Shown one piece after another: positions 1 through 64,000 of a stretch of DNA of 64,000 nucleotides. The stretch lies in the NCBI RefSeq assembly GCF_029784135.1, contig NC_073746.1, positions 259,198,994 to 259,262,993 of the forward strand, in the 5' to 3' direction. The number at the start of each line of letters is the position of its first letter. Positions within the stretch are counted from its first letter, which is position 1. The DNA comes from Toxorhynchites rutilus septentrionalis. Its lineage: Eukaryota; Arthropoda; Insecta; Diptera; Culicidae. The notes under the pieces were generated by a model that was not told the DNA's origin, searched no databases, and saw only the letters and a program-made list of their open reading frames with translations. The position numbers and the translations under genes were made by a program.

Positions 1-660
1 ATCCTTTTTTTTTCTAATGTTCCATTCGTAAATTTATGAATAGTATTTTGCTCACATATCATGATACATGAAAGAACGTCTTCATCATGTAGAGAGTCGC
101 ACAGTGCGCACAATTCCCATAACAGCAATCCATCACACGTTAGTGTTTCGTTTTTTTTTGCGACCAAGCTGAGTTGGAGTTTTTGATATGAAGTTTTTTG
201 TGGGAGTAGAATAAATTTCATAGTCTAGAAGCTTTTCAGGAGGAGGTTTGTTGGTTTGTATTTCTTGTTTCGAGCGATTGGCCGTAAATTGCGTGACATT
301 CTCTTCAGACAGAATGTTCGCTATCAAAACTAAATATTGTTGCGAGTAGGTTGGAAAAATGAACAACAATGTTAATAGAACTTGTTTTAATGCACAATTT
401 GAGCAATCGTATGTTATTCAATGTTCATTATCGCATCAATGTTTAAAATGAAACAGAAAATTCTAATACAAAATACATCTTACGGCAACCTATCGATTTG
501 CCAATACACCCATACCTCGCTTTACGGCCTAGATTGGTTCCACAAAATTTGGCCGCAAAGCGAAAAGCCGTATAAGGAATTAATTATTCTAATACGAATT
601 CATACAAATTCAATCGTATCGGTTTCAATTTTAATTAATATGTAACATGGTTTATCATTC
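1..660. other. AT-rich DNA, no gene recognised
   Basis: I see short open frames only and no recognisable protein, RNA or repeat terminus here. The stretch ends where a tRNA-like SINE head begins. Confidence 0.4.
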
Positions 661-940
661 AGGGTGCACCGGTGGCCGAGTGGTTAGCGTATCACATTAT
701 CATGCCGGGTGATCGGGTTCGATTCCCGTTCTGGCCGGGGGAGTTTTCGTCAAAGAAATATTCTTCGACTTGCACTGTGGTCACGCGTATTCTAGAGCTT
801 GCCCCTCGGAATACATTCAAGGCGTGTTATTGGGTAAAGAAATCTCAACTAAGTATTACTAAATGACGCTAATTAATGTATACGTTGAGGCCAAAGTTTC
901 ATAGGGAACGTGAACGCCATTCAAGAAGAAGAAGAAGATG
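661..940 (+). mobile_element. Feilai-like tRNA-derived SINE
   Basis: The head has a polymerase III A box (TGGCCGAGTGGTTAG, about 672-686) and B box (GGTTCGATTCCC, about 715-726), with the spacing of a tRNA gene. A tRNA-unrelated body of about 190 bp follows, and the end is a GAA-repeat tail near 928-940. This matches my recollection of the Feilai SINE family of Aedes mosquitoes, where copies are moved by LINE machinery. It is not a true tRNA gene, because the acceptor stem does not close and the sequence continues as a SINE body. A diverged relative lies at 17365-17568. Confidence 0.8.
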
Positions 941-1434
941 GTTTATCATTCAACATGATAAATCAAAAATACATATAATACAAGTACACATATTTGTACA
1001 AGAAATAATAACAGACTCCGAAATCAAACATTACCATAAACTAGAATTCAACAACTTCATGTTACATAAAATATGTGTATGTAAACAGCAATTCCATGCC
1101 AAACCTACATAGTGGTTCTGTATATCGACATCGAAAAACGTTTTTTTGCCGTTATAGCGAATCATTTTAGGCCGTAAGTCGAAAACGTGCCTTAATTGAA
1201 GAGGGCAGTTATAGTGAAATGCCATATAAAGAGTGGCCGTATAGCGAGGTATGGGTGTAATCATAACATGCCAAAATCAATCAGGGTCACTGTTGCGGTT
1301 CTAGGTCACTTAGACCGGAATCCAACAAGGTTGTTCGATGCTGTGTTTCTATTTGTTTATATTCTTCTCTTCTCCATCTTAAGGGCATCTTTCATTGGAG
1401 ATCGGGATATGATTAAATATATCAATTAATAGCT
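941..1434. other. AT-rich spacer, nothing recognised
   Basis: No supported gene or repeat terminus. The next Helitron-like repeat begins at about 1435. Confidence 0.3.
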
Positions 1435-2290
1435 GACCCGGCAAACTTCGTCCCGCGTAAAATTTATTTCTCGTTATCACATCCATGTTTTTTTACTAAG
1501 CACACGTTCATGAGCCCACTCGCAGAACTATCCATTGATTGATCTTCTAATCTACCCTTTAAAATTATTTTTAACTATAAAATTTCAGTACTTCTACCAA
1601 AAACTCGACATTATATTATCAGATTGTTTTCAGACACAATTCTCGTGCAAAATTTTTCATCAATTTGCACATAACATGTTTCTCCGTTACATGGAAAAAA
1701 ATTTTGATACAGAAAATATGGATAGAATGAAGACAGCCCTAAATCGGACAATTCCTTTCTCGAGTTTTGCTCGTATTAATAGAAGACGCTATAGGAGTGC
1801 GTTTTATCACATTAAAATCCATTTCCACTTTCGAACGAAGATCAATTTCGTTACCGCAAACATCAAATGGACTAACAATGCTTGTCAATATGTAATTGTA
1901 GAACACATGCGAATTTAATTTTTCAAATTTTCCTATTTTCCTTCAGAGTTTCCAAAAATTTTCAATTTCCATGTTTGGTTGGATTATGTGTATTACTTTT
2001 ATGGAACCCTCTCTCCATTCCAGAGAAGGGAGGGGTGTCTTACCATCATAGAAACATTTCTCGTACCAAAAAACTATCACATCCCAAATTTGACTCCATT
2101 TGCTTGATTAATCTTCGAGTTATGCAGAATTTTGTGTTTCAGTTGTATGACAAACCCCCTCCCCTTCCCCCTTAAAAAGGTGGGAGGAGTGTTGAACCAC
2201 CTTAGAAATGTTTCTTGCCCCCTAAAACCTCCACAAGCCAAATTTGGTTCCGTTTGCTTGATTAGTTCTAGTTTTTTTGTTTTTGTACAA
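1435..2290 (+). mobile_element. Helitron-like dispersed repeat, copy 1
   Basis: It begins with the core CTGACCCGGCAAACTTCGT, then runs through a segment shared with 22258-23820 and 47457-48184. The distal part contains units of about 150 bp, each with a C-rich then G-rich run and a motif resembling GAGTTATGCAGAATTTGTG. The GACCCGGCAAAC terminus is, from memory, common in arthropod Helitron-like elements. Assignment to Helitrons is supported here by another element with the same terminus (19146-20270) that contains Rep/helicase coding relics. This copy holds no coding sequence I recognise and is truncated relative to the copy at 22258. Confidence 0.55.
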
Positions 2291-2837
2291 CCGCTTCATA
2301 AAGAAAATTCTGGAAGAGGAGCGGTGCAATAAGACACTACCGCACCAGGTGCGAAAACTCAACTCGACGCCACTGTATACCATACAAATGAAAATTCATA
2401 AATTTGCACTCTTGTTTTATGACAATCCAACAAGAAGAAGAAATAAACAGGCGGCTTAAATGAAAATTGTCAATACTTGTATATCAACGACAACAACGAC
2501 TCTCAGGAAGAAACGTTACAGGAAGGTTGTGTCTGAGGCACGACCGCATAGTTGATGCAGGATGACATTGGGCTATTTGTTGCATATTGATTTTTTTATA
2601 GTTTTGAAAAATTTCACAGATACCGAAGGGAAATGAGTTATACAGAAAACTCAGATGGCGCTGGATAAATTGTTTCCTGCATTATATGTGGATAGAATGA
2701 TAACGGTATATATCGAGGCTGAATAAACAGTTTATCTATTGCTGTTTTCTCTTCGAAATCACATCTCTGATTTTTGGATTTTTGGATATGTTATGTAAAA
2801 GAAAAACTTCAGCTTTCAAAAAAAAAAAATTTAAAAA
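2291..2837. other. Unassigned AT-rich sequence with a repeat fragment
   Basis: Around 2530-2575 there is a CACGACCGCATA-containing fragment that also occurs near 14645, and as reverse complement near 52850 and 62675. At two of those places it adjoins a version of the GACGTAG palindrome. No gene seen. Confidence 0.35.
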
Positions 2838-2935
2838 AAATAGCTGACCCGGCAAACGTTGTTCTGCCATATATATTATTTCTAGTAAATATTTTAACTG
2901 TTCAATTAAAATTAACTAATGTATCGTAAGTGTGT
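2838..2935 (+). mobile_element. Helitron-like terminus fragment
   Basis: It contains TAGCTGACCCGGCAAACG followed by TTGTTCTGCCAT. The same sequence appears reverse-complemented at the right end of the element at 19146-20270. Only the terminus is recognisable. Confidence 0.5.
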
Positions 2936-3769
2936 TGGAATGTTTTAACGATCTATAAAATAAATCGATTGTAATCGATGAAGTATTGATTCCACGTGTA
3001 TATCGAGCAGATACGTGAAGGTTTGACCATGTACCGTGGGAAAGTGGACTTCCCTAACCCGAGTGTGATGTGGAAATGGAGATGAGATCTATCACATACA
3101 GAGAAATGGAGTGCTTTAGACGATGACCGCCGACAAAAATAAAAAAAAAATAAAAAAAAACATTTTTTTTTAGTTAAATACATTTTATTATCGTAATTGT
3201 CATGCTTGACCTCTTTAATGTTAAAAGTAAAGTGAAAAATGTTATATATTTTTGTTGTAAAATGGAAAATAAAACGAAGAAAACCAATATTAATTTTGTT
3301 AAATTGTTGCTAGTTGATGGAAAATACGCGCTATCGTTTTTAATATATATATTAATATATATTATTTTAATTTATATATTAATTTATAAGTGCTGGGTCC
3401 CGTTCATTTGGAAAACGCCTTATACATATTCCATCTGCCATGCAAGGTGATACAAGATTAAGATCACAACGTAGGTAATGAACCATGTTTGTGGTAACAA
3501 TATCGAAAAGTCACCCATATTCCAGAATCCGATTGCTTCGAATCTCGATCGGATCTTACGATTCGTCTTTTGTATTCTGAAATCCGATCGACATGAATTC
3601 ATTCGTGCTATGGAATTTGGCGCAAAATAAACAACAACAAAAATTAATCCATATTCGTGGAGCAATTTACTTTCGATCAGATTAATAAACACGAAAGCCA
3701 ATCTAAATTGCTAAAATTTGAATGAAATCATTACTCGACGTTGTTTAAATACTTAGAAGACAGTCATAA
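2936..3769. other. AT-rich spacer with A/T homopolymers
   Basis: It holds A-rich runs near 3137-3175 and a TA-rich stretch at 3335-3390. I recognise no gene. Confidence 0.35.
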
Positions 3770-4650
3770 CTTAACGTTTCTTCTATAAATCTTCTTGCAT
3801 TTCCGCCAAAACTTTATCCATAATATCACTATCAGAGACAATTTGTGAATGTGATTTTCTGTAGAGTCCTTGGTGGATCACACGATTGAGAGGGATGGCG
3901 GATCCTTCGGCTGACCTTTTTCTTTTGTAATGTTCTAAAAGCGTGTTCATTTCACCCGAGAATTCATTACCATTGTTTCTTCACAGAAATAGCAATAGAA
4001 TTGCATTGCAAGGCTGCCACATTTGCATAATTCGATTGAACTTGAGTTGCGATCCGTACAGGTAATTCTGGTTAGATAGAATTTCAGGGAATAGATGATC
4101 AGTAGATAGATCTGGGATTTCCGAGGAAATTACACTATCCTAAAAACTGAAAATGTGTGTATAAGGTGATCTTTGCTTCTGTCATTCAACCGAATACATC
4201 CAGCAACATTGAACGGAACACGTGCAATTTTGTAATGGAGCTCATTAAAGACATCTTTTTTTTTTTTTTGAATACACGTGCTGTCGTTTTAACAAAGGCT
4301 GTGTCGATGGTGCTCATGATAGCGTCTCGCAAGTGAATGTATTCCGTTGATTGTGTCATAGGAATCGCAGTCGTTCGCTCTCTACCTTTGCGTATATGTT
4401 GACCATGAGTTATTGGTACAGCTCAAGAAATCGTAGAATGATGTTGCCTGACTGCGTCAATTCAGCGCACTCTCTTATTTGTTTCGCCTCTTCCTGCCAC
4501 ATATTTAAAAATAAATAAAAATTCAAAATGAGTAATGATGTTCTTAATGATTGAAGTAACTGTGGCGCGTTGGATCTACACAGGTGTTGTCCAGCCGGTT
4601 TTTTATCAGGATTGATCAAAATAGCGTGATTGTTACTTCGCATCCCGAGC
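3770..4650 (-). pseudogene. Helitron Rep/helicase-like relic
   Basis: The reverse strand reads, from 4640 downward, a segment like INPDKKPAGQHLCRSNAP and then, near 4400-4264, YAKVESERLRFL followed by LRDAIMS in interrupted frames. Both resemble the N-terminal region of Helitron replication-initiator/helicase proteins (the Helitron-like N domain precedes the Rep and helicase domains). The second block also occurs on the plus strand at 19365-19500. Stops, frame changes and a long T-run (about 4254-4269) break the reading frame. The Rep HUH and helicase motifs are not visible, so only part of the gene survives. It cannot encode a working protein. Family assignment rests on remembered motif similarity. 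Confidence 0.5.
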
Positions 4651-5159
4651 ATGTGTGTATTTAGAAAAATTTCAATAATTCATTGCGCTCATCCAAAAAG
4701 GCTTCCAGCTCGCCGGCGATGCGCCTAGCTTTAGTCGAATTGAGATTACTTGCGTATGTATGGAGTGAAAGTTTGATAAAGAGGTCGAAGTGCCATCTGG
4801 CATTTAACAACGTAAAAAAATTCGTCATGTTTGAAAAACGAACGGCTGATCATTTATTTGGTATTGTTTATATCAAAATACAAATATCACGATTAAAAAT
4901 AGGAGATAGTGGTGAAAATTTTCTATACATGTATTTTTCGAAACCAAATTTATGCAGAAAATACAAAAATAAAATTATTCAGAAAAAAAAATTTCTTGCA
5001 TATGACACCTCAAATCGATATTAAATATACAGTAATCGGTATCCTGGCGGTATCATATGGTCGGTGTTAAGTCATACCGGGCCATGTGACATTTTTATGA
5101 TTTCGAGAAAAACGAACATAAAGTTTAATGCTCTGCAATTTTCAAAGCATTTAGTTTTT
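4651..5159. other. AT-rich spacer, no gene recognised
   Basis: An open frame of 113 codons (4683-5024, plus) shows no recognisable domain and AT-rich composition, and is most likely chance. The stretch ends in T5 immediately before a family palindrome. Confidence 0.35.
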
Positions 5160-5635
5160 GACGTAGGACTACGTCTAACCGGAAGATGTAGGGTGTGAAA
5201 TGAAAATCTAGGCACTGAACAAGTAGGAAAAAATGCAAGATTTGGAACGCTTATAACTCGGGCATTTCTCAATAGATCGCAAAGGTGTTTGCATCAATTG
5301 ATAGGAAATATATCTACGCATCTATCATAACGAATAACATTTCATTTTTCTTGAGATAAACAATTGAATAATTTGATTGGTCCATTTTGTGCTCCTCAAA
5401 TCGTACCGACCAAAACGGGCAACCAGAGCAGCAGCGAAATAGAATGAAGCACGATTGGGAAGAAAAAAGAAAAAAAATGAACGAAACATTGGTCGCAGTC
5501 TCACACATACGTAATTCTCGAGTCAGCCAGTCAGCTTAAAAATCCCCGCTCCGATGCCGTAACGATCATTCTCATCCAAACCATACACCACATCGTTTCG
5601 CATCACATCACATCAACAAACCAACACAAGCAGCC

Positions 5636-5933
5636 ATGTCTGGACATGGCAAAGGAGCAAAGGAGCAAAGGAGGATCGCGACGATAAGAAAACCCGCATT
5701 CAGAACAGACTACAATCGGTTCCGTGGACACCAAGACAACAACAGGCAGTTGCAGTGAGTGGCGAGTGGCAAACGCAATCGCAAAAGCAGGTAGCAGAAG
5801 AAAAAAGTTTGTTCTTTATTCAAACTACTTTGGTGGCAAATCCAGAACAAGGCGGCATCGAGGGCGTTCGAAATGGTTTTTTTCAAAACCACGAGTATTG
5901 AGTTTTATAAATTGGAACCATTCCATAAAACAC
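5636..5933 (+). pseudogene. Histone H2A pseudogene, internally deleted (copy A)
   Basis: The ATG at 5636 opens MSGHGKG, the H2A N-terminus, then an internal deletion joins directly to sequence matching the region around ARDNKKTRI of H2A (here encoding RDDKKTRIQ in another frame). Normal insect H2A is about 124 residues. Here the central histone fold is lost and the remaining 3' part is frameshifted, so no histone can be made. The start is chosen because the leader just before the ATG (ACACAAGCAGCC) is shared by copies C and D. Downstream, at 5934-5949, is the histone 3' stem-loop. Product identity is confident; loss of function is evident from the sequence. Confidence 0.75.
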
Positions 5934-5949
5934 GGCGCTTATCAGGGCC
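5934..5949 (+). terminator. Histone mRNA 3' stem-loop (H2A, copy A)
   Basis: GGCGCTTATCAGGGCC fits the replication-dependent histone stem-loop (6-bp stem, 4-nt loop) with one stem mismatch, G opposite G at the fourth pair. The same mismatch is present in copies C, D and E. Confidence 0.7.
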
Positions 5950-6173
5950 ATTAAACCTTTCAAAAAAAGAGTTCACGAAATACAGTTATATAACATGCAT
6001 TCTAAAATAATATCCAAAATAATAATAAAACACAAATTGATTTTTTCATAATTTGTTTGCCAGGATATGATGGGTATGTGAATTTGTCAGTTGTTCTGAG
6101 TTTATTGATGGTTGTGGACTTTCGCAATTATTCAATTTTCACCAATTCTTAAATTGCCTCCAGATTGAAAGTA

Positions 6174-6399
6174 CAGTAATTTACATTTATTTCAACATTT
6201 AGCTAATTGGACGGACATGTAATGCAACATATTTGGTTGGACATTTTTGTAAACATAGAAATCGGGATCCAAATTATGATCCCACATTGAAAGTCGACAC
6301 TGTACTACTGTCATCGCAGATGTTCAATTACAGGTTAAAATCGCTTCCAATGCGACACTGAGTGGTGCTTCGGCACGTCGCATTAAGTGTAATTTACTG
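6174..6399. mobile_element. TA-flanked MITE with CAGTAATTTACAT termini
   Basis: 226 bp, flanked by TA on both sides (6172-6173 and 6400-6401). The left end CAGTAATTTACATT and right end AATTTACTG are inverted. It is related to the clean copy at 13925-14182. TA duplication and ends suggest a Tc1/mariner-superfamily MITE. It lies between the H2A and H2B pseudogenes of copy A. Confidence 0.75.
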
Positions 6400-6556
6400 T
6401 ACAACATGTCACAATCTGGATGGGAAGTAATTTTCTAACTGTGAAAGCTGTGGCGAGTGGCAAACGCAATCGCTAAACAGGAAGGTTTAGCCGAACAAGA
6501 TGGGGATATCGAGTGATAACAAAACCATAAACTCTTTAGATTAAAGATGATTTTGT

Positions 6557-6572
6557 GGTCCTGAAAAGGACC
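6557..6572 (-). terminator. Histone mRNA 3' stem-loop (H2B, copy A)
   Basis: The reverse strand reads GGTCCTTTTCAGGACC followed by ACAAA, a perfect histone 3' stem-loop with the usual A-rich flank. It lies about 45 bp past the H2B stop codon. Confidence 0.85.
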
Positions 6573-6615
6573 CTTTTTAGGGTTTGCTTCCGGATCAGCA
6601 GTCGGAAAACGCTCT

Positions 6616-6965
6616 TTACTTGGAGCAGGTATACTTCGTCACCGCTTTGGTACCTTCGGAAACCGCATGCAAGTTCACCGGGCAGCAACAGACTGATTGC
6701 GATCTGAATTTCCCACGCCGTAATGGTTGACCGTTTATTGTAGTGGATCAGACGCGGAGCTTCTGCTACGATACGCTCAAAGATGCATTGACGCTCATCG
6801 TCTTTGATGAGAAACCGGTGTCGGAATGATCCTGATTCAGCACCTTATGATGTAGATAGCATATGATTCCTTCTCCTTCTTCTTGTCGGTTTCCGAAATA
6901 TTCTTCTGCGCCGTGCCGAACTTTTTGGCGTCTTTTCCACTATTCCACTAGTCTTCGGTGCCTTC
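6616..6965 (-). pseudogene. Histone H2B pseudogene (copy A)
   Basis: The reverse strand encodes, in broken frames, the H2B landmarks in order: KTSG near the N-terminus, [19 protein letters not shown], a degraded central region, [23 protein letters not shown], then [17 protein letters not shown] sequence ending in TAA at 6616-6618. Insect H2B is about 124 residues, so near full length is represented, but frameshifts and a stop after YAIYI break it. H2B is a nucleosome core histone; this copy cannot make one. It converges on the H2A pseudogene at 5636, and its perfect 3' stem-loop is at 6557-6572. Confidence 0.8.
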
Positions 6966-6984
6966 GTGTTAGAAACAACTGCAT

Positions 6985-7140
6985 GTGAATGCAACGAGCG
7001 AACAAATCGTAATGAATATATTTTTTTGCCATCGCTGCATTTTAACGCTCATTCGTTCGTCTCGTTGGACTCGCCCCTTTGGCTGAGTCTGCCGATTTGT
7101 CTCTATCCTGTGAGTGTGTACCGCTAGAGTACAAAACGCG
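6985..7140 (-). promoter_or_regulatory. H2B upstream region (degraded histone promoter)
   Basis: This segment directly precedes the H2B pseudogene. It is shared with 37085-37315, where it lies between divergent H2B and H2A remnants, and with the end of copy D. I infer a shared divergent histone promoter; no convincing TATA box is visible. Confidence 0.4.
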
Positions 7141-7240
7141 CGGACCCCACGAGTTCCAGTAGAAGTACTAGGAAATTCATAGTAAAAGGAATTTGTAAAG
7201 GTTAAAAAATAATCAATTAACAGTTCTGCGATTGAACCCA

Positions 7241-7744
7241 TGGACGTTCACTTCGTAAGAAAACGTGAATATTTGAAAGTATCTTTAACAAAAAAATATT
7301 TTGGGCGAGAAAAAGTATATATATAATTTAAATACTGGTCGAATAAGAGAAAGTACTATGAGTTTAAATAAACAAAAAACATTTAAAAAAACTATTGATT
7401 TTATCTAAAATCCGGAACCCGGTTGTTACCGTATATCCGTTTCATCTCTATTTTCAATCCAGTCTACACCCAAAGTTATTTTTAGTCAATGTTATGGCAT
7501 CACGATTTATCACATTAAATTAGCCGAAAAATAACAGAAAATGTTCTACTTCCCAATACGTGTACATCATTTGTATAATATATATGCTAGAGTCAATATG
7601 AGCGAGCGAAACAGGAGGCACATTTGAATGAGAGCATCTGAAAGGTTTACGTATAGTTTGCCTAGACAGAGAAATATATATTCTCGTTCATGTTCTTCTT
7701 TATCCTCTTAGAAAACACTTTCCAACTTCATTTACCATGGTTAT
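7241..7744. other. AT-rich spacer, nothing recognised
   Basis: No gene or repeat end that I can support. Confidence 0.3.
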
Positions 7745-7880
7745 CACACTTCCATATAACAGCACTGGCATCTATACGGATAGCGTGGACGTGTGAAATA
7801 GCTTTGCGTTCCAGCCGCCCTTGGTTCGATCCCCATTGACGTCGTATGGACTTTTTTTTTGCACAATCCCAAATGAAATG
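7745..7880 (+). mobile_element. tRNA-like SINE or tRNA-derived fragment
   Basis: A possible A box around 7765-7787 (GGCATCTATACGGATAGCG) is followed by a B box, GGTTCGATCCC (7822-7832), then a short T-run. Spacing resembles a tRNA but the arms do not pair well, so I call a SINE-type relic rather than a tRNA gene. Confidence 0.4.
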
Positions 7881-10720
7881 AGAAAAGAAAACAAAAAGAG
7901 ATATCTGCTCGCATATATAAACCTTTTTTAAGCTTAAAACAGCTCATTATTTGTGCATTTGACCCTCTAGCACACGAAATGCCATTATTTCTACCAAGAT
8001 GAAAAGTTTTCAGCCATCGCTAGTTTGGGTGTAGAAATGATCAGTCTGTATATCCGATGCTCTGCACTAGCTCCAGAAACATGGCAAGCAGAATATTCAT
8101 TGGTTGCGGCGGCTGAACAACCGTCATAAAAAGCGTGGAATCAAAAAAAAAAATTCTCTATAACTTCAGCGTTCCGAACAGCTGAATTTCTGATAACATA
8201 TTTATATTTTCGCTGGTAGCTGCATATAGTGTATGAAAATTTCCTCATGGTATGAAAAAGTCAGTAGCTTAATGTGTGTTTGGATTGGTTCTCGACTTAA
8301 TCCGCATTGCTGTTAGAATTGGGTTAGGTTGGTCTGCATGGGTTTTATATAGAGTGTATTGATGACAGCGCTTATTACTTGCAACATAATTTGGTATCCT
8401 TTTTCTGGAGGATCTCGGATCAATAAACTTACGCAGTAGAGCCAGCTTCTACCAGATGGTCTCCTCACGCTTACTATCCTTTAGTACCGCCAGCTTCCGT
8501 CTCGAATATCCGGAATACTCGTAGCCACGCAGTCAACAGTATGGTCTGCTACGGAACAACTCCCTCCTCTCAGCATCAGCGGACCTTCCACCAGATGGAA
8601 GATGAGTTTATTTTCTGGCTTCGTAATATACGAGTAAACAAACGGATAAGACTAACTTATTTCTTCGTCAGCAAGCTTTGGGCTCCCCGGTATACACCGG
8701 GAAATCGTCCCATAATAGAAGCCAAGCTGTGTTTGTCCGTTTCCCTTCCCGGAACGGGTGTCATCTGGTAGTGTTCTGGCAGCAGTAGTAGCTGCAGTAG
8801 TTGGAATGCCAGTGTCGTACTATACACACCCAGCAGCGTTGTGAAATTAGTCCCAATGTTGGCTTCATTCTTGCAAGGATTACCAACATTTTTGGAAGGA
8901 TAGGAAGGAAAGATACCGTTTTGCGTTGACGAGCAAGAAGTGCCACACGGTGGAAGTTTATTGCCGCCTCCGTTTCTCGTCTCTGGGAGAGTAACGAAAT
9001 TTAATGCAAAACCCGGCTGGAGCAGATCGCAGCGCCAGGTAGAATGAATTGACGCACTAATTTCGTTTGCCTTACCAAAATGAGTAATTGCAATGCGGCG
9101 CAATGTGTACTTCCATTCCACGAACCCAAGTTATAATTAAGTAATAAAAGCGTCCCAATAAAAGAGGGTAGGATTTTCGCACGAGAATTCATCAGGAAGA
9201 AAAACATGGTTCCGTATCTGTTGTCATAACACGCTCCTGTTGAGAAGTTAAAATTTCCTTCTCGAAAAGCATCACCCACTCTCTTGCATGCTGCTTGTTT
9301 TAATGAACCAAAATATAAAAGTGAAATGCCAGAGAGGTAAGAGCAAAAAAGAAGAAAAAACACCGAAAAGTTTGTTCCCCGAGGTTGGCATAACATTTTC
9401 GCGGTTCTCATCCGTCACGCAGCTGTCGTTTCACCTGAATTTATGGTTCTCAACTTTTTCCGTCGGTGAATCTCGTCTCGCAGCAGATCATGGAGGATCA
9501 TACGGTGCCAAAAGTGACAACAGCTCCCGGCAACTCCCGGGCGTCACCTCTGTATCAACCGAAGACGCCGCTGCTGTCGCCACAAGTCGGGGTGTATTAG
9601 GTGGCATTAGGTGCCTCTATTAGCGCACACCTGGCAAGAAATTTTGGCTCGAGGGGATTTGATCCCCGCGCGGGATGTTCGCCGAAATTGGATCAACTTT
9701 TGTGGCAGAATGATACACGGCTGGAACGGCGCGATGTTTGGAAATTGTGACAAAAAGTTTTGATGTTGGTTCAGTCGAATGATGAAAATCAAGGAGCATT
9801 TTAGAAGTCTCTCGCTTTTGGTCTAAATGCAGCCGCCTTCAATACTATCTATTGTTAGCACTAAAAGTCGAGAACACTGAAAGCTTTTTTGTTCGTTTCA
9901 CTGTCATTTTATGTAATAAACGCGAGCACAACTGGCAGCGGCCTAGAGCAGGTGGTACAATTTCTACTATGTACACATTCATCCTTTACCGTCCAGGGAC
10001 CCTATCGTAAAACCGCAGTAAACAGCACATCCCAATGAAGGTGTGACTTATGCTGTTCATCATATGCCGCATTACAAACAAAGTCAGCATGAAGCCGTCG
10101 TCACGTACAATGCGTCATGCGGCGCTCCAAGGTATTTTCACCTATAACTCGAGGTAAAATGGTCCAATATTAGATTTTTTACATGTCTTTTATGCGCCTC
10201 AACCCGACATCGGCGCAAAATTTGATGTTCGCTAAATGACCTGGGTTATAGTGAACGTAACACACAACCGCCGTAAATACGCTCAATGAAGCGACCCCCC
10301 TCTCCGCGCTCATATATGTTTTGATGGATTACAGGAGGATTTTCGTTGTTTTAAGAAGCGTGTAAAATGGAGGCATAAAGCTTTAACGATCTTTAAGTTT
10401 GGCTTCCAAAACGGTACTTGCTAATCATGCTTCATGAAAAATTCATTTGGTGTTTCTCTGCTTTCAGCTTCTTACTCCATAGGGATCATTTGTATGTGCT
10501 ACGCTTTTGCAGGGATTTTTTATATCCATAGCATTTGGAACTTATACCGAATATCCGGAAATCTGGAATGATGTGATTTACTCTAAGTTGGGGACCCTTC
10601 CATATTGAATTGGGTACAGCGATTGGATGTTTCTTATGAGTAAAAACCATAGCTTCGTTACACCTACCGTACCGCAATTTGGGAACACTCGTTAATTTTA
10701 AACTCAAATTGTCTTAAGGG
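7881..10720. other. Low-repeat sequence, no gene recognised
   Basis: Between 8350 and 9800 composition is more balanced and I find none of the window's repeat families. Open frames exist (for example 8657-9121 minus, 154 codons), but their translations show no domain, signal peptide or known motif that I recognise. It may be ordinary intergenic or intronic DNA. Flanks 7881-8350 and 9800-10720 are AT-richer and also empty of recognisable features. Confidence 0.35.
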
Positions 10721-10721
10721 A

Positions 10722-11060
10722 TCGGACTTAAGGGAGAAATCGAAAAATCACCCAAGGGAGGAGTGAAGGAAATCGGGGGTTTAAAAAAAATGTTTTGATG
10801 CCAAATGTCTTAAAATTCCGTGAAACGTCTAGATCTACTGTCATCTAGAAAATTTAGTTTTGTCGAAATCGAAACTGGGACTTTTTTTGTTTTTTTCGGA
10901 ATACGAGGCAAAACTTATGGTTGTGGATGCCGATAAAAATAGTTATCTCGATTTTTCATTCGGAACTTGCAGCGAAATGTTTGCACGATAATATATCCAA
11001 TGCAAAATGTTAGCTTAACCGGACTTCAATTACAGGCAAACCTTTTTTTTTTGTACGGGG
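10722..11060 (+). repeat. Dispersed repeat R, copy 1
   Basis: It starts near GGACTTAAGGGAGA and contains TCGATTTTTCATTCGGAAC near 10952-10970. Copies occur at 12160-12300, 16965-17245 (reverse) and 28745-29545. No coding capacity. Confidence 0.5.
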
Positions 11061-11289
11061 GAAAGTAACCGCATAAAAAAAAATCACATAAAAAAAACGT
11101 ACAAAACTTCAACAGTAGCCAGTAGTTATATTGAGCTCAAAACTACCAAATATATAATAAAATAAGAAAGATGATTTTTGGACATTAAAATTTGATGCGG
11201 GGTAATTTGATCCAGTGTGTATTTCATCGAAAAAACACATACTTATGTTTATGTAAAGTAATACAAGATGATATTATAATCAGTAACAA

Positions 11290-11510
11290 TGTTCAAGGAT
11301 CGATACCAGGTGTCTTGGCCAGATTCCTGACCAGAGAAATTGCATTGAGACCATTTCGAATTCTCCATGGATCTTTTCACTGTTGTTCGAGAATTTTCAA
11401 ACAGTTTCGATGCTTGGTCAAAGAAAATCCGTCCTTGATAGCCTGCGTTGGTCTCTCAAGCTCTTTCTTCTTCCAACGTTGTCTGTCCATCCTTTTTTTG
11501 TAATTCAGTG
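11290..11510 (-). pseudogene. Possible psq/pogo-type helix-turn-helix fragment
   Basis: The reverse strand can be read, with one frame change, as QAIKDGFSLTK then SKLFENSRTTVKRSM. This resembles the pipsqueak-type HTH DNA-binding domain seen in pogo-like transposases and CENP-B-like proteins. The frame is broken and there is no catalytic domain next to it, so this is a weak call from motif appearance alone. Confidence 0.25.
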
Positions 11511-11579
11511 GCATCTAGAATCAATGAGACCAAAGAAAAGCTTCAAACCTGTAGGACCAATTCACCCCACAGAAACGTG

Positions 11580-11645
11580 TTTAATTTTTGCAAAACTTCC
11601 CAGATGTGGGATGACATACATCTGAGAAGTTTTGCAAAAATTAAA
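11580..11645. other. Near-perfect hairpin, 27-bp arms, 12-nt loop
   Basis: Left arm 11580-11606 and right arm 11619-11645 are inverted copies with a single mismatch (CCCAGATG against CATCTGAG). The loop is 11607-11618. It does not coincide with a repeat that I see elsewhere in the window. A precursor-like small-RNA hairpin or a palindromic repeat remnant are both possible. Confidence 0.8.
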
Positions 11646-11974
11646 TTGCAATTAATTTCATTTATTGTTATCGAACTTACTGTTTCGCTGCATCAAATTG
11701 TTCCTCTTCTGTAGGCGAACAGATCTTTACTGCACACTACACGAAAAGTTTGTTTAATTTGCGAAAAAAAACCTTAAAACCACTATCGAAAAATTCACAT
11801 TTTCTGACAATCAAATGTTCATGCTACCGTTTCTCTCCACCTGTTAAAGTTTACGTTAGGCACTAACGAAGGAGATGACATTATAAAAATCCAAGTTGAG
11901 TCATACTTTTAGAGATAATGGGGTGGTACAAATCACCCCGTATGACCAACTCACCCCGTGTTACCCTAAATGAA

Positions 11975-12140
11975 GGTAAGGTAAGGTATTGTATTATAGA
12001 GATTTTGAACTTTTGCAGTTCATTCGTCTCTAGCCTTGAGAATGGCCCTTTGAAAACTCTACTCTACTCCAGCGCTACCACCTCCACCCTCTTGCCTTGA
12101 GAAAGGCACTCGTCCAGCAACGATGTTGTCCAGTCGATGT
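11975..12140 (-). repeat. Dispersed repeat with AGAGACGAATGAACTGC motif, copy 1
   Basis: The reverse complement matches 60150-60315 and, in part, 55220-55335: the ATCGTTGCTGGACGAG, GGCGGAGGTGGTAGCGC and AGAGACGAATGAACTGC blocks occur in the same order. No coding potential recognised. Confidence 0.6.
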
Positions 12141-12159
12141 CCACGCAAGATGATGGCTG

Positions 12160-12300
12160 ACCCTAAATGAAGCTCGATTGAGCTAATATTTTGCATTGGG
12201 TCTATTATCGTGCAAATCAACATTTCGCAGCAAGTTCCGAATGAAAAATCGAGATAGCTATTTTTATTGGCACCTAAAACCATACGTTTTTCATCGTATT
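12160..12300 (+). repeat. Dispersed repeat R, copy 2 (partial)
   Basis: It contains AAGTTCCGAATGAAAAATCG and TATTTTTATTGGCACC, both shared with 28745-29545. It abuts the transposase relic that follows. Confidence 0.5.
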
Positions 12301-12304
12301 ACGA

Positions 12305-13230
12305 AAAAAAAAACTAAGTCGCAGAATGTCGATTTTTGACAAAATTTTTTTGTTGAAATTTGTAGCTTCCGTACACTTCCTGGATGCCGCTGATCAATTC
12401 TTCCTGAAATCTGACATGTCCCGACACACTGTTCCGCCTTTCCTGAATATACCCTTGACAATCGCCGAGTTACATTTAATTGGTCGCAGTTGGACACAAT
12501 TTGGTGGATTGATGTCTTTTTTCGACGCACATAAAGTTGTTTTCAGCAAATCATTAGAGAGAAGATTTGGAGTGATGAGCCGTTCCCAAATCTGGCCAGA
12601 ATAAAGAAGGCAGATCATGCTTTATGTACAATGAAAGCAATATCTTTTCAACCATTCGTTCAAATAAATTTGAGAATTTATGGTCCATTTTGTAAGAAAA
12701 GTAGAAGATCGCATGCCACATGTGCAAATGGCTTTCCATACTAGTACCTTTTGGCCGAATTTTTCACCCCAACAGTCGTATCCATCGGTAGACTCTCCCC
12801 ATGATTCAGTGTAAAACCGAGGCCCCGGCAGCGTTCTGGAGTCTTTGACATATGTCTCGTCGTCGCTTTAGAGCGATGTTACTGTTCCGGAGATTGTTTG
12901 GGTACTTTCTGCTTCTTGTAAGTTTTCAAATCATGTCGCTTCTCAATCCGTTGAATCATTCCTATGCTTGTAGAAAATTTCTTGGCCATGTTACGAATTG
13001 AGGCAGATCGATGCTTACGAATATATTACGACATTCTGGTCCAATTCGAGGTCACTAGAAACGGGTCCACGTTCAGATTCAGATCTTCTTGGTAGATCCT
13101 CCAGGAAACACTCATTGCCAAACTTCTCAATTATTCGCTCCGCACTCCCCGGGCGAATTTTCCTTTTCGTGATTTGATTGTATGTTACAAATGCGTAAAA
13201 CTTTTATTTTAGTTTCCGATTCGATTTGCA
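12305..13230 (-). pseudogene. Tc1/mariner-superfamily transposase relic (DD37E-like)
   Basis: The reverse strand carries, in order and in several frames: DDETYVKDSRTLPGPRF (first catalytic Asp region), WGEKFGQKVLVWKAI, FWPDLGTAHHSK (second Asp), and INPPNCVQLRPIK, where the catalytic Glu would follow RPI and is Lys here. This is the layout of IS630-Tc1-mariner cut-and-paste transposases of the DD37E/D37 type. Stops and frameshifts are numerous and the catalytic Glu is lost, so it is dead. An HTH-like N-terminal part lies at 13200-12980 (KRKIRPGSAERIIEKFG). Family is confident, subfamily less so. Confidence 0.7.
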
Positions 13231-13924
13231 GCTTCTTCAAAACCTTACAACTTTACAAACGTAAACAAGTGACCTGTAGTAATTTTTTTGGCAAGTGAAC
13301 AACACATGCTGTGAATGCACGTCCAGAAAATATACACCCGTGTGAGTAATAACGTATCAATTGTTTGAGATTACTTTTCGATATACTCCTTAATCGGAAT
13401 GAACCAAGTCTGATGAGTAAATTGTATAGAGTAGTGCGGGACAAAGGGGTGAAAGGAACTGTTGTCGTCCAATAACTTTTGAAAAAGAATCAACTAGGGC
13501 TCAGTTTGCTTACACAATAGTAACTAAATATATTACCTTCGAAACGTAATCCACAAATACTTCGATTTTTGTCTGTATTATAATACAAATTGACAAATGC
13601 GAACATCGCACTTATTGAACTCAGATCTTGAGATAACATGTAACAAAAATCAAGTATTTATCAATAATAGCTGGTGAAACCATCATCTAAGAGTGGGTGG
13701 GATATTGATGGAGGTTTCGAGAAAACGCACGATGCATCCTCAGATAGCTAGATGTCCAATATCTTCCCGAGTTGCGTAATGTGGTTGGATCTGAAGGATT
13801 TTGTTGGTTTCCCCAAAAACAAACACCAGGCACCATCAACAATCGCGTTGTCCAATGGCCTGCAATGGTTGGCCTGTTTCTTAGACTGATCACTCTCTAA
13901 TACTTGTCCAAACTGCCCAAGGTA
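13231..13924. other. Spacer, no gene recognised
   Basis: The sequence just after 13231 may include the 5' part of the transposon. No inverted terminus could be assigned. The remainder has no recognisable feature. Confidence 0.3.
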
Positions 13925-14182
13925 CAGTAATTTATATTAATGCGACATTTTGCTAATTGGGCAGACCTGTAATGCGACAGGTTTAATTGAACATTTTTAC
14001 CTCTAATTGGACATTTTTGTAAACATCGAGCTCGGGGCCCAAATTATGGCCCCACATTGAAGGTCACCACCAGACGTCGACAATGTACCACTCACATCGA
14101 AAATGTCCAATTAAAGGTCAAAATCGCCTCCAATGCGACACTGAATGGTACTGCGGCATGTCGCATCAAATGTAAATTACTG
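13925..14182. mobile_element. TA-flanked MITE, complete copy
   Basis: 258 bp with terminal inverted repeats: the left CAGTAATTTATATTAATGCG mirrors the right end ATGTAAATTACTG. TA dinucleotides flank it (13923-13924 and 14183-14184). Internal GCGACA motifs recur. It is the best-preserved member here; relatives lie at 6174-6399 and, deleted, at 37490-37607 and 56115-56225. A non-autonomous Tc1/mariner-type element is likely. Confidence 0.85.
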
Positions 14183-14184
14183 TA

Positions 14185-15717
14185 CTCGGGATATATAGAG
14201 ATACCATCCATTCTGATTTAACAGGATATGTCCTGATTTTGATATCTTTTTGGGGCGTCCTGATTCATTTTTTTGTAAGATTTGTCCTGATTTTCATAAA
14301 AATTAAAATTTTTACGCGCTCGCAAAACTTTTTTGACTAAAGCTGTGCGAGCGTGTAAAGAGTGACATTTACATCTTCCACAGGATCTTCCATCTGTTTT
14401 CATCCAGAGTTTCCGCTTCACCGGCTACGATGTTGTTCTTGTGTTTTGTTTCGATATTACGTTAATTTTTTAAATGTCTAAACAGAAGCGTAATTTTATC
14501 GAAGAGCTCTGGAAATATCATCTGTTTCTCAGAAGGACGTGATGGCTAACTGCGGTATTTTTGTCATTTTGTTGAGGCAGAAGTTTGAAATGACCAATGA
14601 ATCATTACAGGTAAATCTGATTTGTAAGAAATGGTAAGGAGTTGTATCCAGGACACGACCGCATATTCGACGTAAAACTACGGAATTATAGTGTGCAATC
14701 CACTTGTTAATCTCTTCGAATATTCTTTTACAATGCATCGAAAGTTTTGAAATAACTTTTTAGATATTCAGTTATTTTTACTACTTCAGTAGAAAGCTCA
14801 AAATCGTCAACGCGAATTCACCTTCTCGCTCCAAAAACAAATATCCCCGCTCAGTCTGTGCTGCCGGTCCGTACTGAGAACCCGCTATGTCTCACAATAT
14901 AAAAATTTCGTGTATTTGTCGGCTCATGCCGGTACGTGTCTGATAAAACCGTGTTTGTTCACTGTGTACAACATACTTCATAGCAAATCCTTATTGCATT
15001 CAACCAGGGGTTAGACATCAATTGAATATAGGCTACTCAAAATCAAAATCAATATGGCGTCATTTTTTTACCAACATATCATTTGCGAGGATTGAAATCG
15101 TTGAAATCACGGAGATAGTAAAAATAAAGAAAAATGCGCTGCTTTATTTCTAACTGCATGAGCGATTTTCATATTTCGGTTTCACATGGAGGTGTTCACA
15201 TTTAACATGGAGTTTAAAGTTAGCCACTATTCGACTATATAACCGGACCGAGTTGTAAACAACAGTAATTGACAGAACCAAAATGTCAATGAACCGCAAC
15301 AATATTGGGTGCACTGGCAATATGAGGGATTTGACGTTTTAGTCATACCCCTGCATTCAACAATTATCAACTTTTGCACAGAATTTTTGCACTGAGCTGC
15401 ACGAGTAGAAATATTTCCTATCGATTGATGCAAATATCTCAGCAAACTACCGAGAAATGGCGAAGCTTAGATCGCAGTTGTTCCGTCCTCCTCGCTCATT
15501 GCCCGTACTACGAACGTAGCATTTGATTCGTGTATATCAGCATTTTTGGGTTCTTCTATAACAAATTACTGTAAAGAGAATCGTCGAAAGCTCACAGCGC
15601 TTTTCGTTTATTAGGTTCCGTCCTCACTTTACGATTGAACTGCGCTGCCAACTCGCACCAGAATTTAAAATTCCCACTCAGGTATCAATCACAAACTATA
15701 AACACTTTTGCTTCTAT
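14185..15717. other. Spacer with local TCCTGATTTT repeats
   Basis: 14215-14300 repeats GTCCTGATTTT three times. Near 14645-14690 is the ACACGACCGCATATTCGACG fragment shared with 52817-52880. No gene recognised. Confidence 0.35.
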
Positions 15718-15790
15718 ATTTCCGCGTGAGGTGGGATCGAAGCCCACAACATGCAACAGTAAGGTTTTCCTACTGGGATTTGAAAGCATC
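15718..15790 (-). mobile_element. tRNA-like fragment, possible SINE relic
   Basis: The reverse strand has GTGGGCTTCGATCCCAC, which looks like a tRNA T-arm with B box, preceded by a plausible A-box region. No SINE body or duplication is visible. Confidence 0.3.
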
Positions 15791-16355
15791 CTTCCATGAA
15801 ATATACGTTGTATCTAAATAAATGCAGTGTATATCTATATTCCAAAATCCTGGATACTCTTCCATATTCACACTAGCACTAAAATTTCCCGTATGCATCT
15901 TTTTTGTAGTAGCGCACTTTGATACAGAGGGCTTCCGCTTCCTCTTTATGAACCATTCTACAGTATCTGTTGATAATTTTCTGGGAGAACTCGAATTTTG
16001 ATATGATACAAAAAATTGATGTTTTCAGGTGAAATGAATCGTAGTGAGGGTGATATCGACAACCTTTCGGGTGAAACCGACACCCTGAATGAAAACTTGT
16101 TAGAATAATTTCAAATTATTAAGAGGTTATCTATATACTATGTGGACACTTTAAGACCTCAGCTTAGGTGAACATCCACGTGAAATGTGCCGATGAACGT
16201 TGAACGAAGGGATACCATGAGCTTTTGGCTGATTTTGATTTTGAGATTTTGGCTGTTTTATCAGTTCAGCTCAGCCGTTTTGTCTTTCGAATATAAACAC
16301 AAGGCATCTTCGAAAAGTAAAAACGCATTTTTCCTGTCTGTGAAACACAAAACCA
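15791..16355. other. Spacer, no gene recognised
   Basis: Around 16045-16085 a GGTGAAACCGACACCCTGA motif occurs that is inverse to the GTGTCGG motifs of the next feature, suggesting one element with inverted ends. No coding potential. Confidence 0.3.
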
Positions 16356-16770
16356 GGTGTCGGTTTTACCCCGACTGAAGGTGTCGGTGTTACCCCGAAT
16401 GGACTCGAAATTTCAAAACAATGTTTTCAAGCATTGATAAGCAACAACACCACCTACCGTCTTACAAACTACACTGAACAATGATCTAGGATAAATTAAG
16501 CTCATAAAAGTATCGAATGTTCCAAAATTTTCCGACTTGAACACTTAAATTCCACGAGCGAAATTAGACTGTCTCCTGTTTGCTAACCGGTCCTGTTTTG
16601 TTGTTTGTTTGGACAGCAAAACGATTTCCGCAGCTGTGGGGTGACTCGAAACGTAAAAAATGACAAGAGTGTACAGAGGCCATCGGAAAATTTTCAAAAA
16701 AATTCTTTTAACTAAAAAAAACTGGGAGTGTCGGTTTTACCCACAGTGTCGGTTTTTCCCTGATTTCCCC
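16356..16770 (+). repeat. Short interspersed GTGTCGGTTTTACCC motifs
   Basis: GTGTCGGTTTTACCCC or close variants occur at about 16356, 16381, 16727 and 16741. With the inverse motif near 16070 they may mark the ends of a decayed element. No known function. Confidence 0.45.
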
Positions 16771-16964
16771 CACGGAAAAATAAAAATTGTCAGCGGCGTT
16801 AATACGTAAGTACTAGTATTTGTAGTAAGTAAATCTAGATACAAAGTAAGCAAGTAAATATAATGTTTTCTAGTAAACAAGTGAGTATTTTTTCATAATT
16901 CATGATTTTTCTCTACAATGAATAATGCCTAAAAACTTCTGACAAAAATTTTTTTTCGAGATGT
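16771..16964. other. Spacer, nothing recognised
   Basis: AT-rich with no feature that I can support. Confidence 0.3.
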
Positions 16965-17245
16965 TACTAGATCTCGACGTTTCATGTAATTTTAAGACAT
17001 TTGGCATCGAAATTTTGTTTTCGAAAACCCCGATTTCCTTTACTCCTCTTGGGTAATATTTCGATTTTCAAAAAATTCAAACTTTGACCGCTTTGCGCCA
17101 CTCTCCCTTAAGTCCGATTGAGCTGAATTTTGACATAGGGTGTTTTTTCGAGGTGGTGAATATTTTGTATAGGGTATCTTTTTGAAATTTTAGAGTCGAC
17201 TTTTTCCCATACATTCATTGGCACCCTAATGTATATGCTTATAGA
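16965..17245 (-). repeat. Dispersed repeat R, copy 3
   Basis: The reverse complement begins TAGGGTGCCAATGAATG and includes GGACTTAAGGGAGAGTGGCG and AAATGTCTTAAAATTACATG, shared with 10722-11060 and 28745-29545. Confidence 0.55.
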
Positions 17246-17364
17246 AATAGTCAAGATTTCAACGGTATGGTTGAATGAATAAAAATAAATAAGTGAGAAT
17301 GAAAAAAAAAACAATTGTTACCGCTAAAAACGATACGATTTATCATCATTATTTTCGGTAGATA

Positions 17365-17568
17365 TTTGGTAGATTTATACGAGTTTCGGATTCAATCCCG
17401 TTCTAACTAAAGATTCTTCATTAAGGAAATTTCGTCCAACTCGCACTGGTACATGCGTGTTCTCGAACTCAAAATATAGTCAAGGTATTCCACGCTTAAT
17501 TCGAATGACGCACATATTACTACGTTGAGAAGGCGATGTTCCTTTTAAAACGTTAATACCATCTGAAA
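17365..17568 (+). mobile_element. Diverged Feilai-like SINE relic
   Basis: From GATTCAATCCCGTTCT (B-box region) through ACATGCGTGTTCTCGA to ATTACTACGTTGAGAAGGCG, the sequence follows the body of the SINE at 661-940 in the same order, with many substitutions. The A-box end is not recognisable. Confidence 0.55.
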
Positions 17569-17638
17569 ACAAGAATAGAAAATACATGTTTTGACGTAGG
17601 ACTACGTCTTTCATTTATGTACCGGGGTGCTAGTTTAA

Positions 17639-18371
17639 GGGGGTATTCTAGTGTAGAGACACGAATTTCGGACGTTTTTTCGAACTCCGTAAAAATTAAA
17701 CAAAGAATATTTTTACTATCCATTATATCATTATTCGTTTATCTATCTTTCAACAATAAAACAAAAATAGGACGGAAAAAAAATATTCATAATTAGAATA
17801 GTTACATGCTGGTGAAGTGAGGGTGTTCAAAAAAAAGTTGTGCCATGGCGTACACGATTCCAGTCCTTCTGGTTATCTGAAACAAAAAAATCGAACAGAT
17901 TCTGAATCAGTAAAGATGTCGCTATGGCATGAACCTCGGACAAGTAAAAAACATGGGTTTTAACAAAATGGCGGCCGTTTGAAAACAAAAATGCTGTTTA
18001 AAACGTCTTTTTTTGCGTTTACCGATTTTTTAAAAATAGTAAAATTAAAAAGTTATAATTTTTTATTGGTTCATGCGATAGAGAGATGTATGCAGATTAT
18101 TTTCATATAAATTTGACATAAATCGGTTCAGTAGAACTTGAGATATCGTGTACGCCAGTTAGAAAAAAACTAGTTCCGAGAGAAACGCGTTTGAAGTTCA
18201 TTGTGATGGCCGTAACAGGTTAGATACCACATCACTAAGATGGCTCTAACTAGGTAAATAATAGGATTTTCGATAAGTCCTTTCTAGAGTATATTCTTGA
18301 ATGCCTAAACTACAGAAATATGGTAAAAAAAAAATTTCGATTTTTTCAGATTTCTAGACTAGAATACCCCC
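17639..18371. mobile_element. TTAA-flanked MITE
   Basis: 733 bp flanked by TTAA on both sides (17635-17638, 18372-18375). The terminal inverted repeat starts GGGGGTATTCTAGT (14 bp exact, then partial). The TTAA duplication is the hallmark of the piggyBac superfamily, although the terminal bases are not the classical CCC. The insertion interrupts the 5' region of the surrounding element exactly where its relatives at 48473, 56863 and 58846 are continuous. A second copy, inverted and itself interrupted, lies at 48185-50828. Confidence 0.85.
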
Positions 18372-19145
18372 TTAATGTTTCGAAAACGAGAGAGTGACGC
18401 TGGAGTGCAAGTTAATACCTATTTACCGAATGATAAAAGGTCAAAGAGTTATACGATTGTCACTTATTGGTCCAAAAAATAGTTTCAATAGCTTAAAAAT
18501 TGCTTTGAAACGGACTATTGAAATCATAACAATCTAGCTCATTGATGATGTTTGCTTTTGTGGTGATCGAAGTGTGTTCCCGAACACGGGCGCTAAATCA
18601 AGGCACCTGGAGAAACCGTAAAAGCAGACTCGGAAATCCACTCAGTTATAATTGTACAGCGTTTGGAGTAGATTATTGCTGCTGTGGCGAATCTAGCTTC
18701 GTTCATCGTTTTAACACCGGGATCGTTAAAAGGTCTCCCTTAGGCCAGAAGGGAATCCATTGGGAGAAAAGTGGTACCACTGAAAAGGTGACTAAGAAAG
18801 TACCAGCATCGAAAATTGTTTCCGCTTGAGACATCGGAGTAGCCGTCACACACACATACACACGCTCAACTCTTTTCGTTTGGTGGTATCGAGTTAGTAT
18901 TAACTGCTGGCGGGCATCGAGCGTCGAGGACAAAAAACGGAAAAGATGTCATCGTTGCTGATAAATAATCTGTCAGTTCTGTTTAAAACTTAGAATTGTG
19001 TTGAAGCGAAAGAGTTTATTTAGTTCTCTTTTTAAAATATGACACTGCGAGCAAATACTTGTTTTTGTATTTTATGTTTGAGAACTAGTAACACGCAATG
19101 TATTATTTATTATGTATTGGGCAAACATAAGAAAGCCAAATAATA

Positions 19146-20270
19146 TAATCTATATATATATATAAAAATCTCGTCACGATTTTCGTGGTCGAACTCCTCC
19201 GAAACGGCGCGATCGATTTTTATGAAAGAAGCCAGAAAAAAATCTTTAATAAACGGTCATACTTTTTATGAACATGTGGTTAGAGGAGACGACCCAACAA
19301 GCAAAGTTGACGCGATGAGGACAACATCATTATCCGATGCAGTGAACTGTGTCAATAATTTATGGTCGACACATACGCAAAGGTAGATAGAGAACGACTG
19401 CGATTCCTACGACGCAATCAACAGAAGTGGCGTGAGAAATAATATGTTCACTTGCGAGACGCTATCATGAGCAACACCGACACAGCCTTCACTATTGCCA
19501 GGCCAAAACGCATGCAATGTCGAATCAAACAAAAATTAAGCTTCTAATGGGCTCCATTACCACATTACACTTATACGGTTTCACACGTTGCTGGATACAT
19601 TCAGATGAATGGCAAGTGCGAGAATTACTTCATACGCACATTTTTGTTTTGGTTTTCTGTGATCCGTTCAGCTCAAGTCCAATCGGGTTGTACAAATGTG
19701 CCACAAAATTCGACACAGATGTCATTGTAGTTCGTGTTCCTTTTTTGCTGAATGGATAATGGTAATAAATTTTCGGATGAGAGAAACACGCTTTTAAAAT
19801 AAAAATTATGTATGAAAATACTCTGCCAAAATAATTGAAATATGCTCTAATATATGTTCTGTATAATGTGCGGGGAAACATATTGAACAAAAATTGTCTC
19901 TGATAATGCTTTTAAATTATGGATAGAGTTTTGCCGGAATGCAAGGAGATTTATAGAGAAAAAGTTAAGTAGGGTTAGGACTAAGTTTCCAAGGTATTCA
20001 AACATCTTTGAGGAAAAATTTTCATTCATATTTTAACAATGCAAAATTACTTTCGGTTCTGCTAAGAATTTTTCACCAACGAGCCAGTAATTGAACGAAA
20101 TCATTATAGATTTCCTTTATTTCAATTTTCTACTTTGCTACAAATTGTTAGAACAGACACACACACCTACACTTATGCATTAGTTATTGTTCATTTAACG
20201 ACCAAAATATTGTTACTAGAAAAATGGCAGAACAACGTTTGCCGGGTCAGCTAGTATATATAATATAATA
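19146..20270 (+). mobile_element. Helitron-like element with TATATA flanks
   Basis: The left end contains AAAATCTCGTCACGATTTTC and CTCCTCCGAAACGGCGCGAT. The right end is the inverse of CTAGCTGACCCGGCAAACG. Both are, from memory, paired termini of arthropod Helitron-like repeats. Inside, 19365-19500 reads as Rep/helicase coding relic, which supports the assignment. It is inserted in a TA-rich stretch within the element at 17593-20643. Confidence 0.6.
19365..19500 (+). pseudogene. Helitron Rep/helicase fragment
   Basis: The translation includes TYAKVDRERLRFLRRNQQKW, then a stop, then YVHLRDAIMSNTDTAF. The block matches the minus-strand relic at 4264-4410 (YAKVESERLRFL, LRDAIMS). It belongs to the N-terminal region of Helitron replication proteins. 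The frame is broken and only about 45 codons remain. Confidence 0.6.
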
Positions 20271-20643
20271 GAAGTAAATCTTGTACCAATTTTGCGTGAT
20301 TGCTTCTTTTGCTGAATATTTTACCTTTGTTACATACAAGTTGTTCGACAACGAATCTGCTTTGCTAGCCGTATCTTGCATCACCCACGTATAAATTATG
20401 ACTCAGATGAGGTTTCAAGCAGATCCGTATTTATAGATTTTTGTGATTTCAATAATTTGTTGTTGTCTTTTGTTATAAAGACTTAAAACTTCTTCAGCTC
20501 ATTCGACTCTATCAATAGTTGGCAAGGCTATATACTCGTGGATATTTTAACTTCAAACTTCAAACTTCAAACAAATGAACACTTAACCAACGATAGTCCT
20601 ACGTTAGCCTGGCGGTTGTACCACAGATATAATCCACTTCCTG

Positions 20644-21118
20644 TTTTTCTCCGAATTGTATGTAAAATGAAGCTGTATATCCACATCTGGCATCCCTGGT
20701 CGCAAATAACGTATACAAAGAAGCGAATGTTGTGTATATCGAAACACCAAACCATTAAACCAGGCTTTCGAGTCTCGTCCTATTCTCAAATTTCAGCAAC
20801 AGGGCACTCACTAAGAAGCTCAGTTTTTACTGTCAAGCTGAAGCTCACCGTGTGTTAGTATTGTGATGATATTCTTCTAACGCTTTTGAACTGGCTTTGC
20901 AATGATCACCAAAAATAATCAAAGTACAAAATTTGTAGATCATCTTTGTGTGAGTACCATCAATTGATACTTACGACAAATCGCGGCTCTGCTCCTTCTT
21001 CACCTGTCTTGAGAAACACAATGCTCTCCCGTTCGACGCTCTCCGGTAACGATGTTGCTTCGATGAACACCAAACGAGAAGTGGTGTGGCTTCATACTTT
21101 CTTTCCTTCTTTGTTTTC
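20644..21118. other. Spacer, no gene recognised
   Basis: No feature that I can support. 21000-21100 weakly resembles the ACGATGTTG-containing repeat near 12100. Confidence 0.3.
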
Positions 21119-22215
21119 TAGAGGCTTTAAGGTGAAGGTGGAAGGAAGCCATCGTAGTAGTATAGGTAAAAGCACGCGTGAAAATGGGTTAATAGTGTTT
21201 GTGAGAGAAGAGCAAAGCGCGCGTAAAAAATCAATTCACTAATCAGACTGTGTGGCGTGTATTTGCATATGAAGTAAAATTCTGATTATACGCGAGTGTA
21301 ACATGAGCAAATTTTCGTACTAACAGGTTCTTCCGCACAGTAACTCGACATTGATAATTCCTTAATATTTTCATTCGTTGATCGTTTTGTTTTTACATAT
21401 CCACGTTGGATAGCCTTAACGCTTTTCTTTCTTTGGCCGAGGCATTTTGATTGAATGTAATACTTTTCCGTTCACCATTTTTGAAAGTATAGGCAGCCGT
21501 GGTAGTTTTCCGAGCTTTGCAATACAATTTTCTTTACCAATGTTAAAGTTGCTAAAACTTACATTATAGACCTATTAAACAAGAAAAAAAATAATTGTAT
21601 TGATGTCAACACAATTTTATTTTATTGATTTTCATGACATGAAACGCTATGGAATAACATTTTTTGAGTGGTTTTTTTTTTTTTGTAGCTGTTTCGATGA
21701 CATCAGTGTCGAAAAAAATAACGATGTTTTCACCAATACAAACAAAAGGAGGCGATCTGGCGTAGCGGTAACATCCATACCTCTCACGCTAAAGGTCACG
21801 AGTTCAATTCTCACTCCCGACATTCTTCCGAAATGGAAGGTAAAAGTGACGAACCAGCCAAATGTGTTGAAAGTCACTATAATACAGAAATAAAAAAAAA
21901 AAAAATAAAAAATACCAACAAAACCATTGTAGAAAATTGCAAGATTAAAATTTAACTTTCAGAGCACTAGCTCGAGTATTCCGACGTTTTCCACTATACA
22001 TCGCGACGGCAGATGAAAATCTCATATCTTGTGAGTAATCGATTAAAGTTTTGTTGATATTACTTGATGGGAAGTGTGCGAAAACGATTATTTCCTTCAC
22101 ACTATTTCACAAAATAATTGATTTACGGGCAGCGGTGAGGGAGGGAGATGAAAGAAATAAGCGCCATTGTGGCTTCCTTCCACCTTCATCTTAAACTTTC
22201 AGTTCATTCGCCTCT
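21119..22215. mobile_element. Fold-back element with AAGGTGGAAGGAAGCCA arms
   Basis: The left arm (about 21119-21156) reads TAGAGGC, then GGTGAAGGTGGAAGGAAGCC. The right arm (about 22166-22215) is its inverse, with an inserted GAATGAACTGAA motif. About 1.1 kb lies between, including a SINE at 21748-21910. Arms are imperfect and the target duplication is not clear. Confidence 0.5.
21748..21910 (+). mobile_element. Short tRNA-derived SINE with A-rich tail and target duplication
   Basis: The A-box-like TGGCGTAGCGGTAAC (21758-21772) and B-box-like GAGTTCAATTCTC (21799-21811) precede a short body and an A-rich tail (about 21890-21910). It is flanked by AATACAAACAAAA (21735-21747) and AATACCAACAAAA (21911-21923), a 13-bp duplication with one mismatch. 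This is the expected product of LINE-driven retroposition. Confidence 0.8.
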
Positions 22216-22257
22216 AACATGTGGCTTCAAATCGCGAATGGCTTATTTATATCAAAC

Positions 22258-23820
22258 TAGCTGACCCGGCAAACTTCGTCCCGCCTAAAATTTATTTTTC
22301 GTTATCACATCCACGTTTTCTTACTAAGCGCACGTTCATGGGTCCAATCGCAGAACTGCTATAAAATTTCAGTACTTCTACCAAAACTCGGCACTATAGT
22401 ATCAAATTATTTTCAGACAAAATTTTCGTGCATGTTTCTTCGTTGCATGGAATAAATGATTGAGAGGGAAATATGATAGAATGGAGACAGCCCTAAATCG
22501 GACAATTTCTTTCTCGAATTTTGCTCTTATCAACACATTCGGCGATACATTTCTATTTATATAGATACAAGACGATATAGGAGTGCATTTTATCACATTA
22601 AAATCCATTTCCACTTTCGAACTAATATCAATTTCGTTACCGCAAACATCAAATGGACTAACAACGCTTGTCAATATGTAATTGTAGAACAAATGCGAAT
22701 TGAATTTTTCGAATTTTCCCATTTTCCTTCAGAGTTTTCCGAAAATTTTCAATTGTCATGTTTGGTAGGAATATGTTTAGTTGAAATATGTGCATTATTT
22801 AAATGGGACCCCCTCTTCTTTCCAGAAGAGGAAGGGGTGTCATATCATTATAGAAACATTTCTCGTACCCATTTGGCTCCATTCGCTTGATTAGTTCTCG
22901 AGTTATGCAGAAGTTTGTGTTTCATTTGTAAGGCATACACCCCTCCCCCCCTTTGAGAGGGAGTAGGTGTGTCGAACCACCATAGAAACGTTTCGTGCGC
23001 CCTAAAACTTCCACATGCCAAATATTCCTCAATTTACTTGATTAGCTTACAAGTTATGCAGAAATTTGTGTTTCATTTGAACGGGAGCCTCCATTTAGAG
23101 AGATGGGAGGAGTGTCGAACTACCATAGAAAGTTTATCGATCACTAAAACCTCTATACGTTAAGTTTGATTTTATTTGTTCTATTAGCTCTCGCGTTGTT
23201 CAGCACTCTCCCCCTCTCCCCTCTCCAGCGAGGGGAAAGGAGTTTCAAACCACCATAAAACATTTATTGCTCACTAAAACCTCCATATGCCAAATTTGGT
23301 TCCATCTGCTTGATTAGTTCTCGAGTTATGTAAAAATTTGTCTTTCATTTGTATGGCAGCCCCCTCTTAGAAAAGGGGGAACTATCGAGCTATCATAAGA
23401 AGCTACTGAACCGATCAACATGAAAATTGGTATGTAGGGGTTTTTGGGGCCGGGGAAGGTTTTCATGATGGTTTGAGACCCCTCCCCCCACACTTAGGGG
23501 GGGGGGGTGCTGCCATACAAATGAAACACAAATTTCTGCATTACTCGAGAATTAATCAAGCAAGTGAAACGAAATTTGGCATGTGAAGGTTTTAGGATGC
23601 AATAAATGATTATATGGTGGTTAGATACTCCTCCCTCCTCTCTAAGGGGGTCTGCCATACAAATGAAATACAAATTTCCGCATTACTCGAGAATTAGTCA
23701 AGCAAATGGAGCCAAATTAGGCATGTGAAGATTTTAGGGCGCACGAAACGTTTCTATGGTGAATAGACACGCCTTCCCCTCGCTAAGGGGAGAAGAGGGG
23801 TGGGGTCTGTCTTTATTCTA
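22258..23820 (+). mobile_element. Helitron-like dispersed repeat, copy 2, with large inverted structure
   Basis: It begins CTAGCTGACCCGGCAAACTT and is colinear with 1435-2290 and 47457-48184. From about 22860 it consists of ~150-bp units containing GAGTTATGCAGAAATTTGTG and a C-run/G-run pair. After a unique centre (about 23400-23450), the same units return in inverted orientation to 23815. The halves could form a hairpin several hundred bases long. No coding sequence is recognised. Confidence 0.65.
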
Positions 23821-23956
23821 TATTTTTTTCTGTATTAAATTCAACAAAATTACAAAATGATTCCATGCAACGGAGAAACATGTAATTTGCAAGTGGTAGA
23901 AAAGACTTGAACGAGAATTGTGTCTGTTCTAGTTGTATTCATTGTATCGAGTCATA

Positions 23957-24605
23957 CTATAGCTTGTTGGAAAGGTTTATATTTATATAGTCCTTGACAA
24001 TGTTTTGTTTGGTTAAGTCGTTCGTGAGTTATAGTGTCGCAAATATGGAGCAAAATAAAGAGAAAATCCGACATATTTTACAGTACTACTATGACAAAGG
24101 CAAAAATGCATCTCAAGCTGCCAATAAAATTTGTGCAGTTTATAGACCCGATACAGTTTCCATTTCCACCGCACAACGATGGTTTCAACGTTTTCGTTCT
24201 GGTGTAGAGGTCGTCGAAGATGCGCCACGTTCCGGAGAGCCAGGCCACACACTTCTTTGGTGACGCGCCAGAAGCTCCGGGAGCTCGGATGGGAGGTTCT
24301 TTTGCATCCGCCGTATAGTCCGGGCCTTGCACCAAGTGACTACCACCTGTTTTTGTCCATGGCGAACGAGCTAGGTAGTCAGAAGTTAGCCACAAAAGAG
24401 GCCTGTGAAAATTGGCTATCCGATTTTTTTTTGCCAATAAGGAAGCGAGCTTCTATAACAGGGGTATTATGAAGTTGGCATCTCGTTGGGAACAAGTCAT
24501 CGAACAAAACAGCGCATATTTGACTTAAAACAGATGATTGTAACTAATTTTATGAACAAATGAAAATTCAAAAAAAAATACCGCAGGACTTTTTTGACAG
24601 CCTAA
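23957..24605 (+). mobile_element. Internally deleted mariner element
   Basis: The right terminus, reverse-complemented, reads TTAGGCTGTCAAAAAAGTCC (24586-24605), a typical mariner inverted end beside TA. The left terminus near 23957-23985 is poorly matched. Between them is a transposase gene lacking its centre (24045-24528). About 650 bp against the usual 1.3 kb. Confidence 0.75.
24045..24528 (+). pseudogene. mariner transposase, central deletion
   Basis: The ATG at 24045 opens MEQNKEKIRHILQYYYDKGK, a mariner N-terminal helix-turn-helix, continuing through STAQRWFQRFRSG and DAPRSG (the linker). At about 24240 the sequence jumps to the C-terminal catalytic region: TRQKLRELGWEVLLHPPYSP, then GLAPSDYHLF, whose Asp is the third catalytic residue of the mariner DD34D triad, and later EQNSAYLT ending at TAA 24526-24528. 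About 150 residues, including the first two catalytic aspartates, are missing. The junction is out of frame and another frameshift lies near 24420. It is inactive, but an N-terminal binding peptide of about 70 residues could still be read. Confidence 0.8.
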
Positions 24606-25684
24606 TATATATAAGTTGGAAACGGACAGAATTGAATGAGGTTCATCGGGGCAAGTTGAAACGATTATTCAAAGTTCAACTTGACAGTTATCTTAAAAAA
24701 TCACTAAATCTCTGTATGACTTTCAATGAAAAATAGAGATTAGCACTGGATGTTTCGAAAAATATAAATTTTAAAAATGTTTAGTTTTCATATACACTGT
24801 TTCAACCTCGAACCATCTACAACTGATTTAAGAAACACAAAATTGAAGGAATTACATATAAACAATTGGAAAAGGGGTGAGAAGTGGGGGAGTAGTCTCA
24901 TACACACAAAACAGACTCTACATACTAGCAGTTAATATACGAAACAATAACATCAAGAATACTATTTAAGACGCTTTCATGTTAGCGTAAAGCCACTCGA
25001 AACGGCCACTAAAGAGGTTTATGGGATCATCCAAATATTCAAATATTACGTAACGTACTCAAAAAGGAAAGAGGGGACGGCTTGTGGAAACTCATTTAGA
25101 AATGAATCCAACTAAATCTAAACATTGTTATGCATATGACCATTTGTTACATGTTATGTAGAGGAGAGAGAGTCTAAAATAGTAAAAAAAAGTGTTACGT
25201 AATATTTGAACGACCCCTAGTTGTAAAATTAACAAATTTGGCTTGTCTCATGTCTGTGTATTCATAAATTACGTAGGACATACTGTGGAACGAAATATGA
25301 ACAATTTTCATTTTTTTTTCGAATTTATCATCATTAATTCATATAGAAATCACCGACAAATATCGTCCGACATCTCCAGCAGAGTTTAAAATATAGGCGA
25401 TTTTCACTGCTTTTTAAACTTACCCCAGGGCTGAAAAAATTTTGCAATTCTGGCGATATTTTAGAAAAAAAATCAATATTTTCGGATCGATAAAATCAGC
25501 GCGCAAATTTGTTTGTTTTGAAGTCACGAATGAGGAAATGTAAACAAAGGCGCGGATTGCGTTAAGGCATTCCGATATTCTGGTAATGGCTGTCTTAAGG
25601 TGGGTTGAAAGGTAATTTATACTGAAAAAATATATCACGTCAATCCATCATTCCTAGTAAAAGTTATGATTTCCGTTTTAACTT
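24606..25684. other. AT-rich spacer, no gene recognised
   Basis: Short frames without domains. No repeat family of the window detected. Confidence 0.35.
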
Positions 25685-25990
25685 CCCCCGGTGTACATGA
25701 TATTGGTTGCTCGTTACTGACGGTACGGGAAGGTAAGCACACGAATCGGCAGAACAAATGTATGGGAAAATGAGAATGCTTCCAGTTTTCATTAATTTCC
25801 ACCGTTTGGGGATTAGGGAATTGTAATGAATAGCATATCAAACAAATCGTAGACAACTTCCGATTCGATTGGTGTGCAAATCATCAGAATTCGTTCGCTG
25901 TGAAAAAAGTTATTTGCGTTAACTTTATTTCACAAAAACGTGACCTGTTTTCTGATTTGGTACCCTTCCTGAAAGACGTAGTTCTACTTC
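25685..25990 (-). mobile_element. T-run family element, type S fragment
   Basis: Read on the reverse strand it starts with GAAGTAGAACTACGTC (a degraded palindrome, 25975-25990) preceded by T5, then AAATCAGAAAACAGGTCACG and GAAATAAAGTTAACG. The same order appears at 32555-32830, 51003-51255 and 60977-61290. The hairpin end is absent. Confidence 0.6.
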
Positions 25991-28667
25991 AAAAACAGTT
26001 ACAAAATTGCACTTCACGTTACACGTGTCTCTGACCACGTTATAAATGGAACCAGCGCTAATATTTACTAAAATATATTTTCGCTCCAAATAGCAATTCT
26101 GTTCGCCTTATATCCAACATAATTCAAATATAACAAGGGAACTGCACATATTTCCAGCAAATGTAATTCGGTGCCTGAATGTAGGTCACAGCAAGAAGAT
26201 CCAAGTTTTACACCAGTAGCAACACTCTCTAATTACAATAAAAACCAAGGGTTGGAGTGTTGGAAATTAGCCTAAGACAAAGCTCGGCATCGATGCTGTC
26301 ATCATTTGGATACCTTCATTCCCAAAAGTTGGTGTATTCCATCACGTTTTAGATAAACAAGCTCTGTGCTGCCGAGCACCCGTCTAGCAGCTGCCGCCGA
26401 GTAATTTGATAACTAAAACGGGTGGGGCAAAATTGTGAACCACTACCCGTCGTCAACCCTTTCGATGGAGCTAATCTGTCGTACCGAATGCTGGTGGGGT
26501 GCTGCTGTATACATCGCCCCCATGTATCTACCATCACACCCGGCTGGAATAATTCAATTTCATTCAGGGAGTGCCTCGGTTGGCTCCAGTGGGAACCCAT
26601 TAGCACAGATTAATACGGCATACAGTCACTTTCCGCGGCTCAGGTATATTTAATTATGTCGGTGCTGCGTGTATGATTTCTCTTAGGCCAATTTTGCTCT
26701 TGCCGGCGTTTAGTGGAAATTATGTTAATATAATAACTCTCAAATTTTGACTCATTTCCGTAACGCAGTGGATTCACCTGGTTTCACAAATTCTTTTTTT
26801 TTCAATTTTCAGGTACGAACCTCGGAGTGGAATTTCTTCAACATAAGCACCGCTTTACGAAGGTACACATATCCATTCGAACCATCCAATCTATCCATTT
26901 TCCGGCCAGCTGATTAGACCATTTATTCGGTTCAATGAGCACAATTGGTTACTGCAGAAGTGTTCAGCTCGAACAGACAAACTACAAATCAATCATTTCC
27001 CTCGAGAAAAGAAACATTGCGAAACACGAAACCGTACAATGAATCCATAATCGGCAATCATTTAATGGATTCGTTCGAATTTCGAGCCATTCGAATGGTG
27101 TAGTTGTGGGAGACCATTCTTGGTCAAACGGAAATTATCATTGTTTGTTGGTTTACCCATATCTGCAGTAAGAATTCATCTTCCATAGACAAAGGTCCAA
27201 TCCGATGGGAGGAAAAACAAGTTCCGAAAATTCGAAGAGAATGATAAAATTTTTGAAGAGTATTTTTCATACGATTGAAAAACAATAGAAGATAAGTTTT
27301 TATTGGATTCTATGTATTGAACATCGCCCGGACTCGCATTGAGTTTGAATGGATTTGAACGGAGTGGTGCAGATCTGATAGCAAAATTGGAATTGCCCGT
27401 TTCTTCCACATGCTTTCACAATCAAACATTTTGCTATGACTCACCCCGTTCATTACGCCGAGGTATCACCGCAGAGGGATGCCAACCCGTCGGGAACACG
27501 TTTAATGGTGCTACTAATTTAACGCGGCAGTCGTCCATCCGCGCAAGCATCCGGCGCTAAATGTGGCCCCGAAAGGTCGTTAATGAAAATATAGCTCCCA
27601 ACTGATGACGATTTGCGACCGGCAGTCGGTCGCTGTTATCGCGGTAGCAACGCTGCTGCTGCTGATACCATCGACAAAACCTAGCATTTACCGATGTGAA
27701 TATTTGTACTGAATCCTCTGGTGCGGATTCGAAACGTAAATGTTGCCCATGATGACAATTCCTGGTGTTGCTAGTGGCAAAATTTGACCGATAATTTCGG
27801 GATAAATTATAAGCGCTGCCGGAGGAAGCTGCTGAAATTGCGCGCCGGTTATTTCGCTGTTCCCTTCAACATTGACCCACTGATGGTTGCGCATTTAGGT
27901 CGATAAGTTATACCGCACAGGGGACTGCTTTGCGGGGAAGGCACCGTGGAGGATCAATGGGTTGGTTCTGTGAAGTTTGTCGACTACCCAAAAATTACGC
28001 AGCGCAGAACTCAAATTAATTGGGATGAGAATTTTTGATTTGTCTGGAATTCAATCCTGTATTTCTCAGTTATAATTAATTATACTTCATTTATGAGCAA
28101 TACTCATCTATAGAACTAAAATCAAGCCGATTTTTCAAAATTTTATTATATTAATTGCTTTCTTAGTATTTTACCAGCACAATATACCAAAAGGCTAAAA
28201 TCAGTTCTTTTTATTAGTTGGTACTTGGAATATTACTAGAATAATTTTTATTCAATACTTGGTTGTGATTTCTGGTCCAAATAACCCGTCTTGAATTTAT
28301 TTAGAGTGCAAAGCTCGAGAATACGTGTGTATATGTGCAAAAGGAAAAAACTTTCTTTGACAAAAAAAAACCGGACAGAATCTGCAGCACAGTAACATTT
28401 CGTCATAATTATCTGTTAAGAAGATAACTTTTCAATTATTACGGTTGGACTATTCTTAGCTTCGTTTCAGTTTCCAAAATTGAAGCATCCGGCGCTGATT
28501 CTATTTTATTCAATAACCAATTCGCTGAAACCCATGTTCAATCTAAATTTTCTCTATGTCTGTCTCCACACTTCAAACCTTACATCGTTTTGTAATGATT
28601 GTATGTCAAATATTACGCCTTTATTGTATTCAGAGTGGTAATTCAGATATGCAAGTATGAAGAAAAC
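25991..28667. other. Low-repeat sequence, no gene recognised
   Basis: From about 26150 to 28000 the sequence has moderate GC and none of the window's repeat families. Open frames here carry no domain I recognise and no clear splice-bounded exon. It may be ordinary unique intergenic or intronic DNA. Confidence 0.35.
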
Positions 28668-28737
28668 GATCGGAACGGGAATCGAGCCCGAAGTCCCTAT
28701 GATGATAGGTGAGATGTTTACCTCTTGACCATGAGAT
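28668..28737 (-). mobile_element. tRNA-like SINE head
   Basis: The reverse strand contains TGGTCAAGAGGTAAAC (A-box-like) and GGGCTCGATTCCC (B-box-like) at tRNA-type spacing. The flanking arms do not form an acceptor stem, so a SINE relic is more likely than a gene. Confidence 0.4.
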
Positions 28738-28744
28738 TTTATAT

Positions 28745-29545
28745 GAATGCACTAGGGTGCCAATGAATGTATGGGAAAAAATCGACCTTAAAATTTCAAA
28801 AAGTTACTTTATACAAAATGTTCACCATGTTGATTTGCACGATAATATACCCTATATAAATATTGGCTCATTCGAGCTTCATTTATTACTGTCGCAGACG
28901 TTAAAATTTATGTTTTTATGAAAACCAAAAAATCACCGGAAATCGGGGTTTCCAAAGAAAAATTTTTTTTTATGCCAAAAGTCTTAAATATTCAAGACAC
29001 GTCGAGATTTACAGTTATCCCAAAAAAAATTTTTTTTTGTCGAAAATCACCTTTTCAGATGGAAGAACGACGAAGTGCCAAATAACAGTAAATGTTATAA
29101 CAGTAAATCTCAACGAGTAATGCAATTTTGAGACATTCAGCATCGAGAAAAAGAATTTGAAAACCCCCGACACTAATAAATAAAGTTCGAATGAGCTAAT
29201 GTTTTGCATAGGGTATATTATAGTGCAACTCAAAATTTTACAGTAAGTTCCGAATGAAAAATCGAGATCACTATTTTTATTTAGTGGCACCCAAAACCAT
29301 ATGTTTCGTCTCGTAGTCCGAAAAAAGATAAGTTCCAGAGTTTCGATTTTCAACCCAAAACAAATTTTTCGAGATGACACTAGATCTCGACGTTTCATGC
29401 AATTTGAAGACATTAGGCATAAAAAAATATATTTCGTAAACCCCGACTTCCTTTACTCTCCCCTTGGGTTATTTTTTGATTTTGAAATAACTCAAACTTT
29501 GACTGCTTTGTGCCACTCTCCCTTAAGTCCGTGTCGGACTTAACG
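28745..29545 (+). repeat. Dispersed repeat R, longest copy
   Basis: It opens AGGGTGCCAATGAATG and contains TTCCGAATGAAAAATCGAG, and near 29280 TTAGTGGCACCC, roughly inverse to the start. It continues to CACTCTCCCTTAAGTCCG. Blocks match 10722, 12160 and 16965. Possibly a MITE of 0.5 kb with a second partial copy attached; the ends are uncertain. Confidence 0.5.
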
Positions 29546-29864
29546 GGACGTGGGAATCCGCTATTTTTGCGATCGACGAGTTACCAAGAGCACAGTAAGT
29601 TTATACTATAATACTAGGCTCCTTACCCATGTTGCACACTTCCATGATTTGAAGACTTGCATACCAATCAAATCGGAAATTCTATAAGATTTTTTTTATA
29701 TATATGCTTTAATTTACTACTATCTAATCCTTAAATGGTCTAAATTACCGAAAATTGATTTCAGTAGAACTGTCGCATTTCAAAATATAAATAAATACAG
29801 AAATATAACGGTAGCTCTTCGGTCGTTGTTTTTTGCGCATCGTATTTAAGGAATTTCTCATTAA
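29546..29864. other. AT-rich spacer with weak type S similarity
   Basis: 29655-29730 weakly resembles the CATACCAATCGAATCGGAAA block of type S elements. No gene. Confidence 0.3.
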
Positions 29865-30981
29865 CCCTCCTGTACTCGCGTGCAAAATCATAACACGTAT
29901 ACTCGCGCACGGTGTCACAGACCGAAAATTGAACTTCTATGCCATGTTGCCATTGTGCATTTTCCAGGCTTTATTGGTATTTATTTGAAGAAGAGGGTAT
30001 GATTGAATGAAAAAACTCCAAAAAATATGTTTTCTTCGTTTTTTTATGTTTTAATAGTCATCTAATTCAGCCTCCTCAAAATAGAGTAATTTTTGATACT
30101 CCAACACAAATACCGAAATTCGATTTTTTCACTGTTGTTAAATGAAAGTGAGCAACTGAATATAATTCATGAAAGTATATAGAACTATAAAATAACATAA
30201 AAACGTATTAATCGATTGTGGTTTCATTGGAGTTAGAATCAGAACATAGCATAACCGCATCCTCGAAACAAACCTATTTTTTTACTAAGAATTAATGTCC
30301 TTTTTAGATAGCGCAAAATAATATGATGATATAAAAGGATTTCTAGGAACTTTCTTATCTTTTCTTGTTTTATTGTCGATATTGTCCATTATAAAAAAAC
30401 CGAAACTGTAACTTTTAAAAATTACCATAAGCCATCGATTAGTTTACAGTTTACTGTTGACAATTCTTCCACAAGTGAAATTCTTTCACAAGTGTGTATA
30501 TGTATGACCTTTATATTTAGTGAATAACTATACGAAATCGAACATTTCGAACATTTATATTTTGCTTTTGAACGTATGAATCTAACGACGAATATATCGA
30601 TGAATAGTTAATATATGGATCCGTTCAATCCATTTACAAAAGGGACTGAAATCAAATAAGAATAGTCCGGAAATGATCTTATGCATTATATTCAATAAAT
30701 ATTCCACACCACTAACATTAATTTATACATTTCATTCAACAATATTCTAGAATATGGAAAAAGGTACTTGTCTAAAAAAGTTACTCCTATACTCGCGTCG
30801 ATGTGTCAGACCGAAAGTGTTGAAAAAGTGGCACACGTCCCATTTGTACCAACACATGCGATACGCTAAACGATGACAAACGACGAATAACGAAGCTAGA
30901 GAGAATCGCAAAGTCGTAGTGTTGATATTTTCTGAGAAATGAATTCTTGGTCTGACAGACCAATGCGCGAGTATAGGAGTG
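29865..30981. mobile_element. TTAA-flanked non-autonomous element
   Basis: 1,117 bp flanked by TTAA (29861-29864 and 30982-30985). Terminal inverted repeats are CCCTCCTGTACTCGCG on the left and CACTCCTATACTCGCG (reverse complement of the right), 14 of 16 identical. A third, direct copy of the terminus with GTGTCAGACCGAAA lies at about 30783-30815. No transposase frame. The TTAA target suggests piggyBac-type mobilisation. Confidence 0.8.
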
Positions 30982-31009
30982 TTAAATATAGTTTATTCGA
31001 CCTGATATA

Positions 31010-31620
31010 TTCTATGGGGTTGGGGAATAAGTTCATAGCGTTTTCATATTTCTTTTATTTTCAACAATTCGTTTGCTGTTTGACAAAGGGTTAGCATTCA
31101 TTCGATAGAACTTTTTTGCTCTATAAAACTGTCTTAAATGTAATTTTGAGTTATTTAATTTTTTATTAATTTTGAGGCTTAGAAATGATATTCCCAGACA
31201 AAAATCAACTTTTTCGACAACTGCTCTCCTTTGCTTTTCATCGAGGTCAACAAGCTGCCGAAACAACCCGGGACATTGGCGACGAGTATGGAGAAGGCCT
31301 ACGGCACGGGAATGGTTTGCAAAGTGGTTTGCAAAAAACATGACGAGTTTAACGTCGATGAAAAGCCCCTTCTGAATTCGTCTGGACTGTTCATATATTC
31401 TAGGAGAAGTGAACAGATGTCTGGATTAATTTCAGCGAATAATTCGCATACAATTTACTTTGTTTTTTGGGAACAAAATGGTCACTAGTGGGTAACGACT
31501 AACTATAGCTGATAGACACGCTTTTCTTGAAGAAGCCAAGCCTCATTGTGCTAAACGTTTGTGTTTCTTACAACGTTTTTGTCGAATAAGAAAATTTCAA
31601 TTACGACTCTAGTGGAATGG
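31010..31620 (+). pseudogene. mariner transposase N-terminal relic
   Basis: From about 31185 the frames give IFPDKNQLFRQLLSFAFHRG, then QQAAETTRDIGDEYGEG, then in another frame TAREWFAKWF. This is the order found in mariner transposase N-termini (first helix-turn-helix, then the REWFAKF helix). The remainder is frameshifted and no catalytic residues are visible. A possible left terminus is GGGGAATAAGTTCATAGCG near 31023-31041. Confidence 0.55.
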
Positions 31621-31687
31621 ACCATGGAATTGGGATGGGATTTAATACATGTACCTACCATTGCAATAATGATTTAAACACAAAAAT

Positions 31688-31735
31688 TGGTGAGTTATAT
31701 ATATGATATAACCGCAAGGTTGACGTAGGACCACC
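31688..31735 (-). repeat. Orphan hairpin-type terminus of the T-run family
   Basis: The reverse strand reads GGTCCTACGTCAACCTTGCG and then an AT-rich hairpin, ending just before a run of five T (A5 on the plus strand at about 31684-31688). No matching palindrome end is seen nearby. Confidence 0.6.
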
Positions 31736-32554
31736 GTTGTTGCGAAGCAACATAAGAAACGAAGTTCCGATATTTTAATAGATGTTATTTCACGAAATCG
31801 ATTAAAATTTTCCTGTGGTTTACACTACATTGATTAGGTTAGGATATCAACAATTTATCATTAGGACTCACGTTTGTGGGTATCTCCTACACTCGTACCC
31901 TAACTGGATTCTTTTAGAATCTATTAGTATTATTTCCTAAATTCAAGGCTCTAATAATTAGCGGGTACTTCAAATAATAAGGCTATCTAAGTTACCTCTC
32001 GGCGTATTGATTCTTAGGTATAAATGAAGTTTAATTGATTTTCACTAAATGTATACTATCACGTTTCCTCAAACAGTTCGACTTGCTTTGTTTTACTTAG
32101 GAAGGATAATCAAGTCGAGCTTTTTGAAGAAACAGCGTCATCAAGTACACGAACACGAACATATTTTGTTAGTTTCAGTGCTCGCCGTTGAATCGTTGGT
32201 GCGTTGCTGTACATCAGGGGTGTACGCAACAACCGTTGACTTAGTAATCATTTGTTTGTATTGATTAAATTATTGATTGAATGAGTGTTGTGTTCATATC
32301 CACTTTTGTAGTCCGTGTGAGGAAAACACATTCCGGAGTAGAAAAATGCATACGTATACGAGAGTATCCCCGGCTTGTAGAATCAATAACTTCAATTTCA
32401 ATTTTTTATACTATAGAGGCTTCAAACTTGGAAGTTCATTCGTCTTTAGTATCCGTGATGACGTATTTTCCAGATTTCTCGGTTTTGTAGTCCGTATTTA
32501 GGAAACATATTCCGGTATGTACGTACCGAAAATACCCGCAGCTTGCAGGTATTT
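31736..32554. other. AT-rich spacer with a short duplicated segment
   Basis: TTTGTAGTCCGTGTGAGGAAA near 32306 is partly repeated near 32485 (TTTGTAGTCCGTATTTAGGAA), each followed by ACATATTCCGG-like sequence. No gene. Confidence 0.3.
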
Positions 32555-32830
32555 GCAGGTATTGCCACATCAGAAAACAGGTCACGTTTTATGAATTAAG
32601 TTAACGTTAATAACTAGTTTCATTGCGAACAAATTTTGATGATTTGCTTTCCAATCGATTCGGAATTCTCTAAGATTTGTTTTATATGCTATACATTACA
32701 ATTCCCTATTCCCTAAACGGTTTAAATACATGAAAACTGGAAGCATTCCCATTTTACCATACATTAGTTCTGCCGATTTGTGTGCCCGTGTCCCGTACCG
32801 TCAATAACGAGCAACAAATACATTCTTTTT
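32555..32830 (+). repeat. Type S repeat, 5'-truncated
   Basis: It matches 51025-51255 and 61015-61275 from CAGAAAACAGGTCACGTTTT through TTCTCTAAGATTTG to GAGCAACAAA. The palindrome end is missing. Confidence 0.6.
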
Positions 32831-33194
32831 TCCCTGTTTTCAACTTATTTGCCATCCGTGAATTCCAGTCACACCACTCCTCGCTTGGTGGTCATCGAAG
32901 TAACATAGTTGCCGGCGAGCGTCGAGCGAGAATTAATTGTCCTAGACTAGACAGACGAAGGAGGAGTATGAAGTAGAGTTCTTTCCACCAGCAGCTTTCT
33001 CAAGACTAGAGGCAAATGAACTGAAGAATCACAGAAATCACAGACGCGAGCGAGCTAGCAAGGTGAGAATTTAAGCAAAATGTTTTAAAATCACGATTTT
33101 TACTCCACTGTACTTATGATAGCCAATAAAAATCACCATAACGTTGAAATTTTACATTTTTTATTGGAATAAGACATACTTGAAATATAAAAAA
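32831..33194. other. Spacer, no gene recognised
   Basis: Contains AGAGGCAAATGAACTGAAG (about 33009), a short motif that recurs in several repeats of the window. Nothing else. Confidence 0.3.
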
Positions 33195-33838
33195 CTAGAA
33201 GTGGGTTATATCCGTGATATAACCGCAAGGTAGACGTAGGACTACCGCTGGCTCTGTTATCATTCGTTTTAAATTTCATCTGAATGAATTCTCAACGAAA
33301 TTGACGAAAAGATTGATGAAAGTTTTCCTTGTTAGAGTGTGAGTGGATGATTATAAGTACACCTAGGATTTTCTACGCGGGGGATACGTACCTCGTAAAA
33401 AAACCGCGTTAACTGAACAATCCACGTGAACAAACTCGTAAAAAACACTCGTACAAAACCGCCTAAACAACCTGAGTGTATAAAATTGTTATTAACATGA
33501 AATACTATTTCGAACTAGTTTGCGTGGTTTTGCAAAAGCAACTGATGAAGTTGCAGCACATTCCGATCAATACAAAAGCAATCATCGTCAATGAGCTGAT
33601 TTCAATAGTCTGTTTCCAAATGACTTTTTAAGCTATTGAAACGATTTTTTGTATCAATAAGTGACAATCATATAAATCTTTGACATTTTATCTTTCGTAT
33701 GAAGTGATTATTATTTCACTCCATTCAGCCAGTAAAGAGGTATTAACGTTCAAAACCGTGTACTCCAGCGTCACTCTCTCGTTTTCGAAACTTTGAACTT
33801 ACACCCCGGTACAGAAATAAAAGACGTAGTCCTATGTC
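33195..33838 (-). mobile_element. T-run family element, short complete member
   Basis: 644 bp. Read on the reverse strand it starts with GACATAGGACTACGTC (33838-33823), preceded by T5, followed by ACCGGGGTGTAAGTTCAAAG and the CTATTGAAA motifs of the promoter-type cargo. It ends with the GCGGTTATATC hairpin terminus and CCCACTTCTAG, then T6. Both ends are present, so this is a compact non-autonomous member. Confidence 0.75.
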
Positions 33839-34130
33839 AAAAATATATTTTTAAACTGTAAATAATCGAGTCCAACCTGTAATAGATTTTCAGGTGGAAT
33901 GTATACACTTTCAAGATGAAAATTACGAATGAAAAATCATCTTTCTATATTTAATATGTGATTTTTTATATATGAAATATATAAAAAAATATATCTAATA
34001 TCTAATATGTAGATCTGCAGTGACGACGTCTGATATTGATATACGATTAGGAAGGCATATTATTCTCTATCAGTTTACCAGGACCCAAGTCAGTTTTAAA
34101 TTGTTCATATTTTAAATGAAAACTTTTACA
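33839..34130. other. AT-rich spacer
   Basis: TA-rich with no feature that I can support. Confidence 0.3.
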
Positions 34131-34185
34131 TTTATTTTTATTTATTTACTTGGTCTCGAGTTTCAAAAACTCCACAGACTGAATC

Positions 34186-36174
34186 TTAGTCTAAGTTCCT
34201 TAATCTACTTTTGAACACGTATTTAGACAGATTAAAATCAAATACAGCACTTACATTATTGAACGATCTAACACAGTTATCAAAAGGATTGTTGTACCCA
34301 TACATTGCTCTATGACGGTAACTACAAATAAATCACGCTCACGAAGTTGACGGAAAGGTGCGTACAAGTTGATATTTTGCAGAAGAGAATGGCAGTCTAT
34401 GTTTCCAATGATGAGGTCTAATATAAAAAGTCTCTGAAGGTTGCTGCGTCTATCGGCTAGAGTTTCAAGATGAATGAGTCTACAGCGACTTCGATAGTCC
34501 GGCAGATTTGTTGGATCATTCCACGGAAGTTGTCGAAGAACATATCGTATGAAGCTGCGTTGAACCCCTTCCATCCGAATACTCTGGATTGCATGATAAG
34601 TCGACCATACGGGAGCAGCACACTCCATGATGCTGCGAACAATCGAACAGTATAGTGCCTTTAGAGCGTATGCATCGGTGAAGCCACTTGCATTGCGTCG
34701 GATAAATCCAAGGTCGGCAAAGGCCTTTGCGGTTGTCGCGCTTACATGTTCGTTGAACCGGAGTTTGCTGTCAACAGTGACCCCTAGATCACGGATAGTT
34801 TCTACACGCTCCAGAACCTCTGAATGGATGGAATTTTTAAAATCTAATAGGGATTGTCGGCGGGAAAACGAAATAAATTTGCACTTTTTGGTGTTAAGCT
34901 CCATCCCGTTCTCAGTACACCACAGAGATAACTCGTCCACATCAGCTTGAAGTGCGCAGCAGTCTAGATGAGATGATATCACTTTGTAGATTTTTAGGTC
35001 GTCGGCGTACATCAGCAAACTCGATTTCAACCGGAAGCAGAGATCATTATTAAACAAAATGAATATCAGCGGTCCAAGAACGCTACCTTGAGGAACTCCT
35101 GACGTGATGGAGAAAACGCGTGAGTGAAATCCGTTCAGTTTGACAAACGCTCTCCGGTCAGATAGATACAAGCGTAGCCATTCGGTGATCCAATCAGGGA
35201 AGCCAAGATATTTAAATTTGGCAATTGCCAAGTCCAGAGGTACCTTGTCGAACGCCTTAGAGAAATCGAAGTATATCGCATAAATCTGGTGTCGTTTTCA
35301 ATTTTCGAACACAGGAAACTCACGTAGGACATCAGGTTGGTAGTAGCAGATCGCTTCTGCACGAAACCATGCTGGAGCTCCGATATCAATGGTCGGGAAG
35401 CGGCATACAGAGCATCGTGAACCAAATGCTCGAACACTTTTAACAGAGAACGTAAAATCGAGACACCTCTGTAATTCTCAATTGCATGATTGTTGCCAGC
35501 TTTAAAAATCGGAGTTATCGAGACCAGCTTCCAGGCATCCGGAAATACACCTTCACTGAGTGACCTGTTGAAAATTATCGTCAGTGGTATCAGCAGTGAA
35601 TCGGCACATTCTCTTAAAAACAGTGGCAGTATATTGTCCGTGCCGGGCCCTTTCGAAACTTCCAACTTACTCAGGGCTACAGATATTTCGTTTTGGCTCA
35701 AAACTGGAAGCGGACAACTCAGATTATACGCAGGGCAGGTTCTTACACTATCAGGGGAGAATGTTGGCGATGCTGTGCCATAAACATTCTCGAAGAATCC
35801 AGCAAAACTGTCTGCTAACTCGTGAGGTGAAGAGATAGGCGAGTTCATAAATGTCATCTCGACAGGAATTCGATTAGGTTGCTTGCGACTACGTATAAAC
35901 GACCAAAAGGATGACGGATTTTGTCTCGCACTCTGCTGCAAATATTCGATGTAGCTACGAAAAGCTACATACTGGTGATTTGTGTACTGTGTTTCTAAAG
36001 ACTGCAAGTTGGTACGGTTTTCGGCAGTTCTAGCTTTAAAATATTTCTTGCGTGCTTTACGAACGATGTTTCGGAGATGTTGTAACTCAGGTGTCCACCA
36101 GGGTTGTCGGAAACAATAATTTCGACATCTTCTACGCGGAACACGTCGCTCCAGAATATTGTACAACTTCTCAT
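34186..36174 (-). pseudogene. CR1-like ORF2, reverse transcriptase part
   Basis: From 36174 downward: FYEKLYNILERRVP, a linker domain (WWTPEL, NPSSFWSFIRSR), then reverse transcriptase blocks VSKGPGTDNI, ISITPIFKAGN-like, NYRGVSIL, and LQHGFVQKRSATTNL. Near 35283 a single-base change of frame separates this from FDFSKAFDKVPLDLA, the first catalytic Asp block, and then GVPQGSVLGPL and YADDLKIY, the active-site block. A second frameshift near 34320 leads to the C-terminus ending at TAA 34186-34188. It copied the element's RNA at the target site. The two frameshifts and the upstream insertion make it inactive, but the active-site residues persist, so decay is recent or moderate. Confidence 0.85.
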
Positions 36175-36352
36175 AAAAAAGACGGGTGGGTAATGTCGGT
36201 GACATAACCGGAGTGACGTAGGACAAAGGGGACAGCTTTTGCTAAATATATATTTTAAATATATTGTTTTATTTTCTTTTCCTACGTGTATTCCTACCTA
36301 TCTACCTGAAAAATGGAATAGTTTACTGTTTACTCTTTATGAACATGTTGGG

Positions 36353-36368
36353 GGTTCTGAAAAGAACC
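36353..36368 (-). terminator. Histone mRNA 3' stem-loop (H4-like, copy C)
   Basis: The reverse strand reads GGTTCTTTTCAGAACC, a perfect 6-bp stem with TTTC loop matching the replication-dependent histone consensus. It lies downstream of the H4-like relic. Confidence 0.8.
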
Positions 36369-36399
36369 TTTGGTGTTGTGTTTTTGCGTTTTTTTATAA

Positions 36400-36640
36400 A
36401 CTTGATTCTTGATTTTTTTTCTAAAGGCTTTGTACTTATCAAATGTTCAACGTCGGGCATCTTTCGGCGTATACACATATCGTACAATCAAAATTATGGC
36501 TGTGATAGGGAATGCACAGGTGGTCATCAGCTCGTTCACTATCATATATTTCACTATTGAGCACATTACCGTACATTAAGCTGTGGTTTCGGAGACGAAT
36601 GAATTGTAAGATTTGTAGTCTCCGCAAACAAAGTAAATAA
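36400..36640 (-). pseudogene. Probable histone H4 relic (copy C)
   Basis: Nucleotide-level resemblance to the 3' half of H4 genes: on the reverse strand a GTGCTCAA stretch (VLK), a GATAGTGAACGAGCTGATG stretch (like IRDAV), ACCACCTGTGC, ACAGCCAT (TAM) and GTGTATACGCCGAAA (like VYALK) occur in the H4 order. It is followed by a perfect histone stem-loop at 36353-36368. No open frame remains. The same relic is at 63720-63960. The call leans on position and stem-loop as much as on similarity; an H3 fragment is the alternative. Confidence 0.4.
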
Positions 36641-36899
36641 AAATGAAAAAGAACTGAGATTTTGGAGACGAACTCTACGATCTGTCGAGAAATAAACGAG
36701 CTATAAGCGTTCTGAAAAACCAACAGTAAATACAGGGACGGATGACCTTCGGATTAAAGTCCTATAAAATAAGAACAGAGCAGCAGGAAATACATAGCTC
36801 ATCGTGTTGCTCCTTATTTATTCCTCTATGCAATGCAGATGTAACGTCAGTCAATTTTCCACATCAGTTATCATCAGTTATCTCTATAATCGCTGTTAG

Positions 36900-37056
36900 G
36901 TATACTGGCACCAATCCGTTCGGCCTAGTTACCCTTGCGGAGCAATCAGTGAATGAGACCAACAGGGAACTGGAGACCTGCACGGTTCGAGTGAGACTTT
37001 GCCTTTCCCTTAACATGTCCTCCTTTGTTACGTCCACACGTCCACGTTGCTGCTTG
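36900..37056 (-). pseudogene. Histone H2A 5' fragment, second copy (copy C)
   Basis: On the reverse strand the sequence corresponds to the H2A N-terminus (KGGxVKGKAK, then NRAGLQ and FP), then GCTCCGCAAGGGTAACTAGG for LRKGN, followed by a deletion, with no ATG (the start is mutated). It lies divergent to the H2B remnant, as H2A and H2B do in many insect histone clusters. It matches the H2A pseudogene at 62800 better than the one at 38265, so two H2A lineages are present. Confidence 0.65.
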
Positions 37057-37084
37057 TTTTCTTTTTATGATGTGATGCGATGCG

Positions 37085-37315
37085 ATGTAAAACGATGCCG
37101 TACAACCACACTGGTTTACGGTTTGAAAGTAAATGAGATATTTTTTTGGGATCCGCGCGTTTTATACTCTAGCGGTACACGCTCACAGGATAGAGACAAA
37201 TCGGCAGACTCAGCCAGAGGGGCGAGTCCAACGAGACGAACGAATGAGCGTTAAAAGGCAGCGATGGCAAAAAAATACATTCATTACGATTTGTTCGCTC
37301 GTTAGATTCACATGC
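37085..37315. promoter_or_regulatory. Shared H2A/H2B divergent promoter remnant
   Basis: This lies between the second H2A fragment (minus) and the H2B 3' remnant (plus). It is the same segment as 6985-7140 (reverse). The H2B coding region that should follow on the plus side is deleted, and the sequence jumps to its 3' stem-loop. Confidence 0.5.
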
Positions 37316-37326
37316 AGGCTAAAAAG

Positions 37327-37342
37327 GGTCCTTTTCAGGATC
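37327..37342 (+). terminator. Histone mRNA 3' stem-loop (H2B remnant, copy C)
   Basis: GGTCCTTTTCAGGATC, equal to the perfect H2B stem-loop of copy A except for one changed stem base. The H2B coding region is missing. Confidence 0.75.
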
Positions 37343-37489
37343 ACAAAATTATCTTCAATCTAAAGAGTTTATTTTTTTTTGTTATCACTCGATATCCCCA
37401 TCTTGTTCGGCTAAACCTTTCTGTTTAGCGATTGCGTTTGCCACTCGCCACAGCTTTCACAGTTGGAAAATTTCTTCCCATCCAGCTTG

Positions 37490-37607
37490 GGACATATTGG
37501 GTCATAATATGGACCCCGAACTCTATGTTTACAAAAATGTCCAACTAAATATGTCGCATCACAGGTCCGTCCAATTAGCTAAATGTCGAGATAAGTGTAA
37601 ATTACTG
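37490..37607 (-). mobile_element. Deleted TA MITE (copy C)
   Basis: It retains the CAGTAATTTACACTTATCTC end (37607 downward) and the first half of the MITE. The second half is missing with the same junction as in copy D (56115-56225). Confidence 0.65.
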
Positions 37608-37801
37608 TACTTTCAATCTAGAAGCGATTTAAGAATTGGTGAAAATCAATAACCTCAGAACAACTGCCAAATTCACATACTCATCAGATCCTGGCAAACA
37701 AATTATGAAAAAATCAATTTGTGTTTTATTATTATTTTGGATATTATTTTAGAAAGCATGTATTTTTTGTATTTCGTAAACTCTTTTTTGAAAGGTTTAA
37801 T

Positions 37802-37817
37802 GGCCCTGATAAGCGTC
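37802..37817 (-). terminator. Histone mRNA 3' stem-loop (H2A, copy C)
   Basis: The reverse strand reads GACGCTTATCAGGGCC. It carries the G:G stem mismatch shared by all H2A copies, plus one extra change. Confidence 0.65.
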
Positions 37818-38265
37818 TTGTTTTATGGAATGGTTCCAATTTAGAAAACTTTGTACTCGTGGTTTTGGCAAAAAAACCATTTCGAACGCCCTCGATGCCG
37901 CCTTGTTCTGGATTTGCCACCAAAGCAGATTGTATAAAGAACAAACTTTTTTCTTCTGCTACCAGCTGCCGTTTTGCGATTGCGTTTGCCACTCGCCACT
38001 CGCTGCAACTGCCTGTTGTTGTCTTGATGTTCACCAAACCGAATGTGTTCTGTTCCGAATGCGGGTTTTCTTATCGTCGCGAGCAGCTTTGCCAGCTAAC
38101 TCGATCACTTCGGCGGCCGAAACTATATAACGCCGGCTATGTGGACTGGTGCACTGGTACTAACGCGCTCGGCCTAGCTACCCTTGCGGGGAACTCCAGA
38201 TCAACACGGTTCGAGCGGGATTTTGCCTTTCCCTTTACTTTTCCTTCTTTGCCATGTCCAGACAT
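37818..38265 (-). pseudogene. Histone H2A pseudogene (copy C)
   Basis: The ATG at 38265 (reverse) opens MSGHGKEGKVKGKAKSRSNR, the H2A tail, then VDLEFP. A small deletion shifts the frame, so the LRKG and AERV region is read out of frame. AEVIEL and ARDDKKTRI follow in another frame, and the 3' part is degraded. The leader CACAAGCAGCC-type sequence and ATTGG box upstream (about 38520) resemble those of copies A and D. It cannot encode a complete histone. The N-terminal tail, with its modifiable lysines, is the best-preserved part. Confidence 0.8.
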
Positions 38266-38786
38266 GGCTGCTTGGGTTGGTTTGTTGATGTGTTGTGATG
38301 CGAACCGATGTGGTGTACGGTTTGAATGAGAATGATCGTTACGGCAGCGGAGCGGGGATTTTTAAGCCGACTGGCTGGCTCGAGAATTACGCATGTGTGA
38401 GACTGCGACCAATGTTTCGTTCATTTTTTTTCTTTTTCCTTTCCAATCGTACTTCATTCTATTTCGCTGCTGCTCTGGTTGCCCGTTTTGGTCGGTACGA
38501 TTTGAGGAGCACAAAATGGACCAATCAAAAATGGGCACATAGTGCATTTGGACAATACTTGATATTTCACAATTATTCAATTATTTATCTCAAGAAAAAT
38601 GAAATGTTATTCGTTATGATAGATACGTAGATATATTTCCTATCAATTGATGCAAAAACCTTTGCGATCTATTGAGAAATGCTCGAGTTATAAGCGTTCC
38701 AAATCTTGCATTTTTTCCTACTTGTTCAGTGCCTAGATTTCCATTTCACCCCCTATATCTTCCGGTTAGACGTAGTCCTACGTCAA

Positions 38787-39680
38787 TATACGTACCGTCT
38801 CATTCGTGTCCTTTCCGCGGAATATCTCAGCCCAATCGATATCCATGATCGCGTTATTCAACTCATAAAAATTGCATCGTCGAAAATCAAAACTATCGAC
38901 ACTATTTGACTCACTGTCGAACTGCAGATACGAATCGTTCACGTCAATTCGAAGAACGAACGGATTATGATGGCGGTCGATTTTGAGAAGAGCAGCTGGA
39001 GGTTCAATTATCTCGGCATCATTTGGTATATTCACGAAAGCCAAATCAAGCGTACGACTATTTGAGTTGAGCAGACTGTTGACTTGATGTAACCCTGAAG
39101 CAACCAGAGCGATTTCCTGTTCAGTAGATGCGTTGGACGGAAGCAAACTATTAACGTCCTCGCCGTATGACCATGACAACTGAGGCAGATTATAATCTCC
39201 AACTATTACGAATTTATCGGACTCCAAAGCGCGTTCACGGATCTGCTGTACTGCTGCAGAGTGCGTAGAATACAACGTCGGTGGTGAGTTCGGTCGGAGG
39301 TAAATTCCACACACAAAGATTGCCGAGTTACATAACTTGATGCGCATAGCTATTTGTTCGATATTCTCGCAGTCAACCAACTCAGCTGAATGGCATTCGA
39401 GACTGACATTAACGGCGATCAAAACACCTCCTCCACGTTGAAGATTGCTGGAAGCAGCACTGCGGTCACAGCGGAATACTGAGTAATTAGCAGCAAATTC
39501 GGAACTAGTGATATCAGAGCGAAGCCACGTCTCAGTTAGTACTACAACGTCGTATTCGCAGGTGGAGAGTTTCAAAAAGAGCTCGTGAGTTTTGGTACGT
39601 ATGCCCCTCACATTTTGGTAGTACACTGTCAAAAATTGCGGGTCGGTTTTGCGCGGTCTTATGTGATGACTGGCCAACAT
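38787..39680 (-). pseudogene. CR1-like ORF2, endonuclease part
   Basis: From 39680: an apurinic/apyrimidinic-type endonuclease with VYYQNVRGIRTK (N-terminal Asn), LTETWL (catalytic Glu), GGGVLIAV, VGDYNLP (catalytic Asp and Asn), LDLAFVN and KIDRHHNPF (SDHxP-type block). It nicks target DNA for target-primed reverse transcription. The frame is open to the point at 38787 where the T-run element interrupts it; the reverse transcriptase continues at 36174. ORF1 ends about 115 bp upstream. Confidence 0.85.
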
Positions 39681-39796
39681 ATGAGTAGCTTTACCTGATG
39701 TTATTAAATGTGATCCGAAGAGGGAGTCGTTTCTGCGTTGCTCGCAATGTTCGAGATGTCGGGTTCTGTCACTGGACCGGCAGGGATGGCAGGCTT

Positions 39797-40552
39797 CTAA
39801 AAAACCCTTGTTGGTACGTCCCTACTTTCGAACTCTCTAAACGATACTTGACTAGGCCAGGTGGAATCCAGCATTGCTTTTTGATTCAGCTGCATAGGCA
39901 TCCCCACTTTGAATGATACGTAATTCAAATACCGCACATCCTTGCCTCTTGGAACTAGCCTCACTACTTTCAAATTACTGGATCCAAGTCTTTGTCGTAC
40001 TAGTTCGGTTACGCAGTCATCAGGAGTTTCAGCGGATATGTTCGACAGATACAGCCAAAACATGTTGGCCTCTCTTGTAGAACTGATGCACAGACTGCCC
40101 TGAACAATCTGTACCACGACGTAGTTGCGATGATCGTTTGGGAGACGGCTCATGTTTTCCTTCGTTCTCAAGTTTTCTATTAGAGGATCCAAAAAAGGAG
40201 ATGTTTGGAATAGGAAGTGGTGTTTTCGGTACCGCTTGGATGAGTTCTTTGAATTTGTGCGGATTTCCTGCCTTATTTCATCCAAAACAGGGCAACGAAT
40301 CTCATTTTTCAGTTCCTCAAAATTCTGATTCATTGCGGCATTTGTTGACACCATGGCGTTCTTGAAACGTGCATTAACCATCATTTTACTGCAGGCATTG
40401 CACATCCAGAACAAATTCATGATACCAGATACTTTGGCGCATGTGGTGCTATCCATTTTCGAACACTTCAAACAAAATTGAGCCGAGCAGAAACCGCCAC
40501 ATTTAACAAAATCCCACTCGATGAAGCTCGATCGCGCAACTCTCGCAAACAC
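39797..40552 (-). CDS. CR1-like ORF1 (PHD-like zinc finger protein)
   Basis: 251 codons. Residues about 18-58 hold a Cys-rich finger (VKCGGFCSAQFCLKC then FWMCNACSKM), the PHD-like type found in ORF1 of CR1-clade elements. The C-terminus has LVPRGKD and TWPSQVSFREFE, also typical. ORF1 proteins bind element RNA and assist reverse transcription. The frame is open end to end, but the partner ORF2 is destroyed, so it is a retroelement remnant. The start at 40552 is the first ATG before the finger; a longer frame upstream is not seen. Confidence 0.7.
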   Translation of the reverse strand: MFARVARSSFIEWDFVKCGGFCSAQFCLKCSKMDSTTCAKVSGIMNLFWMCNACSKMMVNARFKNAMVSTNAAMNQNFEELKNEIRCPVLDEIRQEIRTNSKNSSKRYRKHHFLFQTSPFLDPLIENLRTKENMSRLPNDHRNYVVVQIVQGSLCISSTREANMFWLYLSNISAETPDDCVTELVRQRLGSSNLKVVRLVPRGKDVRYLNYVSFKVGMPMQLNQKAMLDSTWPSQVSFREFESRDVPTRVF

Positions 40553-40560
40553 CCAGCATG

Positions 40561-41429
40561 ATGAAATTATATTACAGTGTAGATGCTATGAGAAATGCTC
40601 TTACTGATACACAGATGGCGCCACTAGCTGTATTGATGACGGGAAGGTGACAATTTGCCGGTTTAAGTGTAGCGCACTAACACTAAGCGATGATCACAAA
40701 CGTCTCACACTAACCGTTGTTTACAAACAATGTCGGTTGGATCGGGAGCTCAGACGGAAAGGCCTCGATGAAGCAAAACTAGTCGTATGGATGACTTTTC
40801 AGGTTGATCGAATTCGCGGAAATGGAAAAAGCAGCAGGCAAACGGTACGTCTATTCCAAGTTCAGGCTTAGTCCATAGGTGGGAACAGCAAATCCGTTGG
40901 ACTGACCGACTCCAATTGACGAATTTACGCAAAGCTGAATCAGCTCATGCGACATCTACATTAGAGCTCAGAACCACAAAAGTGAGGGTGTTAGTTTATA
41001 TTACGCACTGAAAAGCAAGATTCGGTTGTGATTATTCATTTTATTTCAATTTAGATTCATTTCAGCCATTGAATGTCGTTAGTATATGGTAAGAAAGTTG
41101 GAGTTTTGTATATTTACGATGGTTTCAACACGCGATTTGACCAAAGTCATGGATAATCTTCGAAAATTTTAAGTTTGATAATGCATATCGGTTAATGATA
41201 CTATGGATAATTGTGATGAAATCGATATCATATCAAATTGGCTGATATCATTGATTATGTAGGGGCCAATACGAGAAGGATTTGCAGTATTTTTAGCGCA
41301 AAACACCCTATTCATCGTTTACTTATTTGGAAAAAATTAAAGTTACAATACTTATAACAAGCCATTCCTCGTAATATACATAGCACATTGTAAAACGATG
41401 ATTTTCTAACCTTTTCAGCGTGGAAAGAA
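40561..41429. other. Spacer, possible CR1 5' region
   Basis: 40561-40970 may contain the 5' untranslated region of the retrotransposon. The rest is AT-rich with no recognisable feature. Confidence 0.3.
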
Positions 41430-41565
41430 AACATGAAACCGAGACATTTGAAGATAAATTCAGTTTTTCTAGAAAATTTGAACGAATTTCATACCAAAAA
41501 AACAAAACATCCTCATTTTACTCGCTGCGCCATCTGGTTGTAAATCCAACGTAAATTCGTCAATT
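41430..41565 (+). repeat. Direct repeat, left copy (~135 bp)
   Basis: It shares with 41966-42100 the blocks TTTCATACCAAAAAAACAAA, ACATCCTCATTTTACTCGCT and GCGCCATCTGGTTGTAAATC in the same order. The spacing between copies is about 400 bp. Confidence 0.85.
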
Positions 41566-41965
41566 AGCGATCTAACGTACAAATCTACACCTAGGCGGCG
41601 CTGCGGTGAAAGTGATGATGGTTTTAAATTTTGCCATGTGAGCTTATGGAAGGATTGTAGTTCTTTCCATAAATTACAATGTTATAATCATTAAAGATTA
41701 TTTGATTGCGATGAGTTTATAAGAAATTTAATTCTGCGCAATTTTATATATAACATGTTATTTATTTACCTCTTTCAGTAGTGAAAACTATAAAAATGTT
41801 GACAATGGTTGAATTAAAGAACGAAATTCGAGAGCACAATCAAACACAATTAGAAAAATGCACGATTCCTGCATGTGAGAACTACCTTGGAAAGCCCGGA
41901 AGTAAAATATACGTGATTTGTTTTTGAGTTTTAGGTTACATTAGCATCATTTTCTTAGTTCAAAA
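41566..41965. other. Sequence between the direct repeats
   Basis: No coding frame or terminus recognised. It might be the internal part of a small element bounded by direct repeats. Confidence 0.3.
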
Positions 41966-42100
41966 ACAATACATGAAACCGGAAAATTTGAAGATAACTT
42001 CTGATTTTTCTAAAAAATTTGAACGAGTTTCATACCAAAAAAAACAAAACATCCTCATTTTACTCGCTGCGCCATCTGGTTGTAAATCCAACGTAAATTT
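41966..42100 (+). repeat. Direct repeat, right copy (~135 bp)
   Basis: See the left copy at 41430-41565. Few differences, so the duplication is not ancient. Confidence 0.85.
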
Positions 42101-42894
42101 GTCAATACTGTAGTGGTGTTATATGTGCAGCTGCTTGCAGGTATTTTCGGATCCCAGAATGAGAAGATGAGCAACAGCGGGATGAATGTATTATCGGATT
42201 GATACAAGTGAAATTAGAAAGACGGTGTATACAGGTGCTGACCAAAGGCGGTGAATTGATGAATGGTGGATAAGTTGATGTTTATATTTCTGTTGGTGGT
42301 GCGGGGTAGAGATTGCAAAAACAGTGCAGGTGGAGAGCGGCGAGGTGGGAGGCTTTTGATATGAAGCAATGGCGACGGGCAGCTTATTTCGTCCACACTC
42401 TAGCCAGCTCGGAAAAATATACTTTTCGCTTATCCTACCTGACTGGAATATCGCGAATTCTCTTTGGGCGGTTTATTCGAGTTGTTGGGGATAGGCGGAT
42501 GCGGCGTTGATGAAAAACGTACTATTTTCATTTGTATTAATAAAAACCGTTTGCCATCTTGAACAAAAAATAAGCTGGCATTATTTTTCGAAAAACGGGG
42601 ATTGTAGCGGTATGTGGACGCAGGGGATGGGCATATTTATTAAAGTGATTACTTAACCCCCACTTCGCCTACATTTGTTCTATTAACTCTGTGCTTATTA
42701 ATCAGGCAAAAACGAGCAACTAATGCATTAGCCTATTACAATATTTATATTCCGCTGTGAGCCAGACGCTGGAGACGTGGAGAGAGGAAATATCCATATA
42801 AAGAATAGAGAATATATTCATCTTATTTGGTATACATAAATGTCGATTTCCATGCCGTCTGATGGAGAGTGCTTCTGTATTTTTGCATCATACA
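42101..42894. other. Spacer, no gene recognised
   Basis: Mixed composition with short frames only. Confidence 0.3.
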
Positions 42895-43025
42895 CACACA
42901 TTGTTGTTGCTTTTGTATGTTGCCAAAGATAGATTGGAGTGGATAAGAAATATAGAGTAGTGAGCTTGGTAAGACAAAATATAATCGACTGTGGCCGAAT
43001 GTGTCTCAACTGCAACCGTTGCACC
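42895..43025 (+). repeat. Diverged repeat shared with 62283-62420
   Basis: The blocks GTTGCCAAAGATAGATTG, AAATATAATCGACTGTGGCC and CTCAACTGCAACCG match TGCCAAAGATATATTGATG, ATATAATCGACTGTAGCC and GTCAATTGCGG at 62283-62420 in order. Confidence 0.55.
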
Positions 43026-45950
43026 GTTTGCGATGGGTGTTCATGTCAAGGCGCACATTAACATAAAAGTTGAAATTCACTATTGACAGGAACGTTGTTT
43101 TCATCCTCATATTTAAAGAAGTACGAACCTACGATTCCTCCGCACCAGGTATGGGCAAAATTGCATCGAAATTCGTTCAACAACACTCATTCACAGATAA
43201 AACTCACCCTCCTATTCTCCGTTTATGCCTCACTGTATTTGAGACAGAAAACATTCACCCATCATCTTCTCAAAGTTCATTCTCGAGTTAAACAGAAAAA
43301 TACTGTCTCGATTCCGCTCAGCTATACTCAGAGAATTTTGCATTCTCTCATTTGCCTCTCGGAATGACGTTAGACGGTAATAGGATCAAATTGGAAACTT
43401 TTGCTTGAGCCAGCGAGTGTTCGTTTTTCACTCAAATAGCAATCATTGAAGCCTCGATCGCGGCAATAAAATAAAAGTAGATAGTTGAAATTGAGTTGTT
43501 TCCTGTGCACTATTGCAATGGCACTTTTTTGTTTCTAGTATGGAATGATCTAAGCCAACGCAAAAGACCATATTAACGCAAGTTATTGGTGTGCGGGAAA
43601 GTAGATTCATGTGCATTGCCGGTAACAAATGCACTTGAATGCTGACAAGCAAGAGAGTACCGCGAGTAATCGGTTACATTCTTCTAACATAGATAATAAG
43701 AAAAAATGTCAAAACATTGAACTCCCGGCCCCGCCAGGCTAACGCCATTTGAGCCATTTGAGAAATATATATTTTGGAAAAAAAAAGAAGAGAGTAGAAG
43801 GGAAAATAAAATCATATATACACGCAGATTGAGTCTATTTTGACTCACTCGATATTTCGTTTCGTGCGATTCTTCCAAAGGAGTATTCATGCATTGAGTG
43901 TTGTTTTCCACTCTTTGTTTTGTTATGTTCACTCTCAGTCCCGAATGAAGATGGTCGGAGAATGCAAAATGATTCATCGTGAAATCTCACGACTGCTTGC
44001 TGCATTCTTTTCGCCATGATTATTCCAAGCAGATACCAGAGTGATTTATGATTAGATGTGGAGAAATGAGCGAATGAACATTTCCATACTTGCTCCGAAC
44101 CACAAACCGCATTATTGTATCCGCTACTAATGCCATTCTATAAAACAAAAAAACAGATTTTTAATTTATTTTGATAATAAAAGTCAATTATTCGTAAGAG
44201 TGGTTGGAAAACAAACCGATAACACAAAGAAGTTTGATCAATGTTCAAGAAGTTTGAATCTCTTTTTGATCAGGCCTCCTGTACAGTTGTTCATTCCATA
44301 GTTCCCAGAGCTAAAATTATTGATTTCTTTAAGCCCCGGAGAATTTGTAGCAGCCATCCTTACAACACAAATAAAAACACAGCTTCTTGTTTTGTTTCGT
44401 TTCACAATTTCGAGTAGGTACCAAGAAAGGTATATTACTCAAGGCAGTTAAAAAACTATCGTTTTCTTGCACCTTCTCCGTCAGCACCACTCACGCTAAC
44501 ATTATTGCAGAACCACAAGCATAAAGTTTTTCGTTAGATACTACTTCCAGCAATAAATTCCATTCTTTGCCACGATGAACCTCCACACGCAAACCCAATC
44601 AACTGAAAGTGTTTTCAAATTTCCTCTCAGTTTAAGTGGAAGCTTCGTATCCTCGCTGGCAGTGCATTTAATCTCACTAGCAGAGTTCTCCGCCTTCATC
44701 GCCTTCGACCGCATATTTGTTCTTTCAGCTGTAATAGATAAACTTTAACCCAACACCTCTAGTGTCATGTATTCGCCTAATGTTCAAACTACAGAAAAAG
44801 GCAACGACACTCGCTCAGAACTCCTACAAGAAGACGGTACTGGCAATCACTTTTTCACTTGAACTGTGTTGTACACCCGGGACAAGGTGTCATGTAAGAA
44901 GTGTCATGTTTGGTACTCCCCGAACTTCATCCGCCTTCCACCCCGAGGGAGCGTTTCGTGCTCTGTTACATTTTCACATTAATTTTTGCTGCTCTTTAGC
45001 TTTGGCCCCCCGATCCCACTTCTAGAACCCCCACAATATTCAACAGCAAACGCAACAACTTGAAACAAATGACTCTCAAACGGGTGCTTGGCACGAAAAA
45101 AAGGCTTCAACGGTCCCATTCCTGCCCGATCCTTGCCACCCCCGGGTTGCGTTCATGAGAAGGGTACTTTTTCTTCGCCTGACAAAAGCAAGTGTTCTCA
45201 AACTGACGCCCCTCTGCAATACCCCCGGTGGCGTGTCCCAGTCATGGTGATGGCTGCGAATTCGAGCTGCTTTCTCTGGGGGTTCCACTCCAACGGCGAG
45301 AACCGTAAACAGAAAACAATTCTTTCGACTGGCGAAAGCGCAGGTCGAGTTCTGTGTGACAAGTCTGTGAAGTATCAAACAGGCCAATTCGTGCTCTCCA
45401 CCTCCTTAGCCTTCACTTCTGCATGGGAGATGGAGGGAAGAGAGAAGTTAGAGAGTTCCGTTGCTGAGGACAGGGAATGTCATTTGAATGTGCTAAAGTG
45501 TCACTTAGTATCGCTGGTGCACTTGTGGTGATGATAATTTTTACAAGCATTTTCTCCAACATCATCAAAACGACGTTTTCGACGACAGGCTTGGAAGTGA
45601 GCTTGGGATGGTGCAGGGTGGCGCGCCGTGGAAAAGCCGAGAAGGTTTTTGATTTGCGACAAGCAACAGGTGAATAAAAATGTACATATTTTATGCTATA
45701 TATTCTCTGTCGGTACATTTTTGATACACAGTATTATTGGGAAACTTTAGGTATTGAATTTTGATCTTCAAAGCAAGCGGATACGTGATTATTGTTGCTA
45801 TAATTAACAAGAATCTGTGAAACTATAATAGAAAAACGAGGTACATAATTACATGTGTGTTTAACACTGTTCTGTATTCAAATTAATTTCAATTAATTTT
45901 TTACATACAAAAATGTTTCAAAACTTCCTTTGAAGTATCCTGTTCTTTTT
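43026..45950. other. Low-repeat sequence, no gene recognised
   Basis: No repeat family of the window is found here. 44270-45680 has higher GC. The longest frames (45088-45531 plus, 147 codons; 45477-45677 plus, with a hydrophobic stretch) have no domain that I recognise. Possible exon content cannot be excluded. Confidence 0.3.
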
Positions 45951-47356
45951 GACGTGGGACTACGTCTAACCGGAATATATGGAGGGTAAAATGAAAACCT
46001 AAACACAGAACATGCAGGAAAAAATGAAAGATTTCGAATGCTTATAGCTCGAATATTTCGTACTGGATAGGAGAGATGTTTGCATCACTTGATAGGGAAT
46101 ATTTCTACGCATCTATCGCAACTAACAAAATGTTGTTTTTCATTAGATAAACAATTGAATAACTGTAAAATATTAGGCGTTATCTAAACGCCCTAACTGC
46201 ATCGTTTTGATTGGCCCGATTTACGGTTTCCCTAACACAGCCATCAAAACCAAGCAGCCTTGGGGAAATCGGCATTGCAAATACATGAAAGTAGGGGGAC
46301 TTTTGTTCTCATCGAAAAATGTTCCCTAACACAGACTTTAAAACCAAGCAGCGAAATCGGCATTGCAAACACACGAAACTAGAGGCGAATGAACTGAAAA
46401 GTATAAACCCTCTTAAAGCCAAAAAGAAGAAGAAGAAACACACGAAAGAGCCTAGAGGCGAGTGAACTGAAAAGTTTAAACCCTCTTAAAGCCAAAAAGA
46501 AGAAGAAGAACACACGAAAGTAGGGGGAGCTTTTGTTCCCACCGAAATGTGTTCCCTAATAGAGATTTCTAAACCAAGGTGCCTGGAGAAATCGGTATTT
46601 CAAATTCATGCAAGTCGGGGGTATTTTTGTTCCGACTGGAATGTGTTTCCCTAACACAGACTTCAAATCCATGGAGCGTGGGGAAATCGGCATTGCGAAT
46701 CATACAAATCGGGGGCATTTTTGTTCCGATTGAAATGTGTTTCCCTAACACAGACTTCAAAACCGAGGTTTCTGGGGAAATCGGCTCTGCAAATAAATGC
46801 AAACTGCGAGTACTTTTGTCCTCGCTTGCCTTTGTGCAGAGTGGAATATGTCTGTCCTAACATGATCTTCTAAACTTAGGAACCTGGGAAAATCGTGCAG
46901 CCACTAGAAGCGAATGAACTTCCCAGTTTCAAGCAAATTCGAGATTCGAGAAGTATGTACACTTTTGGGATGTAAACTTCAGAGGGAAATGTAAAATAAA
47001 ATAATCGTTTGATAATTTTTTTTTTGTCTTTATTGGAAAGATTTTCAGCCTTAGGCTGGTTCATCAAACGTTTGATAATTCTTCCGTACATATATTTTGT
47101 TCTAGTCATCATACCAAACGTAAAAGGTCCGTCATTAAATTTACTTGTAACGAAGAACAATCAATCACAATAAATGAATTGACTTTACACGGCATTTGTT
47201 CATTTTTTTCACACACAGAGCAAATATATTGAACTCAATTGAATTTGGAAACTGTTTCATTCAATCAAGAATTTAATCAATACAAACGAATGATTGCTAA
47301 GCTAAGGTAGTTCCACGTCAACCTTGCGGTTATATCATAGATATAACCCACTCATC
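45951..47356 (+). mobile_element. T-run family element, minisatellite cargo
   Basis: Left palindrome GACGTGGGACTACGTC (45951-45966) preceded by T5; right hairpin terminus (about 47308-47356: CCACGTCAACCTTGCGG, stem GGTTATATC with loop ATA and stem GATATAACC) followed by T5. The first ~200 bp resemble the histone-cargo copies (TCTAACCGGAA, ACTCGAATATTTC, TTTGCATCA), so the 5' region is shared between cargo types. The centre is a ~94-bp minisatellite. No protein is recognised. Confidence 0.75.
46226..46880 (+). repeat. ~94-bp minisatellite with internal duplication
   Basis: Units start at about 46226, 46320, 46550, 46645, 46738 and 46851, each containing CCCTAACACAGACTTCAAA, GGGGAAATCGGCATTGC and a G-run before ATTTTTGTTCC. 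One unit is expanded by two copies of a ~70-bp segment (46381-46519) ending in AAGAAGAAGAAGAA. Related arrays lie at 51450-51700 and 53690-54110. Confidence 0.85.
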
Positions 47357-47456
47357 TTTTTATCTTCACAGCCGCGTGTAATACTCGCTGACAAAAAATA
47401 TTCAATATAGTTGACGAGTTTTTATGGAGTAACAATTCTCAAAATGTATCTTCGCA

Positions 47457-48184
47457 GAACTGTTAATTGATTGATCTTCTTATCTACCCTTTAAAATTAC
47501 CTTTCACTATAAAATTTCTAGTATTTCTACCAAAACTTGTCATTATGATATCAGATTATTTTCAGACACAATTCCCGTTAAAGATTTTCCAACCACTTGC
47601 AAATAACATGTGTCTCCGTTACATGGAATAAATGTTTGATACAGAAAATATGGTAGAAGAAAGACTGCCCTAAATCGGACAATTCCTTTCTCGAATTTTG
47701 CTCTTATCAACAATTATTATGAATTATCTATATCTTATAATCGATTCGGCGATCCATTTTTATTTATATAGATAGAAAAAGATATAGGAGTGCGTTTTAT
47801 CGCATCCATTGTATCCATTTCGACTTTCGAACAAAGATCAATTTCGTTAGCGCAAACATGAAATGGACTAACAACGCTTGTCACTATGTAATTGTGATGA
47901 TGGTCCCACCTCATTCCACTGCAAAGGTTTGACATATGCGAAATGAATTTTCCGAATTCTCTCATTTCCCCATTTTCCTTCAGAGTTTTCCGAAAATTTC
48001 CAGCTGTCATGTTTGTTTGGAATATGTTTGTTTGAAATATGTGTTTTATTTTTACGGGACCCCCTCTCCATTCTAGAGGAGGGGGAGGAGGTGTCATACC
48101 ATCATACAAACATTTCTCGCATCCCTCACATCTCAAATTTGGCTCAATTTGCTTGATTAGTTCTCGAGTTATTCAGAACCTAGA
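47457..48184 (+). mobile_element. Helitron-like dispersed repeat, copy 3
   Basis: Colinear with 1530-2130 and 22370-22930 (TCAGATTATTTTCAGACAC, CCCTAAATCGGACAATTCC, TTTCCTTCAGAGTTTTCCG). The GACCCGGCAAAC head is missing and the right side is cut by the MITE copy at 48185. Confidence 0.6.
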
Positions 48185-48472
48185 ACCTAGAAATTTGAAA
48201 AAATAAACAAAAATTTCCCTCATATTTCTGTAGTTTAGGCATTCAAGAATATACCATAGAAAAGACTTATCGAAAATCCTATTATTTACCATATTACAGC
48301 CATTTTAGTGATGCACTATCTAACCTGGTACGACCATAACAATGAATTTCAAACGCCTTTTCCTCAAAACTAGTTTTTTAAACTGGCGTACACGATATCT
48401 CAAGTTCTGCAAGTTCAAGTTCTATCAATGCGATAGCGGCATCCTTACTGATTCAGAATCTGTTCGATTTTT

Positions 48473-50092
48473 GACGTAGGACTACGTCTTTCATTTCTAT
48501 ACCGGGGTGTAAAATCAAAGTTTCGAAAACGAAAGCGTTACGCCGGAGACCGAGATTTTGAGTGTTAATAGCTCCTAAACAACTGAACGAAATGGTATGA
48601 TAAACACTTCATTCGAAAGATAAAATGTCTACGCGTTCTATACTTGTTACTTTTTGATCCAAAAACTTGTTTCAATAGTCTTAAAATTGCTTTCAAAACA
48701 AGCTATTGAAATCACCAATCGGTATACAAGCGAGCGCCGCTCGGAAATCCACTCAGTTCTAATTGAACAGCGATTGGAGCATGTTGTCGCTGTTGTGGTG
48801 AAGCTCTTCGTTTATCATGAAAGCGCGGATGAACGGTGCCACCAAGAGCCTGTTTGTGCACCTTAGGCCAGAAGAGAATCCATCAGGAGGAGAGTGATGC
48901 CACAAACGGTTCCCCGGGAAGAGTTCGGAGCAGCCGCCACACACACACATACACGCGCGGAATTCTTCGTTTGGATGCCATTCAGCGTCGAGAAAATTCC
49001 GGAAAGTTCTAATCATTTCTGGAAAATAAACTGCCAGTTCCTCTGGGAATTTAAAAATACATTCATGTGAAAGAGTTTATTTGAATGTTTTCTATCCATG
49101 TAACACTGTGACCAAATACATTTGGTTTTGTGATTTTTCAATCAATCGCAATTAACAGGATAGCTTCTGAAGATTATTCTTCCCCATCAGTAGGATATTT
49201 CCGTATCCAATATTGTATGCGCCCGCAATCGATTATTGCTCAGTCGCCGAAAGTTCCGAGCTCAGAGAGTTCATTCCCCTCTAGTTTGCCTTCCAAATTG
49301 CCATCGTAAACCACACCTTCTCTCGATTCAATCACACACAAAAAGCATACTTAAGCGATATTCTGGTGGTGAGACACATTCATTTTTCGTGAGGACATCG
49401 ACAAGACAACATCGTTGCCTAACGTGCTGGAGGAGGTGGACGGCGGAGGATCGACACATACACGCGCAGAATTCTTTTCGTTTGGATGCCATTCAGCATC
49501 GAGAAAGTTCCGGAAAGATCTAATCATTTCTGGAAAATAATCTGCCAGTTCCTCTGGGAATATAAAAATACATTCATGTGAAAGAGTTTATTTGAATGTT
49601 TTCTATCCATGTAACACTGTGACCAAATATGTTTCAAGCAAGTGCTATTAACAGGTGGTTATCGAATTAGTATTAACCACTGGTGGGCTTCCAGTATCGA
49701 GGAAAATGTGGAAATATCTAATGGTTGCTGGAAAATAATCTGCCAGTTCCCCTTGGAATTGAAAATTACATTCAAGCGAAAGAGTTTATTTTAATGTTTT
49801 CTATCCATAAAATATCCATATAATACATTTGGGTTTGTGATTTGTCAATCAAGTACAGTTAGCAGGTTAGCTTCTGAAGATTATTCTTCAGAACAAGGTT
49901 TTTCGTATCCTATATTGGATGCATAAAACCTTGTGCCTCCAACGTAACGCTCTCGTTTTCGAAGTCCCCCAAATATTAATTTATTCATTCATTCAGAATG
50001 GATTGAGATTCAACTTCAAACAAATGATCTCTAAATCAACGATAGTCCTACGTCACCCTTGCGGTTATGCCATAGATATAACCCACTTCCTG
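48473..50092 (+). mobile_element. T-run family element, promoter-type cargo, complete
   Basis: 1,620 bp. GACGTAGGACTACGTC at 48473-48488 is preceded by T5; the hairpin terminus at about 50042-50092 ends CCCACTTCCTG and is followed by T6. The intact MITE at 17639-18371 shows the empty site as T7 in this orientation, so about four T were gained. Cargo: a TATA-less variant of the promoter-like segment (48720-48760), then CACACACA and repeats shared with 57560-58330 and 59380-59850. No transposase. Confidence 0.8.
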
Positions 50093-50119
50093 TTTTTTGT
50101 TTCAGATAACCAGAAGGGC

Positions 50120-50605
50120 CAGGGGGTCTTCGTAGCCACATGGTTACGCGTTCGCTTGCCAAGCGATCGATCGTGAGTTTAAACTCAGAGCCCTCAATTG
50201 ACCATCTTTGTGTTGTTATAGAATAACTACGTCCACGCAACCATCATCAGCGATGGAAATCGATCCACGGTGGAACAAAGATCGATTCATCCATACAACT
50301 GCTTTGCTTTGCAAGAAACATCGGGCTGCTGTTCTATAAATAACCCAACAATGATCAATATCAACTGTCTCCGCTGTCCGGTTTGCTTGAACAATGGAAG
50401 AACAGAAAGAATACCCTTACGCCTAAATGGCTACTACTGTGTAATTTACCATAATGTAATGGAACAGAAAACTCAACGCTCAAATGGCTACTACTAACTA
50501 CTGTGTAAATTACAATTCATAGAAACATAAACATATGTACATGTACACGATTAAACCCGGCTCTGGTACAACTAAAATGAGCCTTGTAAATAAATAAATG
50601 GAAAA
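50120..50605 (+). mobile_element. tRNA-derived SINE with 12-bp target duplication
   Basis: The A-box-like TAGCCACATGGTTACGCG (50133-50150) and B-box-like GAGTTTAAACTCAG (50175-50188) are followed by a ~400-bp body and an AATAAATAAATGGAAAA tail. AACCAGAAGGGC flanks both sides (50108-50119, 50606-50617). The intact MITE at 17639 has one copy of that site, so the empty locus is known. Confidence 0.9.
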
Positions 50606-50828
50606 AACCAGAAGGGCTGGAATCGTGTTCGTAATGACGCAACTTTTTTTGAACCCCCTCACTTCATCAGCTCTTAACTATTATAGTTATGAATATTTTT
50701 TCTCCGTTTAATTTTAATTTAAACGATAGATGAACAAATAATGATATAATGGATAGTAAACATATTATTTGTTTTATTTTTACGGAGCTGGAAAAAACGT
50801 CCGAAATTTATGTCTCTACATTATACCT

Positions 50829-51002
50829 CTGTAGCATCCCTATGCATCTTCATCATGCATTATTTCCAGTAACCCAAAAAACGATACTTCTTACAAAGGA
50901 AAGTTAAAAACATTGCATTCAAGTGAACCAGAACCAAGTTTATTGCTTCGTATTCATTCCTCATTGGGTCATAATTTTTGGTATCCGACACTTTTCCTTT
51001 TT
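50829..51002. other. Spacer
   Basis: No feature; ends in T5 before the next element. Confidence 0.3.
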
Positions 51003-52760
51003 GGCGTAGAACTACGTCTTTCAGGAAGGGTGCCAAATCAGAATACAGGTCACGTTTTTATGAAATAAAGTTAACGTTAATAACTACTTTCACTGTGAAC
51101 TGTGATTTGCATACCAATCGAATCGGAAATTCTCTAAGATTTGTTTGATATGCTATACATTACAATTCGCTAATCTCTAAACGGTTTCAATTCAGAAAAA
51201 CTGGAAGAACCTTTTTCCCATACATTTATTCTGCGGATTGGTGTGCTAATCCTACCCATACTTCGAATGCTTATAACTCTAACATTTCTTAACCGATCGG
51301 AATGATGTTTGCATCAATTGATAGGAAATACGCGTTTATCGCAATTAATAAAATATTATTTTGCATGAGATTAACAATTGAATAACTGTAAAATGTCAAT
51401 CGTTATTTAAACGCCTTAACTGTCAAGTTTTGATTGGCCCGATTTACGGTTTCCCCAACACAGACTTCAAAATCGATGTACCTGAGGAAATACGCTCTGC
51501 ATGCAAGTCGGGGGTATTTTTGTTTCCACCAAGCTGTGTTTCCCTAACACTGAATTCTAAATCAATGTGCCTGGGGGAATCCGCTTTGTAAAAAGATGTA
51601 AGTCGGGGGTATTTTTTGCCCACTGAGTTGTGTTTCCCTAACACGAACTTCAAAATTAATGTACCTGCAAATATACATGCAAGTCGGGGGTATTTTTTGG
51701 TGTTAAGTAGAGATGTCTAAATTTTTCGTTTATTCGATTATCGATTAATCGTGGGGCCAAATAATCGATTCATTCGAATAATTGTCTTTCAGAATTCGAT
51801 CAATCGAGCGAATATTTATTTCTTGTAATCGAGATGAACAGACATTTATAATAAAAAAAATTATGCAGAATATGCAGAATAGTAGTTTTTGAATGGTAAT
51901 TCAGTAGATTGATAAAGTTACCATTTCGTGATTTTTTTGCGGGCGATTGAAAAAAGAGCACATCATGCAAATGATGCAAAATATTTTAATTGCACCAACA
52001 TACAATTTTTTGTGTTCAAAACTACCTGTTCTTCAAATGTTGTTGAAATAGCAGATTTATTTGAAAATTTCTACTTGGTCCCTATAACTACTAGTTCAAA
52101 AGAAGTATTTTTGTAGAATCATTGGCCACTAGTATTTTCCTTGGCACTCTGAATTTGAACACTACCACTTTAGTACGGGAGATTAGATCACATCCTTCTA
52201 TTCCGCTATTTACTCCTGCAGACGCTGAATTCTTCTCCCCAGTCTCCTCCACCATCAGGGAATTATTTTTATACTTCAACCGTAAGCGGTTTAGCATAAT
52301 CGATGAATTTCGATAAACAAAGTTTAAATTTTGCACTGTATTTTTTGAAAAAAATTGTTTCCTTTTTCATTAATCGCGATTACTGTGATAATTATTCGAT
52401 GTATTCATATTTTGATTTTTCGTTATTCGATACAAAATTACTCGGATCAAATTGCAGATATTCGATTATTTGAATTAATCGAACGATTAACCGACGTCTC
52501 TAGTGTTGAGTACTTTTGCACTCGCTTGTCGTTGTGCAGACCGGAATATAGTTCCCTAAAACGTACTTTTAAACTGAGAAGCCAGGGAAAACCGTCATTT
52601 CAGATACTAGAGGTGAATGAACATTCGCGGTTTGAGAACCGTTTGATCGTTTGACAATTCTTCCGTTCACATATTTTGGTGTCCCGGGCATCTTGTCAAA
52701 CGTAAAAGGAGTTCATCAAATTTATTTGTAACGAAGAACATAATCTATTACAAATATTTC
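51003..52760 (+). mobile_element. T-run family element, type S head plus minisatellite, with hAT insertion
   Basis: It starts with GGCGTAGAACTACGTC (51003-51018), preceded by T5. It then has the type S block, the shared ~200-bp region (ATGTTTGCATCAATTGATAG), minisatellite units (51450-51700), and after a hAT insertion (51708-52502) the distal part (52505-52760) like 47070-47170. The hairpin end is missing; a different repeat follows. It links type S and minisatellite cargo in one element. Confidence 0.65.
51708..52502. mobile_element. hAT-like element with 8-bp target duplication
   Basis: 795 bp. The ends TAGAGATGTC and (reverse complement of the right) TAGAGACGTC fit hAT termini. Flanks GTGTTAAG (51700-51707) and GTGTTGAG (52503-52510) form an 8-bp duplication with one change. 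Subterminal TCGATTAATCG-type motifs lie on both sides. A frame at 51928-52316 (plus, interrupted) may be a degraded transposase C-terminus, which I cannot confirm. Confidence 0.85.
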
Positions 52761-52816
52761 CATGCATTCTAAAATAATATTCGAAGTGGTAAACAAGTGG
52801 ATTGCATAATATAATT

Positions 52817-52880
52817 GCGTAGTTCTACGTCGAAAATATGCGGTCGTGTCCTAGATACAACTCCTTACAATTTTTAGTTT
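52817..52880 (-). repeat. Palindrome with GACCGCAT-type flank
   Basis: GCGTAGTTCTACGTC (52817-52831) followed by GAAAATATGCGGTCGTGTCC. A counterpart lies at 62648-62680 and without the palindrome at 14645 and 2530. It seems to be a second terminus type of the same or a related family. Confidence 0.5.
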
Positions 52881-53400
52881 CTGTCTCTCGCCGCGTGTAC
52901 GCTTTGCGTACAAGCAGCGATGCGTCTTCCGCATGGGCCAACACTTAATTGTTCTCAATAGCTTCATCCTCAGCCTCAGCTGGTAAGATATTTGCACGTC
53001 TCAGGCCCGTTCCGGCTACCACACTTTCAATTACAGCTACGTGAGAGGGGAATGTTAACGCGTTACTCAAATGTAAAATGCTGGTCGACAGCTATCTGGT
53101 TTGCGTGCTTCCGATCATTGATCTAATCTTCGACATTTCAGTCACGGAGGTATACCCTGCCAGATCTTTAGCGATCTGCATAACTTTCAGAGATCTTTCA
53201 TCGGTTTTAGGCATGAAGAGAACAACCCTAGAGCCAGTTCTAGGTGCATCTTCTGGATATACCTTGACACGAGTAGGCGATACAACATGGTGGGGGGAAG
53301 GCGATGACGAGGATTGAGGGGGAGCAGTGTCAAAAGGGTGAAGGCGAGGGAGGAGGTGGATCGAGAGTGGAGACAACAGAGGGGGAAGGCGGGATTGAAG
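52881..53400 (-). pseudogene. Jockey-type non-LTR ORF1 (gag) relic
   Basis: The reverse strand reads a Pro/Ser-rich N-terminal part (SSSSPSPHHV), then VKVYPEDAPRTG, VVLFMPKTDERSLKVMQIAK, DLAGYTSVTEMSKIRSM, and in further frames ANQIAVDQHF, HVAVIESVV and LRRANILPAEAEDEAIE. This order matches the RNA-binding core of Jockey/Loner-type ORF1 proteins of mosquitoes (VYP..GP.VVFFRPK, IAKDL, EISKVRPNK). At least two frameshifts are present, and no zinc knuckles or ORF2 follow. It is a truncated dead copy. Confidence 0.6.
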
Positions 53401-53416
53401 GTGTGATCGCAATTTT

Positions 53417-54353
53417 GACGTGAGACTACGTCTAACCGGAGTACATGGGGGGTAAAAAGAAAACCAAAACACAGAACATGCAGGAAAAAATTAAAGATTC
53501 CAAATGCTTATAACTCGAACATTTCTTCCTGGATAGGAAAGATGTTTGCATCAATTGATACGGAATATTTCTACGCTTCTATCGCAATTAATTAAATGTT
53601 ATTTTTCAATAGATAAACATTTGAATAACTGTAAAATGGCAAGCGTTATCTAAACGCCCTAACTGCCTAGTTTTAATTGGCCCGATTAACGGTTTCCCGA
53701 ACACAGACTTCAAAATCAATGTACTTGTGGGAATCCGCTTAGCAAATATACATGCAAGTAGGGGGTATATTTGTTTCATCCGAGCTGTGTTTCCCTAACA
53801 CGGACTTCAAGTTAATGTGCTTGGGGGAATCCGCTTTGCAAATACGTGAAAGTCAGGGGTATTTTTGTTCTGACTGAAATGTGTTTCCCTAACACAGACT
53901 TCTAATCCATGGAGCGTGGGGAAATTGTCATTGCAAATACATGCAAGTCGGGGGCATTTTTGTTCCGGCTGAATATGTTTACCTATTACAGACTTCTAAA
54001 CGAAGGTGTCCGGCGAACTCGGAATTGCAAATACATGCAAATAGGGGGCATTTTTGTACCGACTGAAATGTGTTTGTCTAACACAGACTTCAAAACCAAG
54101 ATGCCATCATACCAAACGTAAAGAGACTGTCATTAAATTTACTAGTAACGAAGAATGTAATCTATCACAATGCATGAATTGATCTCACATGGCATTATAC
54201 AATCTTTTTACTCACAAAGCAAATATATTGAATTGAATTGAATTCGGAAATTGTTTCATTTAATAAAAAATCTAATCAATACAAACAAATGATTGATAAG
54301 CTAAGGTAGCCCCACGTCAACCTTGCGGTTATATCATAGATATAACCCACCCA
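53417..54353 (+). mobile_element. T-run family element, minisatellite cargo, complete short member
   Basis: 937 bp. GACGTGAGACTACGTC (53417-53432) is preceded by T4; the hairpin terminus ends near 54353 (GATATAACCCACCCA) and is followed by about eight T. Internal minisatellite units span 53690-54110. It is colinear with 45951-47356, lacking several units. Confidence 0.8.
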
Positions 54354-54760
54354 TTTTTTTTAGAAGGTCTTGGTAAGGTATCTTCGGAAGAAATTGTATT
54401 CCGAAGTAGGAACGAAACAAAACCACGGGAAAAAACTTCAAATTAATAAGGGAACCGATAACGGAACGGATACGTGATTTATTTCGTCTGGTCGGACTAT
54501 CGGCGAAGAATCGTTACGACAGTATTGAGGTGAATGATTTGGTGTTCTCCCTTCACAGATAACCTTTCGCCGCCACCTGTTGGAATACGTTCAATTTTCA
54601 GGATTCCGCTCCTCATTGACAATCACAACACTTACCACCAGTGTTGCCACTCGTACAGATTTATCTGGAAAGGTACAGATATTTTCCTTTTTCTTGTACA
54701 GATTCTGTACGGTGCAGATTACAGATTTTCGTCATAAAGTATATATTGGTACAGATTTTT
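54354..54760. other. Spacer with TACAGATTT repeats
   Basis: 54650-54760 repeats TACAGAT-containing motifs, ending CAGATTTTT just before the next element. No gene. Confidence 0.35.
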
Positions 54761-55219
54761 GACGTAGGACGTCTAATCGGAAGATATAGGGGGTGAAATG
54801 AAAATCTAGGCACTGAACAAGTAGGAAAAAAATACAAGATTTGGAACGCTTATAACTCGAGCATTTCTCAATAGATCGCAAAAGTTTTTGCATCAATTGA
54901 TAGGAAATTTATCTACGCATCTATCATAACGAATAACATTTAATTTTTCTTGAGATAAATAATTGAATAATTGTGAAATATCAAGCATTGTCTAAATGCA
55001 CTATGTGCCCATTTTTGATTGGTCCATTTTGTGCTCCTCAAATCGTACCGACCAAAACGGGCAACCAGAGCAGCAGCGAAATACAATGAAGCACGATTGG
55101 AAAGGAAAAAGAAAAAAATGAACGAAACATTGGTCGCAGTCTCACACATGCGTAATTCTCGAGCCAAAAAGTCAGTTTAAAAATCCCCGCTCCGCTACCG
55201 TAACGATCATTCTTTGTGT

Positions 55220-55335
55220 GGCGGAGGTGGTAGCGCTGGAGTAGAATAGAGTAGAGTTTTCAAAGGGCCTTTCTCAAGGCTAGAGACGAATGAACTGCAA
55301 AAGTTTAAAGTCTCTATAATACAATACCTTCCTTC
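55220..55335 (+). repeat. AGAGACGAATGAACTGC repeat, copy 2
   Basis: Inserted in the H2A leader: ACGATCATTCT before and ACGATTATTCTCATCC after are duplicated flanks (approximately 55201-55212 and 55343-55354). It matches 60195-60315 and 11975-12110 (reverse). Confidence 0.7.
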
Positions 55336-55417
55336 CTTCCGTAACGATTATTCTCATCCAAAACGTGCACCACATCGTTTCGCATCACAACACATCAACG
55401 AACCAACACAAGCAGCC

Positions 55418-55880
55418 ATGCCTGGACATGACAAAGGAGGAAAAGTGAAGAGAAAGGCAAAATCCCGCTCGAACCGTGTTGGTCTGAAGTTCTCCGTAGG
55501 TGTACCCGCCAATTGCTCCGCAAGGGTAGCTAGGCCGAGCGCGTTAGTACCAGTGCACCAGTCCACCTAGCCGTCGTTATATAGTTTCGGTCGCCGAAGT
55601 GATCGAGTTGACTAACAAAGCTGCTCGCGACGATAAGAAAACCCGCATTCAGAACAGACCACATTCGGTTCGGTGGACATCAAGACAACAACAGGCAGTT
55701 GCGGCGAGTGGCGAGTGGCAAACGCAATCGCAAAACGGCAACAGAAGAAAAAAGTTTGTTCTTTATATAAACTGCTTTGGTGGCAAATCTAGAACAAGGC
55801 GGCATCGAAGGCGTTCGAAATGGTTTTTTTCAAAACCACGAGTACAAAGTTTTCTAAATTGGAACCATTCCATAAAACAC
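55418..55880 (+). pseudogene. Histone H2A pseudogene (copy D)
   Basis: The ATG at 55418 opens MPGHDKGGKVKRKAKSRSNR, then VGLKFSVG. After a rearrangement the out-of-frame LRKG, AERV, SAPVHLAVV series follows, and then in a third frame VIELTNKAARDDKKTRIQN. This is the most complete H2A in the window, about 80 of 124 residues recognisable. Frameshifts prevent a full product; the first frame stops at about codon 51. The usual leader precedes the ATG and the stem-loop follows at 55881. Confidence 0.8.
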
Positions 55881-55896
55881 GGCGCTTATCAGGGCC
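55881..55896 (+). terminator. Histone mRNA 3' stem-loop (H2A, copy D)
   Basis: GGCGCTTATCAGGGCC, identical to copy A, including the G:G mismatch. Confidence 0.7.
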
Positions 55897-56114
55897 ATTA
55901 AACCTTTCAAAAAAGAGTTTACGAAATACAGTTCAATGCATTCTAAAATATTATCCAAAATAATAATAAAACACAAATTGATTTTTTCATAATTTGTTTG
56001 CCAGGATATGATGAGTTTGAGAATTTGGCAGTTGTGCTGAGCTTATTGATGATTGGGAACTTTCGAAATTATTCAATTTTTACCAATTCTTAAATTTCTT
56101 CCAGATTGAAAGTA

Positions 56115-56225
56115 CAGTAATTTACATTTAGCTCGACATTTAGCTAATTTGACGGACCTGCAATGCGACATATTTAGTTGGACATTTTTGTAAACATAGA
56201 AATCGGGGTCCAAATTATGACCCAA
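56115..56225 (+). mobile_element. Deleted TA MITE (copy D)
   Basis: It starts CAGTAATTTACATTTAGCTC and stops mid-element at a junction (ATGACCCAACATGTCCC) shared with copy C. Confidence 0.65.
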
Positions 56226-56378
56226 CATGTCCCAAGCTGGATGGGAAGAAATTTTCCAACTGTGAAAGCTGTGGCGAGTGGCAAACGCAATCGCTAATCA
56301 GGAAGGTTTAGCCTAACAAGATGAGGATATCGAGTGATAACAAAACAACTAAACTCTTTAGATTAAAGATGATTTTGT

Positions 56379-56394
56379 GGTCCTGAAAAAGACC
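56379..56394 (-). terminator. Histone mRNA 3' stem-loop (H2B, copy D)
   Basis: The reverse strand reads GGTCTTTTTCAGGACC, one change from the perfect stem-loop of copy A. Confidence 0.75.
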
Positions 56395-56437
56395 CTTTTT
56401 AGGGTTTGCTTCCGAATCAGCAGTCGGAAAACGCTCT

Positions 56438-56810
56438 TTACTTGGAGCTGGTATACTTCTTCACCGCTTTGGTGCCTTCGGAAACCGCATGCAAGTTCAC
56501 CGAGCAGCAACAGACTGATTGCGATCTGAATTTCCCACGCCGTAATGGTTGACCGCTTATTGTAGTGGGTCTGACGCGAGGCTTCCGCTACGATACGCTC
56601 AAAGATGCATTGACGAAGCTCATGACGCTCATCGCATTCGATGAGAAATAAGTGTTGGAATGATCCTGATTCAGCACCTTTTGATGTAGATAGCATATGA
56701 TTCCTTCTCCTTTTTCTTGTCGGTTTCCGAGATATTCTTCTGCGCTGTGCCGAACTTTTTGGCGGCTTTTACACTATTCCACTAGTCTTCGGTGCCTTCG
56801 TGTTTGTTAG
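56438..56810 (-). pseudogene. Histone H2B pseudogene (copy D)
   Basis: The reverse strand has [20 protein letters not shown], then [18 protein letters not shown] (the H2B C-terminal helices; compare [15 protein letters not shown]). An out-of-frame [17 protein letters not shown] end follows with TAA at 56438-56440. The N-terminal half is visible in other frames ([18 protein letters not shown]). Frameshifts at the boundary of the C-terminal helix and in the N-terminal half disable it. It is longer in one frame than copy A (FERI to GELA uninterrupted). Confidence 0.8.
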
Positions 56811-57112
56811 AAACAACTGCATGTGAATCCAACGAGCGAACAAATCGTAATCAATGTATTTTGACGTAGGACTACGTCTTTCATTTCTATACCGGGGTGT
56901 AAAATCCAAGTTTCGAAAACGAAAGCGTTACGCCGGAGACCGAGATTTTGAGCGTTAATAGCTCCTAAACAACTGAACGAAATGGTATGATAAACACTTC
57001 ATTCGATAGATAAAATGTCTACGCGTTCTATACTTGTTACTTTCTGATCCAAAAACTTGTTTCAATAGTCTTAAAATTGCTTTCAAAACAGGCTATTGAA
57101 ATCACCAATCGG

Positions 57113-57148
57113 TATATAAGCGAGCGCCGCTCGGAAATCCACTCAGTT
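57113..57148 (+). promoter_or_regulatory. TATA box and initiator in cargo
   Basis: TATATAAG (57113-57120) and TCAGTT (57143-57148) are spaced 30 nt start to start, the classical core promoter distance. The same pair is present at 59096-59131, and with a mutated TATA box (TATACAAG) at 48723. Activity is unknown. Confidence 0.6.
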
Positions 57149-57326
57149 CTAATTGAACAGCGATTGGAGCATGTTGTCGCTGTTGTGGTGAAGCTCTTCG
57201 TTTATCATGAAAGCGCGAATGAACGGTGTCACCAAGAGCCTGTTTGTGCACCTTAGGCCAGAAGGGAATCCATCAGGAGGAGAGTGATGCCACAAACTGT
57301 TCCCCGGGAAGATCTCGAAGCAGTCG

Positions 57327-57328
<2 letters not shown>

Positions 57329-57372
<44 letters not shown>
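57329..57372. repeat. CA microsatellite
   Basis: About 22 uninterrupted AC units within the cargo; interrupted in the counterpart at 59311-59355. Confidence 0.95.
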
Positions 57373-57374
<2 letters not shown>

Positions 57375-57773
57375 TTCCACATTTTCCTCGATACTGGAAG
57401 CCAACCAGTGGTTAATACTAACTCGATAACCACCTGTTAATAGTACTTGATTGAAAAATATTTGGTCACAGTGTTACATGGATAGAAAACATTCAAATAA
57501 ACTCTTTCACATGAATGTATTTTAAAATTCCCAGAGGAACTGGCAGATCATTTTCCAGCAATGATTAGATCTTTCCGGAACTTTCTCGATGCTGAATGGC
57601 ATCCAAACGGAAAGAATTCTGCGCGTGTATGTGTCGATCCTTCGCCGTTCACCTCCTCCAGCACGTTAGGCAACGATGTTGTCTTGTCGATGTCCTCACG
57701 AAAAATGAATGTGTCTCACCACCAGAATATCGCTTAAGTATGCTTTTTGTGTGTGATTGAATCGAGAGAAGGT

Positions 57774-58337
57774 GTGGTTTACGATGGCAATTTGGAAGGC
57801 AAACTAGAGGGGAATGAACTCTCTGAGCTCGGAACTTTCGGCGACTGAGCAATAATCGATTGCGGGCGCATACAATATTGGATACGGAAATATCCTACTG
57901 ATGGGGAAAAATAATCTTCTGAAGCTATCCTGTTAATTGCGATTGATTGAAAAATCACAAAACCAAATGTATTTGGTCACAGTGTTACATGGATAGAAAA
58001 CATTCAAATAAACTCTTTCACATGAATGTATTTTTAAATTCCCAGAGGAACTGGCGTGGTTTACGATGGCAATTTGAAAGGCAAACTAGAGGGGAATGAA
58101 CTCTCTGAGCTCGGAACTTTCGGCGACTGAGCAATAATCGATTGCGGGCGCATACAATATTGAATACGGAAATATCCTACTGATGGGGAAGAATAATCTT
58201 CTGAAGCTATCCTGTTAATTGCGATTGATTGAAAAATCACAAAACCAAATGTATTTGGTCACAGTGTTACATGGATAGAAAACATTCAAATAAACTCTTT
58301 CACATGAATGTATTTTTAAATTCCCAGAAGAAATGGC
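57774..58337. repeat. Tandem duplication, 282-bp unit, two copies
   Basis: Units 57774-58055 and 58056-58337 both begin GTGGTTTACGATGGCAATTT and end CCCAGA(G/A)GAAxTGGC. Few differences, suggesting a recent duplication. Confidence 0.9.
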
Positions 58338-59095
58338 AGATTATTTTCCAGAAAAGATCAGATCTTTCCGGAACTTTCTCAATGCTGAATGGCATCCAAA
58401 CGGAAAGAATTCCGCGCGTGTATGTGTGTGTAGCGATGTCTTCCCGGGGAACCGTTTGTGGCATCACTCTCCTCCTGATGGATTCCCTTCTGGCCTAGGG
58501 TGCACAAACAGGCTCTTGGTGACACCGTTCATTCGCGCTTTCATGATAAACGAAGAGCTTCACCACAACAGCGACAACATGCTCCAATCGCTGTTCAATT
58601 AGAACTGAGTGGATTTCCGAGCGGCGCTCGCTTATATACCGATTGGTGATTTCAATAGCCTGTTTTGAAAGCAATTTTAAGACTATTGAAACAAGTTTTT
58701 GGATCAAAAAGTAACAAGTAGTTACTTTTTTTTCAAATAATGTTAATGTTATGTTAATGTAAAGTTAATGTTTTTGCAAATAACAACCTTCAAAATCATG
58801 CTCATTAGATAGAGAATTGAATCATTCATCTTTCCACATATTTTTGACGTAGGACTACGTCTTTCATTTCTATACCGGGGTGTAAAATCAAAGTTTCGAA
58901 AACGAAAGCGTTACGCCGGAGACCGAGATTTTGAGCGTTAATAGCTCCTAAACAACTGAACGAAATGGTATGATAAACACTTCATTCGATAGATAAAATG
59001 TCTACGCGTTCTATACTTGTTACTTTCTGATCCAAAAACTTGTTTCAATAGTCTTAAAATTGCTTTCAAAACAGGCTATTGAAATCACCAATCGG

Positions 59096-59131
59096 TATAT
59101 AAGCGAGCGCCGCTCGGAAATCCACTCAGTT
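59096..59131 (+). promoter_or_regulatory. TATA box and initiator in cargo
   Basis: TATATAAG (59096-59103) and TCAGTT (59126-59131), identical in spacing and flanks to 57113-57148. Confidence 0.6.
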
Positions 59132-59322
59132 CTAATTGAACAGCGATTGGAGCATGTTGTCGCTGTTGTGGTGAAGCTCTTCGTTTATCATGAAAGCGCG
59201 AATGAACAGTGTCACCAATAGCCTGTTTGTGCACCTTAGGCCAGAAGGGAATCCATCAGGAGGAGAGTGATGCCACAAACTGTTCCCCGGGAAGATCTCA
59301 CAGCAGTCGCTACACGCACACA

Positions 59323-59358
<36 letters not shown>

Positions 59359-60149
59359 TACACGCGCGGAATTCTTTCCGTTTGGATGCCATTCAGCATC
59401 GAGAAAGTTCCGGAAAGATCTAATCATTGCTGGAAAATGATCTGCCAGTTCCTCTGGGAATTTAAAAATACATTCATGTGAAAGAGTTTATTTGAATGTT
59501 TCCTATGCATGTAACACTGTGACCAAATATGTTTCAATCAAGTGCTATTAACAGATGTTTATCGAGTTAGCATTAACCACTGGTGGGCTTCCAGTATCAA
59601 GGAAAATGTGGAAATATCTAATCGTTACTGAAAATAATCTGCCAGTTCCTCTGGGAATTTAAAATTACATTCATGTGAAAAAGTTTATTTTAATGTTTTC
59701 TATCCATGTAACACTGACCAAATACATTTGGTTTTGTGATTTTTCAATCAATCGCAATTAACAGAATAGCTTCTGAAGATTATTCTTCCCCATCAGTAGG
59801 ATATTTCCGTATCCAATATTGTATGCGCCCGCAATCGACTATTGCTCAGTCGCCGAAAGTTCCGAGCTCAGAGAGTTCATTCCCCTCTAGTTTGCCTTCC
59901 AAATTGCCATCGTAAACCACGTCTTCTCTCGATTCAATCACGCACAAAAAGCATACTTAAGCGATATTCTTGTGGTGAGACGCATTCATTTTTCGTGAGG
60001 ACATCGACAAGACAACATCGTTGCTGAGGGTGCTGGACGGCGAAGGATCGAGATCTGCCCTGAAACGCATGCAGTTTGTTTGAACCTGTGAGGGAGCACA
60101 GAGAAGCCGATCCTTCAGGAGAACATTCTTTGTGTGGACACCGACTGGA

Positions 60150-60315
60150 CAACATCGTTGCTGGACGAGCTGGACGGCCAGGGATCGAGTGCCTTTCTCA
60201 AGGCAAGAGGGCGGAGGTGGTAGCGCTGGAGTAGAGTAGAGTTTTCAAAGGGCCTTTCTCAAGGCTAGAGACGAATGAACTGCAAAAGTTTAAAGTCTCT
60301 ATAATACAAGACCTT
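60150..60315 (+). repeat. AGAGACGAATGAACTGC repeat, copy 3
   Basis: Longest plus-strand copy; the reverse complement of 11975-12140. It ends in CCTTCCTTCCTTCC. Confidence 0.7.
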
Positions 60316-60976
60316 CCTTCCTTCCTTCAGGAGAAGAGAAGGTGACCATCGAAGCAGCCGCTACACACACACATACACGCACGGAATTCTTTCCGTTTGG
60401 ATGCCATTCAGCATCGAGAAAGATCCGGAAAATAATCTGCCAGTTCCTCTGGGAATTTAAAAATACATTCATGTGAAAGAGTTTATTTGAATGTTTTCTA
60501 TCCATGTACCACTGTGACCAAATATGTTTCAATCAAGTGCTATTAACAGATGGTTATCGAGTTAGCATTAACCACTGGTGGGCTTCCAGTATCGAGGAAA
60601 ATGTGGTAATATCTAATCGTTACTGAAAATAATCTGCCAGTTCCTCTGGGAATTTGAAATTACATTCTTGTGAAAGAGTTTATTTTAATGTTTTCTATCC
60701 ATGTAACACTGTGACCAAATACATTTGGTTTTGTGATTTTTCGATCAATCGCAATTAACAGAATAGCTTCTGAAGATTATTCTTCCCCATCAGTAGAATA
60801 TTTCCGTATCCAAAACCTTGTGCATCCAACGTAACACTCTCGTTTTCGAAGTCCCCCAAATATTCATTCATTCAGAATGAATTCAGATTCAACTTCAAAC
60901 AAATGATCTCTAAATCAACGATAGTCCTACGTCACCCTTGCGGTTATACCATAGATATAACCCATTTCCTGTTTTT

Positions 60977-61290
60977 GACGTAGAACTACGTCTTTCATTA
61001 AGGGTGCCAAATCAGAAAACAGGTCACGTTTTTATGAAATAAAGTTAACGTTAATAACTATTTTTGCCGCGAACGGATTTTAGCGATTTACATACTAAAC
61101 GAATCGGAATTTCCCTAAGATTTGTTTAACATGCTTTACATTAGAATCCCGTGGTTTGTAAATAGTTAAAATTCATGAAAACTTTAGGTGTTTCCATTTT
61201 TCCATACATTTGTTCTGTCCATTTGTGTGCTTTCCCGAACAGAGATATCAATAACGAGCAACTTATCGACGACCAACGGAGGGGAAATCG
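60977..61290 (+). mobile_element. T-run family element, type S head
   Basis: GACGTAGAACTACGTC (60977-60992) starts five T after the end of the previous element. The type S block follows (AAATCAGAAAACAGGTCACG, AAATAAAGTTAACGTTAATA). The distal end is not found. Confidence 0.65.
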
Positions 61291-61572
61291 TAGGATTTAA
61301 AGTCTCCGTGAACAAAGGAAAAGAAGAAGAATGAAGGGGAATATTTGCCTAGAGTATAAACAGTGGATCTCGCTGAGGCAAACTTTTATTCGGCATCGGA
61401 CTGTTGAGCAATCCAGTTCACTTTGCTTTCGCTGCGCTTCGATCTAAGATTGGACCCCACCAGTGGTAATCCAACTTGGATATCGTCGTGTGGTTTTTTC
61501 AGTTCGTTTTTGGCGTTATTCGTATCGTGTGTTTTTCTTTCCGCGTCATAAATTGGACGTTTCGCGTAGTGT
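61291..61572. other. Possible 5' region of a retroelement fragment
   Basis: Moderate GC; leads into the short frame at 61573. Nothing firm. Confidence 0.25.
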
Positions 61573-61830
61573 GTGATGAGCAAGAAGAAGAGGGAGGCAG
61601 GCTCGAGCTCTGCAAAAAACGAACGCATTGCCAGGGGCAATGAAATTTCGAGCAAGTGTCATCTAATGATGCACGCGATGTTGGTGTAGTGAAAAGCGCT
61701 CGGACTGAATCGAGCCTTCGCGAGTGTGACACCGCATCGAACAACAGCAAAATAGGCGATTTCGGCACGTCGGTCGAAAATGTAAACGGCTTTTTTGGTG
61801 CCTTTGAGAATGCATCAATGCATTAAACTG
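61573..61830 (+). pseudogene. Possible retroelement ORF1 start
   Basis: An ATG at about 61576 opens MSKKKREAGSSSAKNERIAR. With one frame change the reading continues as SSDDARDVGVVKSARTESSL and ends after about 80 codons. The basic, Ser-rich start resembles the beginning of ORF1 in some non-LTR elements, but no diagnostic motif is present. Unknown otherwise. Confidence 0.25.
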
Positions 61831-62282
61831 ACGTTATGGCGAAGCAGGCGTTAAGGCTATGCTCCAAAAAAATATTTGGGGAATACCAAGCATCTTGAAT
61901 GTCTTACTGGAATGTTATAAGTTATTTAGGTTCGCGTGCCAGTCGCAAAACTGCCTTCAACTAGGATTGCATTTGCGCTAATATTGATCATAATGAAGTA
62001 TTGCTACTGTTTTCGAGGTTGTTGATATTAACAAAAAGATTTTATTTCGCTTGTTTAGTCACCAAGAAAGTAAATGTCGTTCTGGAGTTATGTATGTGAT
62101 TAGGTTTCGCTTACCAGTAGCAAACATTCCTCCACTAAGGGTGCCAGCTGTTTCGGTATGCATGCTATGGCGAACGCTTGTTTGGCGCTTGGTTTACGTT
62201 ATACGAACGATGCCTAGAGGTGCGATTGCTTTGAGGCAACACTAAATAACATGTAGCATGATATTTGATACTTGCAATTGTT
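61831..62282. other. Spacer, no gene recognised
   Basis: A tandem-like pair of similar passages (GTTCGCGTGCCAGTCGCAAA near 61930 and TTTCGCTTACCAGTAGCAAA near 62104) suggests an old duplication. No gene. Confidence 0.3.
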
Positions 62283-62420
62283 ATTATTGTTGTTTCCATG
62301 CGGTGCCAAAGATATATTGATGTGGTTATGAGATGTGGAATAATGGTGCTGGTGCAACATGTATATAATCGACTGTAGCCGAGTCTATGTCAATTGCGGA
62401 AAAGGCCACCGGAATAGCGT
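62283..62420 (+). repeat. Diverged repeat shared with 42895-43025
   Basis: See 42895-43025. Confidence 0.55.
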
Positions 62421-62647
62421 TCGAGGTAAATTTTCAATGTATTGACATGAAATAAACGTTCATACATACGTTCAGCTAGTGTATTGTTTTGCGAGGGCAA
62501 GAATGAATCATCAATCATTTATCGTCAATTGATTCTACAATGAAAAACAATTTCAAAGATTATTCTACTAAGCAGTTGTTTCGAAAATTTCACAGCATTA
62601 TAGAATAATGTCCGAAGGTATAAACAAGCGACTTATATAAAATAACA
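62421..62647. other. Spacer
   Basis: AT-rich. 62590-62647 resembles 52760-52816 (reversed order of the GACCGCAT-type repeat). Confidence 0.3.
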
Positions 62648-62799
62648 GCGTAGTTCTACGTCAACAATGCGGACGTATCTTGGACACAAAACGCGCGGAC
62701 CCGCTGAAAAATTTATCATTCTTTTTCAAACCGTAAATCAGTGTGGTTGTATGGCATCGTTTCACATCGCATCGCATCAAATCAACAAAGCAACACAAG

Positions 62800-63184
62800 C
62801 AGTAACGTTGACGTGTGGACGTGACAAAGGAGGACAAGTTAAGGGAAAGGCAAAGCCCCCCTTGAACCGTGCAGGTCTGCAGTTCCCCGTTGGTCGCATT
62901 CACTGATTGCTCCGCAAGGGTAACTAGGCCGAATGGATTGGTGCCGGAGCACCAGTATACCTAACAGCGGTTAAGAGATTCGGCCGCCGGAGTGCTCGAG
63001 TTGGCTTGCAAAACTGCTCACGACAATAAGAAAACCCGCCTACAGAACATACCACATTCGGTTCGATGGCAACAACTAGTCTCAGCGAGTGGCAAACGCA
63101 ATCGCAAAACGGCAGCAGGTAGAAGAAGGAAAAAGTTTGTTTATACACACTGCTTTGGTGGCAAAACCAGCCACCGTAAAACAC
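62800..63184 (+). pseudogene. Histone H2A pseudogene, second lineage (copy E)
   Basis: Reading from about 62815: [11 protein letters not shown], then [13 protein letters not shown], in a frame without a usable ATG. Then LRKGN, a stop, AE, and [12 protein letters not shown], with the H2A order [22 protein letters not shown] evident. LELACKTAHDNKKTRLQN follows in another frame. This copy is closer to authentic H2A than copies A, C and D ([12 protein letters not shown] is intact). Stops and frameshifts break it. Its stem-loop is at 63185. Confidence 0.8.
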
Positions 63185-63200
63185 GGCGCTTTTCAGGGCC
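63185..63200 (+). terminator. Histone mRNA 3' stem-loop (H2A, copy E)
   Basis: GGCGCTTTTCAGGGCC; matches the consensus loop, with the G:G stem mismatch seen in the other H2A copies. Confidence 0.75.
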
Positions 63201-63719
63201 ATTAAACCTTCCAAAGAAGAGTTATTAAAAGTTATTCACAATACCAATGCATTCTAAAGTGACATAATATGACATATAAAATGAACTGATTGTTTTTTTC
63301 ATGCTTGTTTTTGAATTTATTGGTGGTTGGGGTCTTTTAAATTGATCATTCAGTTTTCACAAACCCATACATGGTTTCCGAATTAAAAGTGGCTTCAAAA
63401 TACAACACATTGTATGCAGGATGGCATTAACGAATTTTCTCGGTAGCAAGAACTGCTTTCTTTGGTTGATAACTGATTTTGAAAATTGACTGACGTTACA
63501 TCTGCCTCGTATAGAAACATAACTAAGGAGCAATACGATGAGCTATGCATTTCCTGCTGCTCTGTTCTTATTTTAAAGGACTTTAATCCGAAGGTCATCC
63601 GTCCCTGTATTTACAGTTGGTTCTTCAGCTATAAGCGCTCGTCTATTTCTCAACAGATCGGAGAGTTCGTCTCCAAAACTTCAGTTCATTTCCATTTTTA
63701 TTTACTTTGTTTGCGGGGA

Positions 63720-63960
63720 TACAAATCTTACAATTCATTCGTTTCCGAAACCACAGTTTAAGGTACGGTAATGTGCTCAATAGTGAAATATATGATAGTG
63801 AATGAGCTGATGACCACCTATGCATTCCCTATAACAGCCATCATTTTGATTGTACGATATGTGCATACGCCAAAAGATGCCCGGCGTTGTACATTTAATA
63901 AGTACAAAGCCTTCACAAAAAAATCAAGAATCAACTATAAGAGAGTGAGAACAAAATGAG
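63720..63960 (+). pseudogene. Probable histone H4 relic (copy E)
   Basis: Same relic as 36400-36640. GGTAATGTGCTCAA (like RGVLK), GATAGTGAATGAGCTGATG (IRDAV region), ACCACCTATGC, ACAGCCAT, and GTGCATACGCCAAAA (like VYALK) occur in H4 order. No open frame remains. H3 is the alternative reading. Confidence 0.4.
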
Positions 63961-64000
63961 AAAGTTTGTAAAAAAAAACGCAAAAACACAACACCAAAGG

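What the first reader, a model, noticed from the sequence alone, without database searches (positions are those of the whole stretch)
36181..38784. Histone genes mobilised as cargo of a bounded non-autonomous element inside a retrotransposon ORF
Seen: the 2.6-kb segment has both family termini and carries two H2A pseudogenes, an H2B remnant, an H4-like relic and three or more histone stem-loops. It sits in CR1-like ORF2 between the codons for TVRI and FYEK. Known: H2A and H2B are divergently arranged in many insect clusters, as here. Inference: part of a histone cluster was captured by, or became, a mobile element and was spread as a unit; related copies are at 5160, 54761 and 62648. I am not aware of a described element of this kind, but could not search.
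Basis: partly seen in the sequence, partly recalled or inferred. Interest (0 to 1): 0.9.

Follow-up and report, generated by a model that had tools for sequence, protein, structure and literature searches.

The report
Rolling-circle transposon spreading dead histone genes
In a non-biting mosquito a rolling-circle jumping gene carries a captured piece of the histone gene cluster, and its shortened derivatives have scattered thousands of dead histone copies over the chromosomes.

Summary
The observation largely holds. 36178-38785 (minus strand) is one complete element inserted in a CR1-like ORF2. It is a HINE, the non-autonomous form of a Helentron (Helitron2-type rolling-circle transposon): palindromic 5' repeat, subterminal inverted copy and hairpin at 3', insertion in oligo-T, no target-site duplication. 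In that genome 20 of 20 fetched copies (19 sites) have the same two ends. Exact counts are 6,486 (5' terminus) and 3,306 (H2A double stop). The cargo derives from a divergent H2B-H2A pair of the C3 histone array and carries stops in 21 of 21 copies examined. An autonomous Helentron (Rep, PIF1 helicase, endonuclease) shares the 3' end (94%) and the cargo, so the element is an internal-deletion derivative; that partner's 5' end was not reached. Corrections: no H4 relic here, the H2B coding region is deleted in this copy, and only one stem-loop is strong; it belongs to the Helentron's own 3' UTR. Precedent: Culex Helentron-Cq-32A (H4 and H15 fragments, eight copies; PMC4067079). New: H2A/H2B cargo, scale, identified partner, and a transposase ORF between a captured histone promoter and a histone 3'-end signal.

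The parts
36178..38785 (-). the whole element (HINE with H2A/H2B cargo), element sense on the minus strand, 2.6 kb
   Evidence: same termini in 20 of 20 fetched copies
38769..38785 (-). 5' terminus TGACGTAGGACTACGTC (palindromic subTIR)
   Evidence: a 44-bp extension occurs 6,486 times exactly in the genome
36214..36224 (+). 3' subterminal inverted copy (GTCCTACGTCA in element sense), beginning 44 nt and ending 33 nt before the 3' T-run
36189..36209 (-). 3' hairpin GGTTATGTC-ACC-GACATTACC (one T-T mismatch); one stem base pair exchanged (A-T to G-C) against the other families of the window
38485..38785 (-). 5' region shared (about 76%) with histone-free sister elements at 45950 and 53416
38058..38265 (-). 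H2A pseudogene 1 (stop at Y39, frameshifts; homology ends at codon 77/78)
36898..37035 (-). H2A pseudogene 2 (TGA at R32 and TAG at Y39)
   Evidence: 3,306 exact genomic copies of the double stop
37147..37317 (-). captured H2B/H2A bidirectional promoter region
   Evidence: A 1469-1639 matches copy C 1821-1991; part of C (1878-1990) matches the host promoter at 89%
37318..37319 (-). deletion point: H2B coding region present in copies at 5159 and 54760 is missing here
36329..36373 (-). histone 3' stem-loop (Rfam RF00032), in the part shared with the autonomous Helentron's 3' UTR
36394..36409 (-). junction where the transposase ORF of the autonomous Helentron is missing
38786..39680 (-). CR1-like ORF2, 5' part, up to TVRI
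34251..36177 (-). CR1-like ORF2, 3' part, from FYEK (broken further on)
54760..56861 (+). copy B: 5' end, H2A1 and H2B pseudogenes; cut by another HINE inserted at 56862
5159..7155 (+). copy C: 5' end, H2A1 remnant, H2B pseudogene, promoter
62665..64000 (+). copy D: H2A2 pseudogene and 3' part; 5' part cut off at another HINE; 3' end about 190 bp beyond the window
45950..47365 (+). histone-free sister HINE; relatives 97.6-99.6% identical over the 249-503 bp compared sit inside the host histone array

Best explanation
The segment is a HINE, a non-autonomous Helentron. SHOWN: an autonomous-type Helentron in this genome carries a piece of the host H2B-H2A gene pair upstream of its transposase ORF; the HINE has the same 3' end and the same cargo but lacks the ORF, so it is an internal-deletion derivative; thousands of copies carry the exact terminus and the same dead H2A. 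INFERRED: an ancestral Helentron captured about 1 kb of the C3-type histone array as DNA (H2B 3' flank, H2B, bidirectional promoter, H2A to codon 77). The genes decayed, the H2A part was duplicated inside the element after it had acquired a stop, and the transposase was deleted. The Helentron protein then mobilised the derivative in trans by rolling-circle copying into T-runs. The cargo makes no intact histone.
For: Ends: 20 of 20 fetched copies at 19 sites show the same 5' and 3' end next to T-runs; I had picked them among the best places that reached both query ends. 5 of 5 further loci show both ends. No TSD: CR1 frame restored, 15 of 15 aligned relatives contiguous, two self-insertions whose unoccupied T-run is seen in other copies. 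Copy number: 6,486 exact 5' ends and 3,306 exact H2A2 double stops, reversed-pattern controls 0; 29 of 39 listed H2A2 lesions on the first 20 Mb of C1 lie 1.4-2.2 kb 3' of an exact 5' end on the same strand, 34 of 39 within 4.5 kb, 5 have none. Cargo dead before spread: stops at the same H2A codons in 21 of 21 copies; B and C share the H2B start loss and four frameshifts. Source: copy C is collinear with the host array over 724 aligned columns at 79%. H2A1 and H2A2 share 10 identical changes from host, permutation mean 2.1, maximum 8 in 20,000, and differ about equally at the three codon positions. Partner: 1,674-codon open frame with Helitron_like_N, PIF1 and Exo_endo_phos; 3'-terminal 223 bp 94% identical to the HINE; cargo, with the same Y39 stop, upstream of it.
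Against: The 5' end of the autonomous element was not found in the 5.1 kb read upstream of its ORF, so only the 3' end and cargo link the two. Transposition was not observed. Eight of the 10 shared H2A1/H2A2 changes are at third codon positions (one of them makes the stop) and could partly reflect an older host allele. H2B cargo against host shows a third-position excess (C 13/8/23, p 0.019; B 13/11/27, p 0.011), so part of that divergence arose under constraint, in the host or before capture. B and D may be halves of one element, so the window may hold three rather than four copies.
Confidence: 0.95

Rival explanations
1. The copies are orphon histone genes moved by segmental duplication or recombination, and the termini are chance or later insertions.
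For: L015 and L016 share flanks, so some duplication (or an unmerged allele) occurs; host arrays are large and repetitive.
Against: 19 distinct flanks with the same ends, insertion points inside T-runs with the unoccupied site seen, thousands of exact copies on both strands.
Confidence: 0.02
2. It is a TIR DNA transposon or MITE with gene cargo (Pack-TIR type), moved by a DDE transposase with target-site duplication.
For: An inverted repeat of about 11 bp near both ends.
Against: The repeat is terminal at 5' but begins 44 nt inside at 3', with a hairpin; no duplication at the CR1 site or at two self-insertion sites; the partner encodes Rep/helicase/endonuclease.
Confidence: 0.02
3. The stem-loop near the 3' end (36329-36373) is only the passive fossil of another captured histone gene and has no role in the Helentron.
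For: Stem-loops normally mark histone genes; Culex Helentron-Cq-32A carries H4 and H15 fragments (PMC4067079). Only one autonomous family was examined; its two copies are 99.75% identical over the 401 bp compared, so they are not independent, and another Helitron locus (L065) lacks it in the 8 kb read.
Against: It lies in sense about 470 bp 3' of the transposase stop, scores higher in the autonomous copies (40.5 bits) than in the HINE (35 bits), and AAAGAGT follows at histone-like spacing.
Confidence: 0.6
4. The histone cargo is functional and adds H2A expression.
For: Promoter sequence is well preserved.
Against: Stops in 21 of 21 copies, frameshifts and loss of H2A homology after codon 77, no third-position bias between H2A1 and H2A2.
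Confidence: 0.01

Closest known systems
Helentron-Cq-32A of Culex quinquefasciatus (Thomas, Vadnagara and Pritham 2014, PMC4067079; sections 8 and 12 read, otherwise found passages)
   Same: Mosquito Helentron with degenerate histone gene fragments bearing stops and frameshifts; palindromic subTIRs, 3' stem loop, TT insertion; non-autonomous derivatives.
   Different: There H4 and H15 fragments in eight copies; here H2A and H2B with their shared promoter, thousands of copies, in Toxorhynchites.
HINE / DINE-1 elements (non-autonomous Helentrons; PMC4067079)
   Same: Ends, hairpin, T-rich target, no transposase, high copy number.
   Different: Carries recognisable host gene cargo; that paper reports no gene fragments in the mite families.
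Gene capture by canonical Helitrons (maize, bat; mentioned in passages read of PMC5148889, and PMC4067079)
   Same: Gene fragments captured and amplified by rolling-circle elements.
   Different: Ends here are not TC...CTRR and the target is not A|T.
Pack-TIR elements of animals (PMC8277862, passages read)
   Same: DNA transposons carrying host gene pieces, including one H2B-related case.
   Different: TIR transposons; not this mechanism.

Membership tests
Helentron-derived HINE | palindromic subTIR (12-15 bp, 2-4 nt from the 5' end in the mite families) | tested here: met
   GACGTAG-GA-CTACGTC (16 nt), 1 nt from the end if only one T is counted as element, more if the T-run is
Helentron-derived HINE | inverted copy subterminal at 3' (about 38-60 bp away in the mite families) | tested here: met
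   begins 44 nt and ends 33 nt before the T-run, so borderline to the mite range depending on how it is measured
Helentron-derived HINE | palindrome near the 3' end | tested here: met
   hairpin with one exchanged pair against other families; folding z-scores of the three 3' ends tested only -1.1, -0.9 and -2.9
Helentron-derived HINE | insertion in T-rich/TT sites without target-site duplication | tested here: met
Helentron-derived HINE | autonomous partner encoding Rep, helicase and endonuclease and sharing the 3' end | tested here: met
   3' end 94% over 223 bp and domains
Helentron-derived HINE | autonomous partner sharing the 5' end | tested here: inconclusive
   not found in 5.1 kb upstream of the ORF; cargo fills the start of the stretch read, so the end may lie further out
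Canonical Helitron (Helitron1) | 5' TC, 3' CTRR, insertion between A and T | tested here: not met
   ends TG...GTC, T-run target
TIR transposon / MITE | terminal inverted repeats and fixed-length target-site duplication | tested here: not met
Culex Helentron-Cq-32A capture (H4 + H15) | H4 and H1 fragments | tested here: not met
   no H4 or H1 signal in this element (H4) or in L064 (best 20.8 bits, reversed control 23.1); a weak H4-like signal in another HINE of the window at 60248-60403
Replication-dependent histone 3' end signal (Helentron 3' UTR) | stem-loop followed by a purine-rich downstream element | tested here: met
   RF00032 40.5 bits in the autonomous copy; AAAGAGT 14 nt after the stem, host genes 14-19 nt in those printed
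Replication-dependent histone 3' end signal (Helentron 3' UTR) | use in vivo (SLBP/U7 processing, no poly(A)) | not testable with these tools
   no RNA data at hand

The most novel reading that the evidence does not exclude
The Helentron did not merely carry histone debris but captured histone gene control. Its transposase ORF lies between a captured H2A/H2B promoter (67-bp core with 1 mismatch to the host array) and a histone 3' stem-loop with downstream element. The transposase may thus be expressed as a replication-dependent, SLBP/U7-processed transcript, tying rolling-circle transposition to S phase; the sister HINE living inside the histone array shows that such elements reach the source. 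Odds lowered from 0.3 to 0.25 on checking: copy C of the window, a derivative, keeps the promoter nearly as well (89%), as does the first promoter copy of the Helentron, so its preservation is weak evidence for use.
Probability: 0.25. Interest if true: 0.87.

Novelty: new variant of a known kind. Interest (0 to 1): 0.62.

Why it matters
Histone capture by a Helentron was reported from one mosquito with eight copies (PMC4067079). Here it is a genome-wide phenomenon with an inferred order of events (capture, decay, internal duplication, transposase loss, burst), a likely autonomous partner and the parental array. Exact dead H2A copies (at least 3,306) outnumber the intact genes found (59 identical to the query and 5 more full-length) by more than fifty to one. 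It offers a clean system for how Helentrons capture multi-gene DNA, and raises the testable idea that a transposon has taken over histone-type control. A dispersed source of histone-like RNA may also bear on the unexplained histone piRNAs of Aedes (H4 there; PMC6411831 and PMC11286205, passages read), though no link is shown.

Tried and rejected
H4/H3/H1 relics: tblastn with reversed controls and a frameshift-tolerant scan of both strands for H4, H3, H2A and H2B (reversed control for H4 only). Only H2A and H2B stand out clearly. In element A the H4-like matches overlap H2A. An H2A score of 64 at 36532 lies exactly on the edge of the masked H2A2 peak and is taken as its tail.

The elements at 48472, 56862 and 58845 looked H4-like by eye. 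The scans gave one weak H4-like stretch, at 60248-60403 in the 58845 element (22.3 bits, E 0.054, against 20.8 for the best reversed match; 56 against 49). It is left open. Peaks for H3 (up to 62) and a further H4 peak at 10900 (54) show that the scan's background is high.

Relatives outside the genome: the 17-base terminus gave 0 hits in viral contigs and one hit in a bacterial genome, taken as chance. An ORF across the cargo gave no protein hit at E 0.01. Distribution in other mosquitoes is unknown; no collection of eukaryotic genomes was at hand.

Papers searched. No paper in this library pairs Toxorhynchites with Helitron. I found the histone-capture precedent only in PMC4067079. Most subscription papers, and the paper on histone piRNAs (PMC5416884), are not held.

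The 67-bp promoter core was chosen after seeing the alignment, so P 0.001 (0.007 at a 10% rate) is only indicative; over the 101 bp aligned there are 9 mismatches (8.9%), not clearly below the 13% of the dead H2B (44 of 338 sites). An ORF of 117 aa starts about 170 bp after that promoter, but my strict splice motifs found nothing and its first 37 residues have no Pfam match.
Full report
WHERE THE WINDOW IS. The window lies at G000:C3:259198994-259262993 of a 902.6-Mb assembly. Its three large contigs are 206,424,179, 333,097,027 and 345,355,930 bases. I take the host to be this non-biting mosquito (inference from lengths).

THE ELEMENT. 36178-38785 reads 5' to 3' on the minus strand. It begins TGACGTAGGACTACGTC directly after T and ends with GTCCTACGTCA, a hairpin and CCCACCCGTC before a T-run. 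The pattern TGACGTAGGACTACGTC with up to 3 mismatches has 21 matches in the window (several are the two strands of one palindromic site) against 0.03 expected. The 3' hairpin of this family (ATGTC/GACAT) differs from that of the other families (ATATC/GATAT) by an exchanged base pair; its folding scores are modest.

INSERTION SITE. Joining the flanks gives ...RGKDTNETVRIFYEKLYNILERRVPRRR... in one frame. In the 15 relatives that I aligned, of 120 listed, the protein is contiguous there. No base is duplicated or lost beyond T-run ambiguity. Two genomic copies (L012, L023) are inserted inside other copies of the same element, in T-runs whose unoccupied form is seen in other copies.

THE FAMILY. 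Twenty copies fetched by place have the same two ends; L015 and L016 share flanks, so 19 sites. I chose them among the best places that reached both ends of the query; one search also lists partial copies. They are 97-100% identical, and L010-L016 are near-identical to each other. Five more loci show both ends. The 44-bp 5' terminus occurs exactly 6,486 times and the 32-bp double stop of H2A2 3,306 times; reversed patterns 0. Variants are not counted, and not every 5' end need carry histone cargo. Of the 39 H2A2 lesions listed on the first 20 Mb of C1, 29 lie 1.4-2.2 kb from an exact 5' end on the same strand and 34 within 4.5 kb; 5 have none.

THE CARGO. tblastn finds H2A in copies A, B and D and H2B in B and C. 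The host has 59 places 100% identical to the H2A query and 5 more full-length open ones among 150 scored; by my count all but four of the other rows have internal stops, typically one TGA and one TAG. Two array types were seen. In the C3 array (L048) the order is H2B<- ->H2A, H3<- ->H4. Copy C is collinear with L048 969-1684 at 79% (H2B 3' flank, H2B, bidirectional promoter). H2A homology stops at codon 77/78 both in H2A1 (copy B) and in H2A2 (copy D). The C2-type array matches the H2B pieces less well (66-74%). So roughly 1 kb was captured as DNA, promoter and 3' flank included (inference).

DECAY BEFORE SPREAD. The stop at Y39 (host TAT, cargo TAG) is in both H2A pseudogenes of all 21 copies examined, with TAA in place of TAG in H2A2 of the seven copies L010-L016. 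H2A1 and H2A2 share 10 identical changes from the host (permutation mean 2.1, maximum 8 in 20,000); eight of these are third positions, so an older host allele may explain some. They differ from each other by 20-25% with no excess at third positions, whereas two functional host H2A genes differ 37 of 43 times at third positions. The H2B cargo does show a third-position excess against the host (13/8/23 and 13/11/27), as expected if part of the divergence arose on the constrained host side. B and C share the loss of the H2B start, an 8-bp insertion, two 1-bp deletions and a 5-bp deletion. The most economical order is capture, decay, duplication of the H2A part, then amplification.

THE AUTONOMOUS PARTNER. 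PF14214 finds Helitron-type Rep genes (132 matches among 150 scored candidates). One at C2:6.60 Mb has a 1,674-codon open frame with Helitron_like_N, PIF1-like helicase and Exo_endo_phos, the domain set named for Helentrons in PMC4067079 (passages). Its 3'-terminal 223 bp are 94% identical to the end of element A. Upstream of the ORF it carries H2A cargo with the same Y39 stop, and the promoter and H2B flank twice. Element A matches the upstream part to A 2377 and the 3' part from A 2392; the transposase lies in the gap. A is thus an internal-deletion derivative, although the upstream cargo is arranged differently from A. A second copy at C2:26.08 Mb matches over all 1,061 bp of ORF end and 3' UTR; the other 38 of 40 scored places match only the 3' part.

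THE STEM-LOOP. The strong histone stem-loop of element A is inside the part shared with the Helentron. There it scores 40.5 bits (E 2.6e-9; also in the second copy), in sense, about 470 bp 3' of the transposase stop. AAAGAGT follows 14 nt later, as in the host's histone genes. Upstream of the ORF lies the captured promoter: 101 bp at 91% to the host, a 67-bp core with one mismatch, against about 13% substitutions in the dead H2B. The core was picked after the fact, ORF and promoter are 3.5 kb apart, and a derivative copy keeps the promoter nearly as well (89%). Still, a histone promoter upstream and a histone 3' signal downstream of a transposase suggest that its expression follows histone rules. 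That is inference. The 8-kb locus L065 of another Helitron family has no stem-loop.

A POSSIBLE ROUTE. A histone-free sister HINE (the family of 45950; 97.6-99.6% over the 249-503 bp compared) is inserted 870 bp from H2B in L048 and at the same place in L050 and L051. Such elements therefore reach the histone array. Whether this insertion had a part in the capture is unknown.

KNOWN OR NEW. Thomas et al. [quoted passage not shown] The element here is the same kind with other genes, another genus, far larger scale and a visible deletion pathway. I found no other report in the library, which holds open-licence papers only. Hence: new variant of a known kind.

Noticed in passing
48472-50096, 58845-60975, 56862-58844, 33190-33839, 17592-20650, 60976 on, 25991 (minus), 51002 on: Other elements with the same terminal repeat and, where the 3' end was found, the hairpin GGTTATATC...GATATAACC; some nested or abutting end to end (60975/60976).
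   Followed up: partly
60248-60403: Weak H4-like stretch in the 58845 element, slightly above the reversed control; Culex Helentrons are known to carry H4.
   Followed up: partly
L048 1-249, L050 1-632, L051 1-632 (host histone array, C3:233.5 Mb): A sister HINE (relative of 45950) sits at the same place in three units of the histone array.
   Followed up: partly
L064 8639-8683 and L067 123-167: Strong histone 3' stem-loop plus AAAGAGT downstream element in the 3' UTR of an autonomous-type Helentron.
   Followed up: partly
L066/L064, about C2:6598572-6598672: Captured H2A/H2B promoter upstream of the transposase ORF, core almost identical to the host array; a 117-aa ORF (ATG about 170 bp on) follows it.
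   Followed up: partly
56862-62664: Copies B and D may be two halves of one histone element split by later HINEs, with about 100 bp lost.
   Followed up: no
L010-L016: Near-identical copies on C1 and C214 suggest a very recent burst.
   Followed up: no
C3:233546643 (H2B) and C3:233553741 (H2A): In at least one unit of the C3 array H2B and the next H2A are about 7 kb apart instead of 0.3 kb, as if something were inserted in their shared promoter.
   Followed up: no
46531-46794 and 53692-54094: 94-bp tandem repeats inside the histone-free sister HINEs.
   Followed up: no
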